Origin: Owenia fusiformis
Taxonomy: Eukaryota > Annelida > Polychaeta > Sabellida > Oweniidae
Direction: 5' to 3'
Length of the DNA stretch: 64,000 nucleotides
Assembly (NCBI GenBank): GCA_903813345.2
Contig: CAIIXF020000010.1
Span: forward strand, 24,409,740 to 24,473,739
Both the position numbers and the translations under genes were made by a program. Of this stretch, positions 1 to 64,000 are shown piece after piece. The stretch's first letter is position 1. Each line of letters begins with the position of its first letter. The notes beneath the pieces were generated by a model. It was given only the letters and a program-made list of their open reading frames with translations. It searched no databases and was not told the DNA's origin.

Positions 1-1591
1 AAATGTGACTTCTAGCTCGGGTTGATTCCTCATAGACCCCATGTTACAAAATCACAAAAAGTGAAATATCTTTTCTTGTATTGGACAGATAACATTTTCT
101 TTTACTTGACATATTTTAATTTGCATAACTATTAGATACACAAGGGTTATATAAAAATTGAACCACTAAAACAGATGTAATTTAAGTTAAAGGGAACTTT
201 CTACTATACCCGCCATGTTATCTGACCCGAGCGAGCCACCTGGTGGCGAAACTGGTAACTACCTACTCGCATTTGCGTTATTGAGTTTACATGTAAATCC
301 TCAGTTGATTGCTGTAAGTTTTACCTCTTCAAATGTGCAAATTATCAGTAAATTATTGACGGATTTTCATTGAACATCAAATTGACATTTATTTACGCCT
401 TCTAAGCGATTTAAATATTAAATTTCTGAATGATGAGTAAATAAATTAAAGAGAATTACTACCAGTCAGTTTTCAATCATAATTGGAACTGCATGTGCCG
501 AACAAGTGAAATTATCATAATCATTGGTTCACCAACATTATAACATGTCTCTCATGCATAAAATATATAGATAGACAATCTATTTTAAGTTAATCTTCAG
601 TGTCATCAAATTAAAAACATTTGCTGTTATTCATTTAATCATTGACTTCACTACTGTACTCCCGTAATTCGATCAACTAAACACAATTACTATCTTTTTA
701 ATAGCCAATGGGCGTTCTCCAAGTTTGGAGGATGAAATGAAGGTTGCGTTTAGCGAGAAACCCGTTGTACGTTTTACTGAAATGGCAACTGGAAAAAGTT
801 CCAATTAAAAGAAAGTTAGTTTAGTCATGGGCTTACATGATCTTGAAAGCCATACATGGTTTTAGTTTCCATAACATATTCATGCTTTTGAAAATATTTT
901 GTTAATGTGTATTATGGAGATGGGATCGATCCTCAATAACAAAATGTCAAACAAATCGTGTTTCAATTTGATTGGTTTCATTTGCGCGAATGCCACTCAT
1001 GGTGAATTTCTGATGGAACTTCTTACTATGACATAAATATATAACCATTTAACAGAATATTGTATGACCACTATCAGATAATTAAACCGAGTTGTCTGAA
1101 CTTCACAATTTATATTTTTTGTTTACAATCGCACGAGATATGTGAGCTCAGGTATGTGAAGCTGATCTCAGAAGTCTTAATAAACAATAGTTCTGTCAAA
1201 AAATGATTAATTTAAATTACATAAGGTTCGGAATCAAAGTGCCCCGTCCATATTTCATATTTGATTAAAAATAATTTGTGCAGTTGGCAAATAGAATCCT
1301 TTTTATTGTAGTTTATTCAAAATATTCCTATGCTGGCTGTACTAATTCTTCAAAACTTTCAGTCATTGACGTAATTGATTTGACTCATTTGCATACAACC
1401 AATCAACGCGCCGGAAATTATCGATTTTCTTTACTTTGTGGAAAGGTGAATAGGGGTCATACCTTTTGGCGGATGGATATGGAACCTCATACCCTAAGCA
1501 GGGGCTGATTTGAAAACCAACAAGGAGGGCCCACTCATGACTATTTTAAGTATATTGACCATTCAATCAATCGATATATCAAACTGTCATT
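1..1591. other. No gene recognised
   Basis: AT-rich sequence with short open frames only and no protein similarity that I recognise on either strand. If WDR74 continues to lower coordinates, this stretch would be intron or flank. No WD-repeat exon could be read here. Confidence 0.5.
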
Positions 1592-1629
1592 AAGGTAGGA
1601 CACAAAGGGCAACATATTGAAAACACAAA
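1592..1629 (+). repeat. 38-bp direct repeat, left copy
   Basis: A near-identical sequence containing GGACACAAAGGGCAACAT recurs at about 2367-2404. The two copies flank the inverted-repeat element at 1729-2319 at a distance of 50-100 bp. They are too far out to be its target duplication, so they are more likely the ends of an older element or a local duplication. Confidence 0.7.
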
Positions 1630-1728
1630 TCATAAAATAACCCCTAAAATGCAATATATCTATGAATCTTAATCTTGAATCTCGGCAAAAGTACCATTAT
1701 CACCTCAGTTGGTATGCAGTAGGTTTAA

Positions 1729-2319
1729 AGGAACATTCCTTGCCAGACTATTTCTCTCCTGATATAGTAGCTACAGTCATATATATACTTTACATATTTA
1801 GCAAAACACGGGAATTTTTTTCATATGGTCAAAATTGATCATTTAAAAATGTAGTACTCATTCCCAGTAAGCTGCCATCTTTTCAGATTTCTTTCAGGAA
1901 GTGATGTCATCGACTCTCACCTGTTATAACCTTGTCTATTACAGTATAGGAAAGAAGGACAAAATCGCTTCTAAACAAGAAGCCCTTATCTTCTGTGTAA
2001 AAATATTTTCAGGAGTTGTCAACTTAGAACTAAAGAAGAGATCATCAAAAGGATTTTAATCATAGACCAAATTGAAAAAAATATTCAGCTGGTTTACTAA
2101 TTCTAATAGCTCCTTACCTTATGTTATATGCAAAGTTGAGAGTCAATGACATCACTTCCTTTTAAAAGATGGCAGCCTACTGGAATTGAGCACTACATTT
2201 TTAAGTGATCAATATTGACCATTTCAAAACATTTTTCTGTTTTTTGATAAACTTGCAAAGTATGTATATGGTTATAGCTACCATATTAGGAGAGAGATGG
2301 TCTGGCAAGGAATACCCCT
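1729..2319. mobile_element. piggyBac-like inverted-repeat MITE flanked by TTAA
   Basis: The first and last roughly 200 bp are diverged inverted copies of each other. Both begin with a variant of AGGAACATTCCTTGCCAGAC when read inward, and both contain the shared block around GGAAGTGATGTCAT. TTAA lies directly outside each end, at 1725-1728 and 2320-2323, which is the target duplication typical of piggyBac elements. The centre has no transposase frame, so this is a non-autonomous element. The arms differ at many positions, so it is not recent. The piggyBac assignment rests on the TTAA and the terminal repeats only. Confidence 0.6.
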
Positions 2320-2366
2320 TTAACCTAGGATATTCAATTTAGAAGACATTTTAAACATCATTATCA

Positions 2367-2404
2367 AAGGTAGGACACAAAGGGCAACATATTGAAAACA
2401 AAAA
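2367..2404 (+). repeat. 38-bp direct repeat, right copy
   Basis: Partner of the copy at 1592-1629, same orientation, with only a few differences at its 3' side. Confidence 0.7.
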
Positions 2405-2428
2405 ACCTAGGTATTCAACTCAAATACT

Positions 2429-3160
2429 AACAAGGCATTAACATGACAAAATGTCACCACCTAGTTGCTCACAATATTATGAGTTCAAACTTAAGTCAGA
2501 TTTGAATTTCTGAGAACTTGTAAAGTCAAATTTGAACTTCTGAAAAGATGTAGATGATTTTGAAAAAAAAATTTGGTCAATTTGAAGCAAGTTGAAAACA
2601 GACCTTTTTGACCTTTTTTGACCTTGAGAAGGTCATTAAAGGTCAAATGTCAAATCTAAAGTCAGATTTGAATTTCTAAGAACATGTAGATGATTTTGAA
2701 AAAAAAAATTAGTCAATTTGAAGCAAGTTGAAAAAAGACCTTTTTGACCTTTTTTGACCTTGAGAAGGTCATTGAAGGTCAAATGTCAAATCTTAAGTCA
2801 GATTTGAATTTCTGAGAACACGTAGATGATTTTGAAAAAATAAATTTAGTCAATTTGAAGCAAATTGAAAACAGACCTTTTTGACCTTTTTTGACCTTGA
2901 GAAGGTCATTGAAGGTCAAATGTCAAATCTAAAGTCAGATTTGAACTTCTGAAAACATGTAGATGATTTAGAAAAAATTGAAGTCAGTCTAAACAGTATT
3001 TGTTAAGTTATAGGAAGTTGTAAGAAATTGTTACAGACGCCGGACGCCAACCTCCAACCGCCGGACGCCAACCGCCGGACGCCAACCACCAACCGTCGTC
3101 GCAAAAAAACGGAGACCATAACAATATGTCACCACTTTTGGTGGTGACATAAAAATCTAG
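2429..3160 (+). mobile_element. Helentron-like non-autonomous element, family A, complete
   Basis: The 5' end starts AACAAGGCATTAACATG. It is followed by a small hairpin (TGACA/TGTCA) and the 11-nt motif ATGTCACCACC at 2451-2461. The body holds about four tandem units of about 115-150 bp rich in TGACCTTTTTTGACCTTGAG and AAGGTCA. Near the end lies a short GCCGGACGCCAACC repeat. The 3' hairpin at 3126-3150 has arms ATGTCACCAC and GTGGTGACAT, and it is followed by an A-rich spacer and CTAG at 3157-3160. A hairpin a few bases before CTAG is the classic Helitron 3' terminus. The copy of the stem near the 5' end matches the asymmetric terminal inverted repeats of Helitron2/Helentrons. There is no coding capacity. 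Related copies lie at 16485-17727 and 44775-47908. Confidence 0.65.
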
Positions 3161-4494
3161 TTGTGACTTTCCAATATATGATATATTTATTTGGCATTTT
3201 CAAAGAATAATTCAATTGAAGCTGAAGGTATAAAGTCAAATGATTGCTTTTTAATATTGAAAAGGTGCATATAGGATAGTTTTTTCGTCAGTTTGAAACC
3301 CATTGTTTTGCTTTCAAACAAGTGGAAGTATTTTTAATCTATCCATTGTACAACATATAATTATTATGAAGTAAAATATTTTAGTTTGACTTAGGATGAG
3401 AACTATCTTACAAGCAGTGGCCCTTTAATGGCTAAATGGATAATAATTCCGTCTTTCACCAATATATCATCTTTTGGGACAGGCATCAAATATAAATTGA
3501 CCCTATTGTTTCTTTTGGTGAGAACTACCTTACGAGCAGTGTCCCTTTAACTCATTCACACGGTCTGGCAAATTTTGTCGCCAATACGCTACATGGTGTA
3601 CATCGACTCCAGGTTGACAAGCTATTTAGGAAAGCAGACTTAAAAAGATGTCACCCTAGTATTGCAGTGCTCACATTGACAGGAAGTGATTTAAAATTAA
3701 TTTGGCGAAGGAAAATTTCTGAGAAAAATCATTTTGGTCACTTATTGATTTATTTTGTAACAAATACGAATCTGGAAGTGATCAGACATTGTGGTATTTA
3801 AAAATGGCAGCCATGGCTAGATTTAGACTGAGTAATGATGATCAAATCGCTGCTATATTCAATGATTCTGGTAGCGAAGCCTCATATTTGAAGCCTCAGA
3901 AAATGAAACTTTAGAATGATAATGGGCCTGACAACTCTGTGCCAGGGAATCTGCTGGGGCACACCAATGTAATATTTAGTAGGGGTCTTATGTTTTTTGC
4001 ACTATATGGTGTTTATAATTTTTTATCATCAGTGCCTCTTATTGTGATTAGTTCATCCATTAACATATGATTTATTCATATGTTTCTAATTATGAGTAAA
4101 AATTTGATGGTATTATCTCTGTTGGTTTAGATTTTATGTCACTTTCAAATTGGCAGGCATGAAAAATCCTAATTTTTGATAAGTTGATTACTGCTCAGAA
4201 GCTTTTAAAAATAATCAAATACTGCGCCAATGAGTTAAACAGCTACATGGATATTGATTTAGTCCCTCAGCAATATATCATCTTCAGGAGTAGACAATCT
4301 TTAAATGGGTAAATGGATATTGATTCAGTCCCTCAGCAATATCACATTCAGAGGCAGGCATGACTGATGAATCAAAAGTATATTGACCCTTTGATTGTTT
4401 GTCAAAAATATTTTAGTGTCCATTAGGATGAGAACTATCTTACAAGCAATGTCCCTTTAAATGGCTGAATGGATAATGACTCAGTCCCTCTGCA
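3161..4494 (+). repeat. Diverged tandem repeat (left part) and unassigned DNA
   Basis: From about 3396-3560 and 4240-4494 there are copies of a unit of roughly 170-190 bp. It contains GAGAACTA(T/C)CTTAC(A/G)AGCA, a GTGTCCCTTTAA block and CAGTCCCTC...CAATATATCATCTTC. The same unit resumes at 9410, on the other side of the family B element. That element therefore inserted into this tandem repeat between CTCTGCAA and AAATCATCTTC. The 3560-4240 stretch shows no gene, apart from a short frame at about 3812-3915 ending RFRLSNDDQIAAIFNDSGSE, which vaguely resembles the acidic N-terminus of piggyBac-type transposases. That reading is weak. Confidence 0.55.
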
Positions 4495-4699
4495 AACCAG
4501 AACAACGGCAACGCCAAAGCGTAGCGAATCCCATCGAACAGCCATGGATGGCATTTTTACAAACAAAGTATATAGCAAAAATGGCAGCCATTTTACAAAA
4601 TGGCCGCCTTCTACCAAAGTGTCATTAGACCATGTGCCATGTTTATAGTATTCACATACCAAATATGAACAAAATCGCTTCACTACTTTTCGAGTTAAA

Positions 4700-5650
4700 G
4701 TAAAATACGTTAAAATGGCGACCATTTTTCAAATTTTTTTCAAAATGGCCGCCTTCTACCAAAAGTGTCATAGGACAGTGTGTCATGCTGGTAGTATTCA
4801 CATACCAAATATGAACAAAATCGCTCTACTACTTTTCAAGTTATAGTAAAATACGTTAAAATGGCGGCCATTTTTCAAAATGGCCACCTTCTACCAAAAG
4901 TGCCATTAGACAGTGTGCCATGCTTACAGTATTCACATACCAAATATGAACAAAATCGCTTCACTACTTTTCGAGTTATAGTAAAATACGTTAAAATGGC
5001 GACCATTTTTCAAAAATTTTTTCAAAATGGCCGCCTTCTACCAAAAGTGTCATAGGACAGTGTGTCATGCTTGTAGTATTCACAAACCAAATATGAACAA
5101 AATCGCTCCACTTCTTTTCGAGTTATAGTAAAATACGTTATAATGGCGGCCATTTTGAAAAATGGCGGCCTTCTACCAAAAGTGTCATAAGACAGTGTGC
5201 CATGCATATAGTATTCACATACCAAATATGAACAAAATCCCTTCACTACTTTTCGAGTGGTAGTAAAATATGTTAAAATGGCAGCCATTTTTCAAAATTT
5301 TTTTCAAAATGGCCGCCTTCTACCAAAAGTGTCATAGGACAGTGTGTCATGCTTATAGTATTCACATACCAAATATGAACAAAATCGCTTCACTACTTTT
5401 CGAGTTATAGTAAAATATGTTAAAATGGCAGCCATTTTTCAAAAAATTTTTCAAAATGGCCGCCTTCTACCAAAAGTGTCATAGGACAGTGTGTCATGCT
5501 TATAGTATTCACATACCAAATATGAACAAAATCGCTACACTACTTTGCGAGTTATAGTAAAATACGTTCAAATGGTGGCCATTTTTCAAAATGGCGTCCA
5601 TTTTTCAAAATGGCCACCTTCTACCAAAAGTGTCTTTAGACAGTGTGCAA
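4700..5650 (+). repeat. Tandem 140-bp units of family B core
   Basis: About six to seven units with period near 140 bp. Each contains AAAATGGCGGCCATTTTTCA, a palindromic AAAATGGCCGCCTTCTACC, AGTGTCATAGGACAGTGTG and TATGAACAAAATCGCT. GGCGGCCATTTT and AAAATGGCCGCC are inverted relative to each other, so every unit can form a hairpin. The short open frames here are by-products of the repeat. The same units recur at 10000-10400, 11280-11700 and 54830-55300. Confidence 0.85.
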
Positions 5651-5657
5651 TGTTTAT
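5651..5657 (+). repeat. LINE target-site duplication, left
   Basis: TGTTTAT. The same seven bases occur at 8989-8995. In uninterrupted family B units the corresponding sequence reads through as AATG(C/T)TTATAG(T/C)ATTCAC. Confidence 0.7.
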
Positions 5658-8600
5658 TTGTATTTGTATATTTATTCAACCACCAATTTGGTGACAATAC
5701 TTTCTTTTTTACAACATATTTACATTACAAAGGAAAGAGTAATAAAAAGTATAATTTACACAATGCTACTTGTATCTCTTGACTTAAATTAATTCAGTTC
5801 CTTCAATTTCACATTTCTATAGTTATACATATTGCATATCATTTTGCAGCTATGGAACTTAATAGTAAAATCCATTTCATCATTTATACCTGGTATTTCT
5901 TGTAATCCCATCATGATATAAAACCTTTCAGTTTCTGATCTCATGTAAAAGTTATCATAATCTGGTTTAACAAGTTTTGCCTTCATTGTATTTCTAAACA
6001 AACATCTGAATCTAGTAAAAACATTGCACTGTTGTACAAAATGTATTAAGTCACCAACTCCAGCATTACAAAGGGTACATTTCCTATCTTCCCTTATGAC
6101 ATTGGTTTGGGTAAATACCTCTAATGAACACCCTCCAGTTAGTAGCCTCACCATTTGGAAACATTCATTTTTAACTATAGGTGCTCTTTTGCTCATAGTC
6201 CACCAAGCATTCACTTTGAACTTGGGACATACAATTCTAAAAACATTTAGTTTGTGACTTAACATAAGGAGCATTTTCCATCTTTCAATTACAAGCTTAT
6301 ATACATTAGTTTTACATTTCTTTTTCCATATTTCCTTTGAAGGGATGATGTTTTGTTCAATAACATTAATTATCATATCATTCAACTCATACTTGATAAA
6401 GGTTTGTAACATGTTATATACAATACTCCTGTTCATAATTACTCCCGTTATATTATCTTTCATTGCATGCATTCTCAGGAAAAACAGTTTTCTGCAGATT
6501 GAACTTGGATTTAGCATTACAATTGACCTAAAGAAGTACATTTTCCGAAGATCTATATAAGCGCTGAGTTCTAACCATCCCAAACAACCCAAACTAGCAA
6601 TATCTGGTGTATTCATGGGTAATTTCTGAATTCTTTTGGCTATTTGCCGTTGTGCATCATTTAACAAATCAAGCTCAGCTTGTTTAAAATACAACACCTC
6701 ACAGCCATAGAGCATTTTTGGGACTGCAACTGCCCAGAATAATTTTGATAAAACAAGGGGATTTAAAATACTCTTTTCACATCTCACTCCACAGAGAGCA
6801 AAAAATGACCTTCTTCCCTCACTTATCTTCTTATTTACAGTATCAGTTTTCCTAGTTACATCTGTATTTAATGTCACCCCAACATGTTTGTAAGAGTTAA
6901 CAATATTTATGCTATTATTTCCTAGATAAAATACAGGGTTCCCTACTCCTCTACAAGTATTATTAAGAATCATGATAGCACATTTCTTTATGTTAAAATC
7001 AAATCTCCAGCATCTGGAGAATCTATATGCAACATCTATCGATGTTTGTAAACGTATTCTGTGGAGTCCAAGGGCCACTAAATCATCAGCATATCCTAGA
7101 GCACCTATTGTTACATCATACATTTTACACCCATTTTTGTTCAGCTTATCTAACAAAGGGTCAATGAAGTACAGATACATTAACAAAGATGACTTTCCTC
7201 CCTGCCGAATACCTTGTCTAGACATGAACCCGTCTGAAAATTTGCCATTAATTCGAACAACATCATGACATGAGGAATACAAATTCCTTAAAATTCTCCA
7301 ACATTTTCCTTTAATGCCAACATGACTATATATCCTATGGAATAACCCATTTAACCATACAGTATCATACGCTTTCCTGGTGTCAAAATACATAATATAT
7401 ACTTCTGAACCCATTTCCATAAAATAACTCATGGCTTCTTGTAATGAAAATGAGGCATGTAAGCATGACATATTCTGTTTTCCTGCAAATTGATAAATTG
7501 ATGGTGGTCTTATCACATTTAGCTCTTGCAAAACTTTTATTCTTCTGAGTATTATAGCATCAAATAATTTGCATATTGTGGTTTGTAAAGTTATCCTCCT
7601 ATGGTTATCCATTGATAGTTTATCTAGATTGCCACCTTTGAATAATGGTACAATTACACCCTTCCTAAAATTAAGTGGGATATATTCAATTTTTATAATA
7701 AAATTAAAAATGACTGCTAAAAACTTATATAAGGCTGGTCCTGCATGTTTAATATGCTCGTAAGCTACATTGTCATACCCTGGGGCTTTATTATTGGGCA
7801 GATCTTTGCATATTTCAGCAATCTCAGTTGGAGTAAGGGGGTCATCTAATACAGGACAGTGCTCATGCTTTGACTGATCATCCATCACTCTGAGGTCATC
7901 TTCGATTTGTTGTTTGAACTCCTCATCATATGTATTATTATCTCCATCTGGTGTGGCCAGTTTCTCAAAGTAGTCTTTCCATGTCTCTCTTACTTCATCT
8001 TCTTCAGTTATTAACATGTCCTGCTCATTCCTTATGCTAGGCGCACTACTGGTTTGGCTATTCTTGTTGCCTGAGCGTTTTATTAAATGCCATAGTTTAT
8101 GCTGGTCTATTTCTTGTTCTATAGCATTACATTCATCAAGGTAGTATTCATATTCTGCTCTTCGTAGCGCTCTTCTAAAGTTCTTTTTTGACTCTTTATG
8201 CTTCAGCCATAGTGGGTCATTTGGGTGTCTTGGCTTTCCCGCATTACGCCAACGTTTATAGTCAATGTTCTTTTCTTCCACTAAAGTTTTTAAGTGGGGG
8301 TTCATTTTCCAATATGGTTTAAGAAATCTATTTGACTTAGTTGTAGGAATTGCACATTTCCCTTGATTAACCATTGCTGCAGATACATCATTCAACACCT
8401 GATCTATTACATTACCATTAACAATATCCACATCTTCATAATAATCACAGACTTCCTTAAAATATCCATTCAGTGGTTCAGTATATCTGGTTTGAATATT
8501 GTCTGAGCTTAACTTTCCCCAGCACAGTTTCATAGGACTTATAGCACTGTTATGACATTTTTTAAATGCATTTGTTTTTAAAACAATTGAAATCGGAATA

Positions 8601-8988
8601 TGATCAGAAGTATTTAGATTACAATCTGCTAAATGCTTGACCTCCAATATACTAAAATGCAACTCTGGTGTGACAAGAATATAATCAATACAGGATTGTT
8701 GACCCATATGACCCACATAGGTGCTAAGGGGGCCTTTACACATATCTAATAAGTTAGTCACAATTAACCCATTCCTAAAAATAAAATCAATTAAATGTGC
8801 ACCTTGCACTGAAGGCTTCCCAATACCTCTTGGACCTCCACTTATACCAATGTGACCATTTAAATCACCCATTAAAATTACATTTGGAGTTTGCAGTAAA
8901 CACATGTTAAGTATCCTATCTAGATCATCAAGTGCAGCAATGTAATCTGCACACCCTTCAGGTTTACTACTTGGTAAGTACGTAGTGG
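5658..8988 (-). mobile_element. 5'-truncated LINE (APE/RT non-LTR retrotransposon)
   Basis: Non-LTR retrotransposon inserted into a family B unit and flanked by TGTTTAT. The frame stays open for about 1065 codons from the right junction to 5789. In order it shows the C-terminal part of an AP-like endonuclease (VILMGDLNGHIG, CIDYILV, SDHIPISIVL), a reverse transcriptase (FRKGVIVPLFKGG near residue 475, YFDTRKAYDTVW near 574, active-site GYADD near 671 counted from 9106) and a C-terminal Cys/His motif (CTLCNAGVGDLIHFVQQC near 1010). The 3' tail reads AATAAATATACAAATAC on the minus strand. The endonuclease N-terminus and any ORF1 are missing, so this copy cannot supply a complete enzyme set. The long intact frame suggests a recent insertion. 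The clade is not certain from the sequence alone. Confidence 0.85.
5789..8988 (-). CDS. LINE endonuclease/reverse transcriptase, N-terminally truncated
   Basis: Copies element RNA into DNA at a nicked target. Visible are the endonuclease motifs GDLNGHIG and SDHIP, the RT fingers/palm (RKAYDTVW, GIRQGG, GYADD) and a terminal zinc-knuckle-like CxxC...HxxxxC. The open frame runs on to 9106, but its first 38 or so codons come from the surrounding family B DNA read backwards (the part ending FIFGWYVNAI). The apparent start at 9106 is therefore not the protein's start. The last element-derived sequence on that side begins TTYLPSSKPEGCADYIAALD. No in-frame stop is present down to 5789. Confidence 0.8.
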
Positions 8989-9319
8989 TGTTTATAGCAT
9001 TCACATACCAACCAAATATGAACAAAATCGCTCCACTACTTTTCGAGTTACAGCAAAAATCGTAAAATAAAGAGTAAAGGCCGTCATTTTTCAAGATGGC
9101 TGCCATGTGCTTCTTTAATATCTACATTTCTAGCTTTATTAATGTCCTATATAATTTTTTTACATCTAAAATATATTGATATTACAGTTTTACATATTGC
9201 ACCTGAATTACTGTAAATTCGGCACTAAAATGGCCGCCATTTTGAAATGAGCGGCCATTTTGAAAATCGGCTTTTGAGCAGAACTTCTACCCCCATAGGG
9301 TATATGTGTATTTGAGTTA

Positions 9320-9362
9320 TTGCCCGGACGGACGGATGTACGTACGGACGGACGGACGGACA
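9320..9362 (+). repeat. GACGG/GTACG microsatellite
   Basis: Pentanucleotide-like GGACG repeats with a TACGTACG interruption, sitting just before the 3' end of a family B element. The same tract sits in the same place at 10740-10855, 12005-12092 and 55605-55682, and before the 3' hairpin of family H at 45963-46033. Confidence 0.85.
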
Positions 9363-9409
9363 GACTTAGGCGTTCCCTATATCCCTCCGAACTTCGTTCG
9401 ATGGGATAA

Positions 9410-9760
9410 AAATCATCTTCATCCTCAAAGATATATTGGCCTATTTGTTTCTTTGGGTGAGAACTACCTTACAAGGAGTGTCCCTAAATGGATATTAATT
9501 CAGTGTCTCTTCAACATATCATCTCCAGAGATAGGCATGACTGATGAATCAAAAGAAGATTGACCCATTTGATTCTTTGTTTAAAACATTTTAGTGTTCA
9601 ATATTATGAGAACTACCTTACAAACAGTGTCCCTTTAATGACTAAATGGATATCAATATTCAGTCCCTCTGCATCGTATCCTCTTCAGAGCCATGCATGA
9701 CTGGTAAATCAAAAATAAATTAACCCATTTGATACTTGTCTGATAGTTTGTTGCCTTGGT
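9410..9760 (+). repeat. Diverged tandem repeat (right part)
   Basis: Continuation of the 170-190-bp repeat seen at 3396-4494. There are two further copies with GAGAACTACCTTACAA, GTGTCCCTTTAATG and CATGACTGATGAATCAAAA. It marks the right flank of the family B insertion. Confidence 0.65.
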
Positions 9761-9918
9761 GTGTGGCAGATCAAGATTATTTTTGTGATTTGTTGAAAAT
9801 ATACTTATTAAAGATTCATATTATATAAAATAATCCTGGAATTCCAATTTACCCTTTTCAAAAAATTTCTAAGTCCTTATAGGTACAGTAATGGGTATGA
9901 ATCCTTGTCACCATATCT

Positions 9919-10916
9919 TAACAAGAACACAAATGTGTACAAAATGTCCCCACCAAGTGGTGATCCCGTGAAATGGTTATCTAAAATTTTTGAAAAATGG
10001 CACACATGCTTGTAAAATAACACACATAAAAATGGTGGCCATTTTTCAAAATGGCCGACTACTCCCTAAAGTTTTATTAGACAATGTGCCATGCTTAAAG
10101 TATTCACATATCAATTATGAACAAAATCGCTCCACTACTTTTCGAGTTATAGTAAAGACGTTAAAATGGCGGCCATTTTTCAAAATTGTTTTCAAAATGG
10201 CCACCTTCTACCAAAAGTATCATAGGACAGTGTGCCATGCTTATAGTATTCACATACCAAATATGAACAAAATCGCTCCACTACTTTTCAAGTTATAAAG
10301 AAATATGTTAAAATGGCGGCCATTTTACAATTTTTTTTTCAAAATGGCCGCCTTCTACCAAAAGTGTCATAGGCAGTGTGCAATGCTTATAGTATCCACA
10401 CACCAAATATGAACAAAATCGCTCCACTACTTTTTGAGTTACAGCAAAAATCGTAAAATGACGAGTAAAGGCCGCCATTTTTCAAGATGGCTGCCATGTG
10501 CTTCTTTAATATCTACATTTGTAGCATTATTAATTTATAATTTTTTTTACATTTAAAACATATTGCTATTACAGTTTTACATATTGCAACTAAATTACTG
10601 TAAAATCGTCACTAAAATGGCCGCCATTTTGAAATGAGTAGCCATTTTGAAAATCGGCTTTCGAGCAGAACTTCTAACCCCATAGGGTATATGTGTACAA
10701 AATATGAACAAAATCTGGCCAACCGTATTTGAGTTATTGCCCGGACGGACGGACGGACGGACAGACGGACGGACGGACGTACGTACAGACGTACGTACGT
10801 ACGTACGTACGTACGTACGGACGGACGGACGGACGGACGGACGGACGGACGGAGGCGTTCCCTATATCCCTCCGAAGCTGACTACAATATCGTACCTTTT
10901 GTTAGGTACGATAAAA
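9919..10916 (+). mobile_element. Chimeric Helentron-like element (I 5' end, B body, C 3' end)
   Basis: The 5' end at about 9919 reads AACAAGAACACAAATGTGTA, with the hairpin ACAC/GTGT. It is followed by ATGTCCCCACC, a motif whose partner GGTGGGGACAT occurs at 43390 and not here. The body from 9980 is typical family B (AAAATGGCGGCCATTTTTCA units, GACGG tract, GCGTTCCCTATATCCCTCCGAA). Instead of the B hairpin, the sequence then switches to GCTGACTACAATATCGTACC, and the family C hairpin at 10889-10912 has arms ATCGTACCT and AGGTACGAT. The ends and body therefore come from three families. Confidence 0.55.
10740..10855 (+). repeat. GGACG/ACGT microsatellite
   Basis: Long GGACG run interrupted by ACGTACGTACGT. 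Its reverse-complement symmetry around the ACGT stretch would allow slipped or folded structures. Confidence 0.9.
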
Positions 10917-12185
10917 ACTTCAAAGATAACTGCCAGAATGCAAGATGGCCACCCAAAAGTTAATCAGCTTTAGAACTCGAGATCCTCTACCATGTGTGCG
11001 AACTTGACGAAAATCTGATAAGCGGTTTTCCTAAAATGGCGATGACAAACAAGTGGGACTATCACAACCAGAACAACGGCAACGCCAAAGCGTAGCGAAT
11101 CCCATCGAACAGAAATGGCTGGCATTTTTACAAACGAAGCGCAAATATCATAAGACAACACACCAGAAAGGCCACCATTTTCAAAATGGTTGCTCACTTG
11201 CCAAGTTGTCATCAGAAGAAATAATATGCTTTTAAGTAGCCACCTCTAACATTTTTGAAAAATCGCACACATGCTTGTAAAATAACACACATAAAAATGG
11301 TGGCCATTTTTCAAAATGGCCGACTACTCCCTAAAGTTTTATTAGACAATGTGCCATGCTTAAAGTATTCACATATCAATTATGAACAAAATCGCTCCAC
11401 TACTTTTCGAGTTATAGTAAAATACGTTAAAATGGCGGCCATTTTTCAAAATTGTTTTCAAAATGGCCACCTTCTACCAAAAGTGTCATAGGACAGTGTG
11501 CCATGCTTATAGTATTCACATACCAAATATGAACAAAATCGCTCCACTACTTTTCAAGTTATAAAGAAATATGTTAAAATGGCGGCCATTTTACAAATTT
11601 TTTTTCAAAATGGCCGCCTTCTACCAAAAGTGTCATAGGCAGTGTGCAATGATTATAGTATCCACATACCAAATATGAACAAAATCACTCAACTACTTTT
11701 TGAGTTACAGCAAAAATCGTAAAATGACGAGTAAAGGCCGCCATTTTTCAAGATGGCTGCCATGTGCTTCTTTAATATCTACATTTGTAGCATTATTAAT
11801 TTATAATTTTTTTTACATTTAAAACATATTGCTATTACAGTTTTACATATTGCAACTAAATTACTGTAAAATCGTCACTAAAATGGCCGCCATTTTGAAA
11901 TGAGTAGCCATTTTGAAAATCGGCTTTCGAGCAGAACTTCTAACCCCATAGGGTATATGTGTACAAAATATGAACAAAATCTGGCCAACCGTATTTGAGT
12001 TATTGCCCGGACGGACGGACGGACGGACGGACGGACAGACGGATGGACGGACGTACGTACAGACGTACGTACGGACGGACGGACGGACGGAGGCGTTCCC
12101 TATATCCCTCCGAACTTTGTTCGATGGGATAATTATGATCACGATGACTATGACGACTATATCCCACCAATGGAGTGATAAAAAT
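10917..12185 (+). mobile_element. Helentron-like family D element, split by a B element
   Basis: The left part (about 10920-11065) contains CAAGATGGCCACCCAAAAGT, TAATCAGCT and GCGATGACAAACAAGTGGGA. The right part (12133-12185) contains GATCACGATGACTATGACGA and the 3' hairpin at 12161-12179 (ATCCCACC.. ..GGAGTGAT). Both parts align in order with the uninterrupted D copy at 12471-13022, so the family B element at 11066-12132 was inserted into it. The 5' end of this D copy is not seen. Confidence 0.6.
11066..12132 (+). mobile_element. Helentron-like family B element, complete, nested
   Basis: Has the 5' end AACCAGAACAACGGC with ATCCCATCGAAC at about 11100, two to three 140-bp core units, the AAATTACTGTAAAATCGTC unit, a GACGG tract and the 3' hairpin 12104-12130 with right arm GTTCGATGGGAT. 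At about 1.07 kb it shows the normal size of the family. From about 11240 it is almost identical to 9970-10860, so both are recent. Confidence 0.7.
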
Positions 12186-12251
12186 AGAGACTGCAATGAG
12201 GACCTGATAAAGAGATTCTCACTGATAGGGAATGACAAATACAAATCTTAC

Positions 12252-12349
12252 ATGTCATTTACAAGGTCCATGGCTGTGATTGGATGTTCATCAAACTCCA
12301 TAGACAGCACCGGTCTTCTCTGGCCACACTTTGGGTCATACACTCTCAC
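12252..12349 (-). CDS. WDR74 homologue, internal exon (VRVYDP segment)
   Basis: WDR74 (yeast Nsa1) is a nucleolar WD-repeat protein that acts in assembly and maturation of the large ribosomal subunit. On the minus strand the exon follows ATATTTCAG and ends before GTAAGA. It encodes VRVYDPKCGQRRPVLSMEFD and then EHPITAMDLVND. This corresponds to the segment of vertebrate WDR74 recalled as VRVYDP..QRRPVL followed by PLTAM. The reading is phase 0 at the acceptor and phase 2 at the donor, 98 bp. It follows the exon at 44083-44184 across an intron of about 31.7 kb. No downstream exon was found in the remaining 12.2 kb. Confidence 0.85.
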
Positions 12350-12470
12350 CTGAAATATGTGGAGGATCATTTAAATCATAGCAGCTTTGGGATATTATCT
12401 CACCATTCCTTATAATCCAAAACGCATGTTATTGAAAAATGGTAGACCAACCGATGGGTGCAATTAATTC

Positions 12471-13022
12471 AACTAGAAACAAGGCACAGGACGTGAACGA
12501 GATCACACCATCAAATAGGCAGACACTATGAACCAGGAAAACTGTTCTCCTATTATGTTTACAAATTTCAAGAACAAGAAAACAAGATGGTCGCCCAAAA
12601 GTTAATCAGCTCTAGTACTTGATATCCTCTATCATGTGTGTAAATTTGAAGGAAATCCGATGAGTGGATTTTCTGAAATAGCGATGACAAGATTTTTCGA
12701 AAAATCTTCAAAATGGCTGCCAGAAAACAAGATGGCCACCCAAAAGTTAATCAGCTCTAGTACTTGATATCCTCTATCATTTGTGTAAATTTGAAGAAAA
12801 TCCAATGAGCGGTTTTCCTGAAAACTGGCCGCCAGAAAACAAGATGGCCACCCAAAACTTAATCAGCTCTAGTACTTCATATGCTCTATTATCTCTGCGA
12901 ATATGGAGAAAATCTGATAAGCAGTTTTCCTTAAAAGGCGATGACAAAAAGCGGGACGATCATGACCACGATCACGACCACGACCAGTATGACGACTATA
13001 TCCCACCGATGGTGTGATAAAA
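12471..13022 (+). mobile_element. Helentron-like family D element, complete
   Basis: The 5' end reads AACTAGAAACAAGGCACAGG, then ACGTGAAC and the motif ATCACACCATC. The body has two to three units with CAAGATGGCCACCCAAAAGT, CTCTAGTACTTGATATCCTC and GAAAATC(C/T)GAT(A/G)AGCGG. A GATCACGACCACGACC tract precedes the 3' hairpin at 13000-13018. The hairpin's right arm GGTGTGAT plus the loop GAT is exactly complementary to the 5' motif, while its own left arm ATCCCACC is imperfect. About 0.55 kb with no coding potential. Confidence 0.65.
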
Positions 13023-13053
13023 ACAGCAACTCCACAGAGTAGCAAATCGAGAC

Positions 13054-13332
13054 CGTCCCATTATTTCCACATTGTTATAACAATTAGTCACATGATCAAA
13101 ATTATGGATCTGATTGGCTCTCCTGCCTACCAAAACGGATATGACAAGGTCGGCCTATTTTTTTTCCTCATTTTGCACTTATAACAATGTGGCACTGGAT
13201 ATCTCCAAAAGGACAAGAGATCCATTGAAATGGACCTCAGAAATGAATTCTTCGTGAAAAATTGAGAAAGATGGTATACTTATCTCAAAACCTGTAAAAA
13301 GTGAGTTATAACAATGTGGAAATAATGGGACG
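13054..13332. mobile_element. MITE with 28-bp perfect terminal inverted repeats
   Basis: Left end 13054-13081 starts CGTCCCATTATTTCCACATT; right end 13305-13332 is its exact complement. Total length is 279 bp and there is no open frame. An additional TATAACAATGTGGCAC lies inside near 13180. No convincing target duplication was seen, so the superfamily is open. The perfect ends point to recent activity. Confidence 0.75.
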
Positions 13333-14802
13333 TAATGTCAAAAAGTGAGTGGTAACAACAGGCAAAGTTTTTACCGGTTTTGTTCCTTTAAACGAAAGGC
13401 AAGCAAACAAATTTGGCATGACCATCTCCTCTCGATTTAATTGCCCTGCCTTAGGTTCCTAACCTACCATTAATCAACCTCTAGTTTCTACCGAAATCTA
13501 TCCTAATTTTTTACTGAAAGATCTAACATCCAATTTCGAAATAAAAATGATTTGTTATCGTCATAGCCTACTGAACGCGATGTAATGTTACGTGCATTCT
13601 CTTAGTCAGAATTAAAAGTGATTAAACCGTTTCAGTGCACCATTTGAAAGCTTTTTTGCCATATTGAATGTAAATTTTTACCAGTTGACATTTAATAACT
13701 GAGAAATCAAACATTATGTGAAATTGGTCTTCTAACAACTGAGACATCACTTAAAAATATGACATTTGTGACACACCACGACGGTGTTACGTTTTTCATC
13801 GTGATTTGAAATGATTAAATACATTTTTAAATCACGACCTTGTAAAGGTACTAGTCATTGGATTCCCAGTTTTACTTCCTTCTAATTTTGCATCTTTTCA
13901 TCTCTATGTAAAAGACCTACAGCCCTCCACCAACCATATGTCCTTAACTGTGGAGAGTGACTGGTCCGTGGTCGGCTATCAGTGTTTTTGTAAACCCAGT
14001 ACTTTAAGTTTCATTGGATGTGATTCTCATGGATCTTTAAATACACACCTGTGAAACTTTCCATTTGTCCCCTTCATCTTGAGAACCTTACACCATTTTA
14101 AAAAGGAAATTTGAATCATGACCATTGCACAATTGTGATATCCTAAACGCACATTGTTCATTACCTCTTGAATCCCAGGCTCTAAAATTGGTTGAAACCA
14201 GAGAATTTTTGCCACCTTTTTAACATTTTACTACATATCTATACAACTTTTAAAATTACACATACACATTTTAAAACAATTTTGGTGTAAATTGGATGAA
14301 AATTGTTCAAATAAGAGCCATTTTAGTGAAAAATTTTGTGAGGGATTATGTTGTCTCTCTGGGTTTTAAGGTGATTTCTGAGGTGATGAGAAATCTCATC
14401 ACTCGAGGTAGTCAAGAGGTTAAAGAATATGTGAACTTTCATGGGCGTAGAGCTATATTTTGAGTTGGTACACAGACTCATATGTGTGACAGAAAGCCGG
14501 CCACGCATCCGAAGATGTTAATTGATACAATCTGAGAGTTTCTATCAATTTTAAATACATGTACATGTAGTTCTACTCTGATAAAACCCACGAATCAAAT
14601 AGCATATAGATCAGATAATCAGATTGATTCTTATTTAGTCAGTGCAAGAGGAGGGAACTATAATGTAGAAAGTCATTTTGATTTCGAAATTAATTGAATA
14701 ATTTATCACAATTGTTAAATACGCAAACAGAGACAGGTTTAAAAATGAGAATAGAGGCAAGAAACTCTATTCATAAATGTAATTAAAACCCGGGAATTAA
14801 AA
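13333..14802. other. No gene recognised
   Basis: About 1.5 kb of AT-rich sequence with only short open frames on both strands, no splice-bounded coding segment that I recognise and no obvious repeat. Probably intronic relative to WDR74. Confidence 0.5.
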
Positions 14803-14970
14803 GCAATTTTAGACTGATCTCTTCTGTAATCAATGTGATGTTGGTACACTTCCGCTGTTAGAAAAACAAAGACTAAGACAAAGACTATATAGCAATTAAT
14901 CCTTTTGTAATCATTAAATGTTAGATTCTTATTATTTTGTTGGACAATGTTCAGACTTCTGACCAAGATT
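14803..14970 (+). repeat. About 170-bp dispersed direct repeat, copy 1
   Basis: Contains GATGTTGGTACACTTCCGC, AAACAAAGACTAAGACAAA and CATTAAATGTTAGATTCTTA. A second diverged copy lies at 15280-15455 in the same orientation, 480 bp further on. No coding or terminal features were seen, so it may be a segmental duplication or an unknown element. Confidence 0.75.
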
Positions 14971-15279
14971 TATTCATTTATGTTTGTATTTAAAAAATAG
15001 TATTTCAATCAGACAGACATTCTAATGAGTTAGAAAAATACATTTGTCCATTTCCTCTCAAGAAGTTTTCAAAGGTAATTAAGTCGTTTTATTTGAGTGT
15101 TTAGCATTGTTTTTCATAACTTGACGCTTCCATGAACAGAATGACTTTGAAATGAGTTTTTATAATTTTAGCTTTTATATGGACATCCTTATTGTATATT
15201 TCTATATGAACGTTGTAGTTATGTGATTTAACATCCCCCCCAAATTACAGGTATACACATTTTGGTCGGAATGCTTTAA

Positions 15280-15455
15280 CTTGCAATTTTAGACTGTTAT
15301 ATGATCTCTTATGTAATCTAGGTGATGTTGGTACACTTCCGCATTTAAGAAAACAAAGACTAAGACAAAAAGAACTAAGCAATTAATCCTTTTGTTATCA
15401 TTAAATGTTAGATTCTTATTTTTTTATTGGACAATATTAAGACTTCTGTCTCCGA
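15280..15455 (+). repeat. About 170-bp dispersed direct repeat, copy 2
   Basis: Partner of 14803-14970, with scattered substitutions and small indels. Confidence 0.75.
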
Positions 15456-15758
15456 TTGTTATGTAGGTACTGTATGTGTATGTGGACAAAATCCTCAATA
15501 ACATGTGGACATAATATTGCAGAACTGAGCGAAAGGAAAGGTGGAACAAATCAGATTAAGAAATTTTATTGAAATGCACAAAGGGCAGCAGTTGAAGAAC
15601 AGAAGTTAAAGGCATTGTGAAATAGATCGTGCTTTTATATGATCCCCTTCTATAGTACCCTACCCTTTGCATTCGTTCGACTTATTAAAAGAGAGTTTCA
15701 ACTTCTCGTAGTTTATAATACGACTCTGCACACAGCGTAATATAGTGCACCTATTATT

Positions 15759-15956
15759 CAGGGGCGTAGCCAACTTTCAGTGGGGGGGTGGTGCAGTTTT
15801 CAGTCGGGGGAGGGGGGTGCGATCGTGGCAAAAGCAAGCCAATTAAAAGATGCAACTTCCTTCAAAATTGAGCTAGAAGCTTTTTTCTCTTCTTCTATTT
15901 CATGATTCTATTTTATTGGTTATGCACCGCACCCCTCCCCCCTGGCTACGCCTATG
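15759..15956. mobile_element. Short element with GGGGCGTAGCCA inverted ends
   Basis: Left end CAGGGGCGTAGCCA, right end TGGCTACGCCTATG, about 200 bp apart. G-rich (GGGGGGTGGTGC) and C-rich (GCACCCCTCCCCCC) tracts inside also pair. This can fold into one long hairpin. It looks like a short MITE-type or folded repeat, and the family is not recognised. Confidence 0.5.
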
Positions 15957-16484
15957 CCATTTGAGAGACAAAAAGAAAAACGAAAAGACTGTTAAAACAA
16001 TTACTTCCAATAAATACTTTTACAGTTAATGTGTTTATCAACGACCCTACTTGTCAAATTAATAGAAACGAAAACTAAACACTTTCATTACACAAAAACC
16101 GGAGAAATATCTACCTGATTCGCTGGAATAGTCATTAGTCACATTATTTCAGAGCAAACAATTAGCATCTACTATAATATTTATTTTTCTATCCAATATA
16201 TAACTGATATTGATATCTTTCCCCGGACAATGTGTTATCTCATGGTCCGTTGACATCATCAACAATTAAATGTGATTTACCACAAGAGATTAACCAACAT
16301 TCTTTAATTAAAAAGTTGACATTTCTTGACTTTTTAAAGCAAAAACACTATGACACAATAACATTGAGGCAAAATCAAAACATGGTATGGAAATAAAAGG
16401 AATACAAAATGGCCATTAAAAGGACATTCTTGTTCATAAAAGTATCAACTTTACTACATTGGAAGCAAATACAAAGTATAGAAT
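15957..16484. other. No gene recognised
   Basis: AT-rich spacer between the inverted-end element and the truncated family A element. No coding segment or repeat recognised. Confidence 0.5.
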
Positions 16485-17727
16485 AAACAAGGCATTAACA
16501 TGACAAAATGTCACCACCTAAAACAATTTGGTCAATTTAAAGCAAGTTGAAAAAATACCTCTTTGACTTTTTTTGACATTGAGAAGGTCATTGAAGGTCA
16601 AATGTAAAGTCAGATTTGAACTTCTGAGATCATGTAGATGATTTTGAAAAAAAAAAATTAAATTTGAAGCAAGTTGAAAAAAGACCTTTATGACCTCGAA
16701 AAGGTCATTGAAGGTCAAATGTCAAATCTAAAGTCAGATTTGAACTTCTGAGAACATGAAGATGATTTTGAAAAAAAAAATTAGTCAATTTGAAGCAAGT
16801 TGAAAAAATACCTTTTTGACATTGAGAAGGTCATTGAAGGTAAAAGGTCAAATCTAAAGTCACATTTGAACTTCTGAGAACTTGTAAAGTCAAATTTGAA
16901 CTTCTGAAAAGATGTAGATGATTTTGAAAAAAACATTTGGTCAATTTGAAGCAAGTTGAAAACAGACCTTTTTGACCTTTTTTTGACCTTGAGAAGGTCA
17001 TTAAAGGTCAAATGTCAAATCTAAAGTCAGATTTGAATTTCTGAGAACATGTAGATGATTTTGAAAAAAAAATTAGTCAATTTGAAGCAAGTTGAAAAAA
17101 GACCTTTTTGACCTTTTTGACCTTGAGAAGGTCATTGAAGGTCAAATGTCAAATCTAAAGTCATATTTGAATTTCTGAGAACATGTAGATGATTTTGAAA
17201 AAAAAATTTAGTCAATTTGAAGCAAGATGAAAAAATACCTTTTTTTACATTGAGAAGGTCATTGAGAAGGTCATTGAAGGTCAAATGTCAAATCTAAAGT
17301 CAGATTTGAATTTCTGAGAACATGTAGATGATTTTGAAAAAAAAAATGTAGTCAATTTGAAGCAAGTTGAAAAAAGACCTTTTTGACCTTTTTTGAAAAG
17401 GTCATTGAAGGTCAAATGTCAAATCTTAAGTCAAATCTAAAGTCAGATTTGAATTTCTGAGAACACGTAGATGATTTTGAAAATTTTTTTTAGTCAATTT
17501 GAAGCAAGTTAAAACAGACCTTTTTTGACCTTGAGAAGGTCATTGAAGGTCATTGAAGGTCAAATGTCAAATCTTAAGTCAAATCTTAAGACAGATTTGA
17601 ATTTCTGAGAACACGTAGATGATTTTGAAAAAAAAATTTAGTCAATTTGAAGCAAGTTGAAAACAGACCTTTTTTGACCTTGAGAAGGTCATTGAAGGTC
17701 AAATGTCAAATCTAAAGTCAGATTTGA
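16485..17727 (+). mobile_element. Helentron-like family A element lacking its 3' end
   Basis: The 5' end at 16485 is intact (AACAAGGCATTAACATGACA, then ATGTCACCACC). The body has expanded to about nine tandem units built on AGTCAGATTTGAATTTCTGA, ACATGTAGATGATTTTGA and AAGGTCATTGAAGGTCAAAT. The sequence leaves the family at about 17727 without the GCCGGACGCC block or the 3' hairpin seen at 3126-3150. Unit number is thus highly variable between copies. Confidence 0.65.
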
Positions 17728-18118
17728 AGATGTAAGATATATTTACATATACATATTATGTAATAGACCTATCATATCACGTCCGTAGTTACAAAGTCAA
17801 CTACATATTAATGCAATAGAATAAGACTCAATAATTAAAAAAATAAACCTCAGTATTCGGGCTTAAAAAACACAGATAAGTGTATCAATACCAAAGGGTA
17901 AGCTCAAATAACCTTCCAAATAAATGTATCAATAATCAAGGATTGCGAGTACTAAGTACCGAGTAAGATGGTTGTAACATTGGTATTGCTAGTTATTAAA
18001 CATGATTTTGTCTTGTGTTATCCAACAAATTATGTCATTTCTAGATCAAATATCATCTACTTAACTTTAAAATAATAACAACAAACATTTCTCATACTCA
18101 TACTAAACTTTAAAATAA
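17728..18118. other. No gene recognised
   Basis: Spacer before the long element array. AT-rich, nothing recognised. Confidence 0.5.
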
Positions 18119-18159
18119 CTTGATTGGTAAATTGAACAAAGTTCAATTTAAGACAACAG

Positions 18160-18395
18160 ATTGATTTACTTGAGTAGGTAGCTGAGTAAGTAACTGAGTA
18201 GCAAGCTAAGTAAGTAGATGATTAAGTAATTGAGTAAGTAGCTGAGTACGTAGCTGAGAAGGAAGCTGAGTAAGCAGCTGAGTAGGTAGCTGAGTAAGTA
18301 GCTGAGTAGTTAGCTGAGTAAGTTGCTGAGTAGTTAGCTGAGAAGTAGGAAGCTAAGTAGGTAGCCGAGTAGGTAGGTAGGTAAGTAGGAATTTT
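18160..18395 (+). repeat. GTAGCTGAGTAA minisatellite
   Basis: Repeats of GTAGCTGAGTA(A/G) with variation, directly after the element's 5' end. Equivalent tracts lie at 20342-20558 and 30545-30770, so it is a family feature and not a chance satellite. Confidence 0.85.
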
Positions 18396-19629
18396 TGACT
18401 GAAAGTCGGATTGAAATTTGGTTTGCAGATTCAGATTCCTGAGTAAATTCTACGCTCGTGTCATAACTCATACATTGAATTTTGAGAACTTTTTGTGTTG
18501 ACCTACTTTCCGGACGCCATTCCTCAAAATGGGTAAGAGTAATCAAAAAAAGACAGTGACATTAATAAAAGGGCGGTTTCTAAGCTACGTGATGAAAAAA
18601 AGATAAAGGAATAATGACGAATAGTGACCCAGATAATTGACAGAATGTTAGAAATGTAAGATTTAACCCAGTTCTTGACCTTGGTTTTTCAGTGTCCAAA
18701 TTTTATATTAAAGGAGCTTCGGAGGTCCTCGTCTGTTGTAGGCTTTCATTTATTTTATTTGTTTCCAGTCTTTATCTCGTATATTTACAATTCATAATTT
18801 TCTTGAGCTCCATAGATTTAACAGAGGGATATCATCATATCGATTTTTTAAAACTTCGAAACATCATAACTTCCGAACCGGAAATCAAATTAAAATTTTG
18901 TTTGCAGATTTAGATTCCTGGGAAAATTCTACCCTTATTTCATAACTCATACATTAAATTTGGAGATTTTTTTATTTTGACCCACTTTTAGGACGCCATA
19001 TCTCAAAAATGGGTCAAAATACTTTCTGACGGCAAAAGGCTATCACTATTAGCACACTCTTTTCTACCTGTATACAAAATTTTGAAGCAAATCCTAAAAG
19101 TGTAGTGTCAGAATCGTAAAAATTAGGAAAAACTATGAATTTGACCTAGATTTTGACCTAGGCATTTTGGTGTCCAAATATTGAAATTAGGTAGCTTTTG
19201 AAGTCCCCTTCTTTTATAGGAATTCATTATCTTAAGCTGTACTCAGTCTATATCTCGTATTTTACACTTCAAAAAAATCTTTTTTCCTCGACTTTCTATC
19301 AGGATACCATCAGATCGATTTTTCTCGAAATTTCAAAACGCCATAACTTCCGAACGGGAAGTCGGATCGAAATTTGGCTTGCAGATTCGGATTCCTGACA
19401 AAATTCTACCCCTAATTCATAATGCATACATTGAATTTGGAGAACTTTTTGTTTTGACCTACTTTCCAGACGCCATATTTCAAAATCAGTAAGAGTTATC
19501 AAAAAACGGATGGCACAGTTATGAAAGGGCTGTTTATAAGCTACATGATGAAAAAAAGATGAAGATGTTTCGATAAATAATGACGGAGATAATTGATAGA
19601 ATATTGAAAATGTAAGATTTGACCCAGTT

Positions 19630-19782
19630 CTAGGATAGGATAGGATATAGAATAGGAAGGAAGGATAGGATAGGATATAGAATAGGAAGGAAGGATAGGA
19701 TAGGAAGGAAAGGAAGGACATGATCAGACAGGATAGGAAGGAAGGATATGATCAGACAGGATAGGAAGGAAGGATGGATGAT
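19630..19782 (+). repeat. GGATAGGATAGGAAGG microsatellite
   Basis: GGATA/GGAAGG purine-rich tract inside a 480-bp unit. Similar tracts occur at 28895-29100, 33778-34165, 35822-35975 and, reversed, 60320-60440. Confidence 0.85.
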
Positions 19783-20149
19783 TTTTTCTATATTTTCTTT
19801 GCTACTCTTGACTTTCTATCAGGATATCATCAGATCGATTTTTCTCGAAATTTCAAAACGCCATAACTTTCAAACTGGAAGTCGGATCGGAATTTGGTTT
19901 GCAGATTCAGATTCCTAAGAAAATTCTTCACTCATTTCATAGCTCACATGTTAAATTTGGTTAACTTTTTAGTTTGACCTACTTTCCGGACGCCATATCT
20001 CAAAATTGGTAAGAATAATCAAAAAACGGATGGCACACTCTCGATTTGTTTTTCTAAGCTACATGATAAAAAAAAGATGAAGGAGTAACGACAAACAACA
20101 AAAAGATAATTGACAGAATGTTGATTTGACCTAAATTTGACCTAGTTCT

Positions 20150-20162
20150 TGACCTTTGACCT
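20150..20162 (-). promoter_or_regulatory. DR1-type AGGTCA direct repeat
   Basis: Reads AGGTCAAAGGTCA on the minus strand, the consensus spacing recognised by RXR/HNF4/PPAR-type nuclear receptors. The same 13-mer is kept at the same position near the 3' end of other family E elements: 30353-30365, 31940-31952, 33530-33542, 35113-35125, 38052-38064, and on the plus strand at 58744-58756. The motif match is direct. Any regulatory role is inference, and it may simply reflect copying of the repeat. Confidence 0.4.
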
Positions 20163-22429
20163 AGATAAAAATTTAACCTAATTTCCCATCATCCCAGATA
20201 CATTCCCTAGTTGATCATGTAAGCAGCTTAAAGTAAGCTCTTCTAGTTGGTGAGAAATCTTGTAAGGAGAAAGATTCTGAAAGAAAAATAACTAGATTTG
20301 TAAATTGAACAAAGTTCAATTTAAGACTCCAGATTGATTTACGTGAGTAAAGAGCTGAGTAAGTAACTGAGTAGGAAGCTGAGTAAGTAGATGATTAAGT
20401 AATTGAGTAAGTAGCTGAGTAGGTAGCTGAGTAAGCAGCTGAGCAGGTAGCTGAGTAAGTAGCTGAGTAGGTAGCTGAGTAAGTAGCTGAGTAGGTAGCT
20501 GAGTATGTAGCTAAGTAGGTAGCCGAGTAGGTAAGTAGGTAGGTAAGTAGGAATTTTTGACCGGAAGTCGGATTGAAATTTGGTTTGCAGATTTGGATTC
20601 CTGAGAAAATTCTACCCTTAATTCATATACTTAGGGACCCAGCCTGAATATTTTTGTTTTTGAATATTGGAGAGTATTACGCGAGATTTTTTCATTTTCT
20701 TGTTGGAAAATATATTTATTTTATGATGTGGGGTGATATCTAGAGTTTGAGGCTTGCGAAAATAAGATATCCTCATCTTTATACCCCCACCCTATAATTT
20801 CAGGGGGGTCAGAAGAAAATAAACTTTAATTCATAACTTTGGAAGTAAATGAGATACAAACTTAATTTTTTCACCATAATTTATAGAATAACATCAGTAA
20901 TGCAGAAAAAAAATCAAACGAAAATAAGCTAATTTGCATAATTTAACCCTTAAACCGCCATAAAAACTATTAAATAACGGAATGATAATAAACAACTTTT
21001 ACTGTAATTGCCTTCATATGAAGTTATAACTTATGAAATAATTCCTAAAAATGCATCTATATATGTTTATTAGATGTGCAAAATATTAAAAGTGTATCTT
21101 ACATAACGACTGTGAAAAATATTTCTCCCCTTACCCTAAAATTGAAGGGAGGGGGTCAAAAGAAAATAAACTTTAATTCATAACTTTGGAAGTATATAAG
21201 TTACAAGCTTAATTTTTTCACCAAAATTTACAAAATAATATCAGTAATGGAGAAAAAATATTTTGAACAAAAATAAGCTAATTTGCATAATTTAACCCTT
21301 AAACCGCCATAAAAACTATTAAATGACAAAATGATAATATACAACATTTACTGTAATTACCTTCATATGAAGTTATAACTGATGAAATAATTCCTAAAAA
21401 TGTATCTATATATGTATAATAGATGTGAAAAATATTAAAAGTGCATCTTATATATAGATTGTGAAAAAATTTCTCCCCCTACCCAGATATTTCAGGGGGG
21501 TCAACTGAAAATGGACTTTAATTTATAACTTTGGAAGTATATGAGGTATAAACCTATTTGTTCACAAAATTTATGTGATAACATCAGTAACTAAGAAAAA
21601 ACATTTTTGATATGCAAATAAGCTAATTTGCATAATTTAACCCTTATACAGTCATAAAAACCGTTAAATGACAAAACGATAAAATACGACATTTATTTTA
21701 ATCGACCTCTCATGAAGTAATAACTTATGAAATAATTCATATAGTTGCATTTATATATGTATAACAGATGTGCAAAATATTAAAAGTGTATCGTACATAA
21801 CGACTGTGAAAAAAATTCTCCCCCTACCCAGATATTTGAGGGGGGGGGGTCAAAATGAAAATGGACTTTAATTCATAACTTTGGAAGTATATGAGGTACA
21901 AACTTAATTTTGCACCAATATTTATGTTATATCATCAGTAATTCAGAAAAAATATTTTTTGATATGCAAATAAGCTAATTTGCATAATTTAACGCTTTTA
22001 AAGTAATAAAAACCGTTAAATGACGAAGTGATAAAATATTGCATTTACTTTAATTGACTTCTTATGAAGTTATAACTTCGAGAAAAAAATTACAACAGAT
22101 ATGCACAATATAAAAAGGTTATTTTATATAATGAGTGTGAAAAGAATCTTACACCCTACCTTAATAATTTTGAGGGCTCGGGGGGGGGGGGGGGAGGGGT
22201 TAAAGAAAATAATAGACTTTAACTCATAACTTTGAAATAATTTAAGAAAGAGCTTATATTTCTTCGCTGAAAATTGAGAAATCACATCAATAATGAAACG
22301 AATATTACACGGGGACAATACTATATTTCAACTAATTTGCATAATTTAAGCTTCAAACAGTCATGAGAATCATTATAAGGCAAAGTGGTTCTATACTGAA
22401 ATTGACTTCACATGAAGTAAGGACTTTGA

Positions 22430-22880
22430 CAATATATCCTTTCTTAATACTAGCATTTAAATGGAAAAATGATATCAACAATTATGAAGCTATTTTTCCC
22501 AACTATTTCAATGCCCATGGAGATTTTCATAGATATAATACTAGAGGCAAATCAAACTTCACCCTTCCTAAAGCAAAACTGAAAATTATGGCAAAAAAAC
22601 AATAGCCTTTAGTGGTTCATCCATATGGAACAATCTCCCAGAAGAAATAAAAAAGTCAAATTCCATTTCTTTTCTTAAATCAAAACTGAAGAAGCATATT
22701 CTCTTATTAATCATTAGTTGACTATATCATTTCTTGTTTCTTCAGTAAGAAGGGTAAGCTCTCGGCTCTCAAGGGAGGTACATGGGCCAACCTGGGGGGT
22801 GCTCCAAACTACATAAGATCTAAAATAATAATTCTGACCATACCAACCTTGGGGAAGGTAAAATAATAAATAAATATTTT
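22430..22880 (+). mobile_element. LINE 3'-end fragment (CR1/L2-like C-terminus)
   Basis: Two overlapping frames give HRYNTRGKSNFTLPKAKLK, then after a frameshift FSGSSIWNNLPEEIKKSNS and FLKSKLKKHIL. This is the usual C-terminal tail of CR1/L2-group reverse transcriptases. A 3' untranslated stretch and AATAATAAATAAATATT follow. Severely 5'-truncated, and it lies in the loop of the foldback element. Confidence 0.7.
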
Positions 22881-23181
22881 ATAAGAATCACACTTTTAAC
22901 GATTATTTGCGTCAATGCGGTAGCCTGGTATCTTCAAATAATAATTAATGAAGCTACACATTCATAAAATTTCTCCATGGCATATGGCACCTTCTTGGCC
23001 ATACCTTTATTTATTATAATCTAACTTTTGTGATTACATTCCCGTTTGATTCGTTGACAACATAATGATATACTTCATGATTTAACTACTATATGTACAG
23101 GTATTTAAGCATCACCTGTGGTGCCACCTATTATTAATAATATGTGTACACATAATGATTAAATGTATGAATAAATTGAGT

Positions 23182-23560
23182 TTAATTGAACTTGCAATGT
23201 TTCAGAATAACCCTTAAAAAGGTAACCATAACAATTCTAAAGTTTATTGAACCATATTCAGAGTCACTGTGGGGACTGGTGTCATATTCTAGGTTGTAGG
23301 TACCTGATGCAGTGAAAATGTCATCATATATGTTTGGGTTAATCCACTTATTCCCGTCCACACTCACTTTCCTTTGAGCCGCATGAACATGCAGCAAAAC
23401 ATTCTGTACCTGCAGTGGCACATGAGCAAGTGGTTTAACATATTGCTTTGTCCTTGTATCATTGCATGTGCAAAATGACTTTGGGATTTTTGTTATATCA
23501 AGTTTCGGTTTTTGGTCATTTTAATGGTCTCAAGAGTAATATGAACCACTTGACATCCAA
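23182..23560 (-). pseudogene. Unidentified coding-like remnant
   Basis: The minus strand has a 79-codon frame including VDGNKWINPNIYDDIFTASG and TSPHSDSEYGSINFRIVM. A neighbouring frame over 23340-23420 reads CSCATAGTECFAACSCGSKE, a CxC-rich pattern like those of some DNA-transposon-associated proteins. The two readings overlap out of phase, so the region looks frameshifted. I do not recognise the family. Its place in the foldback loop suggests passenger or former transposon coding sequence. Confidence 0.3.
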
Positions 23561-23749
23561 ATCCATTCCCTGGCTCTGGAATCTCAAAAAGTGGTTTGTC
23601 AGCATTCATTGAAATGTATAATTGTTATAAACCAAAAATGCATCCATAGTTAGTGGTAATGCTCTAATATCATTTTGGATGCTGCAAACAAGTGTAATAC
23701 ATCCAATGATAGTTTGTTTTTATATTGAAATATAAACAAAAATAACGCA

Positions 23750-24118
23750 ACTCCCCTAGACCAGAGATCGTGCCCATGTGGACAGTCAATGGAGACAGAA
23801 ACTCACTTTAAAGTAGAATGTCATATGTTTGAAAATGAACGATTAAGTCTGTTTGCCTAAATGACTGATATCCATGGTGACTTTTACATGTATACAAGTC
23901 TAGGAAAATATTGTATAATAATGAATGAAAAAAACTGTTCAAAGGACACTTGGAAAATGTTTGATAAATATGTTAGTCAAAAGGCGTGAAATAGTTACAT
24001 GCGATGGTCTCTAATAGGTCGGCATCAACCAGGAATTGTTTTAATTCATGTATGTATCTTAATGTAACATCTTTAGTGTGTTAGACTTTAATTAATAAAT
24101 TTACTACTACTACTAGTA
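23750..24118 (+). mobile_element. LINE 3'-end fragment (Cys-rich C-terminus)
   Basis: Encodes CPCGQSMETETHFKVECHMF, a C-terminal zinc-knuckle-like motif of APE-type LINEs. It is followed by stop-broken tail sequence and a TAATAAATTTACTACTACTA terminus. 5'-truncated to about 370 bp, in the foldback loop. Confidence 0.6.
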
Positions 24119-27100
24119 TAATATTGTTTCCATGTAATATTTGTTTCATTCTTGATGTGATTTCTCAATATTCTGGCGAAGAAATACATGTATAAGCTCT
24201 TTCTTATACGATTTCAAAGTTATGAATCAAAGTTTATTATTTTCTTTTAACTTCCCCCAACCCTAAAATATTAGGGTAGGGTGTGAGATTTTTTCACACT
24301 CATTATATACAATACCCTTTTTATATTGTGCATACCCGTTGTAAATGTATTTCTAGGAATTATTTCACAAGTTATAACTTCATAGAAGTCAATTAAAGTA
24401 AATTTCGTATTTCATCACTTTGTCATTTAACGTTTTTTATGACTGTATAAGGGTTAAATTATGCAAATTAGCTTATTTTCATATCAAGATATTTCTTCCG
24501 AATTACTGAAGTTATAACATAAATTTTGGTGAAAGAATTAAGTTTGTACCTCATATACTTCCAAAGTTATGAATTAAAGTCCATTTCCATTTGACCCCCC
24601 TCAAATATCTGGGTAGGGGGACAATTTTTTTTCAGCGTCGTTATGTAAGATACACTTTTAATATTTTGCACATCTGTTATACATATATAGATGCATTTTT
24701 AGGAATTACTTTATTTGTTAAAACTTCATGAGAGGTCAATAAGAGTAAATGTCGTACTTTATCGCATCGTCATTTAACAGTTTTTATGACTGTATAAGGG
24801 TTAAATTATGCAAATTAGCTTATTTGCGTATCAAAAATATTTTTTCTGAATTACTGATGTTATTACATAAACTGTGGTGAAAAAATTAAGTTTGTACCTC
24901 ATATACTTTTAAAATTATGAATTAAAGTCCATTTTTATTTGACCCCCTCCCCTCAAAAATCTGGATAGGGGGAGAATTTTTTTCACAGTCTTTATGTAAG
25001 ATACACTTCTAATATTTTGCACATTTATTATACATATATAGATGCATTTTTAGGAATTATTTCATAAATTATAACTTCATATGAAGGCAATAACAGTAAA
25101 TGTGATATAACATCATTTCGTCATTTACTAGTTTTTATGGCAGTTTAAGGGTTAAATTATGCAAATTAGCTTTTTTTTCATTCAAAATATTTTTTTCTTC
25201 ATTACTGATGTTATTTCATAAATCTTGGTGAAAAAATTAAGTTTGTATCTCATATACTTCCAAAGTTATGAATTAAAGTCTATTTTCTTCTGACCCCCCT
25301 AAAATTATAGGGCGGGGGGTATAAAGATGAAGATATCTTATTTTCGCAAGTCTCAAACTCTAGATATCACCCCACATCATAAAAGTAACTTATTTTCCAA
25401 CAAGAACTGAAAAAATCTCGCGTAATACTTTCCAATATCGATTTTCACTTTCTAGCTGTTTCTCAGAACTTGGGTCCCTGAGTATTTATAGGAATTCATT
25501 ATCTTAAGCTGTACTCAATCTAGATCTTGTATTTTACACTTCAAAAAAATCTTTTTTCCTTGACTTTCTATCAGGATAACATCAGATCGATTTTTCTCGA
25601 AATTTCAAAACGCCATAACTTTCAAACCGGAAGTCGGATCGAAATTTGATTTAAAGATTCGGATTCCTGACAAAATTCTACCCCTTATTCATAACTCATA
25701 CGTTAAATTTGGCGACTTTTTATTTTGACCTACTTTTCGGACACGCCATAACTTTGGAACCGGAAGTCGGATCGAAATTTGGTTTGCAGATTCGGATTCC
25801 TGAGAAAATTCTACTCTTAATTCATAACTCATATGTAAAATTTGGAGAATTTTTTATTTTGACCTACTTTTCGGACACCATATCTCAAAAGTGGGTCAAA
25901 ATACTCTCTGACGGCAAAAGGCTAACACTATTAGCCCACTCTTTGCTACCTGTATACAAAATTTTGAAGCAAATCCTAAAAGTGTAGTGCCAGAATCGCA
26001 AAAATAAGGAAAAACTATGTATTTGACCTAGATTTTGACCTAGGGATTTTGGTGTCCAAATTTTAAAGCTAGATAGCCTTCGAGGTCCCCTTCTTTTATA
26101 GACTTTCAGAATCTTAAGCTGTACTCAGTCTTTATCTGGTATTTTACACTTCAAAAAAATCTTTTTTCTCATTGACATAACATGGGGCACCAAAATTAGC
26201 GATTTTTGAGCTTTCAAAACGCCATAACTTCCCAAAGAAAAGTCGGATTGAAATTTGGTTTGCAGATTCGGATTCCTGAGAAAATTCTACCCTTAATTCA
26301 TAACTCATAAGTTAAATTATGAGAAATTTTTATTTTGACCTACTTTACGGACACCATATCTCAAAAGTGGGTCAAAATACTTTCTGAGGGCAAAAGGCTC
26401 TCACTATTAGCACACTCTTTGCTACCTGTATACAAAATTTTGAAGCAAATCCTAAAAGTGTAGTGCCAGAATCGCAAAAATAAGGAAAAACTATGAATTT
26501 GACCTAGATTTTGACCTAGGCATTTTGGTGTCCAAATTTCGAAGCTATGTGGCTTTTGAGGTCCCCTTCTTTTATAGGCATTCAATATGTTAAGCTGAAC
26601 TCAGTCTATATCTTGTATTTTACACTTCGAAAAAGCCTTTTTTCCCATTGACTTAACATGGGCACCAAATTTAGCGAATTTTGAGATTTCAAAACACCAT
26701 AACTTCCAAACCGGAAGTCGGATCGAAATTTTGTTTGCAGATTCGGATTCCTGAGATAATTTTACACTTATTTCATAATTCACACCTTGAATTTGGAGAA
26801 CTTTTTATGTTCTGACCTACTTTTCGGACACCATATCTCAAAATCGGTAAGAGTAATCAAAAAACCATTTGCCTTTCGGAATTAGCTTTTTTTCTAAGGA
26901 ACATGATGAAAAAAAACCGGAGCAAAAAACCCGGAGCAAAAATACCGAAGGACGACTGAGAAAACTTGTAAAATAGTGAAAACCCACGATTTGACCTAGT
27001 TCTTGACATTTGACCTAGATAAACATTTGACCTAATTTCCCAGAAACTAGGTCTCATTACCTAGTTGACTATGTTAGCAGATTTTAGTTAGTCCTTCTAG

Positions 27101-27140
27101 TTGCTAAGAAAACGTGACAAGAGAGAATAATAATAACTAG

Positions 27141-28789
27141 ACATGTAAATTGAACAAGTTCAATTTAAGACTCCAGATTTCAGACTTTTTTAAGCTGAGT
27201 CATCCAAATACTTGTAAGCTGAGTCATTCAGAATAAGCTGAGTCAGCTAGAATATAGACATTTAGTCTCTTAAGATGATTGGCTTAACATGGGGATATCA
27301 TCATATCGACTTTTCGAGACTTCAAACCGCTATAACTATCTAATCAGAAGTTGGATCGAAATTTGGTTTAAAGATTCTGATTCCTGAGAAAATTCTACCC
27401 TTAATTCATAACTCATACGTTAAATTTGGAGAACTTTTTATTTTGACCTACTTTTCAGACACCATATCTCAAAAGTGGGTCAAAATACTTTCTGACGGCA
27501 GAAGGCTAACACTATAAGCACACTCTTTGCTACCTGTAGACAAAATTTCGAAGCAAATCATTAAAGTGTAATGTCAGAATCGCAAAAATAAGGAAAAACT
27601 ATGAATTTGACCTAGATTTTGACCTAGGCATTTTGGTGTCCAAATTTTAAAGCTAGATAGCCTTCGAGGTCCCCTTCTTTTATAGGCTTTCAGAATGTTA
27701 AGCTGTACTCAGTTTATATCTGGTATTTTACACTTCGAAAAAGTCTTTTTTCCCATTGACTTAACATAGGCACCAAATTTAGCGATTTTTGAGCTTTCAA
27801 AACGCCATAACTTCCGAACCGGAAGTCTGATCCAAATTTGGTTTGCAGATTCGGATTCCTGGGAAAATTTTGCTCTTAATTCATAGCTCATATGTTAAAT
27901 TTGGAGAACCTTTTATTTTGACCTACTTTTCGGACACCATATCTCAAAAGTGGGTCAAAATACTTTCTGACGGCAAAAGGCTAACACTATTAGCACACTC
28001 TTTGCTACCTGTATACAAAATTTTGAAGTAAATTATTAAAGTGTAGTGTCAGAATCGTAAAAATAAGGAAAAGCTATGAATTTGACCTAGATTTTGACCT
28101 AGGCATTTTGGTGTCCAAATTTTGAAGCTATGTAGCTTTTGAGGTCCCCTTCTTTTATAAGCATTCATTATGTTAAGCTCTACTCAGTCTATATCTTGTA
28201 TTTTAAACTTCGAAAAAGTCTTTTTTCCCATTGACTTAACATAGGCACCAAATTTAGCGATTTTTGAGCTTTCAAAACGCCATAACTTCCGAACCGGAAG
28301 TCTGATCCAAATTTGGTTTGCAGATTCGGATTCCTGAGATCATTCTACACTTCTTTCATAACTCTCATGTTGAATCTGGAGAACTTTTTGTTCTGACCTA
28401 CTTTTCGGACGCAATATCTCAAAATCGGTAAGAGTAATCAAAAAACGATTTGCCATACGGAATTAGCGTTTTTTCCAAGGAACATGATGAAAAAAACCCG
28501 GAGCGAAAATATTGAAAGAGGACTGAGAAAAGTGGTGAATTAGTGAAAATCCAAGATTTGACCTAGTTCTTGACCTATGACCTAGATAAAAATTTGACCT
28601 AATTTCCCAGAAAGCCAGATACATTCCCTAGTCAACCATGTAGGTTGGATTAAGTAAGATGTTATAGTTGGAGAGAAAATCTGTTAGGAGGAAGAAAGAA
28701 AGAAAGAAAGAAGGAATAATAAGAAAACAGGCAAAAAAAATAGACTCCAGATTTTCAATCTGGAGTCTAATAATAATAATAATAACTAG
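27141..28789 (+). mobile_element. Helentron-like family E element 3
   Basis: 5' end ACATGTAAATTGAAC/GTTCAATTT then AGACTCCAGATTTC. Two 480-bp units follow, then the TGACCTA-rich tail, an AAAGAAAG tract and the full 3' hairpin at 28742-28768 with arms AGACTCCAGAT and ATCTGGAGTCT. The end is (AAT)n and ACTAG at 28789. Frames of 60-66 codons inside are repeat-borne. Confidence 0.65.
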
Positions 28790-30501
28790 ATTTTGGAAAT
28801 TGAACGAGTTCAATTTCAGACTCCAGATCTAGACTTTTTTTAGCCGAGTCATCCAGAATAAGCCAAGTCATCCAAAATAAGCTAAGTCATCAAGAAAAAG
28901 AAGGATGGATGGATGGCTAGATGGATGGATGGATGGATGAAAAAGGAAGGAAGGATAGGATAGAATAGGAAGGAACGATAGGATAGAATAGGAAAGAAGG
29001 ATAGAATGAATAGGAAGAAGGGATAGAATAGGAAGGAGAGGATACGAAGCAAGGGTAGATAGGAAGGATAGGATAGGATAAGAAAGGAAGGATGGATGCA
29101 TTTTTCAATATTTTCTTCTCTACTCTTGACTTTCTATCAGGATACCATCAGATCGATTTTTCTTATGATTTCTGAGAAAATTCTATTCTTAATTCATAAC
29201 TCAATTTGGAGAACTTTTTATTTTGACCTACTTTTCGGACACCATATCTCAAAAGTGGGTCAAAATACTTTCTGACGGCAAAAGGCTAACGCTATTAGCA
29301 CACTCTTGGCTACATGTATACACAATTTCGAGGAATATAATTAAAGTGTAGTGTCAGAATCGAAAAAATAAGGATAAACTATGAATTTGACCTAGATTTT
29401 GACCTAGGGATTTTGGTGTCCAAATTTTGAAGTTAGGTAGCCTTCAAGGTTCCCTTCTTTTATAGAAATTCATTATTTTAAGCTGTACTTAGTCTTTATC
29501 TCGTATTTTACACTTCAAAAAAATCTTTTTTCCCATTGACATAACATGGGGCACCAAATTTAGAGATTTTTGAGCTTTCAAAATGTCATAACTTTCGAAC
29601 CGGAAGTCGGATCAAAATTTGGTTTGCAGATTCGGATTCCTGAGAAAATTCTATACTTAGTTCATAATTCACACATTAAATTTGGAGAATTTTTTATTTT
29701 GACCTACTTTTCGGACACCATATCTCAAAAGTGGGGCAAAATGTTTTCTGACGGCAAAAGGTTAACACTATTAGCGCACTCTTGGCTACATGTATACAAA
29801 ATTTCGAAGAATATAATTAAAGTGTAGTGTCAGAATAGCAAAAATAAGGAAAAACTTTGAATTTGACCTAGGTTTTGACCTAGGCATTTTGGTGTCCAAA
29901 TTTTGAAGCAAGATGGCTTTTGAGGTCCCATTCTTTTAAAAGGTTTCATTATATTTAGCTGAACTCAGTCTATATTTCGTATTTTTCACTTCAAAAAAAT
30001 CTTTTTTCCCATTGACTTAACATGGGCACCAAATTTAGCAATTTTTGAGCTTTCAAAACGCCATAACTTCCGAACCGGAAGTCTGATCCGAATTTGGTTT
30101 TCAGATTCGGAATCCTGAGAAAATTTCCTATAAGACTGATATCCTGGACATTGGATTCGGAGAACTTTTATTTGGACCTCGTTTTCGGACACTGATATCT
30201 CAAAATCGTTTTGAGATACCAAAAAACTAAATCGACCCAAGCTTTTCTACTTTTTTATGAGGAACACAATGAAAAAAAACCGGATCAAAAATATTGAAGG
30301 ACGACCGAGATAATGGGAAAAAGTGACAAAGTACTGGATTTGACCTAGTTCTTGACCTTTGACCTAGATAAAAATTTGACCTAATTTCCCAGAAAGCCAG
30401 ATACATTCCCTAGTTTACCATGTAGGTTGGATTAAGTAAGATGTTATAGTTGGAGAGAAAATCTGTTAGGAGGAAGAAAGAAAGAAAGAAAGAAGAACTA
30501 G
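28790..30501 (+). mobile_element. Helentron-like family E element 4
   Basis: 5' end ATTTTGGAAATTGAACGAGT with hairpin GAAATTGAAC/GTTCAATTTC and AGACTCCAGATCTAG. Then come AGCCGAGTCATCCAGAATAA repeats, a GGATAGGATAG microsatellite and 480-bp units. It ends in AAAGAAAGAAAGAAGAACTAG without the terminal hairpin. Confidence 0.6.
28895..29100 (+). repeat. GGATGGAT/GGATAGGATA microsatellite
   Basis: Purine-rich tract near the 5' end of element 4. The apparent proline/serine-rich frames on the minus strand (28868-29108) are products of this tract. Confidence 0.85.
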
Positions 30502-32080
30502 ATTTGTAAATTGAACAAAGTTCAATTTAAGACTCCAGATTGATTTACTTGAGTAAAGAGCTGAGTAAGTAACTGAGTAGGAAGCTGAGTAAGTAGATGA
30601 TTAAGTAATTGAGTAAGTAGCTGAGTAGGTAGCTGAGCAGGTAGCTGAGCAGGTAGCCGAGTAAGTAGCTAAGTAGGTAGCTGAGTAAGTAGCTGAGTAA
30701 GTAGCTGAGTAGGTAGCTGAGTATGTAGCTAAGTAGGTAGCCGAGTAGGTAAGTAGGTAGGTAAGTAGGAATTTTTGACCGGAAGTCGCATTGAAATTTG
30801 GTTTGCAGATTTGGATTCCTGAGAAAATTCTACCCTTAATTCATAACTCATACGTTAAATTTGAAAACCTTTTTATTTTGACCTACTTTTCGGACACCAT
30901 ATCTCAGAAGTGGGTCAAAATACTTTCTAACGGCAAAAGGCTAACACTATTAGCATACTTTTTGCTACCTGTATACAAAATTTCAAAGCAAATCATCAAA
31001 GTGTAATGTCAGAATCGCAAAAATAAGGAAAAACTATGAATTTGACCTCGATTTTGACCTAGGCATTTTGGTGTCCAAATTTTGAAGCTATTTAGCCTTC
31101 GAGGTCCCCTTCTTTTATAGGCTTTCAGAATGTTAAGCTGTACTCAGTCTATATCTCGTATTTTACACTTCAAAAAAATCATTTTTCATATTGACATAAC
31201 ATAAGGCACCAAATTTAGCGATTTTTGAGCTTTCAAGACGCCATAACTTCCAAACCAAGAGTCGGATTGAAATTTGGTTTGCAGATTCGGATTCCTTAGA
31301 AAATTCTACCCTTAATTCATAACTCGTACGATAAATTTGGAGAACTTTTTATTTTGACCTACATTTGGGACATCATATCTCAAAAGTGGGTCAAAATACT
31401 TTCTGACGGCAAAAGGCTAACACTATTAGCACACTATTTGCTACCTGTATACCAAATTTTGAAGCAAATTATTAAAGTGTAGTGTCAGAATCGTAAAAAT
31501 AAGGAAAAACTATGAATTTGACCTAGATTTTGACCTAGGCATTTTGGTGTCCAAATTTTGAAGCTATCTAGCTTTTGAGGTCCCCTTCTTTTATAAACAT
31601 TCATTATGTTAAGCTGTGCCCAGTCTATGTCTTGTATTTTACACTTCGTAAAATCTTCTTTCCCATTGACTTAACATGGGGCACCAAATTTGGCGATTTT
31701 TGAGATTTCGGATCGAAATTTTGTTTGCAGATTTGGATTCCTGAGATAATTCTACATTTATTTGATAATTCACACATTGAATTTGGAGAACTTTTTATGT
31801 TCTGACCTACTTTTCGGACGTCATTTCTCAAAATCGGTAAGAGTAATAGGAACATGATAAAAAAAAACGGAGCAAAAATACCAAAGGACGACTGAGAAAA
31901 CTTGTAAAATAGTGAAAACCCACGATTTGACCTAGTTCTTGACCTTTGACCTAGATAAACATTTGACCTAATTTCCCAGAAACTAGGTCTCATTACCTAG
32001 TTGACTATGTTAGCAGATTTAAGTAAGTCCTTCTAGTTGCTGAGAAAACGTGACAAGAGAGAAAGAATAATAATAACTAG
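30502..32080 (+). mobile_element. Helentron-like family E element 5
   Basis: 5' end as in element 2 (AAATTGAAC/GTTCAATTT, AGACTCCAGATTGA), with the GTAGCTGAGTAA minisatellite to 30770, two to three 480-bp units, and the DR1-bearing tail. Ends AATAATAATAACTAG at 32080. Confidence 0.6.
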
Positions 32081-33667
32081 ACATGTAAATTGAACAAGTT
32101 CAATTTAAGACTCCAGATTTCACATTTTTTTTAAGCTGAGTCATCCAGAACTTGTAAGCTGAGTCATTCAGAATAAGCTGAGTCAGCTAGAATATAGACA
32201 TTTAGACAACTTTTAAGAAGGCTATCTTCGACTCTATTAGCTTAACATGGGGATATCATCATATCGACTTTTCGAGACTTTAAACCGCTATAACTATCTA
32301 ACCAGAAGTTAGATCGAAATTTGGTTTAAAGATTCTGATTCCTGAGAAAATTCTACCCTTAATTCATAACTCATACGTTAAATTTGGATAATTTTTTATT
32401 TTGACCTACATTTCGGACACCATATCTCAAAAGTGGGTCAAAATACTTTCTGACGGCAAAAGGCTAACACTATTAGCACACTCTTTGCTACCTGTATACA
32501 AAATTTTGAAGCAAATTATTAAAGTGTAGTGTCAGAATCGTAAAAATAAGGAAAAACTATGAATTTGACCTAGATTTTGACCTAGGCATTTTGGTGTCCA
32601 AATTTTGAAGCTATGTAGCTTTTGAGGTCCCCTTCTTTAATAATAGTTCATTATGTTGAGCTTTACCCAGTCTATATCTTGTATTTTACACTTCAAAAAA
32701 GTCTTTTTTCCCATTGACTTAACATGGTGCACCAAATTGAGCGATTTTTGAGATTTCAAAACGCTTTAACTTCCGAACCAGCAGTCGGATCGAAATTTAG
32801 TTTGCAGATTCAGATTCCTGAGAAAATTCTACTCTTATTTCATAGCTCATATGTTAAATTTGGAGAACTTTTTATTTTGACCTACATTTCAGACACCATA
32901 TCTCAAAAGTGGGTCAAAATACTTTCTGACGGCAAAAGGCTAACACTATTAGCACACTCTTTGCTACCTGTTTACAAAATTTTGAAGCAAATTATTAAAG
33001 TGTAGTGTCAGAATCGTAAAAATGAGGAAAAACTATGAATTTGACCTAGATTTTGACCTAGGCATTTTGGTGTCCAAATTTTGAAGCTATGTAGCTTTTG
33101 AGGTCCCCTTCTTTTCTAGGCATTCATTATGTTAAGCTGTACTCAGTCTATATCTTGTATTTTACACTTCGAAAAAGTCTTTTTTCCCATTGGCTTAACA
33201 TGGGCACCAAATTTAGCGATTTTTGAGATTTCAAAACGCAATAACTTCCGAACCGGAAGTCGGATCTAAATTTTGTTTGCAGATTCGGATTCCTGAGATA
33301 ATTCTACACTTATATGATGATTCACACGTTGAATTTGGAGAACTTTTTATGTTCTGACCTACTTTTCGGACACCATATCTTAAAATCGGTAAGAGTAATC
33401 AAAAAACGGTTTACCATTCGTAATAAGCTTTTTCTAAGGAACATGATGAAAAAAACCCGGAGTGAAAATACCGAAGGACGACTGAGAAAACTTGTAAAAA
33501 AGTGAAAAACCACGATTTGACCTAGTTCTTGACCTTTGACCTAGATAAAAAGTTGACCTAATTTCCCAGAAACTAGGCCTCATTACCTAGTTAACTGTGT
33601 TAGCAGATTTAAGTAAGTCCTTCTAGTTACCGAGAAAACGTGACAAGAGAGAAAGAATAATAACTAG
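32081..33667 (+). mobile_element. Helentron-like family E element 6
   Basis: 5' end ACATGTAAATTGAAC/GTTCAATTT and AGACTCCAGATTTC, nearly the same as element 3. Two and a half 480-bp units, the DR1 at 33530-33542, and end GAATAATAACTAG at 33667. Its first 150 bp include AAGCTGAGTCATCCAGAA and ATAGACATTTAGACAAC. Confidence 0.6.
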
Positions 33668-35710
33668 ATTTTGGAAATTGAACGAAGTTCAATTTCAGAC
33701 TCCAGATCTAGACTTTTTTTTAGCCGAGTCATCCAGAATAAGCCGAGTCATCCAGAATAAGCTGAGTCATCTAGAAAGAGATGGATAAATAAAATAGGAA
33801 GGTAGGATAGGATAGAATAGGAAAGAACGATAGGATAGAATAAGAAAGAAGGATAGGATAGAATAGAATAGGAAGAAAGGATATAGGGTGATCAATAAAT
33901 AAGGTAAAAGTATCTGGCATTTTGTAAATATTGGTCCAAACATCCTGAAATTTGGTCAGAATAATGATCAAACATTATTGAATTGATATATCAAGTTACA
34001 GATCAAAGTGATGTGATTGGTTGAAGTTATAGTTGCCATAGCAACAGAAAGCATGATAATAGGATAGGATAGGAAGGAAAAGATATGAAGGAAGGATAGA
34101 TAGGAAGGATAGGATTAGGATGAGATAGGAAGGATAGGATAGGATGAGATAGGAAGGATGGATGAATTTTTCAATATTTTCTTCTCTACTCTTGACTTTC
34201 TATCAGGATACCATCAGATCGATTTTTCTCGAAAATTCAAAACGCTATAACTTCCGAACCGGAAGTAGGAGTAAGTTCTTCCCCTAATCCATAACTCATA
34301 CGTTAAATTTGGAGATTTTTTATTTTGACCTACTTTTCGGACACGCCATAACTTCCGAATCGGAAGTCGGATCGAAATTTGGTTTGCATATCCGGATTAC
34401 TGACAAAATTCTACTCTTAATTCATAATTCATATATTAAATTTGGAGAACTTTTTATTTTGACCTACTTTTCGGACACCATATCTCAAAAGTGGGTCAAA
34501 ATACTTTCTGACGGCAAAAGGCTAACACTATTAGCATATTCTTGGCTACATGTATACACAATTTCGAAGAATATAATTAAAGTGTAGTGTCAGAATTGAA
34601 AAAATAAGGAAAACCTATGAATTTGACCTAGATTTTGACCTAGGCATTTCGGTGTTCAAATTTTGAAGCTAGATGGCTTTTGAGGTCCCCTTCTTTTCAA
34701 GGCTTTGATTATATGAAGCTGAACTCAGTCTTTATTCCGTATTTTTCACTTCAAAAATTTTTTTTTTCCCATTGACTTAACATGGGCACCAAATTTAGCG
34801 ATTTTTGAGTTTTCAAAACGCCATAACTTCCGAACCGGAAGTCGGATCAAAATTTCGTTTCCAGATTCGGAGTCCTGAGAAAATTTCCTATAAGACTAAT
34901 ATTCTGGACATTTGATTCAGAGAACTTTTTTTTGGACCTCGTTTTCGGACACTGATATCTCGAAATCGGTTTGAGATATCAAAAAACTAAATCGACCCTA
35001 GGTTTCCTACTTTTTTATAAGGAACACAATGAAAAAAACCCGGATCGAAAATATTGAAGGACGACCGAGAAAATCGAAAAAAGTGACAAAGTACTGGATT
35101 TGACCTAGTTCTTGACCTTTGACCTAGATAAAAATTTGACCCAATTTCCCACCAACTAGATACTGAACCTAAATAAACTGTATTATGGTACTTACTGGAT
35201 ACCTCATAGTTATTGAAAAAACTCCCAAAGAATAATAAGAATAAGAATAAGAAGAAGAATAAGAATACTGGCAAAAACAATAGACTCCAGATTGACATCT
35301 GGAGTCTAATAAGAAAACCGGCAAAAGCAATAGACTCCAGATTTTCAATCTGGAGTCTAATAATAATAATAATAAGAAGAAAACTGGCAAAAGCAATAGA
35401 CTCCAGATTTTCAATCTGGAGTCTAATAATAAGAAAACTGGCAAAAGCAATAGACTCCAGATTTTCAATCTGGAGTCTAATAATAAGAAAACAGGCAAAA
35501 ACAATAGACTCCAGATTTTCAATCTGGAGTCTAATAACAATAGAGAAAACAGGCAAAAACAATAGACTCCAGATTTTCAATCTGGAGTCTAATAATAATA
35601 AGAAAACTGGCAAAAGCAATAGACTCCAGATTTTCAATCTGGAGTCTAATAAGAAAACTGGCAAAAGCAATAGACTCCAGATTTTCAATCTGGAGTCTAA
35701 TAATAACTAG
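33668..35710 (+). mobile_element. Helentron-like family E element 7, with expanded 3' hairpins
   Basis: 5' end ATTTTGGAAATTGAACGAAG with GAAATTGAAC/GTTCAATTTC and AGACTCCAGATCTAG. Includes a GGATAGGATA tract to 34165, 480-bp units and the DR1 at 35113-35125. In place of one terminal hairpin it carries eight in tandem (35282-35698), then AATAATAACTAG. Around 33890-34050 a unique stretch splits the microsatellite. Confidence 0.65.
35282..35698 (+). repeat. Eight tandem copies of the family E 3' hairpin
   Basis: Hairpins at 35282-35307, 35332-35358, 35398-35424, 35452-35478, 35506-35532, 35564-35590, 35621-35647 and 35672-35698, each with arms AGACTCCAGAT and ATCTGGAGTCT. The linkers are near-identical, of the form (AAT)nAAGAAAACTGGCAAAAGCAAT. 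Both strands stay open across it (233 codons minus, 165 codons plus) only because the unit lacks stops; this is not coding. Two further hairpins in tandem end element 8 (38187-38211, 38245-38271), and one ends element 3. Confidence 0.9.
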
Positions 35711-38283
35711 ATTTTGGAAATTGAACGAGTTCAATTTCAGACTCCAGATCTAGACTTTTTTTTGCCGAGTCATCCAGAATAAACCAAGTCATCCAAAATA
35801 AGCTAAGTCATCAAGAAAAAGAAGGATGGATGGATGAATTGATGAAAAAGGAAGGAAGGATAGGATAGAATAGGAAGGAACGATAGGATAGAATAGGAAA
35901 GAAGGATAGAATAGAATAGGAGAGGATACGAAGCAAGGGTAAGGATAGGATAGGATCAGAAAGGAAGGATGGATGCAATATTTTCTTCTCTATTCTTGAC
36001 TTTCTATCAGGATACCATCAGATTGATTTTTCTTGAAATTTCAAAACGCCATAACTTCCGAACCGGAAATCGGATCGAAATTTGATTTGCAGATTCGGAT
36101 TCCTGACAAAATTCTACCTCTAATTCATAACTCATACGTTAAATTTGGCGAATTTTTATTTTGACCTACTTTTCGGACACGCCATAACTTCCGAACCGGA
36201 AGTCGGATTGAAATTTAGTTTGCAGATTCGGATTTTTGAGAAAATTCTATTCTTAATGCATAACTCAAACGTTAAGTTTGCAGAACTTTTTATTTTGACC
36301 TACTTTTCGGACACCATGTCTCAAAAGTGGGGAAAAATACTTTCTGACGGCAAAAGGCTCACACAATTTTGAGGAATATAATTAAAGTGTAGTGTCAGAA
36401 TCGCAAAAATAAGGATAAACTATGAATTTGACCTAGATTTTGACTTAGGGATTTTGGTGTCCAAATTTTGAAGTTAGGTAGCCTTCGAGGTTCCTTTCTT
36501 TCATAGGCTTTCATTATTTTAAGCTGTACTTAGTCTATACCTCGTATTTTACACTTCAAAAAAATCTTTTTTCCCATTGACATAACATGGGGCACCAAAT
36601 TAAGCGATTTTTGAGCTTTCAAAATGTCATTACTTCCGAACCGGAAGTCGGATCGAAATTTGGTTTGCAGATTCGGATTCCTGAGAAAATTCTATACTTA
36701 GTTCATAACTCACACGTTAAATTTGGAGAATTTTTTATTTTGACCTACTTTTCGGACACCATATCCCAAAAGTGGGGAAAAATACTTTCTGACGGCAAAA
36801 GGCTCACACTATTAGCACACTCTTGGCTACATGTATACAAAATTTCGAAGAATATAATTAATCTGTAGTGTCAGAATCACAAAAATAAGGATAATAAGGA
36901 ATTTGACCTAGATTTTGACCTAGATTTTGACCTAGGCATTTTGGTGTACAAACTTTAAAGCTAGATGGCTTTTGAGGTCCCATTCTTTTAAAAGCTTTGT
37001 GTAATACTATGTTTATTGGATTACATTAATAGCTATCAGCTAATACAAAATGTTTTCCATACACATTATTTAATGTTATCATTGGTAAAAAAGGGGGGGG
37101 TGCAGCATTGGGAGACATAAGATTATTTTTACAATCTTCGTGAATTAATGAAGTATCGATGGAGTTCTTCGAATAATAATTTGTTTTCCTCGTCAGAAAG
37201 AAAAGTATTCCCATTGAGAATAATGTTTACTTTTCATGATTTGTTGTCAAACTAATCGAGGGTTTGTCTATGCATATTTCGTTAAGCGTGTTTAGTAGAT
37301 CGTTTCGTTGAACGTTGAGAGATGGACAGCTAAGGATAAAATGTGTGATTGTTTCATTACCATTTCCGCAGAGGGGACAACTTGGAGAGTCGATTAACCT
37401 CATGGAAAATAAATGCGAATTCAGTTGCGTGAGGCCTAATCTAAAACGGGCATGAATTATATTAACTTTGCGGTCGCCGCCATAATACAGTTTCTGAAAC
37501 CTTTTATTTTGATTAAATAAATGTCTTTTCAATTCAAATTTGAAAAGGTTAAAAGTGGTTTTATCTTTTATTGCTTTTGGAAGGTCGTTCCACGTCCTTA
37601 TGACAGAGGGAATAAAAGAGTTTCGGAGTAATTTAAAAAGCTTTCATTATATTTAGCTGAACTCAGTCTATATTTCGTATTATTCCCTTCAATAAAATCT
37701 TTTTTCCCATTGACTTAACATGGGCTCCAAATTTAGCGATTTTTGAGCTTTCAAAACGCAATAACTTCAGAACCGGAAGTCTGATCCAAATTTCGTTTTC
37801 AGATTCGGAATCCTGAGAAAATTTTCTATAAGTCTAATATCCTGGACATTTGATTCGAAGAACTTTTTTTTGGACCTCGTTTTCGGACACTGGTATCTCG
37901 AAATCGGTTTGAGATATCAAAAAACTAAATCGACCCTAGCTTTTCTTCTTTTTTATAAGGAACACATTAAAAAAAAAAACGGATCGAAAATATTGAAGGA
38001 CGACCGAGAAAATCGGAAAAAGTGACAAAGTACTGGATTTGACCTAGTTCTTGACCTTTGACCTAGATAAAAATTTGACCCAATTTCCGAGGAACTAGAT
38101 TCTGAACCTAAATTGACCAAATTTTACAGTTATTGAGAAAACTTGCTTAGAATAATAATAAGAATAAGAAAACTGACGAAAACAATAGACTCCAGATTTC
38201 ATCTGGAGTCTAATAATAATAATAAGAAAACTGGCAAAAGCAATAGACTCCAGATTTTCAATCTGGAGTCTAATAATAACTAG
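35711..38283 (+). mobile_element. Helentron-like family E element 8, with LINE insertion
   Basis: 5' end ATTTTGGAAATTGAACGAGT and AGACTCCAGATCTAG, microsatellite to 35975, then 480-bp units. It is interrupted by a LINE fragment at 36999-37631, and resumes with the same unit. The 3' end has the DR1 at 38052-38064, two tandem 3' hairpins and AATAATAACTAG across 38272-38283. Confidence 0.65.
36999..37631 (-). mobile_element. LINE 3'-end fragment with target-site duplication
   Basis: The minus strand encodes SFIPSVIRTWNDLPKAIKD, then RLGLTQLNSHLFSMRLI and CPLCGNGNETITHFILSC, the C-terminus of an APE-type LINE. A 3' UTR with CCAATAAAC follows. TTTTAAAAGCTTT at 36986-36998 and TTTAAAAAGCTTT at 37632-37644 are the duplicated target, which is single-copy in other 480-bp units. 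Heavily 5'-truncated. The C-terminal frame is open, so the insertion is fairly young. Confidence 0.8.
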
Positions 38284-40100
38284 ACTTTTGAAGATTGCAA
38301 GCAATCTCACGGAGGCCCTCTTAGGCATTTTTGACAATTTGAAGGTCAACTAAAGGACAAATATCAAATCTGAGGTCAGATGTGAACTCTTGAGAACTTG
38401 TAGATGATTTTCAAAAAAAAAGATTTTGTCAATTTGAAGCAAGTTTAAATTTGACCTTGAAAAATTTCGAAATTGACCTTTTTTCAGCTTTTGAACTCTT
38501 ATATCTCAAACTGGGACAAAATTCCATTAGATAGTCAATTGCTAATATATGTAGAACCATTAGAGGAATGTGTATATTTCGACTTCGGATTAAAAATATT
38601 GGTTTGTAGTCTCGAACTTTGCGAAACTTAGATAGCACAGTTTGTGACCTAATTTCATGATCTTGACCTTTGACCCTGAAAAGTTTTACTTTTTTAGACC
38701 TCAGTAGGTCTTTTGTAATTAGGCTAACCTAAATTTGAATCCAAAGACTCAATTTGAAAAATTTAACCTTTCAAAGGTCATTGAAGGTCAACTAAAGGTC
38801 ACAGAATAAATCTGAGGTCAGATTTGGACTCCTGGGAACTTGTAGATGATTTTAAAAAAAAAATTTGGTCAGATTGAAGCAAGTTGAAAAATGACCTTTT
38901 TTGACCGTTTTTCAACGTCAAATATCTCAAAACTCGTAAAAATTCAATGCTGACATAGTGAACAATTTGTAGAAAATACTAAAATGTAGTTTCAATTTAA
39001 TTCATCGCAAGAAATAATGAAGAATAAGGACAAAGTTAAGAAACTTGTAAAAATTTTAGATTTGACCTAATTTTTAACTTTTGACCTAATTTGATAACCG
39101 TGACCCTTGACCTTGAAAATTTTACTGTTTTAGAGCTCAGTGGGTCTTTTATGATAAGGCCTACCCTAAATTTGAATCCAAAAACTCAATTTGAAAAATC
39201 AACTTTTCTGACCTTTCGAAGGTCACTGAAGGTCAACTAAAGGTCAAATGTCAAATTTGAGGTTAAATATGAACTCCTGAGAAGTTGTAGATGATTTTAA
39301 AAAAAAAGTTGGGTGAATTTGAAGCAAGTTAAAATTTGACCTTATAAACTTTGAAAAATTGACCTTTTTCAGTTTTTGAGCTCTTATATCTCAAAACTGG
39401 GACAAAATTTTAATAAATAGTCAATGACTAATATGTGAAGAACCCTTAGAGAAATGTATATCTTGACCTTCAATCAAAAATATTGATTTATAGTCTTGAA
39501 CTATGAGAAACTTATATAGCACAGTTTGTGACCTAATTTGAAAACCTTGACCTTTGACCTTGAAATTTTTACTTTTTTAGACCTCAGTAGGCTTTTTGTA
39601 ATTAGGCTGACCTAAATTTGAATCCAAAGACTCAATTTGAAAAATCAAGTTTTCTGACCTTTCGAAGGTCACTGAAGGTCAACTAAAGGTCAAAGGTCAA
39701 ATTTGAAGTCAGATTTGGACTCCTGGGAACTTGTAGATGATTTTTAAAAAAAAATTGGTCAGATTGAAGCAAGTTGAAAAATGACCTATTTTAACCGTTT
39801 TTTGACGTCAAATATCTCAAAAACAGTAAAAATTTAATGCTGACATATAGTGAACAATTTGTACAGAATACTTAAATGTAGTTTCAGTTTAATTCATCGC
39901 AAGAAATAATGAAGTATAATGACAAACTTGAGAAACTTGAAAAAAACTTAGATTTGACCTAGATTTTGACCTTTGACCTTGACCTAGATAAAAAATATTT
40001 TCCCCCCAATTTCAGCCAAGGTTCCTAGTAGGATCATATAGTAGGTAGTTGAAAGCTAGTTGGAAGTAGGAGAAAAATGCTTTGATAGAATAATAACTAG
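38284..40100 (+). mobile_element. Helentron-like family F element (array member 9)
   Basis: Starts immediately after CTAG with ACTTTTGAAGATTGCAAGCA, hairpin GATTGC/GCAATC. The body is three to four units of about 440 bp with TTGAAGCAAGTTGAAAAATG, ACCTCAGTAGGTCTTTTGTA and many (A)AGGTCA motifs; it shares blocks with family A and with 45110-45600. Ends GAATAATAACTAG at 40100. I could not see a terminal 3' hairpin, so either it is truncated or this family has diverged there. Confidence 0.55.
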
Positions 40101-41284
40101 ACATTTAAAATCGCCACGGGGGCGATTTCGTAGAATGCCGTTCCTCGCCGCAGCAGCAAATTCGGTGCACAATTGACCTTTTTCAAGGTCACGCAGAGGT
40201 CGAATTCCAAAACCGAAAGCATATTTGATATCATATTTTGCCATATTTTTGAAATTTTGGCACTCAATTTAAAAACCTTTTTGACCTTTTCAAGGTAACC
40301 CGGAGGTCAAATTCCAAAACCACAAGCATATTTAGAATCAGGGACATCCATACTTCATACTTGCAAAGAATTGGAATGAAAATCACCCAAATTATAAACC
40401 CTAGAGATATGTTAAATGGGAAGAGTAAGGCATGCAAAAAATAACTACAGTGGCTCCTTGAACAGGTAAAACAAGAAATAAGTTTTACGTCATTTTATGG
40501 TCAAGGTCAAAGGTCAAGGTCAAAGGTCAAAATGTTGACCTAATTTACTCTAGTTTAGTACAGTGTAATACAATGGTACCAATTTCGAATCAATTTTAGC
40601 AATTTAACCTTTTTGACCTTTTCAAGGTCACCCGGAGGTCAAATTCTAAAACCACAAGCATATTTAGAATCAGGGACATCCATACTTCATACTTGCAAAG
40701 AATTGGAATGAAAATCCTAGTTTTCAACTTTGAGGTCATTTGAAGGTCAATGTCAAAGGTCAAGGTCAAAATGGTGACCTAATTTACTCTATCCGAGTAC
40801 AGTGTAATACAATGGTACCAATTTGGAATCAATTTGAGCGATTTTGATTTTTGAACTTGTTGACCTTTTCAAGGTCACTCAGAGGTCGGATTCCAAAACC
40901 GAAAGCATATTTGGAATCAGGGGCTTCTATTCTTTATATCTGCTCAGAATTGGGATCGGATACACAGTTTTCAAATTTTGCCCCACTGGGGTGCCCCATT
41001 TTTCAAATTTGGGGCACCCAATTTTAAAACCCGGAATATATGTGAAATGGCAATTGTGAGGGATAGCATATGCAAATTTTGGGTAAAAAATAAAAATGGT
41101 TACTCCTTGTACGTGCAAAAATGTAAAAATTTGCGATTTGACCTTGGCTAATTAGGGAGGGGCTAATTAAAAAAATGAAGGCATTTCCCTGTAGCCCAGG
41201 AACATGTCAAGGTTGATGGTATATGCTAATTAGCTGACATGTCGGTGTGTGCGGAGAAATCTTGCGTGGAATAATAATAACTAG
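40101..41284 (+). mobile_element. Helentron-like family G element, copy 1 (array member 10)
   Basis: 5' end ACATTTAAAATCGCCACGGG with hairpin AAATCGCC/GGCGATTT, followed by the stem motif AGAATGCCG. Tandem units of about 135-330 bp contain TTGACCTTTTCAAGGTCAC, CAAGGTCAAAGGTCA and GGAATCAGGG. Ends TGCGTGGAATAATAATAACTAG at 41284 without the terminal hairpin. Over the shared length it is almost identical to the next element. Confidence 0.65.
40501..40530 (+). promoter_or_regulatory. Two adjoining DR1 AGGTCA repeats
   Basis: AGGTCAAAGGTCA occurs at 40504-40516 and again at 40517-40529, with the extended half-site TCAAGGTCA typical of SF1/ERR-type receptors. One of the densest such clusters in the window. 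Function is inferred only from motif identity. Confidence 0.4.
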
Positions 41285-42412
41285 ACATTTAAAATCGCCA
41301 CGGGGGCGATTTCGTAGAATGCCGTTCCTCGCCGCAGCAGCAAATTCGGTGCACAATTGACCTTTTTCAAGGTCACGCAGAGGTCGAATTCCAAAACCGA
41401 AAGCATATTTAGAATCAGGGACATCCATACTTCATACTTGCAAAGAATTGGAATGAAAATCACCCAAATTATAAACCCTAGAGATATGTTAAATGGGAAG
41501 AGTAAGGCATGCAAAAAATAACTACAGTGGCTCCTTGAACAGGTAAAACAAGAAATAAGTTTTACGTCATTTTACGGTGAAGGTCAAAGGTCAAGGTCAA
41601 AATGTTGACCTAATTTACTCTAGTTTAGTACAGTGTAATACAATGGTACCAATTTCGAATCAATTTGAGCAATTTTAGCAATTTAACCTTTTTGACCTTT
41701 TCAAGGTCACCCGGAGGTCAAATTCCAAAACCACAAGCATATTTAGAATCAGGGACATCCATACTTCATACTTGCAAAGAATTGGAATGAAAATCCTAGT
41801 TTTCAACTTTGAGGTCATTTGAAGGTCAATGTCAAAGGTCAAGGTCAAAATGGTGACCTAATTTACTCTATCCGAGTACAGTGTAATACAATGGTACCAA
41901 TTTGGAATCAATTTGAGCGATTTTGATTTTTGAACTTGTTGACCTTTTCAAGGTCACTCAGAGGTCGGATTCCAAAACCGAAAGCATATTTGGAATCAGG
42001 GGCTTCTATTCTTTATATCTGCTCAGAATTGGGATCGGATACACAGTTTTCAAATTTTGCCCCACTGGGGTGCCCCATTTTTCAAATTTGGGGCACCCAA
42101 TTTTAAAACCCGGAATATATGTGAAATGGCAATTGTGAGGGATGGCATATGCAAATTTTGGGTAAAAAATAAAAATGGTTACTCCTTGTACGTGCAAAAA
42201 TGTAAAAATTTGCGATTTGACCTTGGCTAATTAGGGAGGGGCTAATTAAAAAAATGAAGGCATTTCCCTGTAGCCCAGGAACATGTCAAGGTTGGTGGTA
42301 TATGCTAATTAGCTGACATGTCGGTGTGTGCGGAGAAATCTTGCGTGGAATAATAAAAATAAGAAAAAGGCGAAAACTATAGAATGCCGTTTCTTCGAAA
42401 CCGGCATTCTAA
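41285..42412 (+). mobile_element. Helentron-like family G element, copy 2 (array member 11)
   Basis: Same 5' end as copy 1. It lacks one internal unit of about 135 bp near its 5' side but otherwise differs at only a few positions; the 71-codon frames at 40844 and 41923 are identical. This copy carries the complete 3' end: AATAAGAAAAAGGCGAAAACT, then the hairpin at 42381-42410 with arms AGAATGCCG and CGGCATTCT. It closes the 24-kb array. Confidence 0.7.
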
Positions 42413-42900
42413 CAAACATTTCTCATTCGATCTGCATAGAAATAAGGTGGTCGAACACATTCATTAGGGAGTTTAAGATTAGCGTAAATAACCCATTTAC
42501 CTATACCTATACCTATAAATTTCTAGCATGATCCAGCAATGAGAGTGACCAAATAGTAAAGTTAAACAATTAAAACCACGAGAAAATGGCTGATTTTACA
42601 ATAAGCAAAACTGATGAAGAATGTATAAATTCAAACAATTTCATGCATCACCACATGGCATCATTTATCGCATCAATAGGGAGGTTAAGATTAGCGTAAA
42701 AATATATGTGTACCTATCCCTATCCGTATGTTTGTTACGGATACGTATAGGTAATGCGTATTGCAAAATGAGTTTAAGATTAACGTAAAGGGCTACGAAA
42801 CTGTATGCTACAATTTATGATAAAATCAACATCCTAATTATAGAATGAAAACCATGCTATGGCTTATATGGCATATGCCAGTACATGTCACCTCCAAGAA
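42413..42900 (+). repeat. Three dispersed GTTTAAGATTAGCGTAAA motifs
   Basis: Copies of (A)G(T/G)TTAAGATTA(G/A)CGTAAA at about 42470, 42683 and 42770. They are accompanied by CCTATACCTATACCTATA and an imperfect stem around CCTATCCGTATG/GGATACGTATAGG. No coding sequence. Element type not recognised. Confidence 0.5.
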
Positions 42901-42902
42901 CT

Positions 42903-43160
42903 GTTATACACAAAGTCCTACATAATTTTTTACATTTAAACATATTGCTATTACAGTTTTACATATTGTACCTAAATTACTGTAAAATCGGCACTAAAAT
43001 GGCCGCAATTTTTAAATGAGCGGCCATTTTGAAAATCAGCTTTCGAATTCTATCCCCACAAGGTATATGTGCAAAAAATATGAACAAAATCGGGCCAAAG
43101 GTATTTGAGTTATTGCCCAGAAGGACGGACGGACTGAGGCGTTCCCTATGGGATAACTAT
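42903..43160 (+). mobile_element. Family B element, 3' end only
   Basis: Contains ACATATTGCTATTACAGTTT, AAATTACTGTAAAATCGGC, the paired AAAATGGCCGC/GCGGCCATTTT, a short GGACGGACGG and GCGTTCCCTATGGGATAA. The left arm of the terminal hairpin is deleted. Solo 3' remnant. Confidence 0.65.
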
Positions 43161-43686
43161 TTGATACATAATGGTGATATGAAAATTGAACCACTAAAAC
43201 TAATGAATGTTCAAGTTAAAAGGAACTACCTATTCGCATCTGAGTTATTATTAGATTGTATATTTATATGTATGAAAGTCTATACATATGTATAGTTTAC
43301 ATATTTGTTGTTGATTTTTATGAAAACCAATTGCTTTTTGATAAAATTGAACAAAATATACCTGATACTCATTTTCTTGACATGGAGGTAAAAACACTAT
43401 GTGGTGGGGACATAAAAACCATACTTTGAAGAGATCAGAAAATTATTGCGAAAGCCCACAAAAAGCGGCCATCGTGAATTTTATGAGGCCCAAATCAGAA
43501 AAACCTTTCATTTCAGTATAAACTATACTTCAGAAAGACATCAACATCATGTTTCTTGACCACGGAATAAATGTGAAACAGATAGATGTTGAGTGCACTA
43601 CCAAAATGTCAACCAAAATATTTATTACTTTGGTTAAAATGTTAAACTTAAGATTTTTGCACAAAATTCCCACCAATTTTAAAGCT
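43161..43686. other. No gene; isolated family I 3'-like motif
   Basis: No coding segment recognised. At about 43388-43405, GGTGGGGACATAAAAAC matches what is expected of the right arm and tail of a family I 3' end, whose 5' end is at 9919. The rest is AT-rich. Confidence 0.4.
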
Positions 43687-43689
43687 GCG

Positions 43690-43895
43690 GCTATCTTCAA
43701 AAAACTTTTTTGAGTAAAACTAATTAACAACTATATACATTGTACATCTTTCCACCAAATATGAAGGAAATAAGTGCTCTAGCATTTAAGTTATCTTCCA
43801 AACAGATGGATGGACTGATGGATGGACTGATGGACAGACTGAGGTTTTCACTATATCCTTACCAAATTTCATTTTGTTGGGATAACAAGGCATGG
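43690..43895 (+). mobile_element. Diverged Helentron-like 3' end related to family B
   Basis: Has ATATGAAGGAAATAAGTGCT, a GGATGGACTGATGGAC tract in the position of the GACGG repeat, and a terminal imperfect hairpin ATCCTTACCAAA/TTTTGTTGGGAT followed by AACAAGG. Older relative of family B. Confidence 0.4.
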
Positions 43896-44082
43896 GTAAT
43901 GAATTGTCCTGACATTTTTTCTTGTATTTTTGAACTAAAGAACTGAACCCATAAGAAACCTACAGAAATCCCCCCTTCCTCGATTTTTAAAAATGGCAAA
44001 AATCTCCACCGTAATTAGGAACGGCTATAAATCCCACCTGTTTCCTGACGGTTGAAGATGTTACCGCAATTCATTCACTTAC

Positions 44083-44184
44083 GTGTTTATGACCACTACA
44101 TATAGCTACTTTCTCACTGTCCGGAATAAACCGCAAATCAAGCACCCAGATGGGAACTCTTAGATCAAGCCAATCACAGCGTAC
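44083..44184 (-). CDS. WDR74 homologue, internal exon (DWLDLRVPIW segment)
   Basis: On the minus strand an acceptor GATGTCCTAG precedes the exon and a donor GTAAGT follows. 102 bp, phase 0 at both ends. It encodes VRCDWLDLRVPIWVLDLRF followed by IPDSEKVAICSGHKH. The DWLDLRVPIW block is a strongly conserved WDR74 signature. It follows AKN of the exon at 44509 and leads into VRVYDP at 12349, giving the expected order AKN-VR.DWLDLRVPIW-VRVYDP. The intron upstream is 324 bp, the one downstream about 31.7 kb. Confidence 0.9.
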
Positions 44185-44508
44185 CTAGGACATCGATAAA
44201 AAATATGAAAGAAGTTAGTAAATAAAACCTTTCAAAACATGCATGTACTATTTGTCATGGTCACACTATTTGTAACTTTCTTAGCTTTTCATTGTTACAA
44301 TAGTTTCAGGTATATGTCTGGGAAATAAATTTCTATTTTCAATTTGGAGTAAAGTGTGAACATTTTAACAAAAAGATAACTCTACAATTAAAAGTGCAAA
44401 ATTTCAATAATATGTCTCATTTTAGCAGAAGTCAACACATTTTTTACAAATCATAAATGATTCATTAGTTACATTTTACTTCAGGTGCTTTAAAGCAAGT
44501 TAACTCAC

Positions 44509-44652
44509 ATTTTTTGCTGCAAATGTAGGTTTTTCAGGTCGATTGATATCCCAAATCTTCAAGTCATTTTCCTTCCCACCTGTTGCTAGGAGATGAGGGC
44601 ATTGTGGGTTATTTCTCATTCTGTTTATGTTGTCACCAGCTTGGATCTCAAC
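44509..44652 (-). CDS. WDR74 homologue, internal exon (TGGKENDLKIWD segment)
   Basis: Minus-strand exon of exactly 48 codons between the acceptor CCACATAG and the donor GTGAGT. It encodes VEIQAGDNINRMRNNPQCPH and then LLATGGKENDLKIWDINRP and EKPTFAAKN. TGGKENDLKIWD is the WD-repeat motif diagnostic of WDR74/Nsa1. Phase 0 at both ends. The N-terminal exons, which should lie at higher coordinates, were not recognised up to 64000, so the preceding intron is probably more than 19 kb. Confidence 0.9.
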
Positions 44653-44774
44653 CTATGTGGTCAAAATATTTTGTAAAGTTAACAACTGATTTGCAAACAG
44701 GTATCTTGCCAGGTTTGAGGCAAGCGAGTGCTGCATCCACATGAGCTATCACATATAGTCTTGCATTCATCAAA

Positions 44775-45008
44775 CAAGGCATTAACATGACAAAATGTCA
44801 CCACCTAGTTACAAAAGTTGAAAAACCCTTTTGACCTTTTCTGACCTTATTGAAGGTGAAATCCAAAATCTAAAGTCAGATTTGAACTTCTGAGAACTTG
44901 TAGATCATTTTGAAAAAATTGGTCAATTTGAAGCAAGTTGAAAAATTTTTATGACCTTTTTAACCTATTTTTGACATTGAGAATGTCATTGAAGGTCAAA
45001 TCTATGAT
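44775..45008 (+). mobile_element. Family A element, 5' part of a split copy
   Basis: Intact 5' end AACAAGGCATTAACATGACA and ATGTCACCACC, then one to two body units ending AAGGTCAAATCT. The family resumes at 47606 with GCCAGATTTGAACTTCAG, so about 2.6 kb of family H and LINE sequence splits this copy. Confidence 0.6.
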
Positions 45009-46073
45009 CTAACTCATCTATGCAATCTATCTTTCTTAAATGGCATATTTCTTGATATTCTCAAAACAGCAAAAAAAATAGGACCAACGGTCCTGTGCTC
45101 ACACAGTTTGGAACCTTCAGAGGAATGTATATCCTGACTTTCAAACAAAAATATTGACTTGGATTTGTAGTCTCGAACTTTGAGAAACTTAGACAGCACA
45201 GTTGTGTGACCTCGTTTGATGACCTTTGACCTTGAAAATTTTACTTATTTAGAGTTCAGTAAGGTCTTTTGTGATTAAGCTGACCAAAATTAACATCCAA
45301 AAATCAATTTGAAAAATCAATTTTTTTGACCTTTCGAAGGTCACTGAAGGTCAAGTAAAGGTCAAATCCTAAAACTAATGTCAGATTTTAGTTCCTGGCA
45401 ACTGGTAGATGATTTTCAAAAAAAATTTGGTCAAATTGAAGCAAGTTGAAAAATAACTTATTTTTACTGTTTTTTGACATCAAATATCTCAAAAACTGTA
45501 AAAATCTGATGCTGACATATATTAAGCAATATGTAGGGAATGCTTAAATCTAGTAATGGTGTAATTCATTGCAAGAAATGATCAAGTATAAGGCAAACTT
45601 TGAGAAACTTGTCAATCACAAAACCTGCCATTGACTTTATACATGAGAAAGTTTCCTGATACTTTTTGTCAAATTTTATAGAGTAAACACCAAAAACTGT
45701 AATTCCAAGAGCTTTGAAATCTTCAGAGGACATAAGTTGCATATACAGCATCTACTTAAAGTTATTTAAAAGTTCTACTTCAACAAAGTGTCTAGTATTT
45801 ACAGAAAATTTGACTTTTTGACGTCAAAATCCGCAATTTCTCAGAAACCGGACGAAATTGGGAAATGGCGACAATGAGTCAAATAGGCATTATGGATATG
45901 CATAAAATGAATGTGGATATGACTCAATCCGAATAGCAGTTTTAATTTGTGCGGCCAATGTTGACGGACGGAGGGACGGACGGAGGGACGGACGGACGGA
46001 CGGACGGACGGACGGATGGACCAACGGACGGACGCCTGGTCGATCCCATAGGCTCACTGTGTGAGCCAATTAC
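45009..46073 (+). mobile_element. Helentron-like family H element
   Basis: A 5' hairpin AGGACC/GGTCCT at 45080-45094 is followed by GTGCTCACACAG. The body (45110-45900) shares blocks with family F (TTGAAGCAAGTTGAAAAATA, TTTGACATCAAATATCTC). A GGACGG tract at 45963-46033 and the 3' hairpin at 46051-46067 (GGCTCAC/GTGAGCC) follow. The 5' CTCACACAG is the exact complement of CTGTGTGAG in the 3' hairpin. The true 5' boundary between 45009 and 45080 is uncertain. The 3' tail is replaced by the LINE that follows. Confidence 0.5.
45963..46033 (+). repeat. GGACGG microsatellite
   Basis: GGACGGAGGGACGGACGGAC-type tract just before the family H 3' hairpin. Confidence 0.9.
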
Positions 46074-47605
46074 ACCAATTTTTAAAAAAAGGCAAGCCCA
46101 GTTTATTCTCAAACTACAGACCAATTTCACTTTTAAGCATTTTCTCAAAGGTTTTAGGAAAGTAATGCATAAAAGACTAATTGACTTCATAACAAAACAG
46201 AAAATACTCAGTTCAAGTCAGTTTGGTTTCCTGCCCAATAAATCAACAAACATTGCAATCTTAACTTTTCTTGAAATTTAAGAACTTCACTTGATGATAA
46301 TAACTTTAATATTGGACTATTTTTGGACCTGTCAAAAGCATTTGATACCGTTGATCACCAAATTTTACTTGACAAACTTGATTATTATGGCCTAAGAGGT
46401 AATGTAAAAAACTGGTTCACTTCTTACTTAAATGACAGAAAACAGATCACTTGTTATAATAATACTACTTCTTCAAATGAAGAATCCATCAAATGTGGTG
46501 TTCCTCAGGGCTCAATAATCGGACCAACTTTGTTTTTAATTTATATTAATGATATAACTTCAACCTCTAAACTTATTAAATTTGTGTTATATGCAGATGA
46601 CACAAATCTACTTCTATCTAATCAGAACCTAAATGAATTAACCAGACTATTAAACAAGGAACTACAATCAATCAATTTATGGTTTAAGGCCAATAAACTA
46701 TCACTTAATTTGGAAAAAACTAGTTTTATCATTTTTGCCCCAGGCAGAACCATCATTCAAAGAGACATAGATATACTTATTGACAATGTTCCTATAAAGA
46801 GAGAAACAAGCATTAATTTCCTTTATCGATGAAAAACTAAATTGGAAAAAACACATTCAATATATCACAAAAAATGTCAAGAATAGTAGGTATTCTTTAC
46901 AGAGTAAAAGATATTCTCAATCATGATTCTAAAGTGATACCATTCACTGATTCTCTCCCATATTATCTACTGTAACATCATTTGGGGCTATGTAAAGAAG
47001 ACAATTCTTGCCCCGATACATTTAATTCAAAAGAAATGCATCAGATTAATTACCAATTCCCACTTTAGAGAGCATACTGCTCCATTATTCAAAAGAGAAC
47101 ACTTATTGACCATTTTTGATATATATTATTTAAACATTGCCATGTTTATATTTAAATGTTTAAATAAACCATCTGGTTTTCCTTTATATATTTTCAAAGA
47201 TTATTTCAAAATTGCTGAACAATTGCTGACACAAGATCAAAATATCTTTTAGTCCAGCCCAAGTACCGTATTAAGGTTGGCTGGGATTCTCTAAAATTTA
47301 TTGGTCCATCATACTACAACAAATTACCAAATAAAATTAAGGAATGTGTCAATATTAATTAATTTAAGGCAGCTCTCAAAAACACATCATTTCAAATTAT
47401 TAGATATTTTCTATTATTACTCTGCAGTCCTTTCACTTCTACTTCTTATGTTCCAACACTTCAGCAATAAATTATTATACTCTTATATGACCTTTATCTT
47501 TTATAAAAAACACAATATACGCTCCGCGTCACATTGTTATAATATGTATGTACTGGTATATAAATTGAATGAAACAATAAACTTAAACTTAAAACTTAAA
47601 TCTTA
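46068..47605 (+). mobile_element. 5'-truncated LINE (CR1/L2-like), frameshifted
   Basis: Reverse transcriptase and C-terminus. The first motif SNYRPISLLSIFSKVLGK and the following VMHKRLIDFITKQKILSS are in different frames, with more shifts after 46832. The open middle part (46323-46832) has [37 protein letters not shown] and the active site YADD at about 46589. The broken remainder reads CNIIWGYVKKT, KKCIRLITNSHF and HTAPLFK, then a CxNK/KLP tail. The terminus is an (ACTTAA)-like repeat at about 47580-47605. The endonuclease is missing. Old insertion with several breaks. Confidence 0.75.
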
Positions 47606-47910
47606 GATGTTAAGCCAGATTTGAACTTCAGAAAACTTGTAGATGATTTTGAAAAAAGTGAAGTCAGTCTAAACAGTATTTGTTAAGTTATTGGAAGTTG
47701 TAATAATTTGTTACAGACGCCGATCACCAACTGCCAACCACTGATCACCATACGACGATCACCGCACAAAAAATGGAGTCCATAACAATATGTTACCACT
47801 TTTTGGTGGGAACATGAAAACCTTCTCCAATTCCATATAAAAATCCTAAAAAATCAAGAAGTTTCATAATTCTATTTCAATATATATTACCACTTTTTGG
47901 TGGTAACATA
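47606..47910 (+). mobile_element. Family A element, 3' part of the split copy
   Basis: Resumes the A body, then GCCGATCACCAACTGCC repeats (matching GCCGGACGCCAACC of the copy at 2429). The 3' hairpin at about 47790-47815 is ATGTTACCAC/GTGGGAACAT. A second hairpin of the same kind lies at about 47886-47908 with the same AAAACCTTCTCC following, so the 3' end is duplicated. Confidence 0.6.
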
Positions 47911-47979
47911 AAAACCTTCTCCTATTCCATATAAAATTTAGTTTAATCCTTTAAAAATACTATGTAAAAATTTACTTAG

Positions 47980-48680
47980 TTGAATTGTATACCTTTTGTT
48001 TGTAAATAGTTCAGTTAATTTATATATATTTGGCCTGTTTTGGAGTATTTAATTTGTTACAATGTTTACATATTCGTGAATGTCTTGGTATATTATTATA
48101 CCTTCCAATTTGTATTGGCAAATTATGATTTGACATCCTAAATTTTGTCATGTACAGAGGTATGCTCAATGGGTGGTGGAGATAAGATTCAAAGTTAATA
48201 TTGGTCTTAATTGCCTTGTATAAATGATATGTGCTTTCTGAAGGTTTGTATTCCTTTTTTGAACAAATTGATCTTTTAGTTTGCATTTAACTCTTAATTT
48301 CAGTGCAAAACTACTTTCAAAACTTAATAGATATCCAGATATTTGAAAAACCACATTCATTTAAAATATTCTCTACACACCTTAACCACTGTGACTTATA
48401 AATACCCTCCTGGTATAGTTTAAGCATTGCCTTATACACTTTGCTACTTAATGTGTTTACTCCAAAAATTAATTATCCTTGTTTTTATTGATATTTTAAT
48501 AGGGTATCTACCTAACTCACTGTATATCATAAACGATGGCGTTGCTCGTTTAACTCTCAAATATATAACCACTAGTGCCAAAGGGAAAGGACCAAAAGTT
48601 ATAATGGAACTTAGCAAGAAAAAGCAATTTCTAAGTGCATACCAGTCAAGAAAAACAAACCCCATATAGCCCAAAACCAT
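47980..48680 (-). mobile_element. LINE C-terminal fragment
   Basis: On the minus strand, over several frames: VKRATPSFMIYSELGRYPIK, ISIKTRIINFWSKHIK, ESTYHLYKAIKTNINFESYL, TKFRMSNHNLPIQIGRYNN and IPRHSRICKHC. This order is that of the C-terminal region of APE-type LINEs (ELGRYP...GRYNNIPR..R.C..C). Frameshifts near 48290 and 48440. The 80-codon plus-strand frame at 48427-48669 is only its shadow. Confidence 0.7.
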
Positions 48681-48904
48681 GATCTAACGTGAAAAGAAAC
48701 AATGTCTAATACCCCCTTTCCCCCACCATTCAAGAATCAATATCACAATCCAAGACCAGAAGACCAAGGGACATTTCATTCATACTGAAGTCATTACAAT
48801 ACATGTTGAAAAAAAATTAGAAATTGATAGCCAATTGATAGCCAATGCTCATAACCTCAAAAAATTGTTGTAGATATAAGCACATGTACTCATACTCATA
48901 ATGT

Positions 48905-49040
48905 GTTTGTTCTGTTGTTTCAACTGAAAAATCACAATTCATTGCTCTTGCTCTTAGAGCGGCAGAGCAGTATGAAAAAGTGTCAATATAGAAATACAGT
49001 TGCTCCTTGTGTGACCCCTACAATTATTTACTTTGCCAAA
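48905..49040 (+). repeat. Inverted repeat, left copy
   Basis: Contains TTTCAACTGAAAAATCACAA, TTCATTGCTCTTGCTCTTAG and ACAATTATTTACTTTGCCA. The same sequence is found reversed at 50930-51075 with about 15% differences by eye. Confidence 0.75.
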
Positions 49041-49049
49041 AACTAATAT

Positions 49050-49200
49050 AATGGTTATTTGGATATATGAAAATCATTTGATAGGTTAAATAAGAATAAT
49101 AGCATTGACTTTTGAATATAAAAGCATTATATAGTCAGATGTACCAAATTTTGACCATTATTGTTTTTAACCCTAATAGACTATCTCTACATATCAATAA
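49050..49200 (+). repeat. Diverged direct repeat, left copy
   Basis: Resembles 51080-51235 in the same orientation (shared ATAAGAATA..TAGCATT.., TGACTTTTG, ACCATTATTGTTTTTAA and GGACTATC/AGACTATC). It is adjacent to a block whose partner is inverted, so one copy of the composite has been flipped in part. Confidence 0.55.
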
Positions 49201-49469
49201 CTAAAGTTTGCGAAATTTGCTTTAAATTTGCATTTTTGGAAACATATCTGCTTATACCGATTCAATTCAGAACCACAATAGAAAGTTACTCTTTCATGAA
49301 AAACTTCGTCAGCGTCACTGAAGATTACTGAGTGCAGTCATTAATATGACCTCATATTTGGATAATCTCTCCTCTGTTAAAATTTTACTTCACATCAGCA
49401 AATTTTATTCAAATCATCATAAAACAGAAATGATCGACTGTTATTTTTGAAATGTCAATTAATAGTACA

Positions 49470-49556
49470 ATAACGTTATTTCAAAGGGCAATATAGTGAA
49501 ATATTGCCTGCCCTTGGTCCAATATTTCACTATATTGCCCTTTGAAAGGACGTTAT
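49470..49556. repeat. Long near-perfect hairpin, 37-bp arms
   Basis: Left arm 49470-49506 and right arm 49520-49556 pair at 35 of 37 positions around a 13-nt loop. Core of the arm: TTCAAAGGGCAATATAGTGA. This could be a palindromic MITE or, if transcribed, a precursor-like RNA hairpin. No coding sequence. Confidence 0.9.
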
Positions 49557-49560
49557 TACT

Positions 49561-49792
49561 ATTATTACCACCGTTAATGCCCAGGGCTGAAATAGCAAAT
49601 TTGAAATAGAAATTCTTACGCACTGAACGATATCACTTTTCCCGGGAAACATAGCCTGGCTGATAATGTCATTATTGCCCGACTAAAGTCATTAACGCCT
49701 GACACAATATTGCTCACATCAATATAGCAATTTAAATGCCTTCTCAACTAGTCTTAAAACCCCTAGAACAGGCCCTGCAAGGTGGTAATAAT
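49561..49792. mobile_element. MITE-like element with ATTATTACCACC inverted ends
   Basis: Left ATTATTACCACC and right GGTGGTAATAAT are exact inverted repeats 232 bp apart, directly next to the 37-bp-arm hairpin. Inside are further GCCC and TAATG motifs. No coding sequence. The superfamily is open. Confidence 0.5.
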
Positions 49793-49904
49793 AAAGTATA
49801 TTGCACTTTGTGAATTGCAATGGAAAATTGATTTGACATATTTATCTAAACAAAACAATATCGGTCAATGTTTTCTTTTTAATGGAATTGCATCTTTTAA
49901 GCGT

Positions 49905-49980
49905 GGCTGTTTAGTTCAGGTGGTAGAGCATCAGAATCTAGACTAGAAGGTCCTAAGTTTGGTTAGACAATTTTCCCACC
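49905..49980 (+). other. tRNA-like remnant (possible SINE head)
   Basis: TAGTTCAGGTGGTAGAGC at 49912-49929 matches a pol III A box well. GGTCCTAAGTTTGG at 49949-49962 is a weak B box at the right distance. The stem ends do not pair as a functional tRNA, so this is best read as a tRNA-derived SINE or decayed tRNA copy. Confidence 0.35.
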
Positions 49981-50039
49981 ATATTCTTGTTTATCTTTAA
50001 TAATACTAGCAATCTATTGTTCGAGTGGGTCACAGCAGG

Positions 50040-50935
50040 CCTTAAAAATAAATCCAAATACCTAGATATTGACTTTTGACCTTGAATTGACATTAACCCA
50101 TCAGTAATGACTTTGACCTCAAGTCGCCTAATAATGGGTCACCAAGGGTCACATCGTCCCCCGAGTGCCTTTAAACGCCAAATACCTTGATATTGACTTT
50201 GAACTTGAGATGATCCTGAATTGAACCATTAAATGATGACTTTGACCTCATGTTACCTTATCATGAGTCGCCAAGGGCCACAGCACGATATCAGCCCATG
50301 TGGCCTTAGAACGCCAAACACTGAAATATTGACCTTCGATTGACCTTGATCTCAGTTCACATTTCAATGGAGTCAAGTGCAGCAGCAGCCCCAAAACACC
50401 AAATACTTATATATTGATATATGACCTTGACATGACCTTGACCTATAACAATGACATTGATCTCAGGTCACTTTATCATTGGTGATCAAATGTCAGTGTA
50501 GCCCCACGCAAGCCAACTACCTAGATATTGACATTTAGATATATTGAGATTTAGATCTATGACCTTGAGATGACCTTGACCCTCAACAGTGACACTGACA
50601 CTTTATCATTGGTGATCAAATGTTACTGTAGACCCACGGTAGCCAACTACCTAGATATTGACTTTTGACCTTGAAATGACCTTGAAATCAGGTCACCTTT
50701 TCATTGGTCGCCAAAGGTCACAATTGTTCTCAATTGCCTTAAAACGTCAAATTGCTAGATATTGACCTTTGACCTTGAAATCACCTTGAAATCAGGTCAC
50801 CTTATCATTGGTCGCCAAAGGTCACAATTGTTCTCAATTGCCTTAAAACGTCAAATTGCTAGATATTGACCTTTGACCTTGAAATTACCTTGACCCATTC
50901 AGACCTTGACCTCAGGTCACCTTATATTATTTTTT
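50040..50935 (+). repeat. Tandem repeat of about 105-125 bp rich in TGACCT
   Basis: Eight or so units with AGATATTGACTTTTGACCTT, GAAATGACCTTGA and AGGTCACCTTATCATTGGTC. The last two units are nearly identical. The body resembles the tandem cores of families A and F in motif content, but no terminal hairpin is seen. It lies between the two inverted copies at 48905 and 50930. Confidence 0.75.
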
Positions 50936-51075
50936 GGCAAAGTTAATAATCGTAGGGCCCACACAAGGATCAACTTTATTGAAGAGTTTTCGTACTGGTA
51001 TTGCCCTGCCGCTCTAATAGCAAGAGCAATGAATTGCGATTTTTCAGTTGAAACAATGAAACAAGCACAATATTA
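50930..51075 (-). repeat. Inverted repeat, right copy
   Basis: Reverse-complement partner of 48905-49040. Confidence 0.75.
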
Positions 51076-51079
51076 TCAA

Positions 51080-51235
51080 TGGTAATTGAAACATTTAGAA
51101 AACATTGAATAAGTAAAATAGGAATAGTATCATTAGCAACGATGACTTTTGGATTAAAAATGGCATTTCAAGGTCAGCAATCTATAATTCTTCACCATTA
51201 TTGTTTTTAATAAAAAAAAAGACCACACCCAAATG
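51080..51235 (+). repeat. Diverged direct repeat, right copy
   Basis: Partner of 49050-49200, same orientation. Confidence 0.5.
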
Positions 51236-51627
51236 GACTATCATATATATCAATGTCAAATTTGCCTCCCTATTTCATATCCTCGCTGCTATTATTTGAA
51301 AAAAATGATTTTTTCAAACTCATCTTTTTGACGGTTGCACCTTGGGGCAAGCCGTCTAGCCCTTTCGTGTCACCTTTTTGTCTGCAGACAAGTGAAAATG
51401 AATAGTCAATGAACCAAACTATAATGACTTTGGGCTGCTTCTTAGTAATCTACCTCAACATCGGTTTAGACTAACTAAGCCACTTTGGAAGCGATTTGGC
51501 GCATACTATTCGACCATTTGAAACCACAACTGACTTTCGAATCCCAAGAGTCAGTGGTTTACTTGGCGTTATTGTTAATTTGCAGTTACTTGTTTCACTG
51601 TTTATATTTGAAAGTTAATAATTAAGG
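51236..51627. other. No gene recognised
   Basis: Spacer between the repeat complex and the LINE 3' end. No coding segment recognised. Confidence 0.45.
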
Positions 51628-53404
51628 GTTTGCGTTATGTCTATGTCTATGTCAATAATCTGCAAAAGGCTGAATAAGCCCATATAAAGCAGATATATAA
51701 TTTAACAGTGATAGAATTTGAATAGAATATAATTTAAAACCTTAACATTTAAAAATAGATCTATGGTTTACAACTCATTTTACCTGGGGAGACTGTCAAG
51801 CTACTGCGTTGACATCACCCCTCTTTACCAGTAGTGCAGGCTTGTTGCTGTGCACTGGGGACCCTTTACATTAAAACATAGATCCATATTAAAAACACAC
51901 CTATTTAATTGCAGTTATTGACATAGGCATAGTATGATGATTTAAAACTACTTAGACTGTCACAGTCTAAGATGTCACCAGGTAGAGTGTTCCATTTAGC
52001 TATTGTCCTAGGGAAATAGATAAATTTGTATGCATCCGTTCTAGTTGATGGTTGTATGAACTTAGAAGGATGATACAACCTAGTGTTGGTATTGATCTGT
52101 TGGCGGAAGTATGGAGGCACGTCGATGGCTGCTAGGTTCTGCTTTCCTTTGTAGAAAAGGAAAACTCTAGCAGCCTCTCGACGCTCCTTCAGTGGCTCCC
52201 ACTGTAGGTCTTGAAGAGCTTTGGTGACACAGCCTGGTTCCCTTGAGTGACATTTGGTTACAAACCTGGCTGCTCTTCTCTGTACCTGTTCCAACATATC
52301 AATATCTTTTTGTCGGTATGGATCCCATGCCGAGCTGGCATACTCTAAATTAGGCCGGACTAGTGACTTATACGCCTGAGCCTTCACTTTTTCAGGGCAT
52401 TGATGGAGGTTGCGCCTGAGAAATCCAAGCACCTTATTGGCTTTGGATACAATAGTTTGAATATGTGTAGTCCAGCGTAAGTTATTTGTGATGTCAATTC
52501 CTAGGTATGGGATGTGTGTAACCGACTTAAGGTTTTCCCCTAGCATGGTGTAATTGTGCATGATAGGGGATTTACCTTTGTGAATATTTAGCACATAGCA
52601 TTTTGATGGATGGAATTTCATTTGCCATGTTGATGCCCAGGAGACCAGTTTATCAAGATTCTCCTGTAGTGTTAATGCATCTTGCTTGCTTTCGACTGTC
52701 ATGAATAAAAGGCTGTCGTCAGCAAAAAGCTTAAGACTGGCTGAGGATGATAGGTTATTGCCCATATCATTGATATAAACAAGGAAACAGAGTGGTCCAA
52801 GAACTGTTCCTTGAGGAACTCCTGATTTTACTGGAGTTTTTGAACTTGATTCACCATCGAGCACTACCTGTTGTGATCTTCCCACAAGCCAGGATCTGAA
52901 CCAGTTCAAGTTATTATTGCGAATTCCATAATAGTCGAGTTTGAGCAAGAGGCGTTCGTGAGCCACCGTGTCAAACGCTTTGGAAAAGTCTAATACCAAC
53001 ATGTCTGTTTGTTTATTGTTGTCGAGGGCCCGAGCTATATTCTCTATTGTATTGACAAGTTGTGTTTCACATGAGTGCTTTGACCTGAATCCATGTTGGA
53101 ATTTTACTAGAATTTCATAGAGGTCAAAGTGGGCCATAACGTGATGGAATATAATATGTTCCATTATTTTACATGGAACTGACGTCAGAGATACAGGCCT
53201 GTAATTCACAGCCTCATCTCTTCGTCCCTTTTTATAGATAGCAGTAACATTGGCATGTTTCCAGTCCATAGGCACTAAGCCTTCATCGATAGACTGTTGA
53301 AAAATTATTTGAAGGAATGGTGATATGCTGTCACTGCATTCCTTCAGGACCCTAGTCGGAATAAGATCGGGTCCAGTGGCTTTTGATGGATTTAGGCCAG
53401 TTAT
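51628..53404 (-). mobile_element. 5'-truncated LINE (CR1/jockey-group)
   Basis: Minus-strand non-LTR element with an intact RT-to-end frame and a 3' UTR of about 270 bp. It terminates in a short GACATAGACATAGACATA tandem tail. In-frame sequence extends upstream of 53275 (LNPSKATGPDLIPTRVLKEC) to about 53404, where homology stops. The endonuclease is absent. There is no clear target duplication. The open frame indicates a relatively recent insertion. Confidence 0.8.
51905..53404 (-). CDS. LINE reverse transcriptase, N-terminally truncated
   Basis: RNA-directed DNA polymerase of a CR1/jockey-type LINE. Motifs in order: KATGPDLIPTRVLKE, NVTAIYKKGRRDEAVNYRPV, FQHGFRSKHSCETQL, VLDFSKAFDTVAHERLLLKL, SGVPQGTVLGPLCFLVYIND and the catalytic LKLFADDSLLF (near 52725). 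The thumb/C-terminal region has IPYLGIDITNNLRW, RPNLEYASSAWDPY, RRAARFV and FPRTIAKWNTLP. About 500 residues are visible. FADD in place of YADD is common in this group. It stops at 51905 after YYAYVNNCN. A start at 53275 (GTG) or 53267 (ATG) would be artificial because the true N-terminus is lost. Confidence 0.85.
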   Translation of the reverse strand: MTGLNPSKATGPDLIPTRVLKECSDSISPFLQIIFQQSIDEGLVPMDWKHANVTAIYKKGRRDEAVNYRPVSLTSVPCKIMEHIIFHHVMAHFDLYEILVKFQHGFRSKHSCETQLVNTIENIARALDNNKQTDMLVLDFSKAFDTVAHERLLLKLDYYGIRNNNLNWFRSWLVGRSQQVVLDGESSSKTPVKSGVPQGTVLGPLCFLVYINDMGNNLSSSASLKLFADDSLLFMTVESKQDALTLQENLDKLVSWASTWQMKFHPSKCYVLNIHKGKSPIMHNYTMLGENLKSVTHIPYLGIDITNNLRWTTHIQTIVSKANKVLGFLRRNLHQCPEKVKAQAYKSLVRPNLEYASSAWDPYRQKDIDMLEQVQRRAARFVTKCHSREPGCVTKALQDLQWEPLKERREAARVFLFYKGKQNLAAIDVPPYFRQQINTNTRLYHPSKFIQPSTRTDAYKFIYFPRTIAKWNTLPGDILDCDSLSSFKSSYYAYVNNCN

Positions 53405-53510
53405 CTTTCAGATATAAGAGAGATTCAGCTACATGCATTGAGCAAAACTTGAATGTGTAATATTGTGACCCTAAGCAAAATTTTTCCCCCATCCAACCGT
53501 TTATAATAAT

Positions 53511-54560
53511 AACCAGAACAACAGCAACACCAAAGCGTAGCGAATCCCATCGAACAGAAATGGCTGGCATTTTTACAAACAAAATATATAGCAAATATCA
53601 TAAAATAACACACATAAGAAAGGCCACCATTTTCAAAATAGTTGCTCACTTGCCAAGTTGTCATCAGAAGAAGTAATATGCTTTTAAATAGCAACATATA
53701 AAATTTTTAAAAATCGCACACACGTATATGTAAATGGTGGCCATTTTTTAAAATGGTCGCAGACTACCCAAAATGTCATAAGACCGTATGCAATCCTTAC
53801 GAGTTTTCACATACCACTAGATCACTGATTTCACAGTTTCGGTATGGAATTCTACCTTTGCATATTGAAACTGGCAGATTTGTAAATACCAATGTAAATG
53901 AGCGTTTTTGTAACATTTGTAAGTCGGGTGAAATCGAAGTTCTTTGAAAAATTGGAAATAGAGAGTCTGACTTTAAGTGACATTTTTAAAAGTAAAAGAT
54001 ACACTAAGATGTTTGGTCAGTATTTAATTGACATAATGCAGATCAGGAAAGACTTTATTTTTAAACAATAACTAGCTATTTTAAAATGTTCAAATGTGTC
54101 TCATAAGCCCAGATAGGGCTGGTTGTATGATATGATACAAGTGACACTTTAATAAAATAAATAAATAAATACCAAATATGAACAAAATCGCTCCACTACT
54201 TTTTGAGTTACAGTTAAAAATGTTAAATAACACACGTAAAAATGGTTGCCATTTTTTAAAATGGCCACCTACTACCCAAAATGTCATTAGACATTGTGCC
54301 ATGCTTAAAGTATTTACATATCAAATATGAACAAAATCCCTCCACTACTTTTTGAGTTACAGCAAAAATCATAAAATGACGTGCAAAGGCAGCCATTTTT
54401 CAAGATGGCTGCCATGTATTTCTTCTATATTTACATTTCCAGCTTAATCAATGTTCTATATAACTTTTTTACATTTAAAACATATTGCTATTACAGTTTT
54501 ATATGCAGAACCTTAATTACTGTAAAATCGGCACTAAAATGGCCACCATTTTTAAATATT
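53511..54560 (+). mobile_element. Family B element, 3'-truncated, with LINE insertion
   Basis: 5' end AACCAGAACAACAGCAACACC and ATCCCATCGAAC, then B body units. It is interrupted at 53818-54168 by a LINE fragment and runs up to AAATGGCCACCATTTTTAAAT. The GACGG tract and 3' hairpin are missing, and a second B element begins at 54594. Confidence 0.6.
53818..54168 (+). mobile_element. LINE 3'-end fragment
   Basis: Encodes SLISQFRYGILPLHIETGRF and NERFCNICKSGEIE. Out of phase after 53946 comes EKLEIESLTLSDIFKSKRYT and MFGQYLIDIMQIRKDFIFKQ, which is the standard LINE C-terminus. The tail is AATAAAATAAATAAATAA. The B unit CACATACC|AAATATGAAC is split here, with ATACC repeated on both sides as a probable 5-bp target duplication. 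Confidence 0.7.
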
Positions 54561-54593
54561 GCACATACTTAAATTTACAACCTTTCCATGTTA

Positions 54594-55722
54594 AACCAGA
54601 ACAACGGCAACGCCAAAGCGTAGCGAATCCCATCGAACAGAAATGGCTGGCATTTTTACAAACGAATAGCAAATATCATAAAACAACACACCAGAAATGC
54701 CACCATTTTCAAAATGGTTGCTATCTTGCCAAGATGTCATCAGAAGAAATAATATGCTTTTAAGTAGCCACCTCTAAAATTTTTGAAAAATCGCACACGT
54801 ACTTGTAAAATAACTCACATAAAAATGGTGGCCATTTTTCAAAATGGCCGACTACTCCCCAAAGTTTTATTAGACAATGTGCCATGCTTAAAGCATTCAC
54901 ATATCAAATATGAACAAAATCGCTCCACTACTTTTGAGTTATAGTAAAATACGTTAAAATGGCGCCCATTTTTCAAAATGGCCACCTTCTACCAAAAGTG
55001 TCATTAATAGAAATAGACAGTGTGCCATGCTTATAGCATTCACATACCAAATATGAACAAAATCGCTCCACTACTTTTCGAGTTATAGTAAAATACATTA
55101 AAATGGCGGCCAAGTGTCACAAGTGTCATAGGACAGTGTGCCATGCTTATAGTATTCACATACCAAATATGAACAAAATCGCTCCACTACTTTTCGAGTT
55201 ATAGTAAAATACGTTAAAATGGCGGCCATTTTTCAACATCGTGCAGTGCTTATAGTATTCACATACCAAATATGAACAAAATCGCTCCACTATTTTTTGA
55301 GTTACAGTAAAAATCGTAAAATGACGAGTAAAGGCCGCCATTTTTCAAGATGGCTGCCATGTGCTTCTTAATATCTACATTTGTAGCATTATTAATGTCC
55401 TTTATAATTTTTTTACATTTAAAACATATTGCTATTACAGTTTTACATATTGCACCTAAATTACTGTAAAATCGGCACTAAAATGGCCGCCATTTTGAAA
55501 TGAGCAGCCATTTTGAAAATCGGCTTTCGAGCAGAACTTCTACCCCCATAGGGTATATGTGTAGAAAATATGAACAAAATCGGGCCAACGGTATTTGAGT
55601 TATTGCCCGGACGGACGGACGGACAGCCGGACGGACGGACGTACGTACAGTACAGACGTACGTACGGACGGACGGACGGAGGCGTTCCCTATATCCCTCT
55701 GAACTTCGTTCGATGGGATAAT
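54594..55722 (+). mobile_element. Helentron-like family B element, complete
   Basis: 5' AACCAGAACAACGGCAACGCC and ATCCCATCGAAC (about 54627), three to four 140-bp units, the AAATTACTGTAAAATCGGC unit, the GACGG/ACGT tract at 55605-55682 and the 3' hairpin at 55692-55719 (right arm GTTCGATGGGAT). About 1.13 kb, uninterrupted. Confidence 0.7.
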
Positions 55723-57065
55723 AAACACTTAGAGAACATTTTATAAAGAGTAGCAGCAAGGCAGCTTTGAATATGTTCTTTGCATGTAGTAATGTTATCA
55801 TAATTAAGGTAGGATTTCTGTTTGGGATATTTAAGTTAAAGGTACTTTGGCTTCTTGATACAACATGTCTCTTAGTTCTGTATAATGTGAACATTTAACA
55901 AGAAAATGTAATTCATCTTCAACTTCATTTGAATCACTCAATTTACACTTACACTTACCTTTCCAATAAAGGTGTGTTGTTATACCTTTGTGTCTCAACA
56001 TTAAGTTGAAGGGACCCAGTTCTAAAAGCTAGCTAGAGTGTCACCACAATTGAATTGATGATAACTACGGGCTTTTGAAGGTGGGCGATAATGTACAATT
56101 TTGGACTTTCTCTAGTTGAGGTTCATTCTCCATTTCCCGCACCAAGTATTCACAGTGTCCATCATTCTCTGGAGGTCTTCCGCAGATCTGGCTGTGAGGG
56201 CTATATCATCACCATATAAAAGTATTAAATCATTGTTGTTGTCTATATTGATGCTACAGTTCAATTGTTTTACTTCTGCAGCTAAGTCATTCACATAGAT
56301 TGCAAATATTGTCGGGGATAGCAGACAGCCTTCCTTCTAGCCCTTGCTGATGCTAAACCAGGGTGTTAAATATCCATTGACACGAATGGCTCCTGATACA
56401 TCCTGATATAATGATTTTATTGCATTGAACATTTTACCCTTGACTCCAATGCGGTTATATTTTAGCCACATACAATCACGGTTTAGTCCACTTAAGGCTT
56501 TCATTGCGTCGATATAACATACATAAGTCTCAAGTTTCGCCAACTTACAGCTGCACTTTTCCCGAAATGCATTTTGTTCATCAACCAATAAATTGTTGCT
56601 CTCAAGGAACTTTGTAAGGCGCTTGTTAAGAATATCACAATATATTTTGCATGGCATTGAGATAAGGCTGATTGCTCTAAGTTCAGTGGATCACGATTAT
56701 CTCCATCCTTAAAAATTGGATTAATAATGGTCTGCATCCACTTTTAGGGAACGATTCCATTATCAAGGCATTCCTTGATAATTTTATATAACATATTTAT
56801 ACACATACTTCTGCTGGGATTGAGTCAATGACAACGGCTTTATGAACTTTGGCTCGATCACTTCCTGTAGGGTTATCTCCTCGTTAAGTGGAGCACTTTG
56901 TGAGTCAACATTTTCATCATCAATATTGGAGAGTTCTTCCTTAACTTGTTTCAGGTGATTCTCATCAAAGTTGACATTGTCCTCTTTTTCTGAATATAAT
57001 TCATTGTATGAGTTGGCCTAATAATTTAGTACTTCTTATTTATCTGTTGAAATATTTTTGTCAGG
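55723..57065 (-). mobile_element. LINE fragment with internal deletion
   Basis: Minus-strand pieces in order: acidic pre-RT region (FDENHLKQVKEELSNIDDEN), QTIINPIFKDGDNRDP, RT fingers (ILNKRLTKFLESNNLLVDEQ, then GVKGKMFNAIKSLYQDVSGA) and palm with LLYGDDIALTARSAEDLQRM (about 56200). Then comes KSKIVHYRPPSKARSYHQFN, joined within a few residues to the C-terminal FRTGSLQLNVETQRYNN and KCKCKLSDSNEVEDELHFL. Some 250-300 residues between palm and C-terminus are missing. Several frameshifts and stops are present (near 56340, 56660, 56745). Old, dead copy. Confidence 0.7.
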
Positions 57066-57174
57066 ATTTAAAATTTGAGGTGGGGCTAATTTGAGGTGGG
57101 GCTAATTTAACCTAGACCTTTTACAGCAAATATGTAATACGCAAATTGCAAGACAGTTGGACGGCCTGAGTCAG

Positions 57175-58226
57175 AACAAGGCACAGACGTGAACAATATC
57201 GTACCTAAAACACAGCATTGTGGTCTTGTTGACCAAGAAAGCAAGATGGCCGCAGAACTAGAACTAGAACTTATCACTGTGTAACATATGTAAAAATTTG
57301 AACGGTTTGGCTGGAAACCTGTAGACAAGTCTTGAAAGTGAAGATTTTAGGACGGAAAATCCAAAATGGCCACCTTAAGATTTACCCAGAATGCCCAAAA
57401 ACTAATCAGTTCTTGACGTTGATATGTAGAAACATCCCTGAAAATTTCAGATGAATCCCTCAAATGGTTTGGCTGGAAACCTGTAGACAAGTCTTGAAAG
57501 TGAAGATTTTAGGACGAAAAATCCAAAATGGCCACCTTAAGATTTACCCAGAATGCCCAAAAACTAATCAGTTCTTGACGTTGATATGTAGAAACATCCC
57601 TGAAAATTTCAGATGAATCCCTCAAATGGTTTGGCTGGAAACCTGTAGACAAGTCTTGAAAGTGACGATTTTAGGACGGAAAATCCAAAATGGCCACCTT
57701 AAGATTTACCAAGAATGCCCAAAAACTAATCAGTTCTTGACGTTGATATGTAGAAACATCCCTGAAAATTTCAGATGAATCCCTCAAATGGTTTGGCTGG
57801 AAACCTGTAGACAAGTCTTGAAAGTGAAGATTTTAGGACGGAAAATCCAAAATGGCCACCTTAAGATTTACCCAGAATGACCAAAAAAACTAATCAGTTC
57901 TTGACGTTGATATGTAGAAACATCCCTGAAACTTTCAGATGAATCCCTCAAATGGTTTGGCTGGAAACCTGTAGACAAGTCTTGAAAGTGAAGATTTTAG
58001 GACCGAAAATCCAAAATGGCCACCTTAAGATTTACCCAGAATGCCCAAAAACTAATCAGTTCTTGACGTTGACATGTAGAAATATCCCTGAAAATTTCAG
58101 ATGAATCCCTCAAATGGTTTGGCTGGAAACCTGTAGACAAGCTGAAAAGTGAGACGCCGCCCGCCGCCCACCCGCCCGCCCGTCAAGCTGACTACAATAT
58201 CGTACCTTTTGTTAGGTACGATAAAA
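57175..58226 (+). mobile_element. Helentron-like family C element, complete
   Basis: 5' end AACAAGGCACAGACGTGAAC then ATCGTACCTAA at 57198-57208. Body of five tandem units of about 163 bp containing AATGGCCACCTTAAGATTTA, TAATCAGTTCTTGACGTTGA and GGTTTGGCTGGAAACCTGTA, nearly identical to each other. After GCCGCCCGCCGCCCACCCGC, the 3' hairpin at 58199-58222 has right arm TTAGGTACGAT, fully complementary to the 5' motif; the left arm pairs over nine positions only. Ends AAAAACTT. Confidence 0.7.
57322..58140 (+). repeat. Five near-identical 163-bp tandem units
   Basis: Period judged from GTAGACAAGTCTTGAAAGTG at about 57322, 57486, 57648, 57810 and 57972. Differences are single bases and one small insertion, pointing to recent amplification or homogenisation. 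Confidence 0.85.
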
Positions 58227-58537
58227 ACTTAGAGCGACTTAGGTCACACAATATTTTTCTAATTTTGACGTTACTGCTGACCTTTTACACGGTAACAAGG
58301 AAGTTAAGACAAGTTAAATCAAATTTAAAAAAGTATGGTTAAAATGAAAGGCTATTATGTTGCCAATATTGATATACAATTCATTTTGAAATTAGGCTCT
58401 TGTGTTCCAAAAAATGTGGGTGTTCGACAAGGATCTAAAATCCCCAATATTTTGAAATATTTCTCCAAAGTACAAATCAATGTCAACAATTAGAAATTAA
58501 AAAGAATTATTATAACAAAAGTCAATTTGCTGTGTTT
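58227..58537. other. No gene recognised
   Basis: AT-rich spacer between the family C element and the reverse family E copy. Nothing recognised. Confidence 0.5.
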
Positions 58538-60440
58538 TATTAGACTCCAGATGTCAATCTGGAGTCTATTGTTTTTGCCAGTATTCTTCTTCTTATTATT
58601 ATTATTTTTCTTTAAGAGTTTTTTCAATAACTATAAGGTATCCAGTAAAGACCATTATACAGTTCATTTAGGTTTAGTTTAGTTAGGTTTTAGGTTTTTC
58701 ATTTAGTATCTAGTTGGTGGGAAATTGGGTCAAATTTTTATCTAGGTCAAAGGTCAAGAACTAGGTCAAATCCAGTACTTTGTCACTTTTTTCGATTTTC
58801 TCGGTCGTCCTTCAATATTTTTGATCCGGTTTTTTTTCATTGTGTTCCTCATAAAAAAGTAGAAAATCTAGGATCGATTTAGTTTTTTGGTATCTCAAAC
58901 CGATTTCGAGATATCAGTGTCCGAAAACGAGGTCCAAAAAAAAGTTCTTCGAATCCAATATCAAGGATATCAGTCTTATAGGAAATTTTCTCAGGATTCC
59001 GAATCTGAAAACAAAATTTCGATATGACTTCCGGTTCAGAAGTTATGGCGTTTTGAAAATTCAAAAATCGCTAAATTTGGTGCCCCATGTTAATTCGATG
59101 GGAAAAAATATTTTTTTGAAGTGTGAAGTACGAGATATAGACTAAGCACAGCTAAACATAATGGAAGCCCATAAAAGAAAGGGACCTCAAAACCTTCTTT
59201 TCATAAAAATTTGGACACCAAAATGCCTAGGTCAAAATCTAGGTCAAATTCAGAGTTTTTCCTTATTTTTGCGATTCTGACACTACAGATTAATTATATT
59301 CTTCGAAATTTTGGATACATGTAGCCAAGAGTGTGCTAATAGTGTTACCTTTTGCCGTCAGCAAGTATTTTGACCCACTTTTGAGATATGGTGTCCGAAA
59401 AAGTAGGTCAAAATAAAAAATTCTCCAAATTTAACATTTGAGTTATGAATTAAGTATAGAATTTTCTCAGGAATCCGAATCTGCAAATCAAATTTCGATC
59501 CGACTTCCGGTTCGGAAGTTATGACATTTTGAAAGCTCAAAAATCGCTAAATTTGGTGCCCCATGTTATGTCAATGGGAAAAAGGATTTTTTTGAAGTGT
59601 AAAATACGAGATATAGACTAGGTACAGCTTAAAATAATGAAAGCCTTTGAAAGAAGGGGACCTCGAAGGCTACCTAACTTCAAAATTTGGACACCAAAAT
59701 CCCTAGGTCAATATCTAGGTCAAATTCATAGTTTTTCCTTATTTTTGCGATTCTGACACTACACTTCAATTATATTCTTCGAAATTGTGTATACATGTAG
59801 CCAAGAGTGTGCTAACAGTGTTAGCCTTTTGCCGTCAGAAAGTATTTTGACCCACTTTTGAGATATGGTGTCCGAAAAGTAGGTCAAAATAAAAAGTTCT
59901 CCAAATTTAACGTATGAGTTATGAATTAAATGTAGAATCTTGTCAGGAATCCGAATCTGCAAACCAGATTCGGAAGTTATGGCGTGTCCGAAAAGTAGGT
60001 CAAAATAAGAAGTTTCCATATTTAACGTATGAGTTATGAATTAGTGGTAGAATTTTGTCAGAAATCCGAATCTGCAAACCAAATTTCATTCCGACTTCCG
60101 GTTCCGAAGTTATGGCGTGTCCAAAAAGTAGGTCAAAATAAAGATTCGCCAAATTTAACGTATGAGTTATGAATTAGGGGTAGAATTTTGTCAGGAATCT
60201 GAATCTTTAAATCAAATTTTGATCCGACTTCCGGTGTGGAAGTTATGGCGTTTTGAAATTTCGGAAAATCAATCTGATGGTATCCTGATAGAAAGTCAAG
60301 AGTAGAGAAGAAAATATTGAAAAATTTATCCATCCTTCCTATCTGATCCTATCCTTCCTTCCTATCTATTCTTCCTTCGTATCCTTTCCTTCCTATCCTT
60401 CCTATCCTCTCCTATCATATCCTTTCTTCCTATTCTGTTC
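58538..60440 (-). mobile_element. Helentron-like family E element, reverse orientation, lacking its 5' end
   Basis: Begins (3' end) with the hairpin 58542-58567 (AGACTCCAGAT/ATCTGGAGTCT), then the complement of the GGCAAAAACAAT linker. It carries the DR1 at 58744-58756 and three to four 480-bp units in reverse (GGTGCCCCATGTTA, GACTTCCGGTTCGGAAGTTA). It ends in a TTCCTATCCTTCC microsatellite at 60320-60440. The 5' hairpin and motif are absent. It is the only E copy outside the array and the only one on this strand. Confidence 0.65.
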
Positions 60441-60850
60441 ACTGTGAAAAAAGCCAAATATAGTTTGTACTATAGCAAACTATTTTTTAGAATAACCCCC
60501 ATATAGTTTGAATTTCACCTAAAATATGGGCGAGAATAGTTTCTCCCATATTCCTAAAAACGGAACACTTTAATATAAGTCCTGATATACTCTCCGGTAC
60601 GCCCATATAAACTAAAATAAGTTGCATATATCATTGCAGAGTGTATATCTTTACTGAACTATTTTCCACTTATACGCCTCAAAGTAGGAATCAAACCTAC
60701 TATATGCGGTGGAAAACAACTTATATTAAATAAAAACAGACTATATCAAACTATACTTGACTTATTCTTCTCTTATTCTACCTCAAAACAAACTATACGC
60801 GTCTTATACGCGATATTACGTAATAGCTTCAGTTCCCGAGTTTGTTGTTT
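60441..60850. other. Structured AT-rich block with several hairpins
   Basis: Contains ATAGTTTG/CAAACTAT at about 60460-60485. At 60662-60716 there is a compound hairpin TTTTCCAC..CGC..GTAGG/CCTAC..GCG..GTGGAAAA. Recurrent ACTATA/TATAGT words follow. It starts CACTGTGAAAAAAG, which resembles some DNA transposon ends, but no matching inverted end was seen. No gene. Confidence 0.4.
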
Positions 60851-63230
60851 TAACAGATTAAAAGCAAAGTCCAGCATTGAATGTATTTTGTTTTCAATGC
60901 TAATCAATTCGCTTGTTCAGATTAATCTGGTCATTTCTATAACTGAGGGTTCTAATTTCCATCAAAAAGTCATTTATAAATTAAGCTTTTTACTTTTACT
61001 AAATTGGACAATGACAGTCGAATTATAATTAACATCGTGTTAAATTTTGGATTCATTTCATAAAGTCTGTGGAAAGTTACATTTTTTCAATTCACTTGGT
61101 ATTGAAGTGAAAATAATATAGAATAAAATGTTTAATATAGTTGCAATAAGAGGGAATCGTAGAGAATATTTTTTCCTGTATGGTAGGCAGTTATTTCCTG
61201 TATTATAGGGGAATAAGATATAATAACTATTTTTAAAAATTAATTTTTCTTTAATAATATTATTCGTGTATTATTTGAAGGGTACAACATATAATGCCAT
61301 ATAATATAGAATAATATTCTAGTCAGGAGCAAATAATATGTTGGCATTTGCAATCAAAACCGGATTATATGTGTTTATTTTTGAGCCGTTAATCCCCAAG
61401 TATTCCATTCCTATGAAATGAGTTTCATTTACACTAATTAATCCGTTTGTTAGGATTAATTTCTACAGCTGATGGTTCTTATTTCTCAAAAAATTATTTG
61501 CAAACTAAGTTTTTACATATTTATTTGATTATATAATGTCCCTCGAGTTATGATTAAGATTGTGTTAAATTTGGGATTCAATCGATCAATCCATTGCAAA
61601 GTTAATTTTTTATTCTTAATTAATGAGTTCTCCTTACATTTTTACTCTATTGTTTCTCTGTCACATCAGGTTTACAACAAACAACATTTAAATGCCTCTC
61701 TTACACAGGTACGAACAACCACCTGTACTATTTGCAATTGGGTTCATGTGAATCCCCCACCCCTTGCCAAGATTCTTTCAAAATCATACAGTTTTCACCA
61801 ATCTGAGCACTGTCAAGTGATTTTTGGCCAACATTATCAATTTTGACTCCCTTGGTACGTTTTGAAAATTGACCCCCTGAGCTCAAACTTATTACGAGCC
61901 TGTAATATACCAGAAATATTGCTCAGATTTCATCTGACAAATCACTTATAATAAATTAGGAAATAACATGCTTCATGTAAATGATACAAGTACTATAAGC
62001 CATATTAAAACAAAGTTAAAACTTGTATTCTTTCACATTTCACAATTCATGTGTTTTCTGTTATCCATATGATATCTGAGATAAACATGCGTGATAAACA
62101 ACAGAGATTAGCCTGTGCAATTATACAATTGTTTCTATTAGAATTGGACCATTTCTGTTTACAACAGCTGGTTTTATTAATCATTCTTTGTTTTCCGTTT
62201 CAATATATACATATACAAAAGGTGCAGGATTCGGTATGTTTAGTTAATAATGTAATACTGCAAATAAAGAAACGGGCGCATTTTACATTTATTGCAAATG
62301 TTTCATCTGACAAATTGATGATTATGTTTTGAGCAAATTGGTGCATGGAAGAACAAACTAATGCAAATAACATACAGTATGGACATACAGCTATGTCAGA
62401 GCAATATGATAAGTAAGACTTTAATCCCTAATTATTATTCAATTTCTATCAAATGAGTTTCGTTAACACTGATAACTAATCTGTTTGTTAGAGTCGATGG
62501 ATTAATTTCCTACAGCCAACGATTCTAAGTTCCACAATAAAATAATTTGCAAATTAAGTTTTTTATATTTATTTGATTGTATATTATCCCCCATGTTATG
62601 ATTAACATTGTGTTAGAATTTGGATTCAATCGATCAATTCATTGGAAAAATATTTTTTTAATTCTTAATTAATAAGTTTTCCTCACATGTTTACTCTATT
62701 GTTTCTCTGTCACATCAGGGTTACAATAAACGACATTTAAATCCCGTTTATATTACACAGGCACAACCACCTGTATTCACTTTGTCGGCCACAAAAAAAC
62801 AATCTTGACACAGAAATGCTCAATATTCAGCTAAATACATTACACATTTTATACAGGCCCGTACCTAGCGACCCCCTCCCTTTGACCAACAATTCTTTCA
62901 AGATCATGCAGTTTTTCACCATCTCGTACATGTGTTGACATGTCAGAGCAATATAAAAAAAATTAATCCCCAAGTATTTAATTTCTATGGCATGAGTTTT
63001 GTTCACTGATAACTAATCCGTTTGTTATGAGTTAAAGGATTAATATCTACAGCCGATGGTTTCACAGAAAAACAATTTGCAAATTAAGTTTTTCTAATTT
63101 ATTTGATTCGTTAGTGTCCCTCTTGCTATGATTAATATTGTGTTAAAATTTGGAATTAATCGATTAACTCATTGAAAAGTTCATTTTTTGATTTTAAATA
63201 AATGACTTTTCTTCACCTTTAATCCACAGT
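60851..63230 (+). repeat. Diverged repeat, period about 525 bp
   Basis: Four copies are recognisable by TTGTGTTAAA(A)TTTGG(A)ATTCAATCGA-type blocks at about 61035, 61559, 62605 and 63136. Each is preceded by TTAATCC(G)TTTGTTAG..TTAATTTCTACAGC. Two copies also share TGTTTCTCTGTCACATCAGG and ACCACCTGTA. The gap between copies 2 and 3 is two periods, so a copy has been lost or replaced. The frames at 61550 and 62051 show no recognisable domain. Confidence 0.65.
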
Positions 63231-63239
63231 TATTACCCA

Positions 63240-64000
63240 AATGTTGAAAGAAACAGTGAAAGGTTAAACTAGGCTCATGAGTGTGTACATACTATATATA
63301 TGATATATATATATGTAGTATATACATGTAGTTCAATTTTGCGCATTATTTATGATGTTCAAAGTACATCCTTACAGTGAAAGACTAAACTTGGCTCATG
63401 AGTATGTTTCAATTTGGGGCATAGTATGTCATGTGCTCCAAGTACATCAGTATTTTAAAAAGTTCAATTTGGCGCATTAATATACATCAATTTGGCGCGC
63501 TATTTATTATGTTCAAAGTTCATCCTTGTATTGAAAGGTTAAACTTGGCTTATGAGTATGTTTCAATTTGGGAATAGTCTGTGACATGCTTTAAGTTCAT
63601 CAGTATATTGAAAAGTTCAATTTGGCGCATTGGTATAGTTCAATTTCGCGCATTATTTTTGATGTTCAAAATACATTATATTGAAAGGTTAAACTTGGCT
63701 CATGAGAATGTTTCAATTTGGGGCATAGTATGTTATATACTCTAAGTTCGTCAGTAAGTTCAATTTGGCGCATTATCATAGTTCATTTTGACGCATTATT
63801 CATGATGTTCAAAGTACATCCTTACATTGAAAGGTTAAACTTGGCTCATGAGTATGTTTCAATGGGACATAGTATGTGATGTGCTCCAAGTTCATCAGTA
63901 TATTAAAAGTTCAATTTGGAGCATTATCATAGTTCAATTTGGCGCGTTATTTATGATGTTCAAAGTACATCCTTACATTGAAAGGTTAAACTTGGCTCAT
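63240..64000 (+). repeat. Tandem repeat of about 150 bp, continuing beyond the window
   Basis: Five units marked by TTGAAAGGTTAAACTTGGCT, CATGAGTATGTTTCAATTTG, AGTTCAATTTGGCGCATTA and GATGTTCAAAGTACATCCTT. Units start near 63260, 63380, 63533, 63680, 63825 and 63977. A TATATATGATATATATATAT palindrome lies at 63294-63314. The array is cut by the window end, so it is probably a satellite block. Confidence 0.8.

Follow-up and report, generated by a model that had tools for sequence, protein, structure and literature searches.

Repeated elements in the window

The window, meaning the whole stretch of 64,000 nucleotides of Owenia fusiformis DNA analyzed here (contig CAIIXF020000010.1, positions 24,409,740 to 24,473,739), carries on its minus strand many repeats of one build, which were identified as non-autonomous rolling-circle transposons. 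Each element runs from T-rich sequence through a hairpin, a microsatellite, and tandem central repeats of about 100-480 bp to a tail. Its two ends share an inverted repeat (ATIR) of 9-13 nt, terminal and within the hairpin at one end and subterminal at the other. The 5'-ATIR forms the first arm of the hairpin, a few bases from the terminus and beside the T-rich sequence, and folds with its downstream neighbor; the complementary 3'-ATIR lies roughly 20-40 nt inside the opposite terminus. In families E and F, a clear second hairpin adjoins the subterminal 3'-ATIR (10 bp in E and, judged by eye, about 8 bp in F; in A and B only about 3 bp, also by eye). Reverse transcriptase frames of the non-LTR retroelement type are also present in the window:

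5789-9121, minus strand: frame with RVT_1 and Exo_endo_phos_2
46275-46832, plus strand: RVT_1 frame
51905-53407, minus strand: RVT_1 frame

The interval 28790-28850, at which an earlier sequence-only reading placed its main observation, contains a family E tail. Other tails intervene between this tail (28784-28828) and the next head upstream on the same strand. The family E features are as follows:

28784..28828, minus strand: family E 3' end, tail type c; 3'-ATIR AGACTCCAGAT (as read on the plus strand) at 28818-28828; terminus ...TCTAGTT
28796-28817, minus strand: family E 3' hairpin of tail type c, 10 bp
28741..28769, minus strand: family E 5' end with the 13-bp terminal hairpin of the next minus-strand element, just to the left on the plus strand
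27135-27178, minus strand: family E tail type b, belonging with the head at 28741..28769
35281..35699, minus strand: family E 5'-terminal hairpin unit in eight tandem copies, spacing 50-66 bp
33662..33707, minus strand: family E tail type c, linked to the head array 35281-35699; run 11 versus stem 12
35705..35749, minus strand: family E tail type c, linked to the heads at 38186-38272; run 11 versus stem 12
20290..20337, minus strand: family E tail type a (AGACTCCAGATTGA, at 20324), without a linked head
30496..30543, minus strand: family E tail type a (AGACTCCAGATTGA, at 30530), without a linked head

Between 20290 and 35749, family E tails of types a, b, and c follow one another, several of them without a hairpin head, and this stretch looks like a tandem array whose inner copies lost their 5' ends. 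The hairpin unit itself is also tandemly repeated at the 5' terminus: among the clusters examined, 4 of 28 in family A, 1 of 33 in B, and 10 of 23 in E hold two or more units. The units are spaced 46-66 bp apart (26 in the B case), and family F hairpin units on C6 occur in runs of 3 and 4. Such repetition may arise by slippage between T-rich stretches or by repeated rounds at the end. At the other extreme of size, some very short A-like copies (L028, L031, L033, L037, L039, and L047) consist of little beyond the two ends, the tail following the head by only 106-135 bp.

The ends of the remaining families in the window are:

3125..3151, minus strand: family A 5'-terminal hairpin, 5'-ATIR ATGTCACCACC
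2429..2461, minus strand: family A 3' end, 3'-ATIR at 2451-2461, terminus ...CCTTGTT
58198..58223, minus strand: family B 5'-terminal hairpin, 5'-ATIR TATCGTACCTAA
57175..57208, minus strand: family B 3' end, 3'-ATIR at 57197-57208, terminus ...CCTTGTT
12104..12130, minus strand: family C 5' hairpin, imperfect (ATCCCATCGAAC/GTTCGGAGGGAT)
11072..11111, minus strand: family C 3' end, exact 3'-ATIR of 13 nt
55719 to 54600, minus strand: family C, second element, a linked head-tail pair
12999..13019, minus strand: family D 5' hairpin, imperfect
12478..12512, minus strand: family D 3' end, 3'-ATIR at 12502-12512 (11/11)
42380..42411, minus strand: family F 5' hairpin, 10 bp with inner pairs beyond a bulge
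41279..41324, minus strand: family F 3' end, 3'-ATIR at 41315-41324 with a 3' hairpin
40095-40140, minus strand: family F, second tail
46048..46070, minus strand: family H hairpin, GGCTCAC/GTGAGCC with a loop of 3, no four-T run adjoining
45097-45107, minus strand: family H partner motif GCTCACACAGT

Family H, with a single example and no four-T run beside its hairpin, is the weakest case. The letters A-H were assigned in this analysis; the sequence-only reading gave its families without coordinates. Its A, B, and D apparently correspond to those used here, and its C (11 versus 9) could not be matched with certainty. That reading followed the plus strand, so its "3' hairpin" is the 5' hairpin here; its right and left arms correspond to the 5'-ATIR and the hairpin partner, respectively, and its 5' motif to the 3'-ATIR.

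Insertion sites, polarity, and class

In alignments, conservation is lost upstream of the T-run that precedes the head and downstream of CCTTGT in the tail, both for family A (19 heads, 18 tails) and for family B (26 of each), although the T-run in these fetched copies partly reflects selection, the search patterns having required four T's beside A and B heads. Left flanks found a match in other sequences for 13 of 44 copies, and four copies were inspected among the matches listed. For a B copy (L066, position 265), whose flank was unselected, the empty relative L072 shows a plain run of T's where the element is inserted. A G copy in L035 has empty relatives (L026 and L027) that show a run of about nine T's at the site. 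These two clean empty sites reveal a T-run target and no target duplication; the empty site for L067 is a rougher fit, and the candidate junction for L065 is not clean.

The hairpin end, flanked by the T-run, is most likely the 5' end, judging by two features shared with published Helitron2 elements, insertion at a T-run and asymmetric repeats. The labels in the sequence-only reading were the opposite, which made the hairpin a rolling-circle terminator at the 3' end. Such an orientation is favored by one F pair enclosing a Helitron_like_N match, in which the protein reads towards the hairpin end, and the describers of DINE-1 termed its 5' and 3' labels arbitrary (PMC2374699). However, several published elements are known to carry a reversed Rep, and Helitron2 inserts after TTTT (PMC3627910), in a description that we read as placing the self-pairing ATIR on that side. 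Moreover, a T-run flanks the hairpin end even in the copies unselected for T's (L066 and L035). A 3' hairpin end is accordingly improbable, and the two labels were most likely reversed.

With regard to class, the elements display a terminal ATIR that folds with downstream bases (imperfectly in C, D, and G), a complementary subterminal ATIR at the other end, and, in two copies (L066 and L035), insertion at a T-run without target site duplication. Membership in Helitron2/HINE is thus supported by structure and insertion site, and the proposal of a Helitron2/Helentron with asymmetric inverted ends was right, as the ATIR anatomy matches the published definitions. Canonical Helitrons (Helitron1) have no inverted repeats shared between their ends, carry one 3' hairpin, and insert between A and T, whereas the elements described here combine shared inverted repeats and a terminal hairpin with, in two copies, a T-run target. 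The terminus TCTAGTT of the E and F tails is reminiscent of the CTRR end of canonical Helitrons; this CTAG is the one resemblance.

Complementarity between the two ends

All eight families (A-H) carry, at one end, a motif complementary to an arm of the hairpin at the opposite end. Nine linked elements in the window (one A, one B, two C, one D, three E, and one F) have a longest exact head-tail run of 10-13, compared with a mean of 4.7-5.1 for 1000 first-order simulated tails per element. The largest simulated run per element was 8-12, which equals the observed run in A (11) and exceeds it in F (12 versus 10). The match is therefore beyond chance for the set of elements and not for every single family: the A and F elements alone are indecisive, whereas the set and the linked copies are decisive.

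Per-copy comparisons were made on 56 linked head-tail copies from five families (19 A, 26 B, 2 C, 8 E, and 1 F). D and H are single examples outside this sample, and G is one of the 26 B rows, which include the G copy of L035 and an inner head of L080. Three of the 19 A rows (L035, L065, and L071) resemble false head-tail links and were retained in the counts. Tails were found by a fuzzy motif, without selection for the ATIR. Copies in L024-L083 were retrieved on the basis of perfect hairpin arms next to four T's, which makes them uninformative on hairpin decay.

The longest exact head-tail run was set against the longest hairpin stem, with the closing T-A pair counted and the same rule applied throughout. 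In family B, the run was longer in 18 of 26 copies, equal in 1, and shorter in 7, and typical linked copies gave 12 versus 10. Both C copies had longer runs (12-13 versus 6 contiguous stem pairs), as did the single examples of D (11 versus 8 stem pairs including a mismatch), G (10 versus 5 contiguous pairs), and H (11 versus 7 contiguous pairs). Family A behaved differently, with 1 copy longer, 10 equal (11 versus 11), and 8 shorter out of 19; the "11 versus 10" cited previously had left out the T-A pair outside the arms. In family E, a run of 11 faced a stem of 12-13 in all eight linked copies, and a ninth element (head 28769, tail 27135) gave 12 versus 13, so that E was shorter in nine of nine. 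The single F copy had a run of 10 and a stem of 10, with further hairpin pairs past a bulge.

Five families (B, C, D, G, and H) thus show more pairing end to end than within the hairpin; typical A copies tie, E pairs more weakly end to end, and F no better. The sequence-only reading had held that the motif out-pairs the left hairpin arm in every family; this surplus is instead family-dependent, and as a universal rule it is ruled out by E and F, with A tying. The "14 versus 12" given for family E arose from joining tail type a (AGACTCCAGATTGA; the 14 traces to the copy at 20290..20337) to the head of a different copy, other tails intervening before the nearest heads. The pattern named as evidence against the idea, a hairpin pair that the other end lacks, is found in family E: position 12 of L007 and L008 is paired in the hairpin and unpaired with the tail.

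Folding energies and conservation of the hairpin arms

Using DNA parameters, the head-tail duplex was compared with the folded hairpin, as had been proposed. The duplex was lower in 12 of 19 A, 25 of 26 B, both C, all eight E, and the one F copies. A control in which the hairpin partner was also supplied as a separate strand, equal in length to the tail, left the tail stronger than the partner in 11 of 19 A, 18 of 26 B, and both C copies, and in the single examples of D, G, and H, but in none of the eight E copies and not in the one F copy. Because the control abolishes it, the apparent advantage of the duplex in E and F is the loop cost that any hairpin pays. Hairpin-versus-duplex energies were thus discarded as proof of a switch.

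The two hairpin arms of family A were counted genome-wide with patterns that had fixed exact flanks and covered only heads with a 5-nt loop. The exact ATIR arm was found in 1168 heads, the exact partner arm in 1048, and both in 739. Equal mutability is expected for both arms because they are reverse complements, and 429 heads retained only the ATIR arm versus 309 that retained only the partner arm, in copies that share ancestry. This hint that the ATIR arm outlasts its partner is a modest new datum, given that the copies are related. Together with C, D, and G, in which the ATIR-ATIR match is exact while the hairpin carries mismatches, it could be taken to mean that the primary selected signal is ATIR-ATIR pairing rather than the terminal hairpin, a proposition we consider unlikely.

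These data also bear on an obligatory strand switch, the mechanism put forward originally, in which the ATIR-ATIR duplex displaces the terminal hairpin. In its favor are the duplex energies of the sample and the excess of intact ATIR arms in family A. Nevertheless, part of the energy gap is hairpin loop cost, as E and F illustrate, and the arm excess comes from copies of shared descent; an obligatory switch is considered less likely than not. A stronger contender, at slightly less than even odds, is that the complementarity is kept only as two binding sites for one Rep protein and that the ends never pair. The same pattern would follow from any inverted repeat that one protein recognizes; the three segments resemble one another in the families studied, and the tails of E and F pair no better than the hairpin arm does. 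On the other hand, the exact ATIR-ATIR matches of C, D, and G, despite their hairpin mismatches, indicate that the ATIRs matter, in a way that leaves pairing and protein binding unseparated.

The preferred reading, to which we assign a probability of about 0.85 as a whole, is that the families are the ends of non-autonomous Helitron2/Helentron-type rolling-circle transposons (HINEs), that the T-run end is the 5' end, and that ATIR-ATIR pairing can replace the hairpin partner. As part of this reading, the extra pairs in some families arise where the ATIR is too long for the stem that its loop allows and where the hairpin partner is mismatched, and there is no universal design. At a single-stranded stage, the 3'-ATIR could pair with the 5'-ATIR in place of the latter's hairpin partner. 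Following Bao & Jurka, such pairing would hold both ends next to each other for the Rep protein and may mark the end point of a replication round. The strand switch, a proposal drawn from the sequences of the ends, fits the observed pairing and is a plausible hypothesis; it is not new, having been published by Bao & Jurka in 2013, and the every-family surplus offered with it fails.

Abundance and candidate Rep-encoding elements

Exact hairpin patterns were counted across the 498-Mb genome, with 2644 matches for E, 1161 for A, 328 for B, and 62 for F, compared with 0 for the reversed-pattern control of each. The E pattern is palindromic and has an identical count on both strands. Tails are likewise abundant, with 1840 exact 25-mers for family A and 77 matches with at most two mismatches for family F.

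The genome also contains 58 matches to Helitron_like_N (PF14214), 42 of which lie in open frames of 1416-3377 aa with no stop within the match, which suggests that rolling-circle elements may have been active recently. A family F head and tail separated by 27.5 kb (C12 19506442-19534005) enclose one such match (19514795-19515382) in an open frame of 3164 aa, making this pair a candidate giant autonomous element; its Rep is antisense to the direction used here. No Rep protein was tied to A, B, or E. An autonomous A element was considered at the Helitron_like_N match at C1 4667175 and rejected: a same-strand head lies at 4658498, but the next exact A tail only at 5013018.

Comparison with published systems

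Overall, the observation is partly confirmed and largely known. In Helitron2, the 5'-ATIR lies 0-2 bp from the terminus and pairs downstream to form a 5' hairpin, the subterminal 3'-ATIR is directly upstream of a 3' hairpin, and insertion in the family described occurs between TTTT and T/C without a TSD (Bao & Jurka 2013; PMC3627910). The families described here share the 5'-ATIR hairpin, the subterminal 3'-ATIR, and, in two copies, insertion at a T-run without a TSD; they differ in sequence and in comprising several families in one genome, with per-copy counts. Bao & Jurka also suggested that ATIR-ATIR pairing destroys the 5' hairpin and fixes the replication end point, and described two related CQu elements with compensatory changes (PMC3627910). 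The notion of one end opening the hairpin of the other was thus already in print in 2013. In the open-licence literature searched, as far as its available text goes, no test of the ATIR-ATIR pairing step was found.

Repeats longer than their hairpin partner are likewise on record, both for oyster HINEs and for DINE-1. The Cg_HINE elements of the Pacific oyster normally carry a subTIR of 11-12 bp and a complementary IR of 7-12 bp located 1-12 nt away from it (Vojvoda Zeljko et al. 2020; PMC7492417); the terminal repeat can therefore exceed its hairpin partner. These elements resemble those of Owenia in their microsatellite, central satellite-like repeats, 3' palindrome (clear here in E and F), and oligo-T target, but their sequences are different, and the strand-switch argument was not met in the available part of that account. 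DINE-1 has a 13-bp subTIR whose IR complements it only in part, and the sequence of its 3' stem-loop varies among species, which was read as compensatory change (PMC2374699, 2008). Its subTIR is longer than the hairpin partner, as in some of the families here, in other sequences and another host lineage.

HINE/Helentron elements possess palindromic subterminal inverted repeats of 12-15 bp, at a distance of 2-4 nt (5' end) or 38-60 bp (3' end) from the terminus (Thomas et al. 2014; PMC4067079), and share with the present families the 3' palindrome (clear here in E and F), T-rich targets, and, in some copies, microsatellites or tandem repeats. For FoHeli of Fusarium oxysporum, joined ends were detected by PCR (PMC5148889). 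There, too, the inverted repeat can itself belong to a hairpin, although these elements are fungal and FoHeli1 and 2 insert between TNAT and T.

Against this background, the dense repeat set of the Owenia genome is assigned to a known transposon class and its polarity is argued. With thousands of copies in several families whose ATIR sequences are unrelated, it is well suited to a test of the idea, put forward in 2013, that the end point of Helitron2 replication is fixed by pairing of the two ATIRs.
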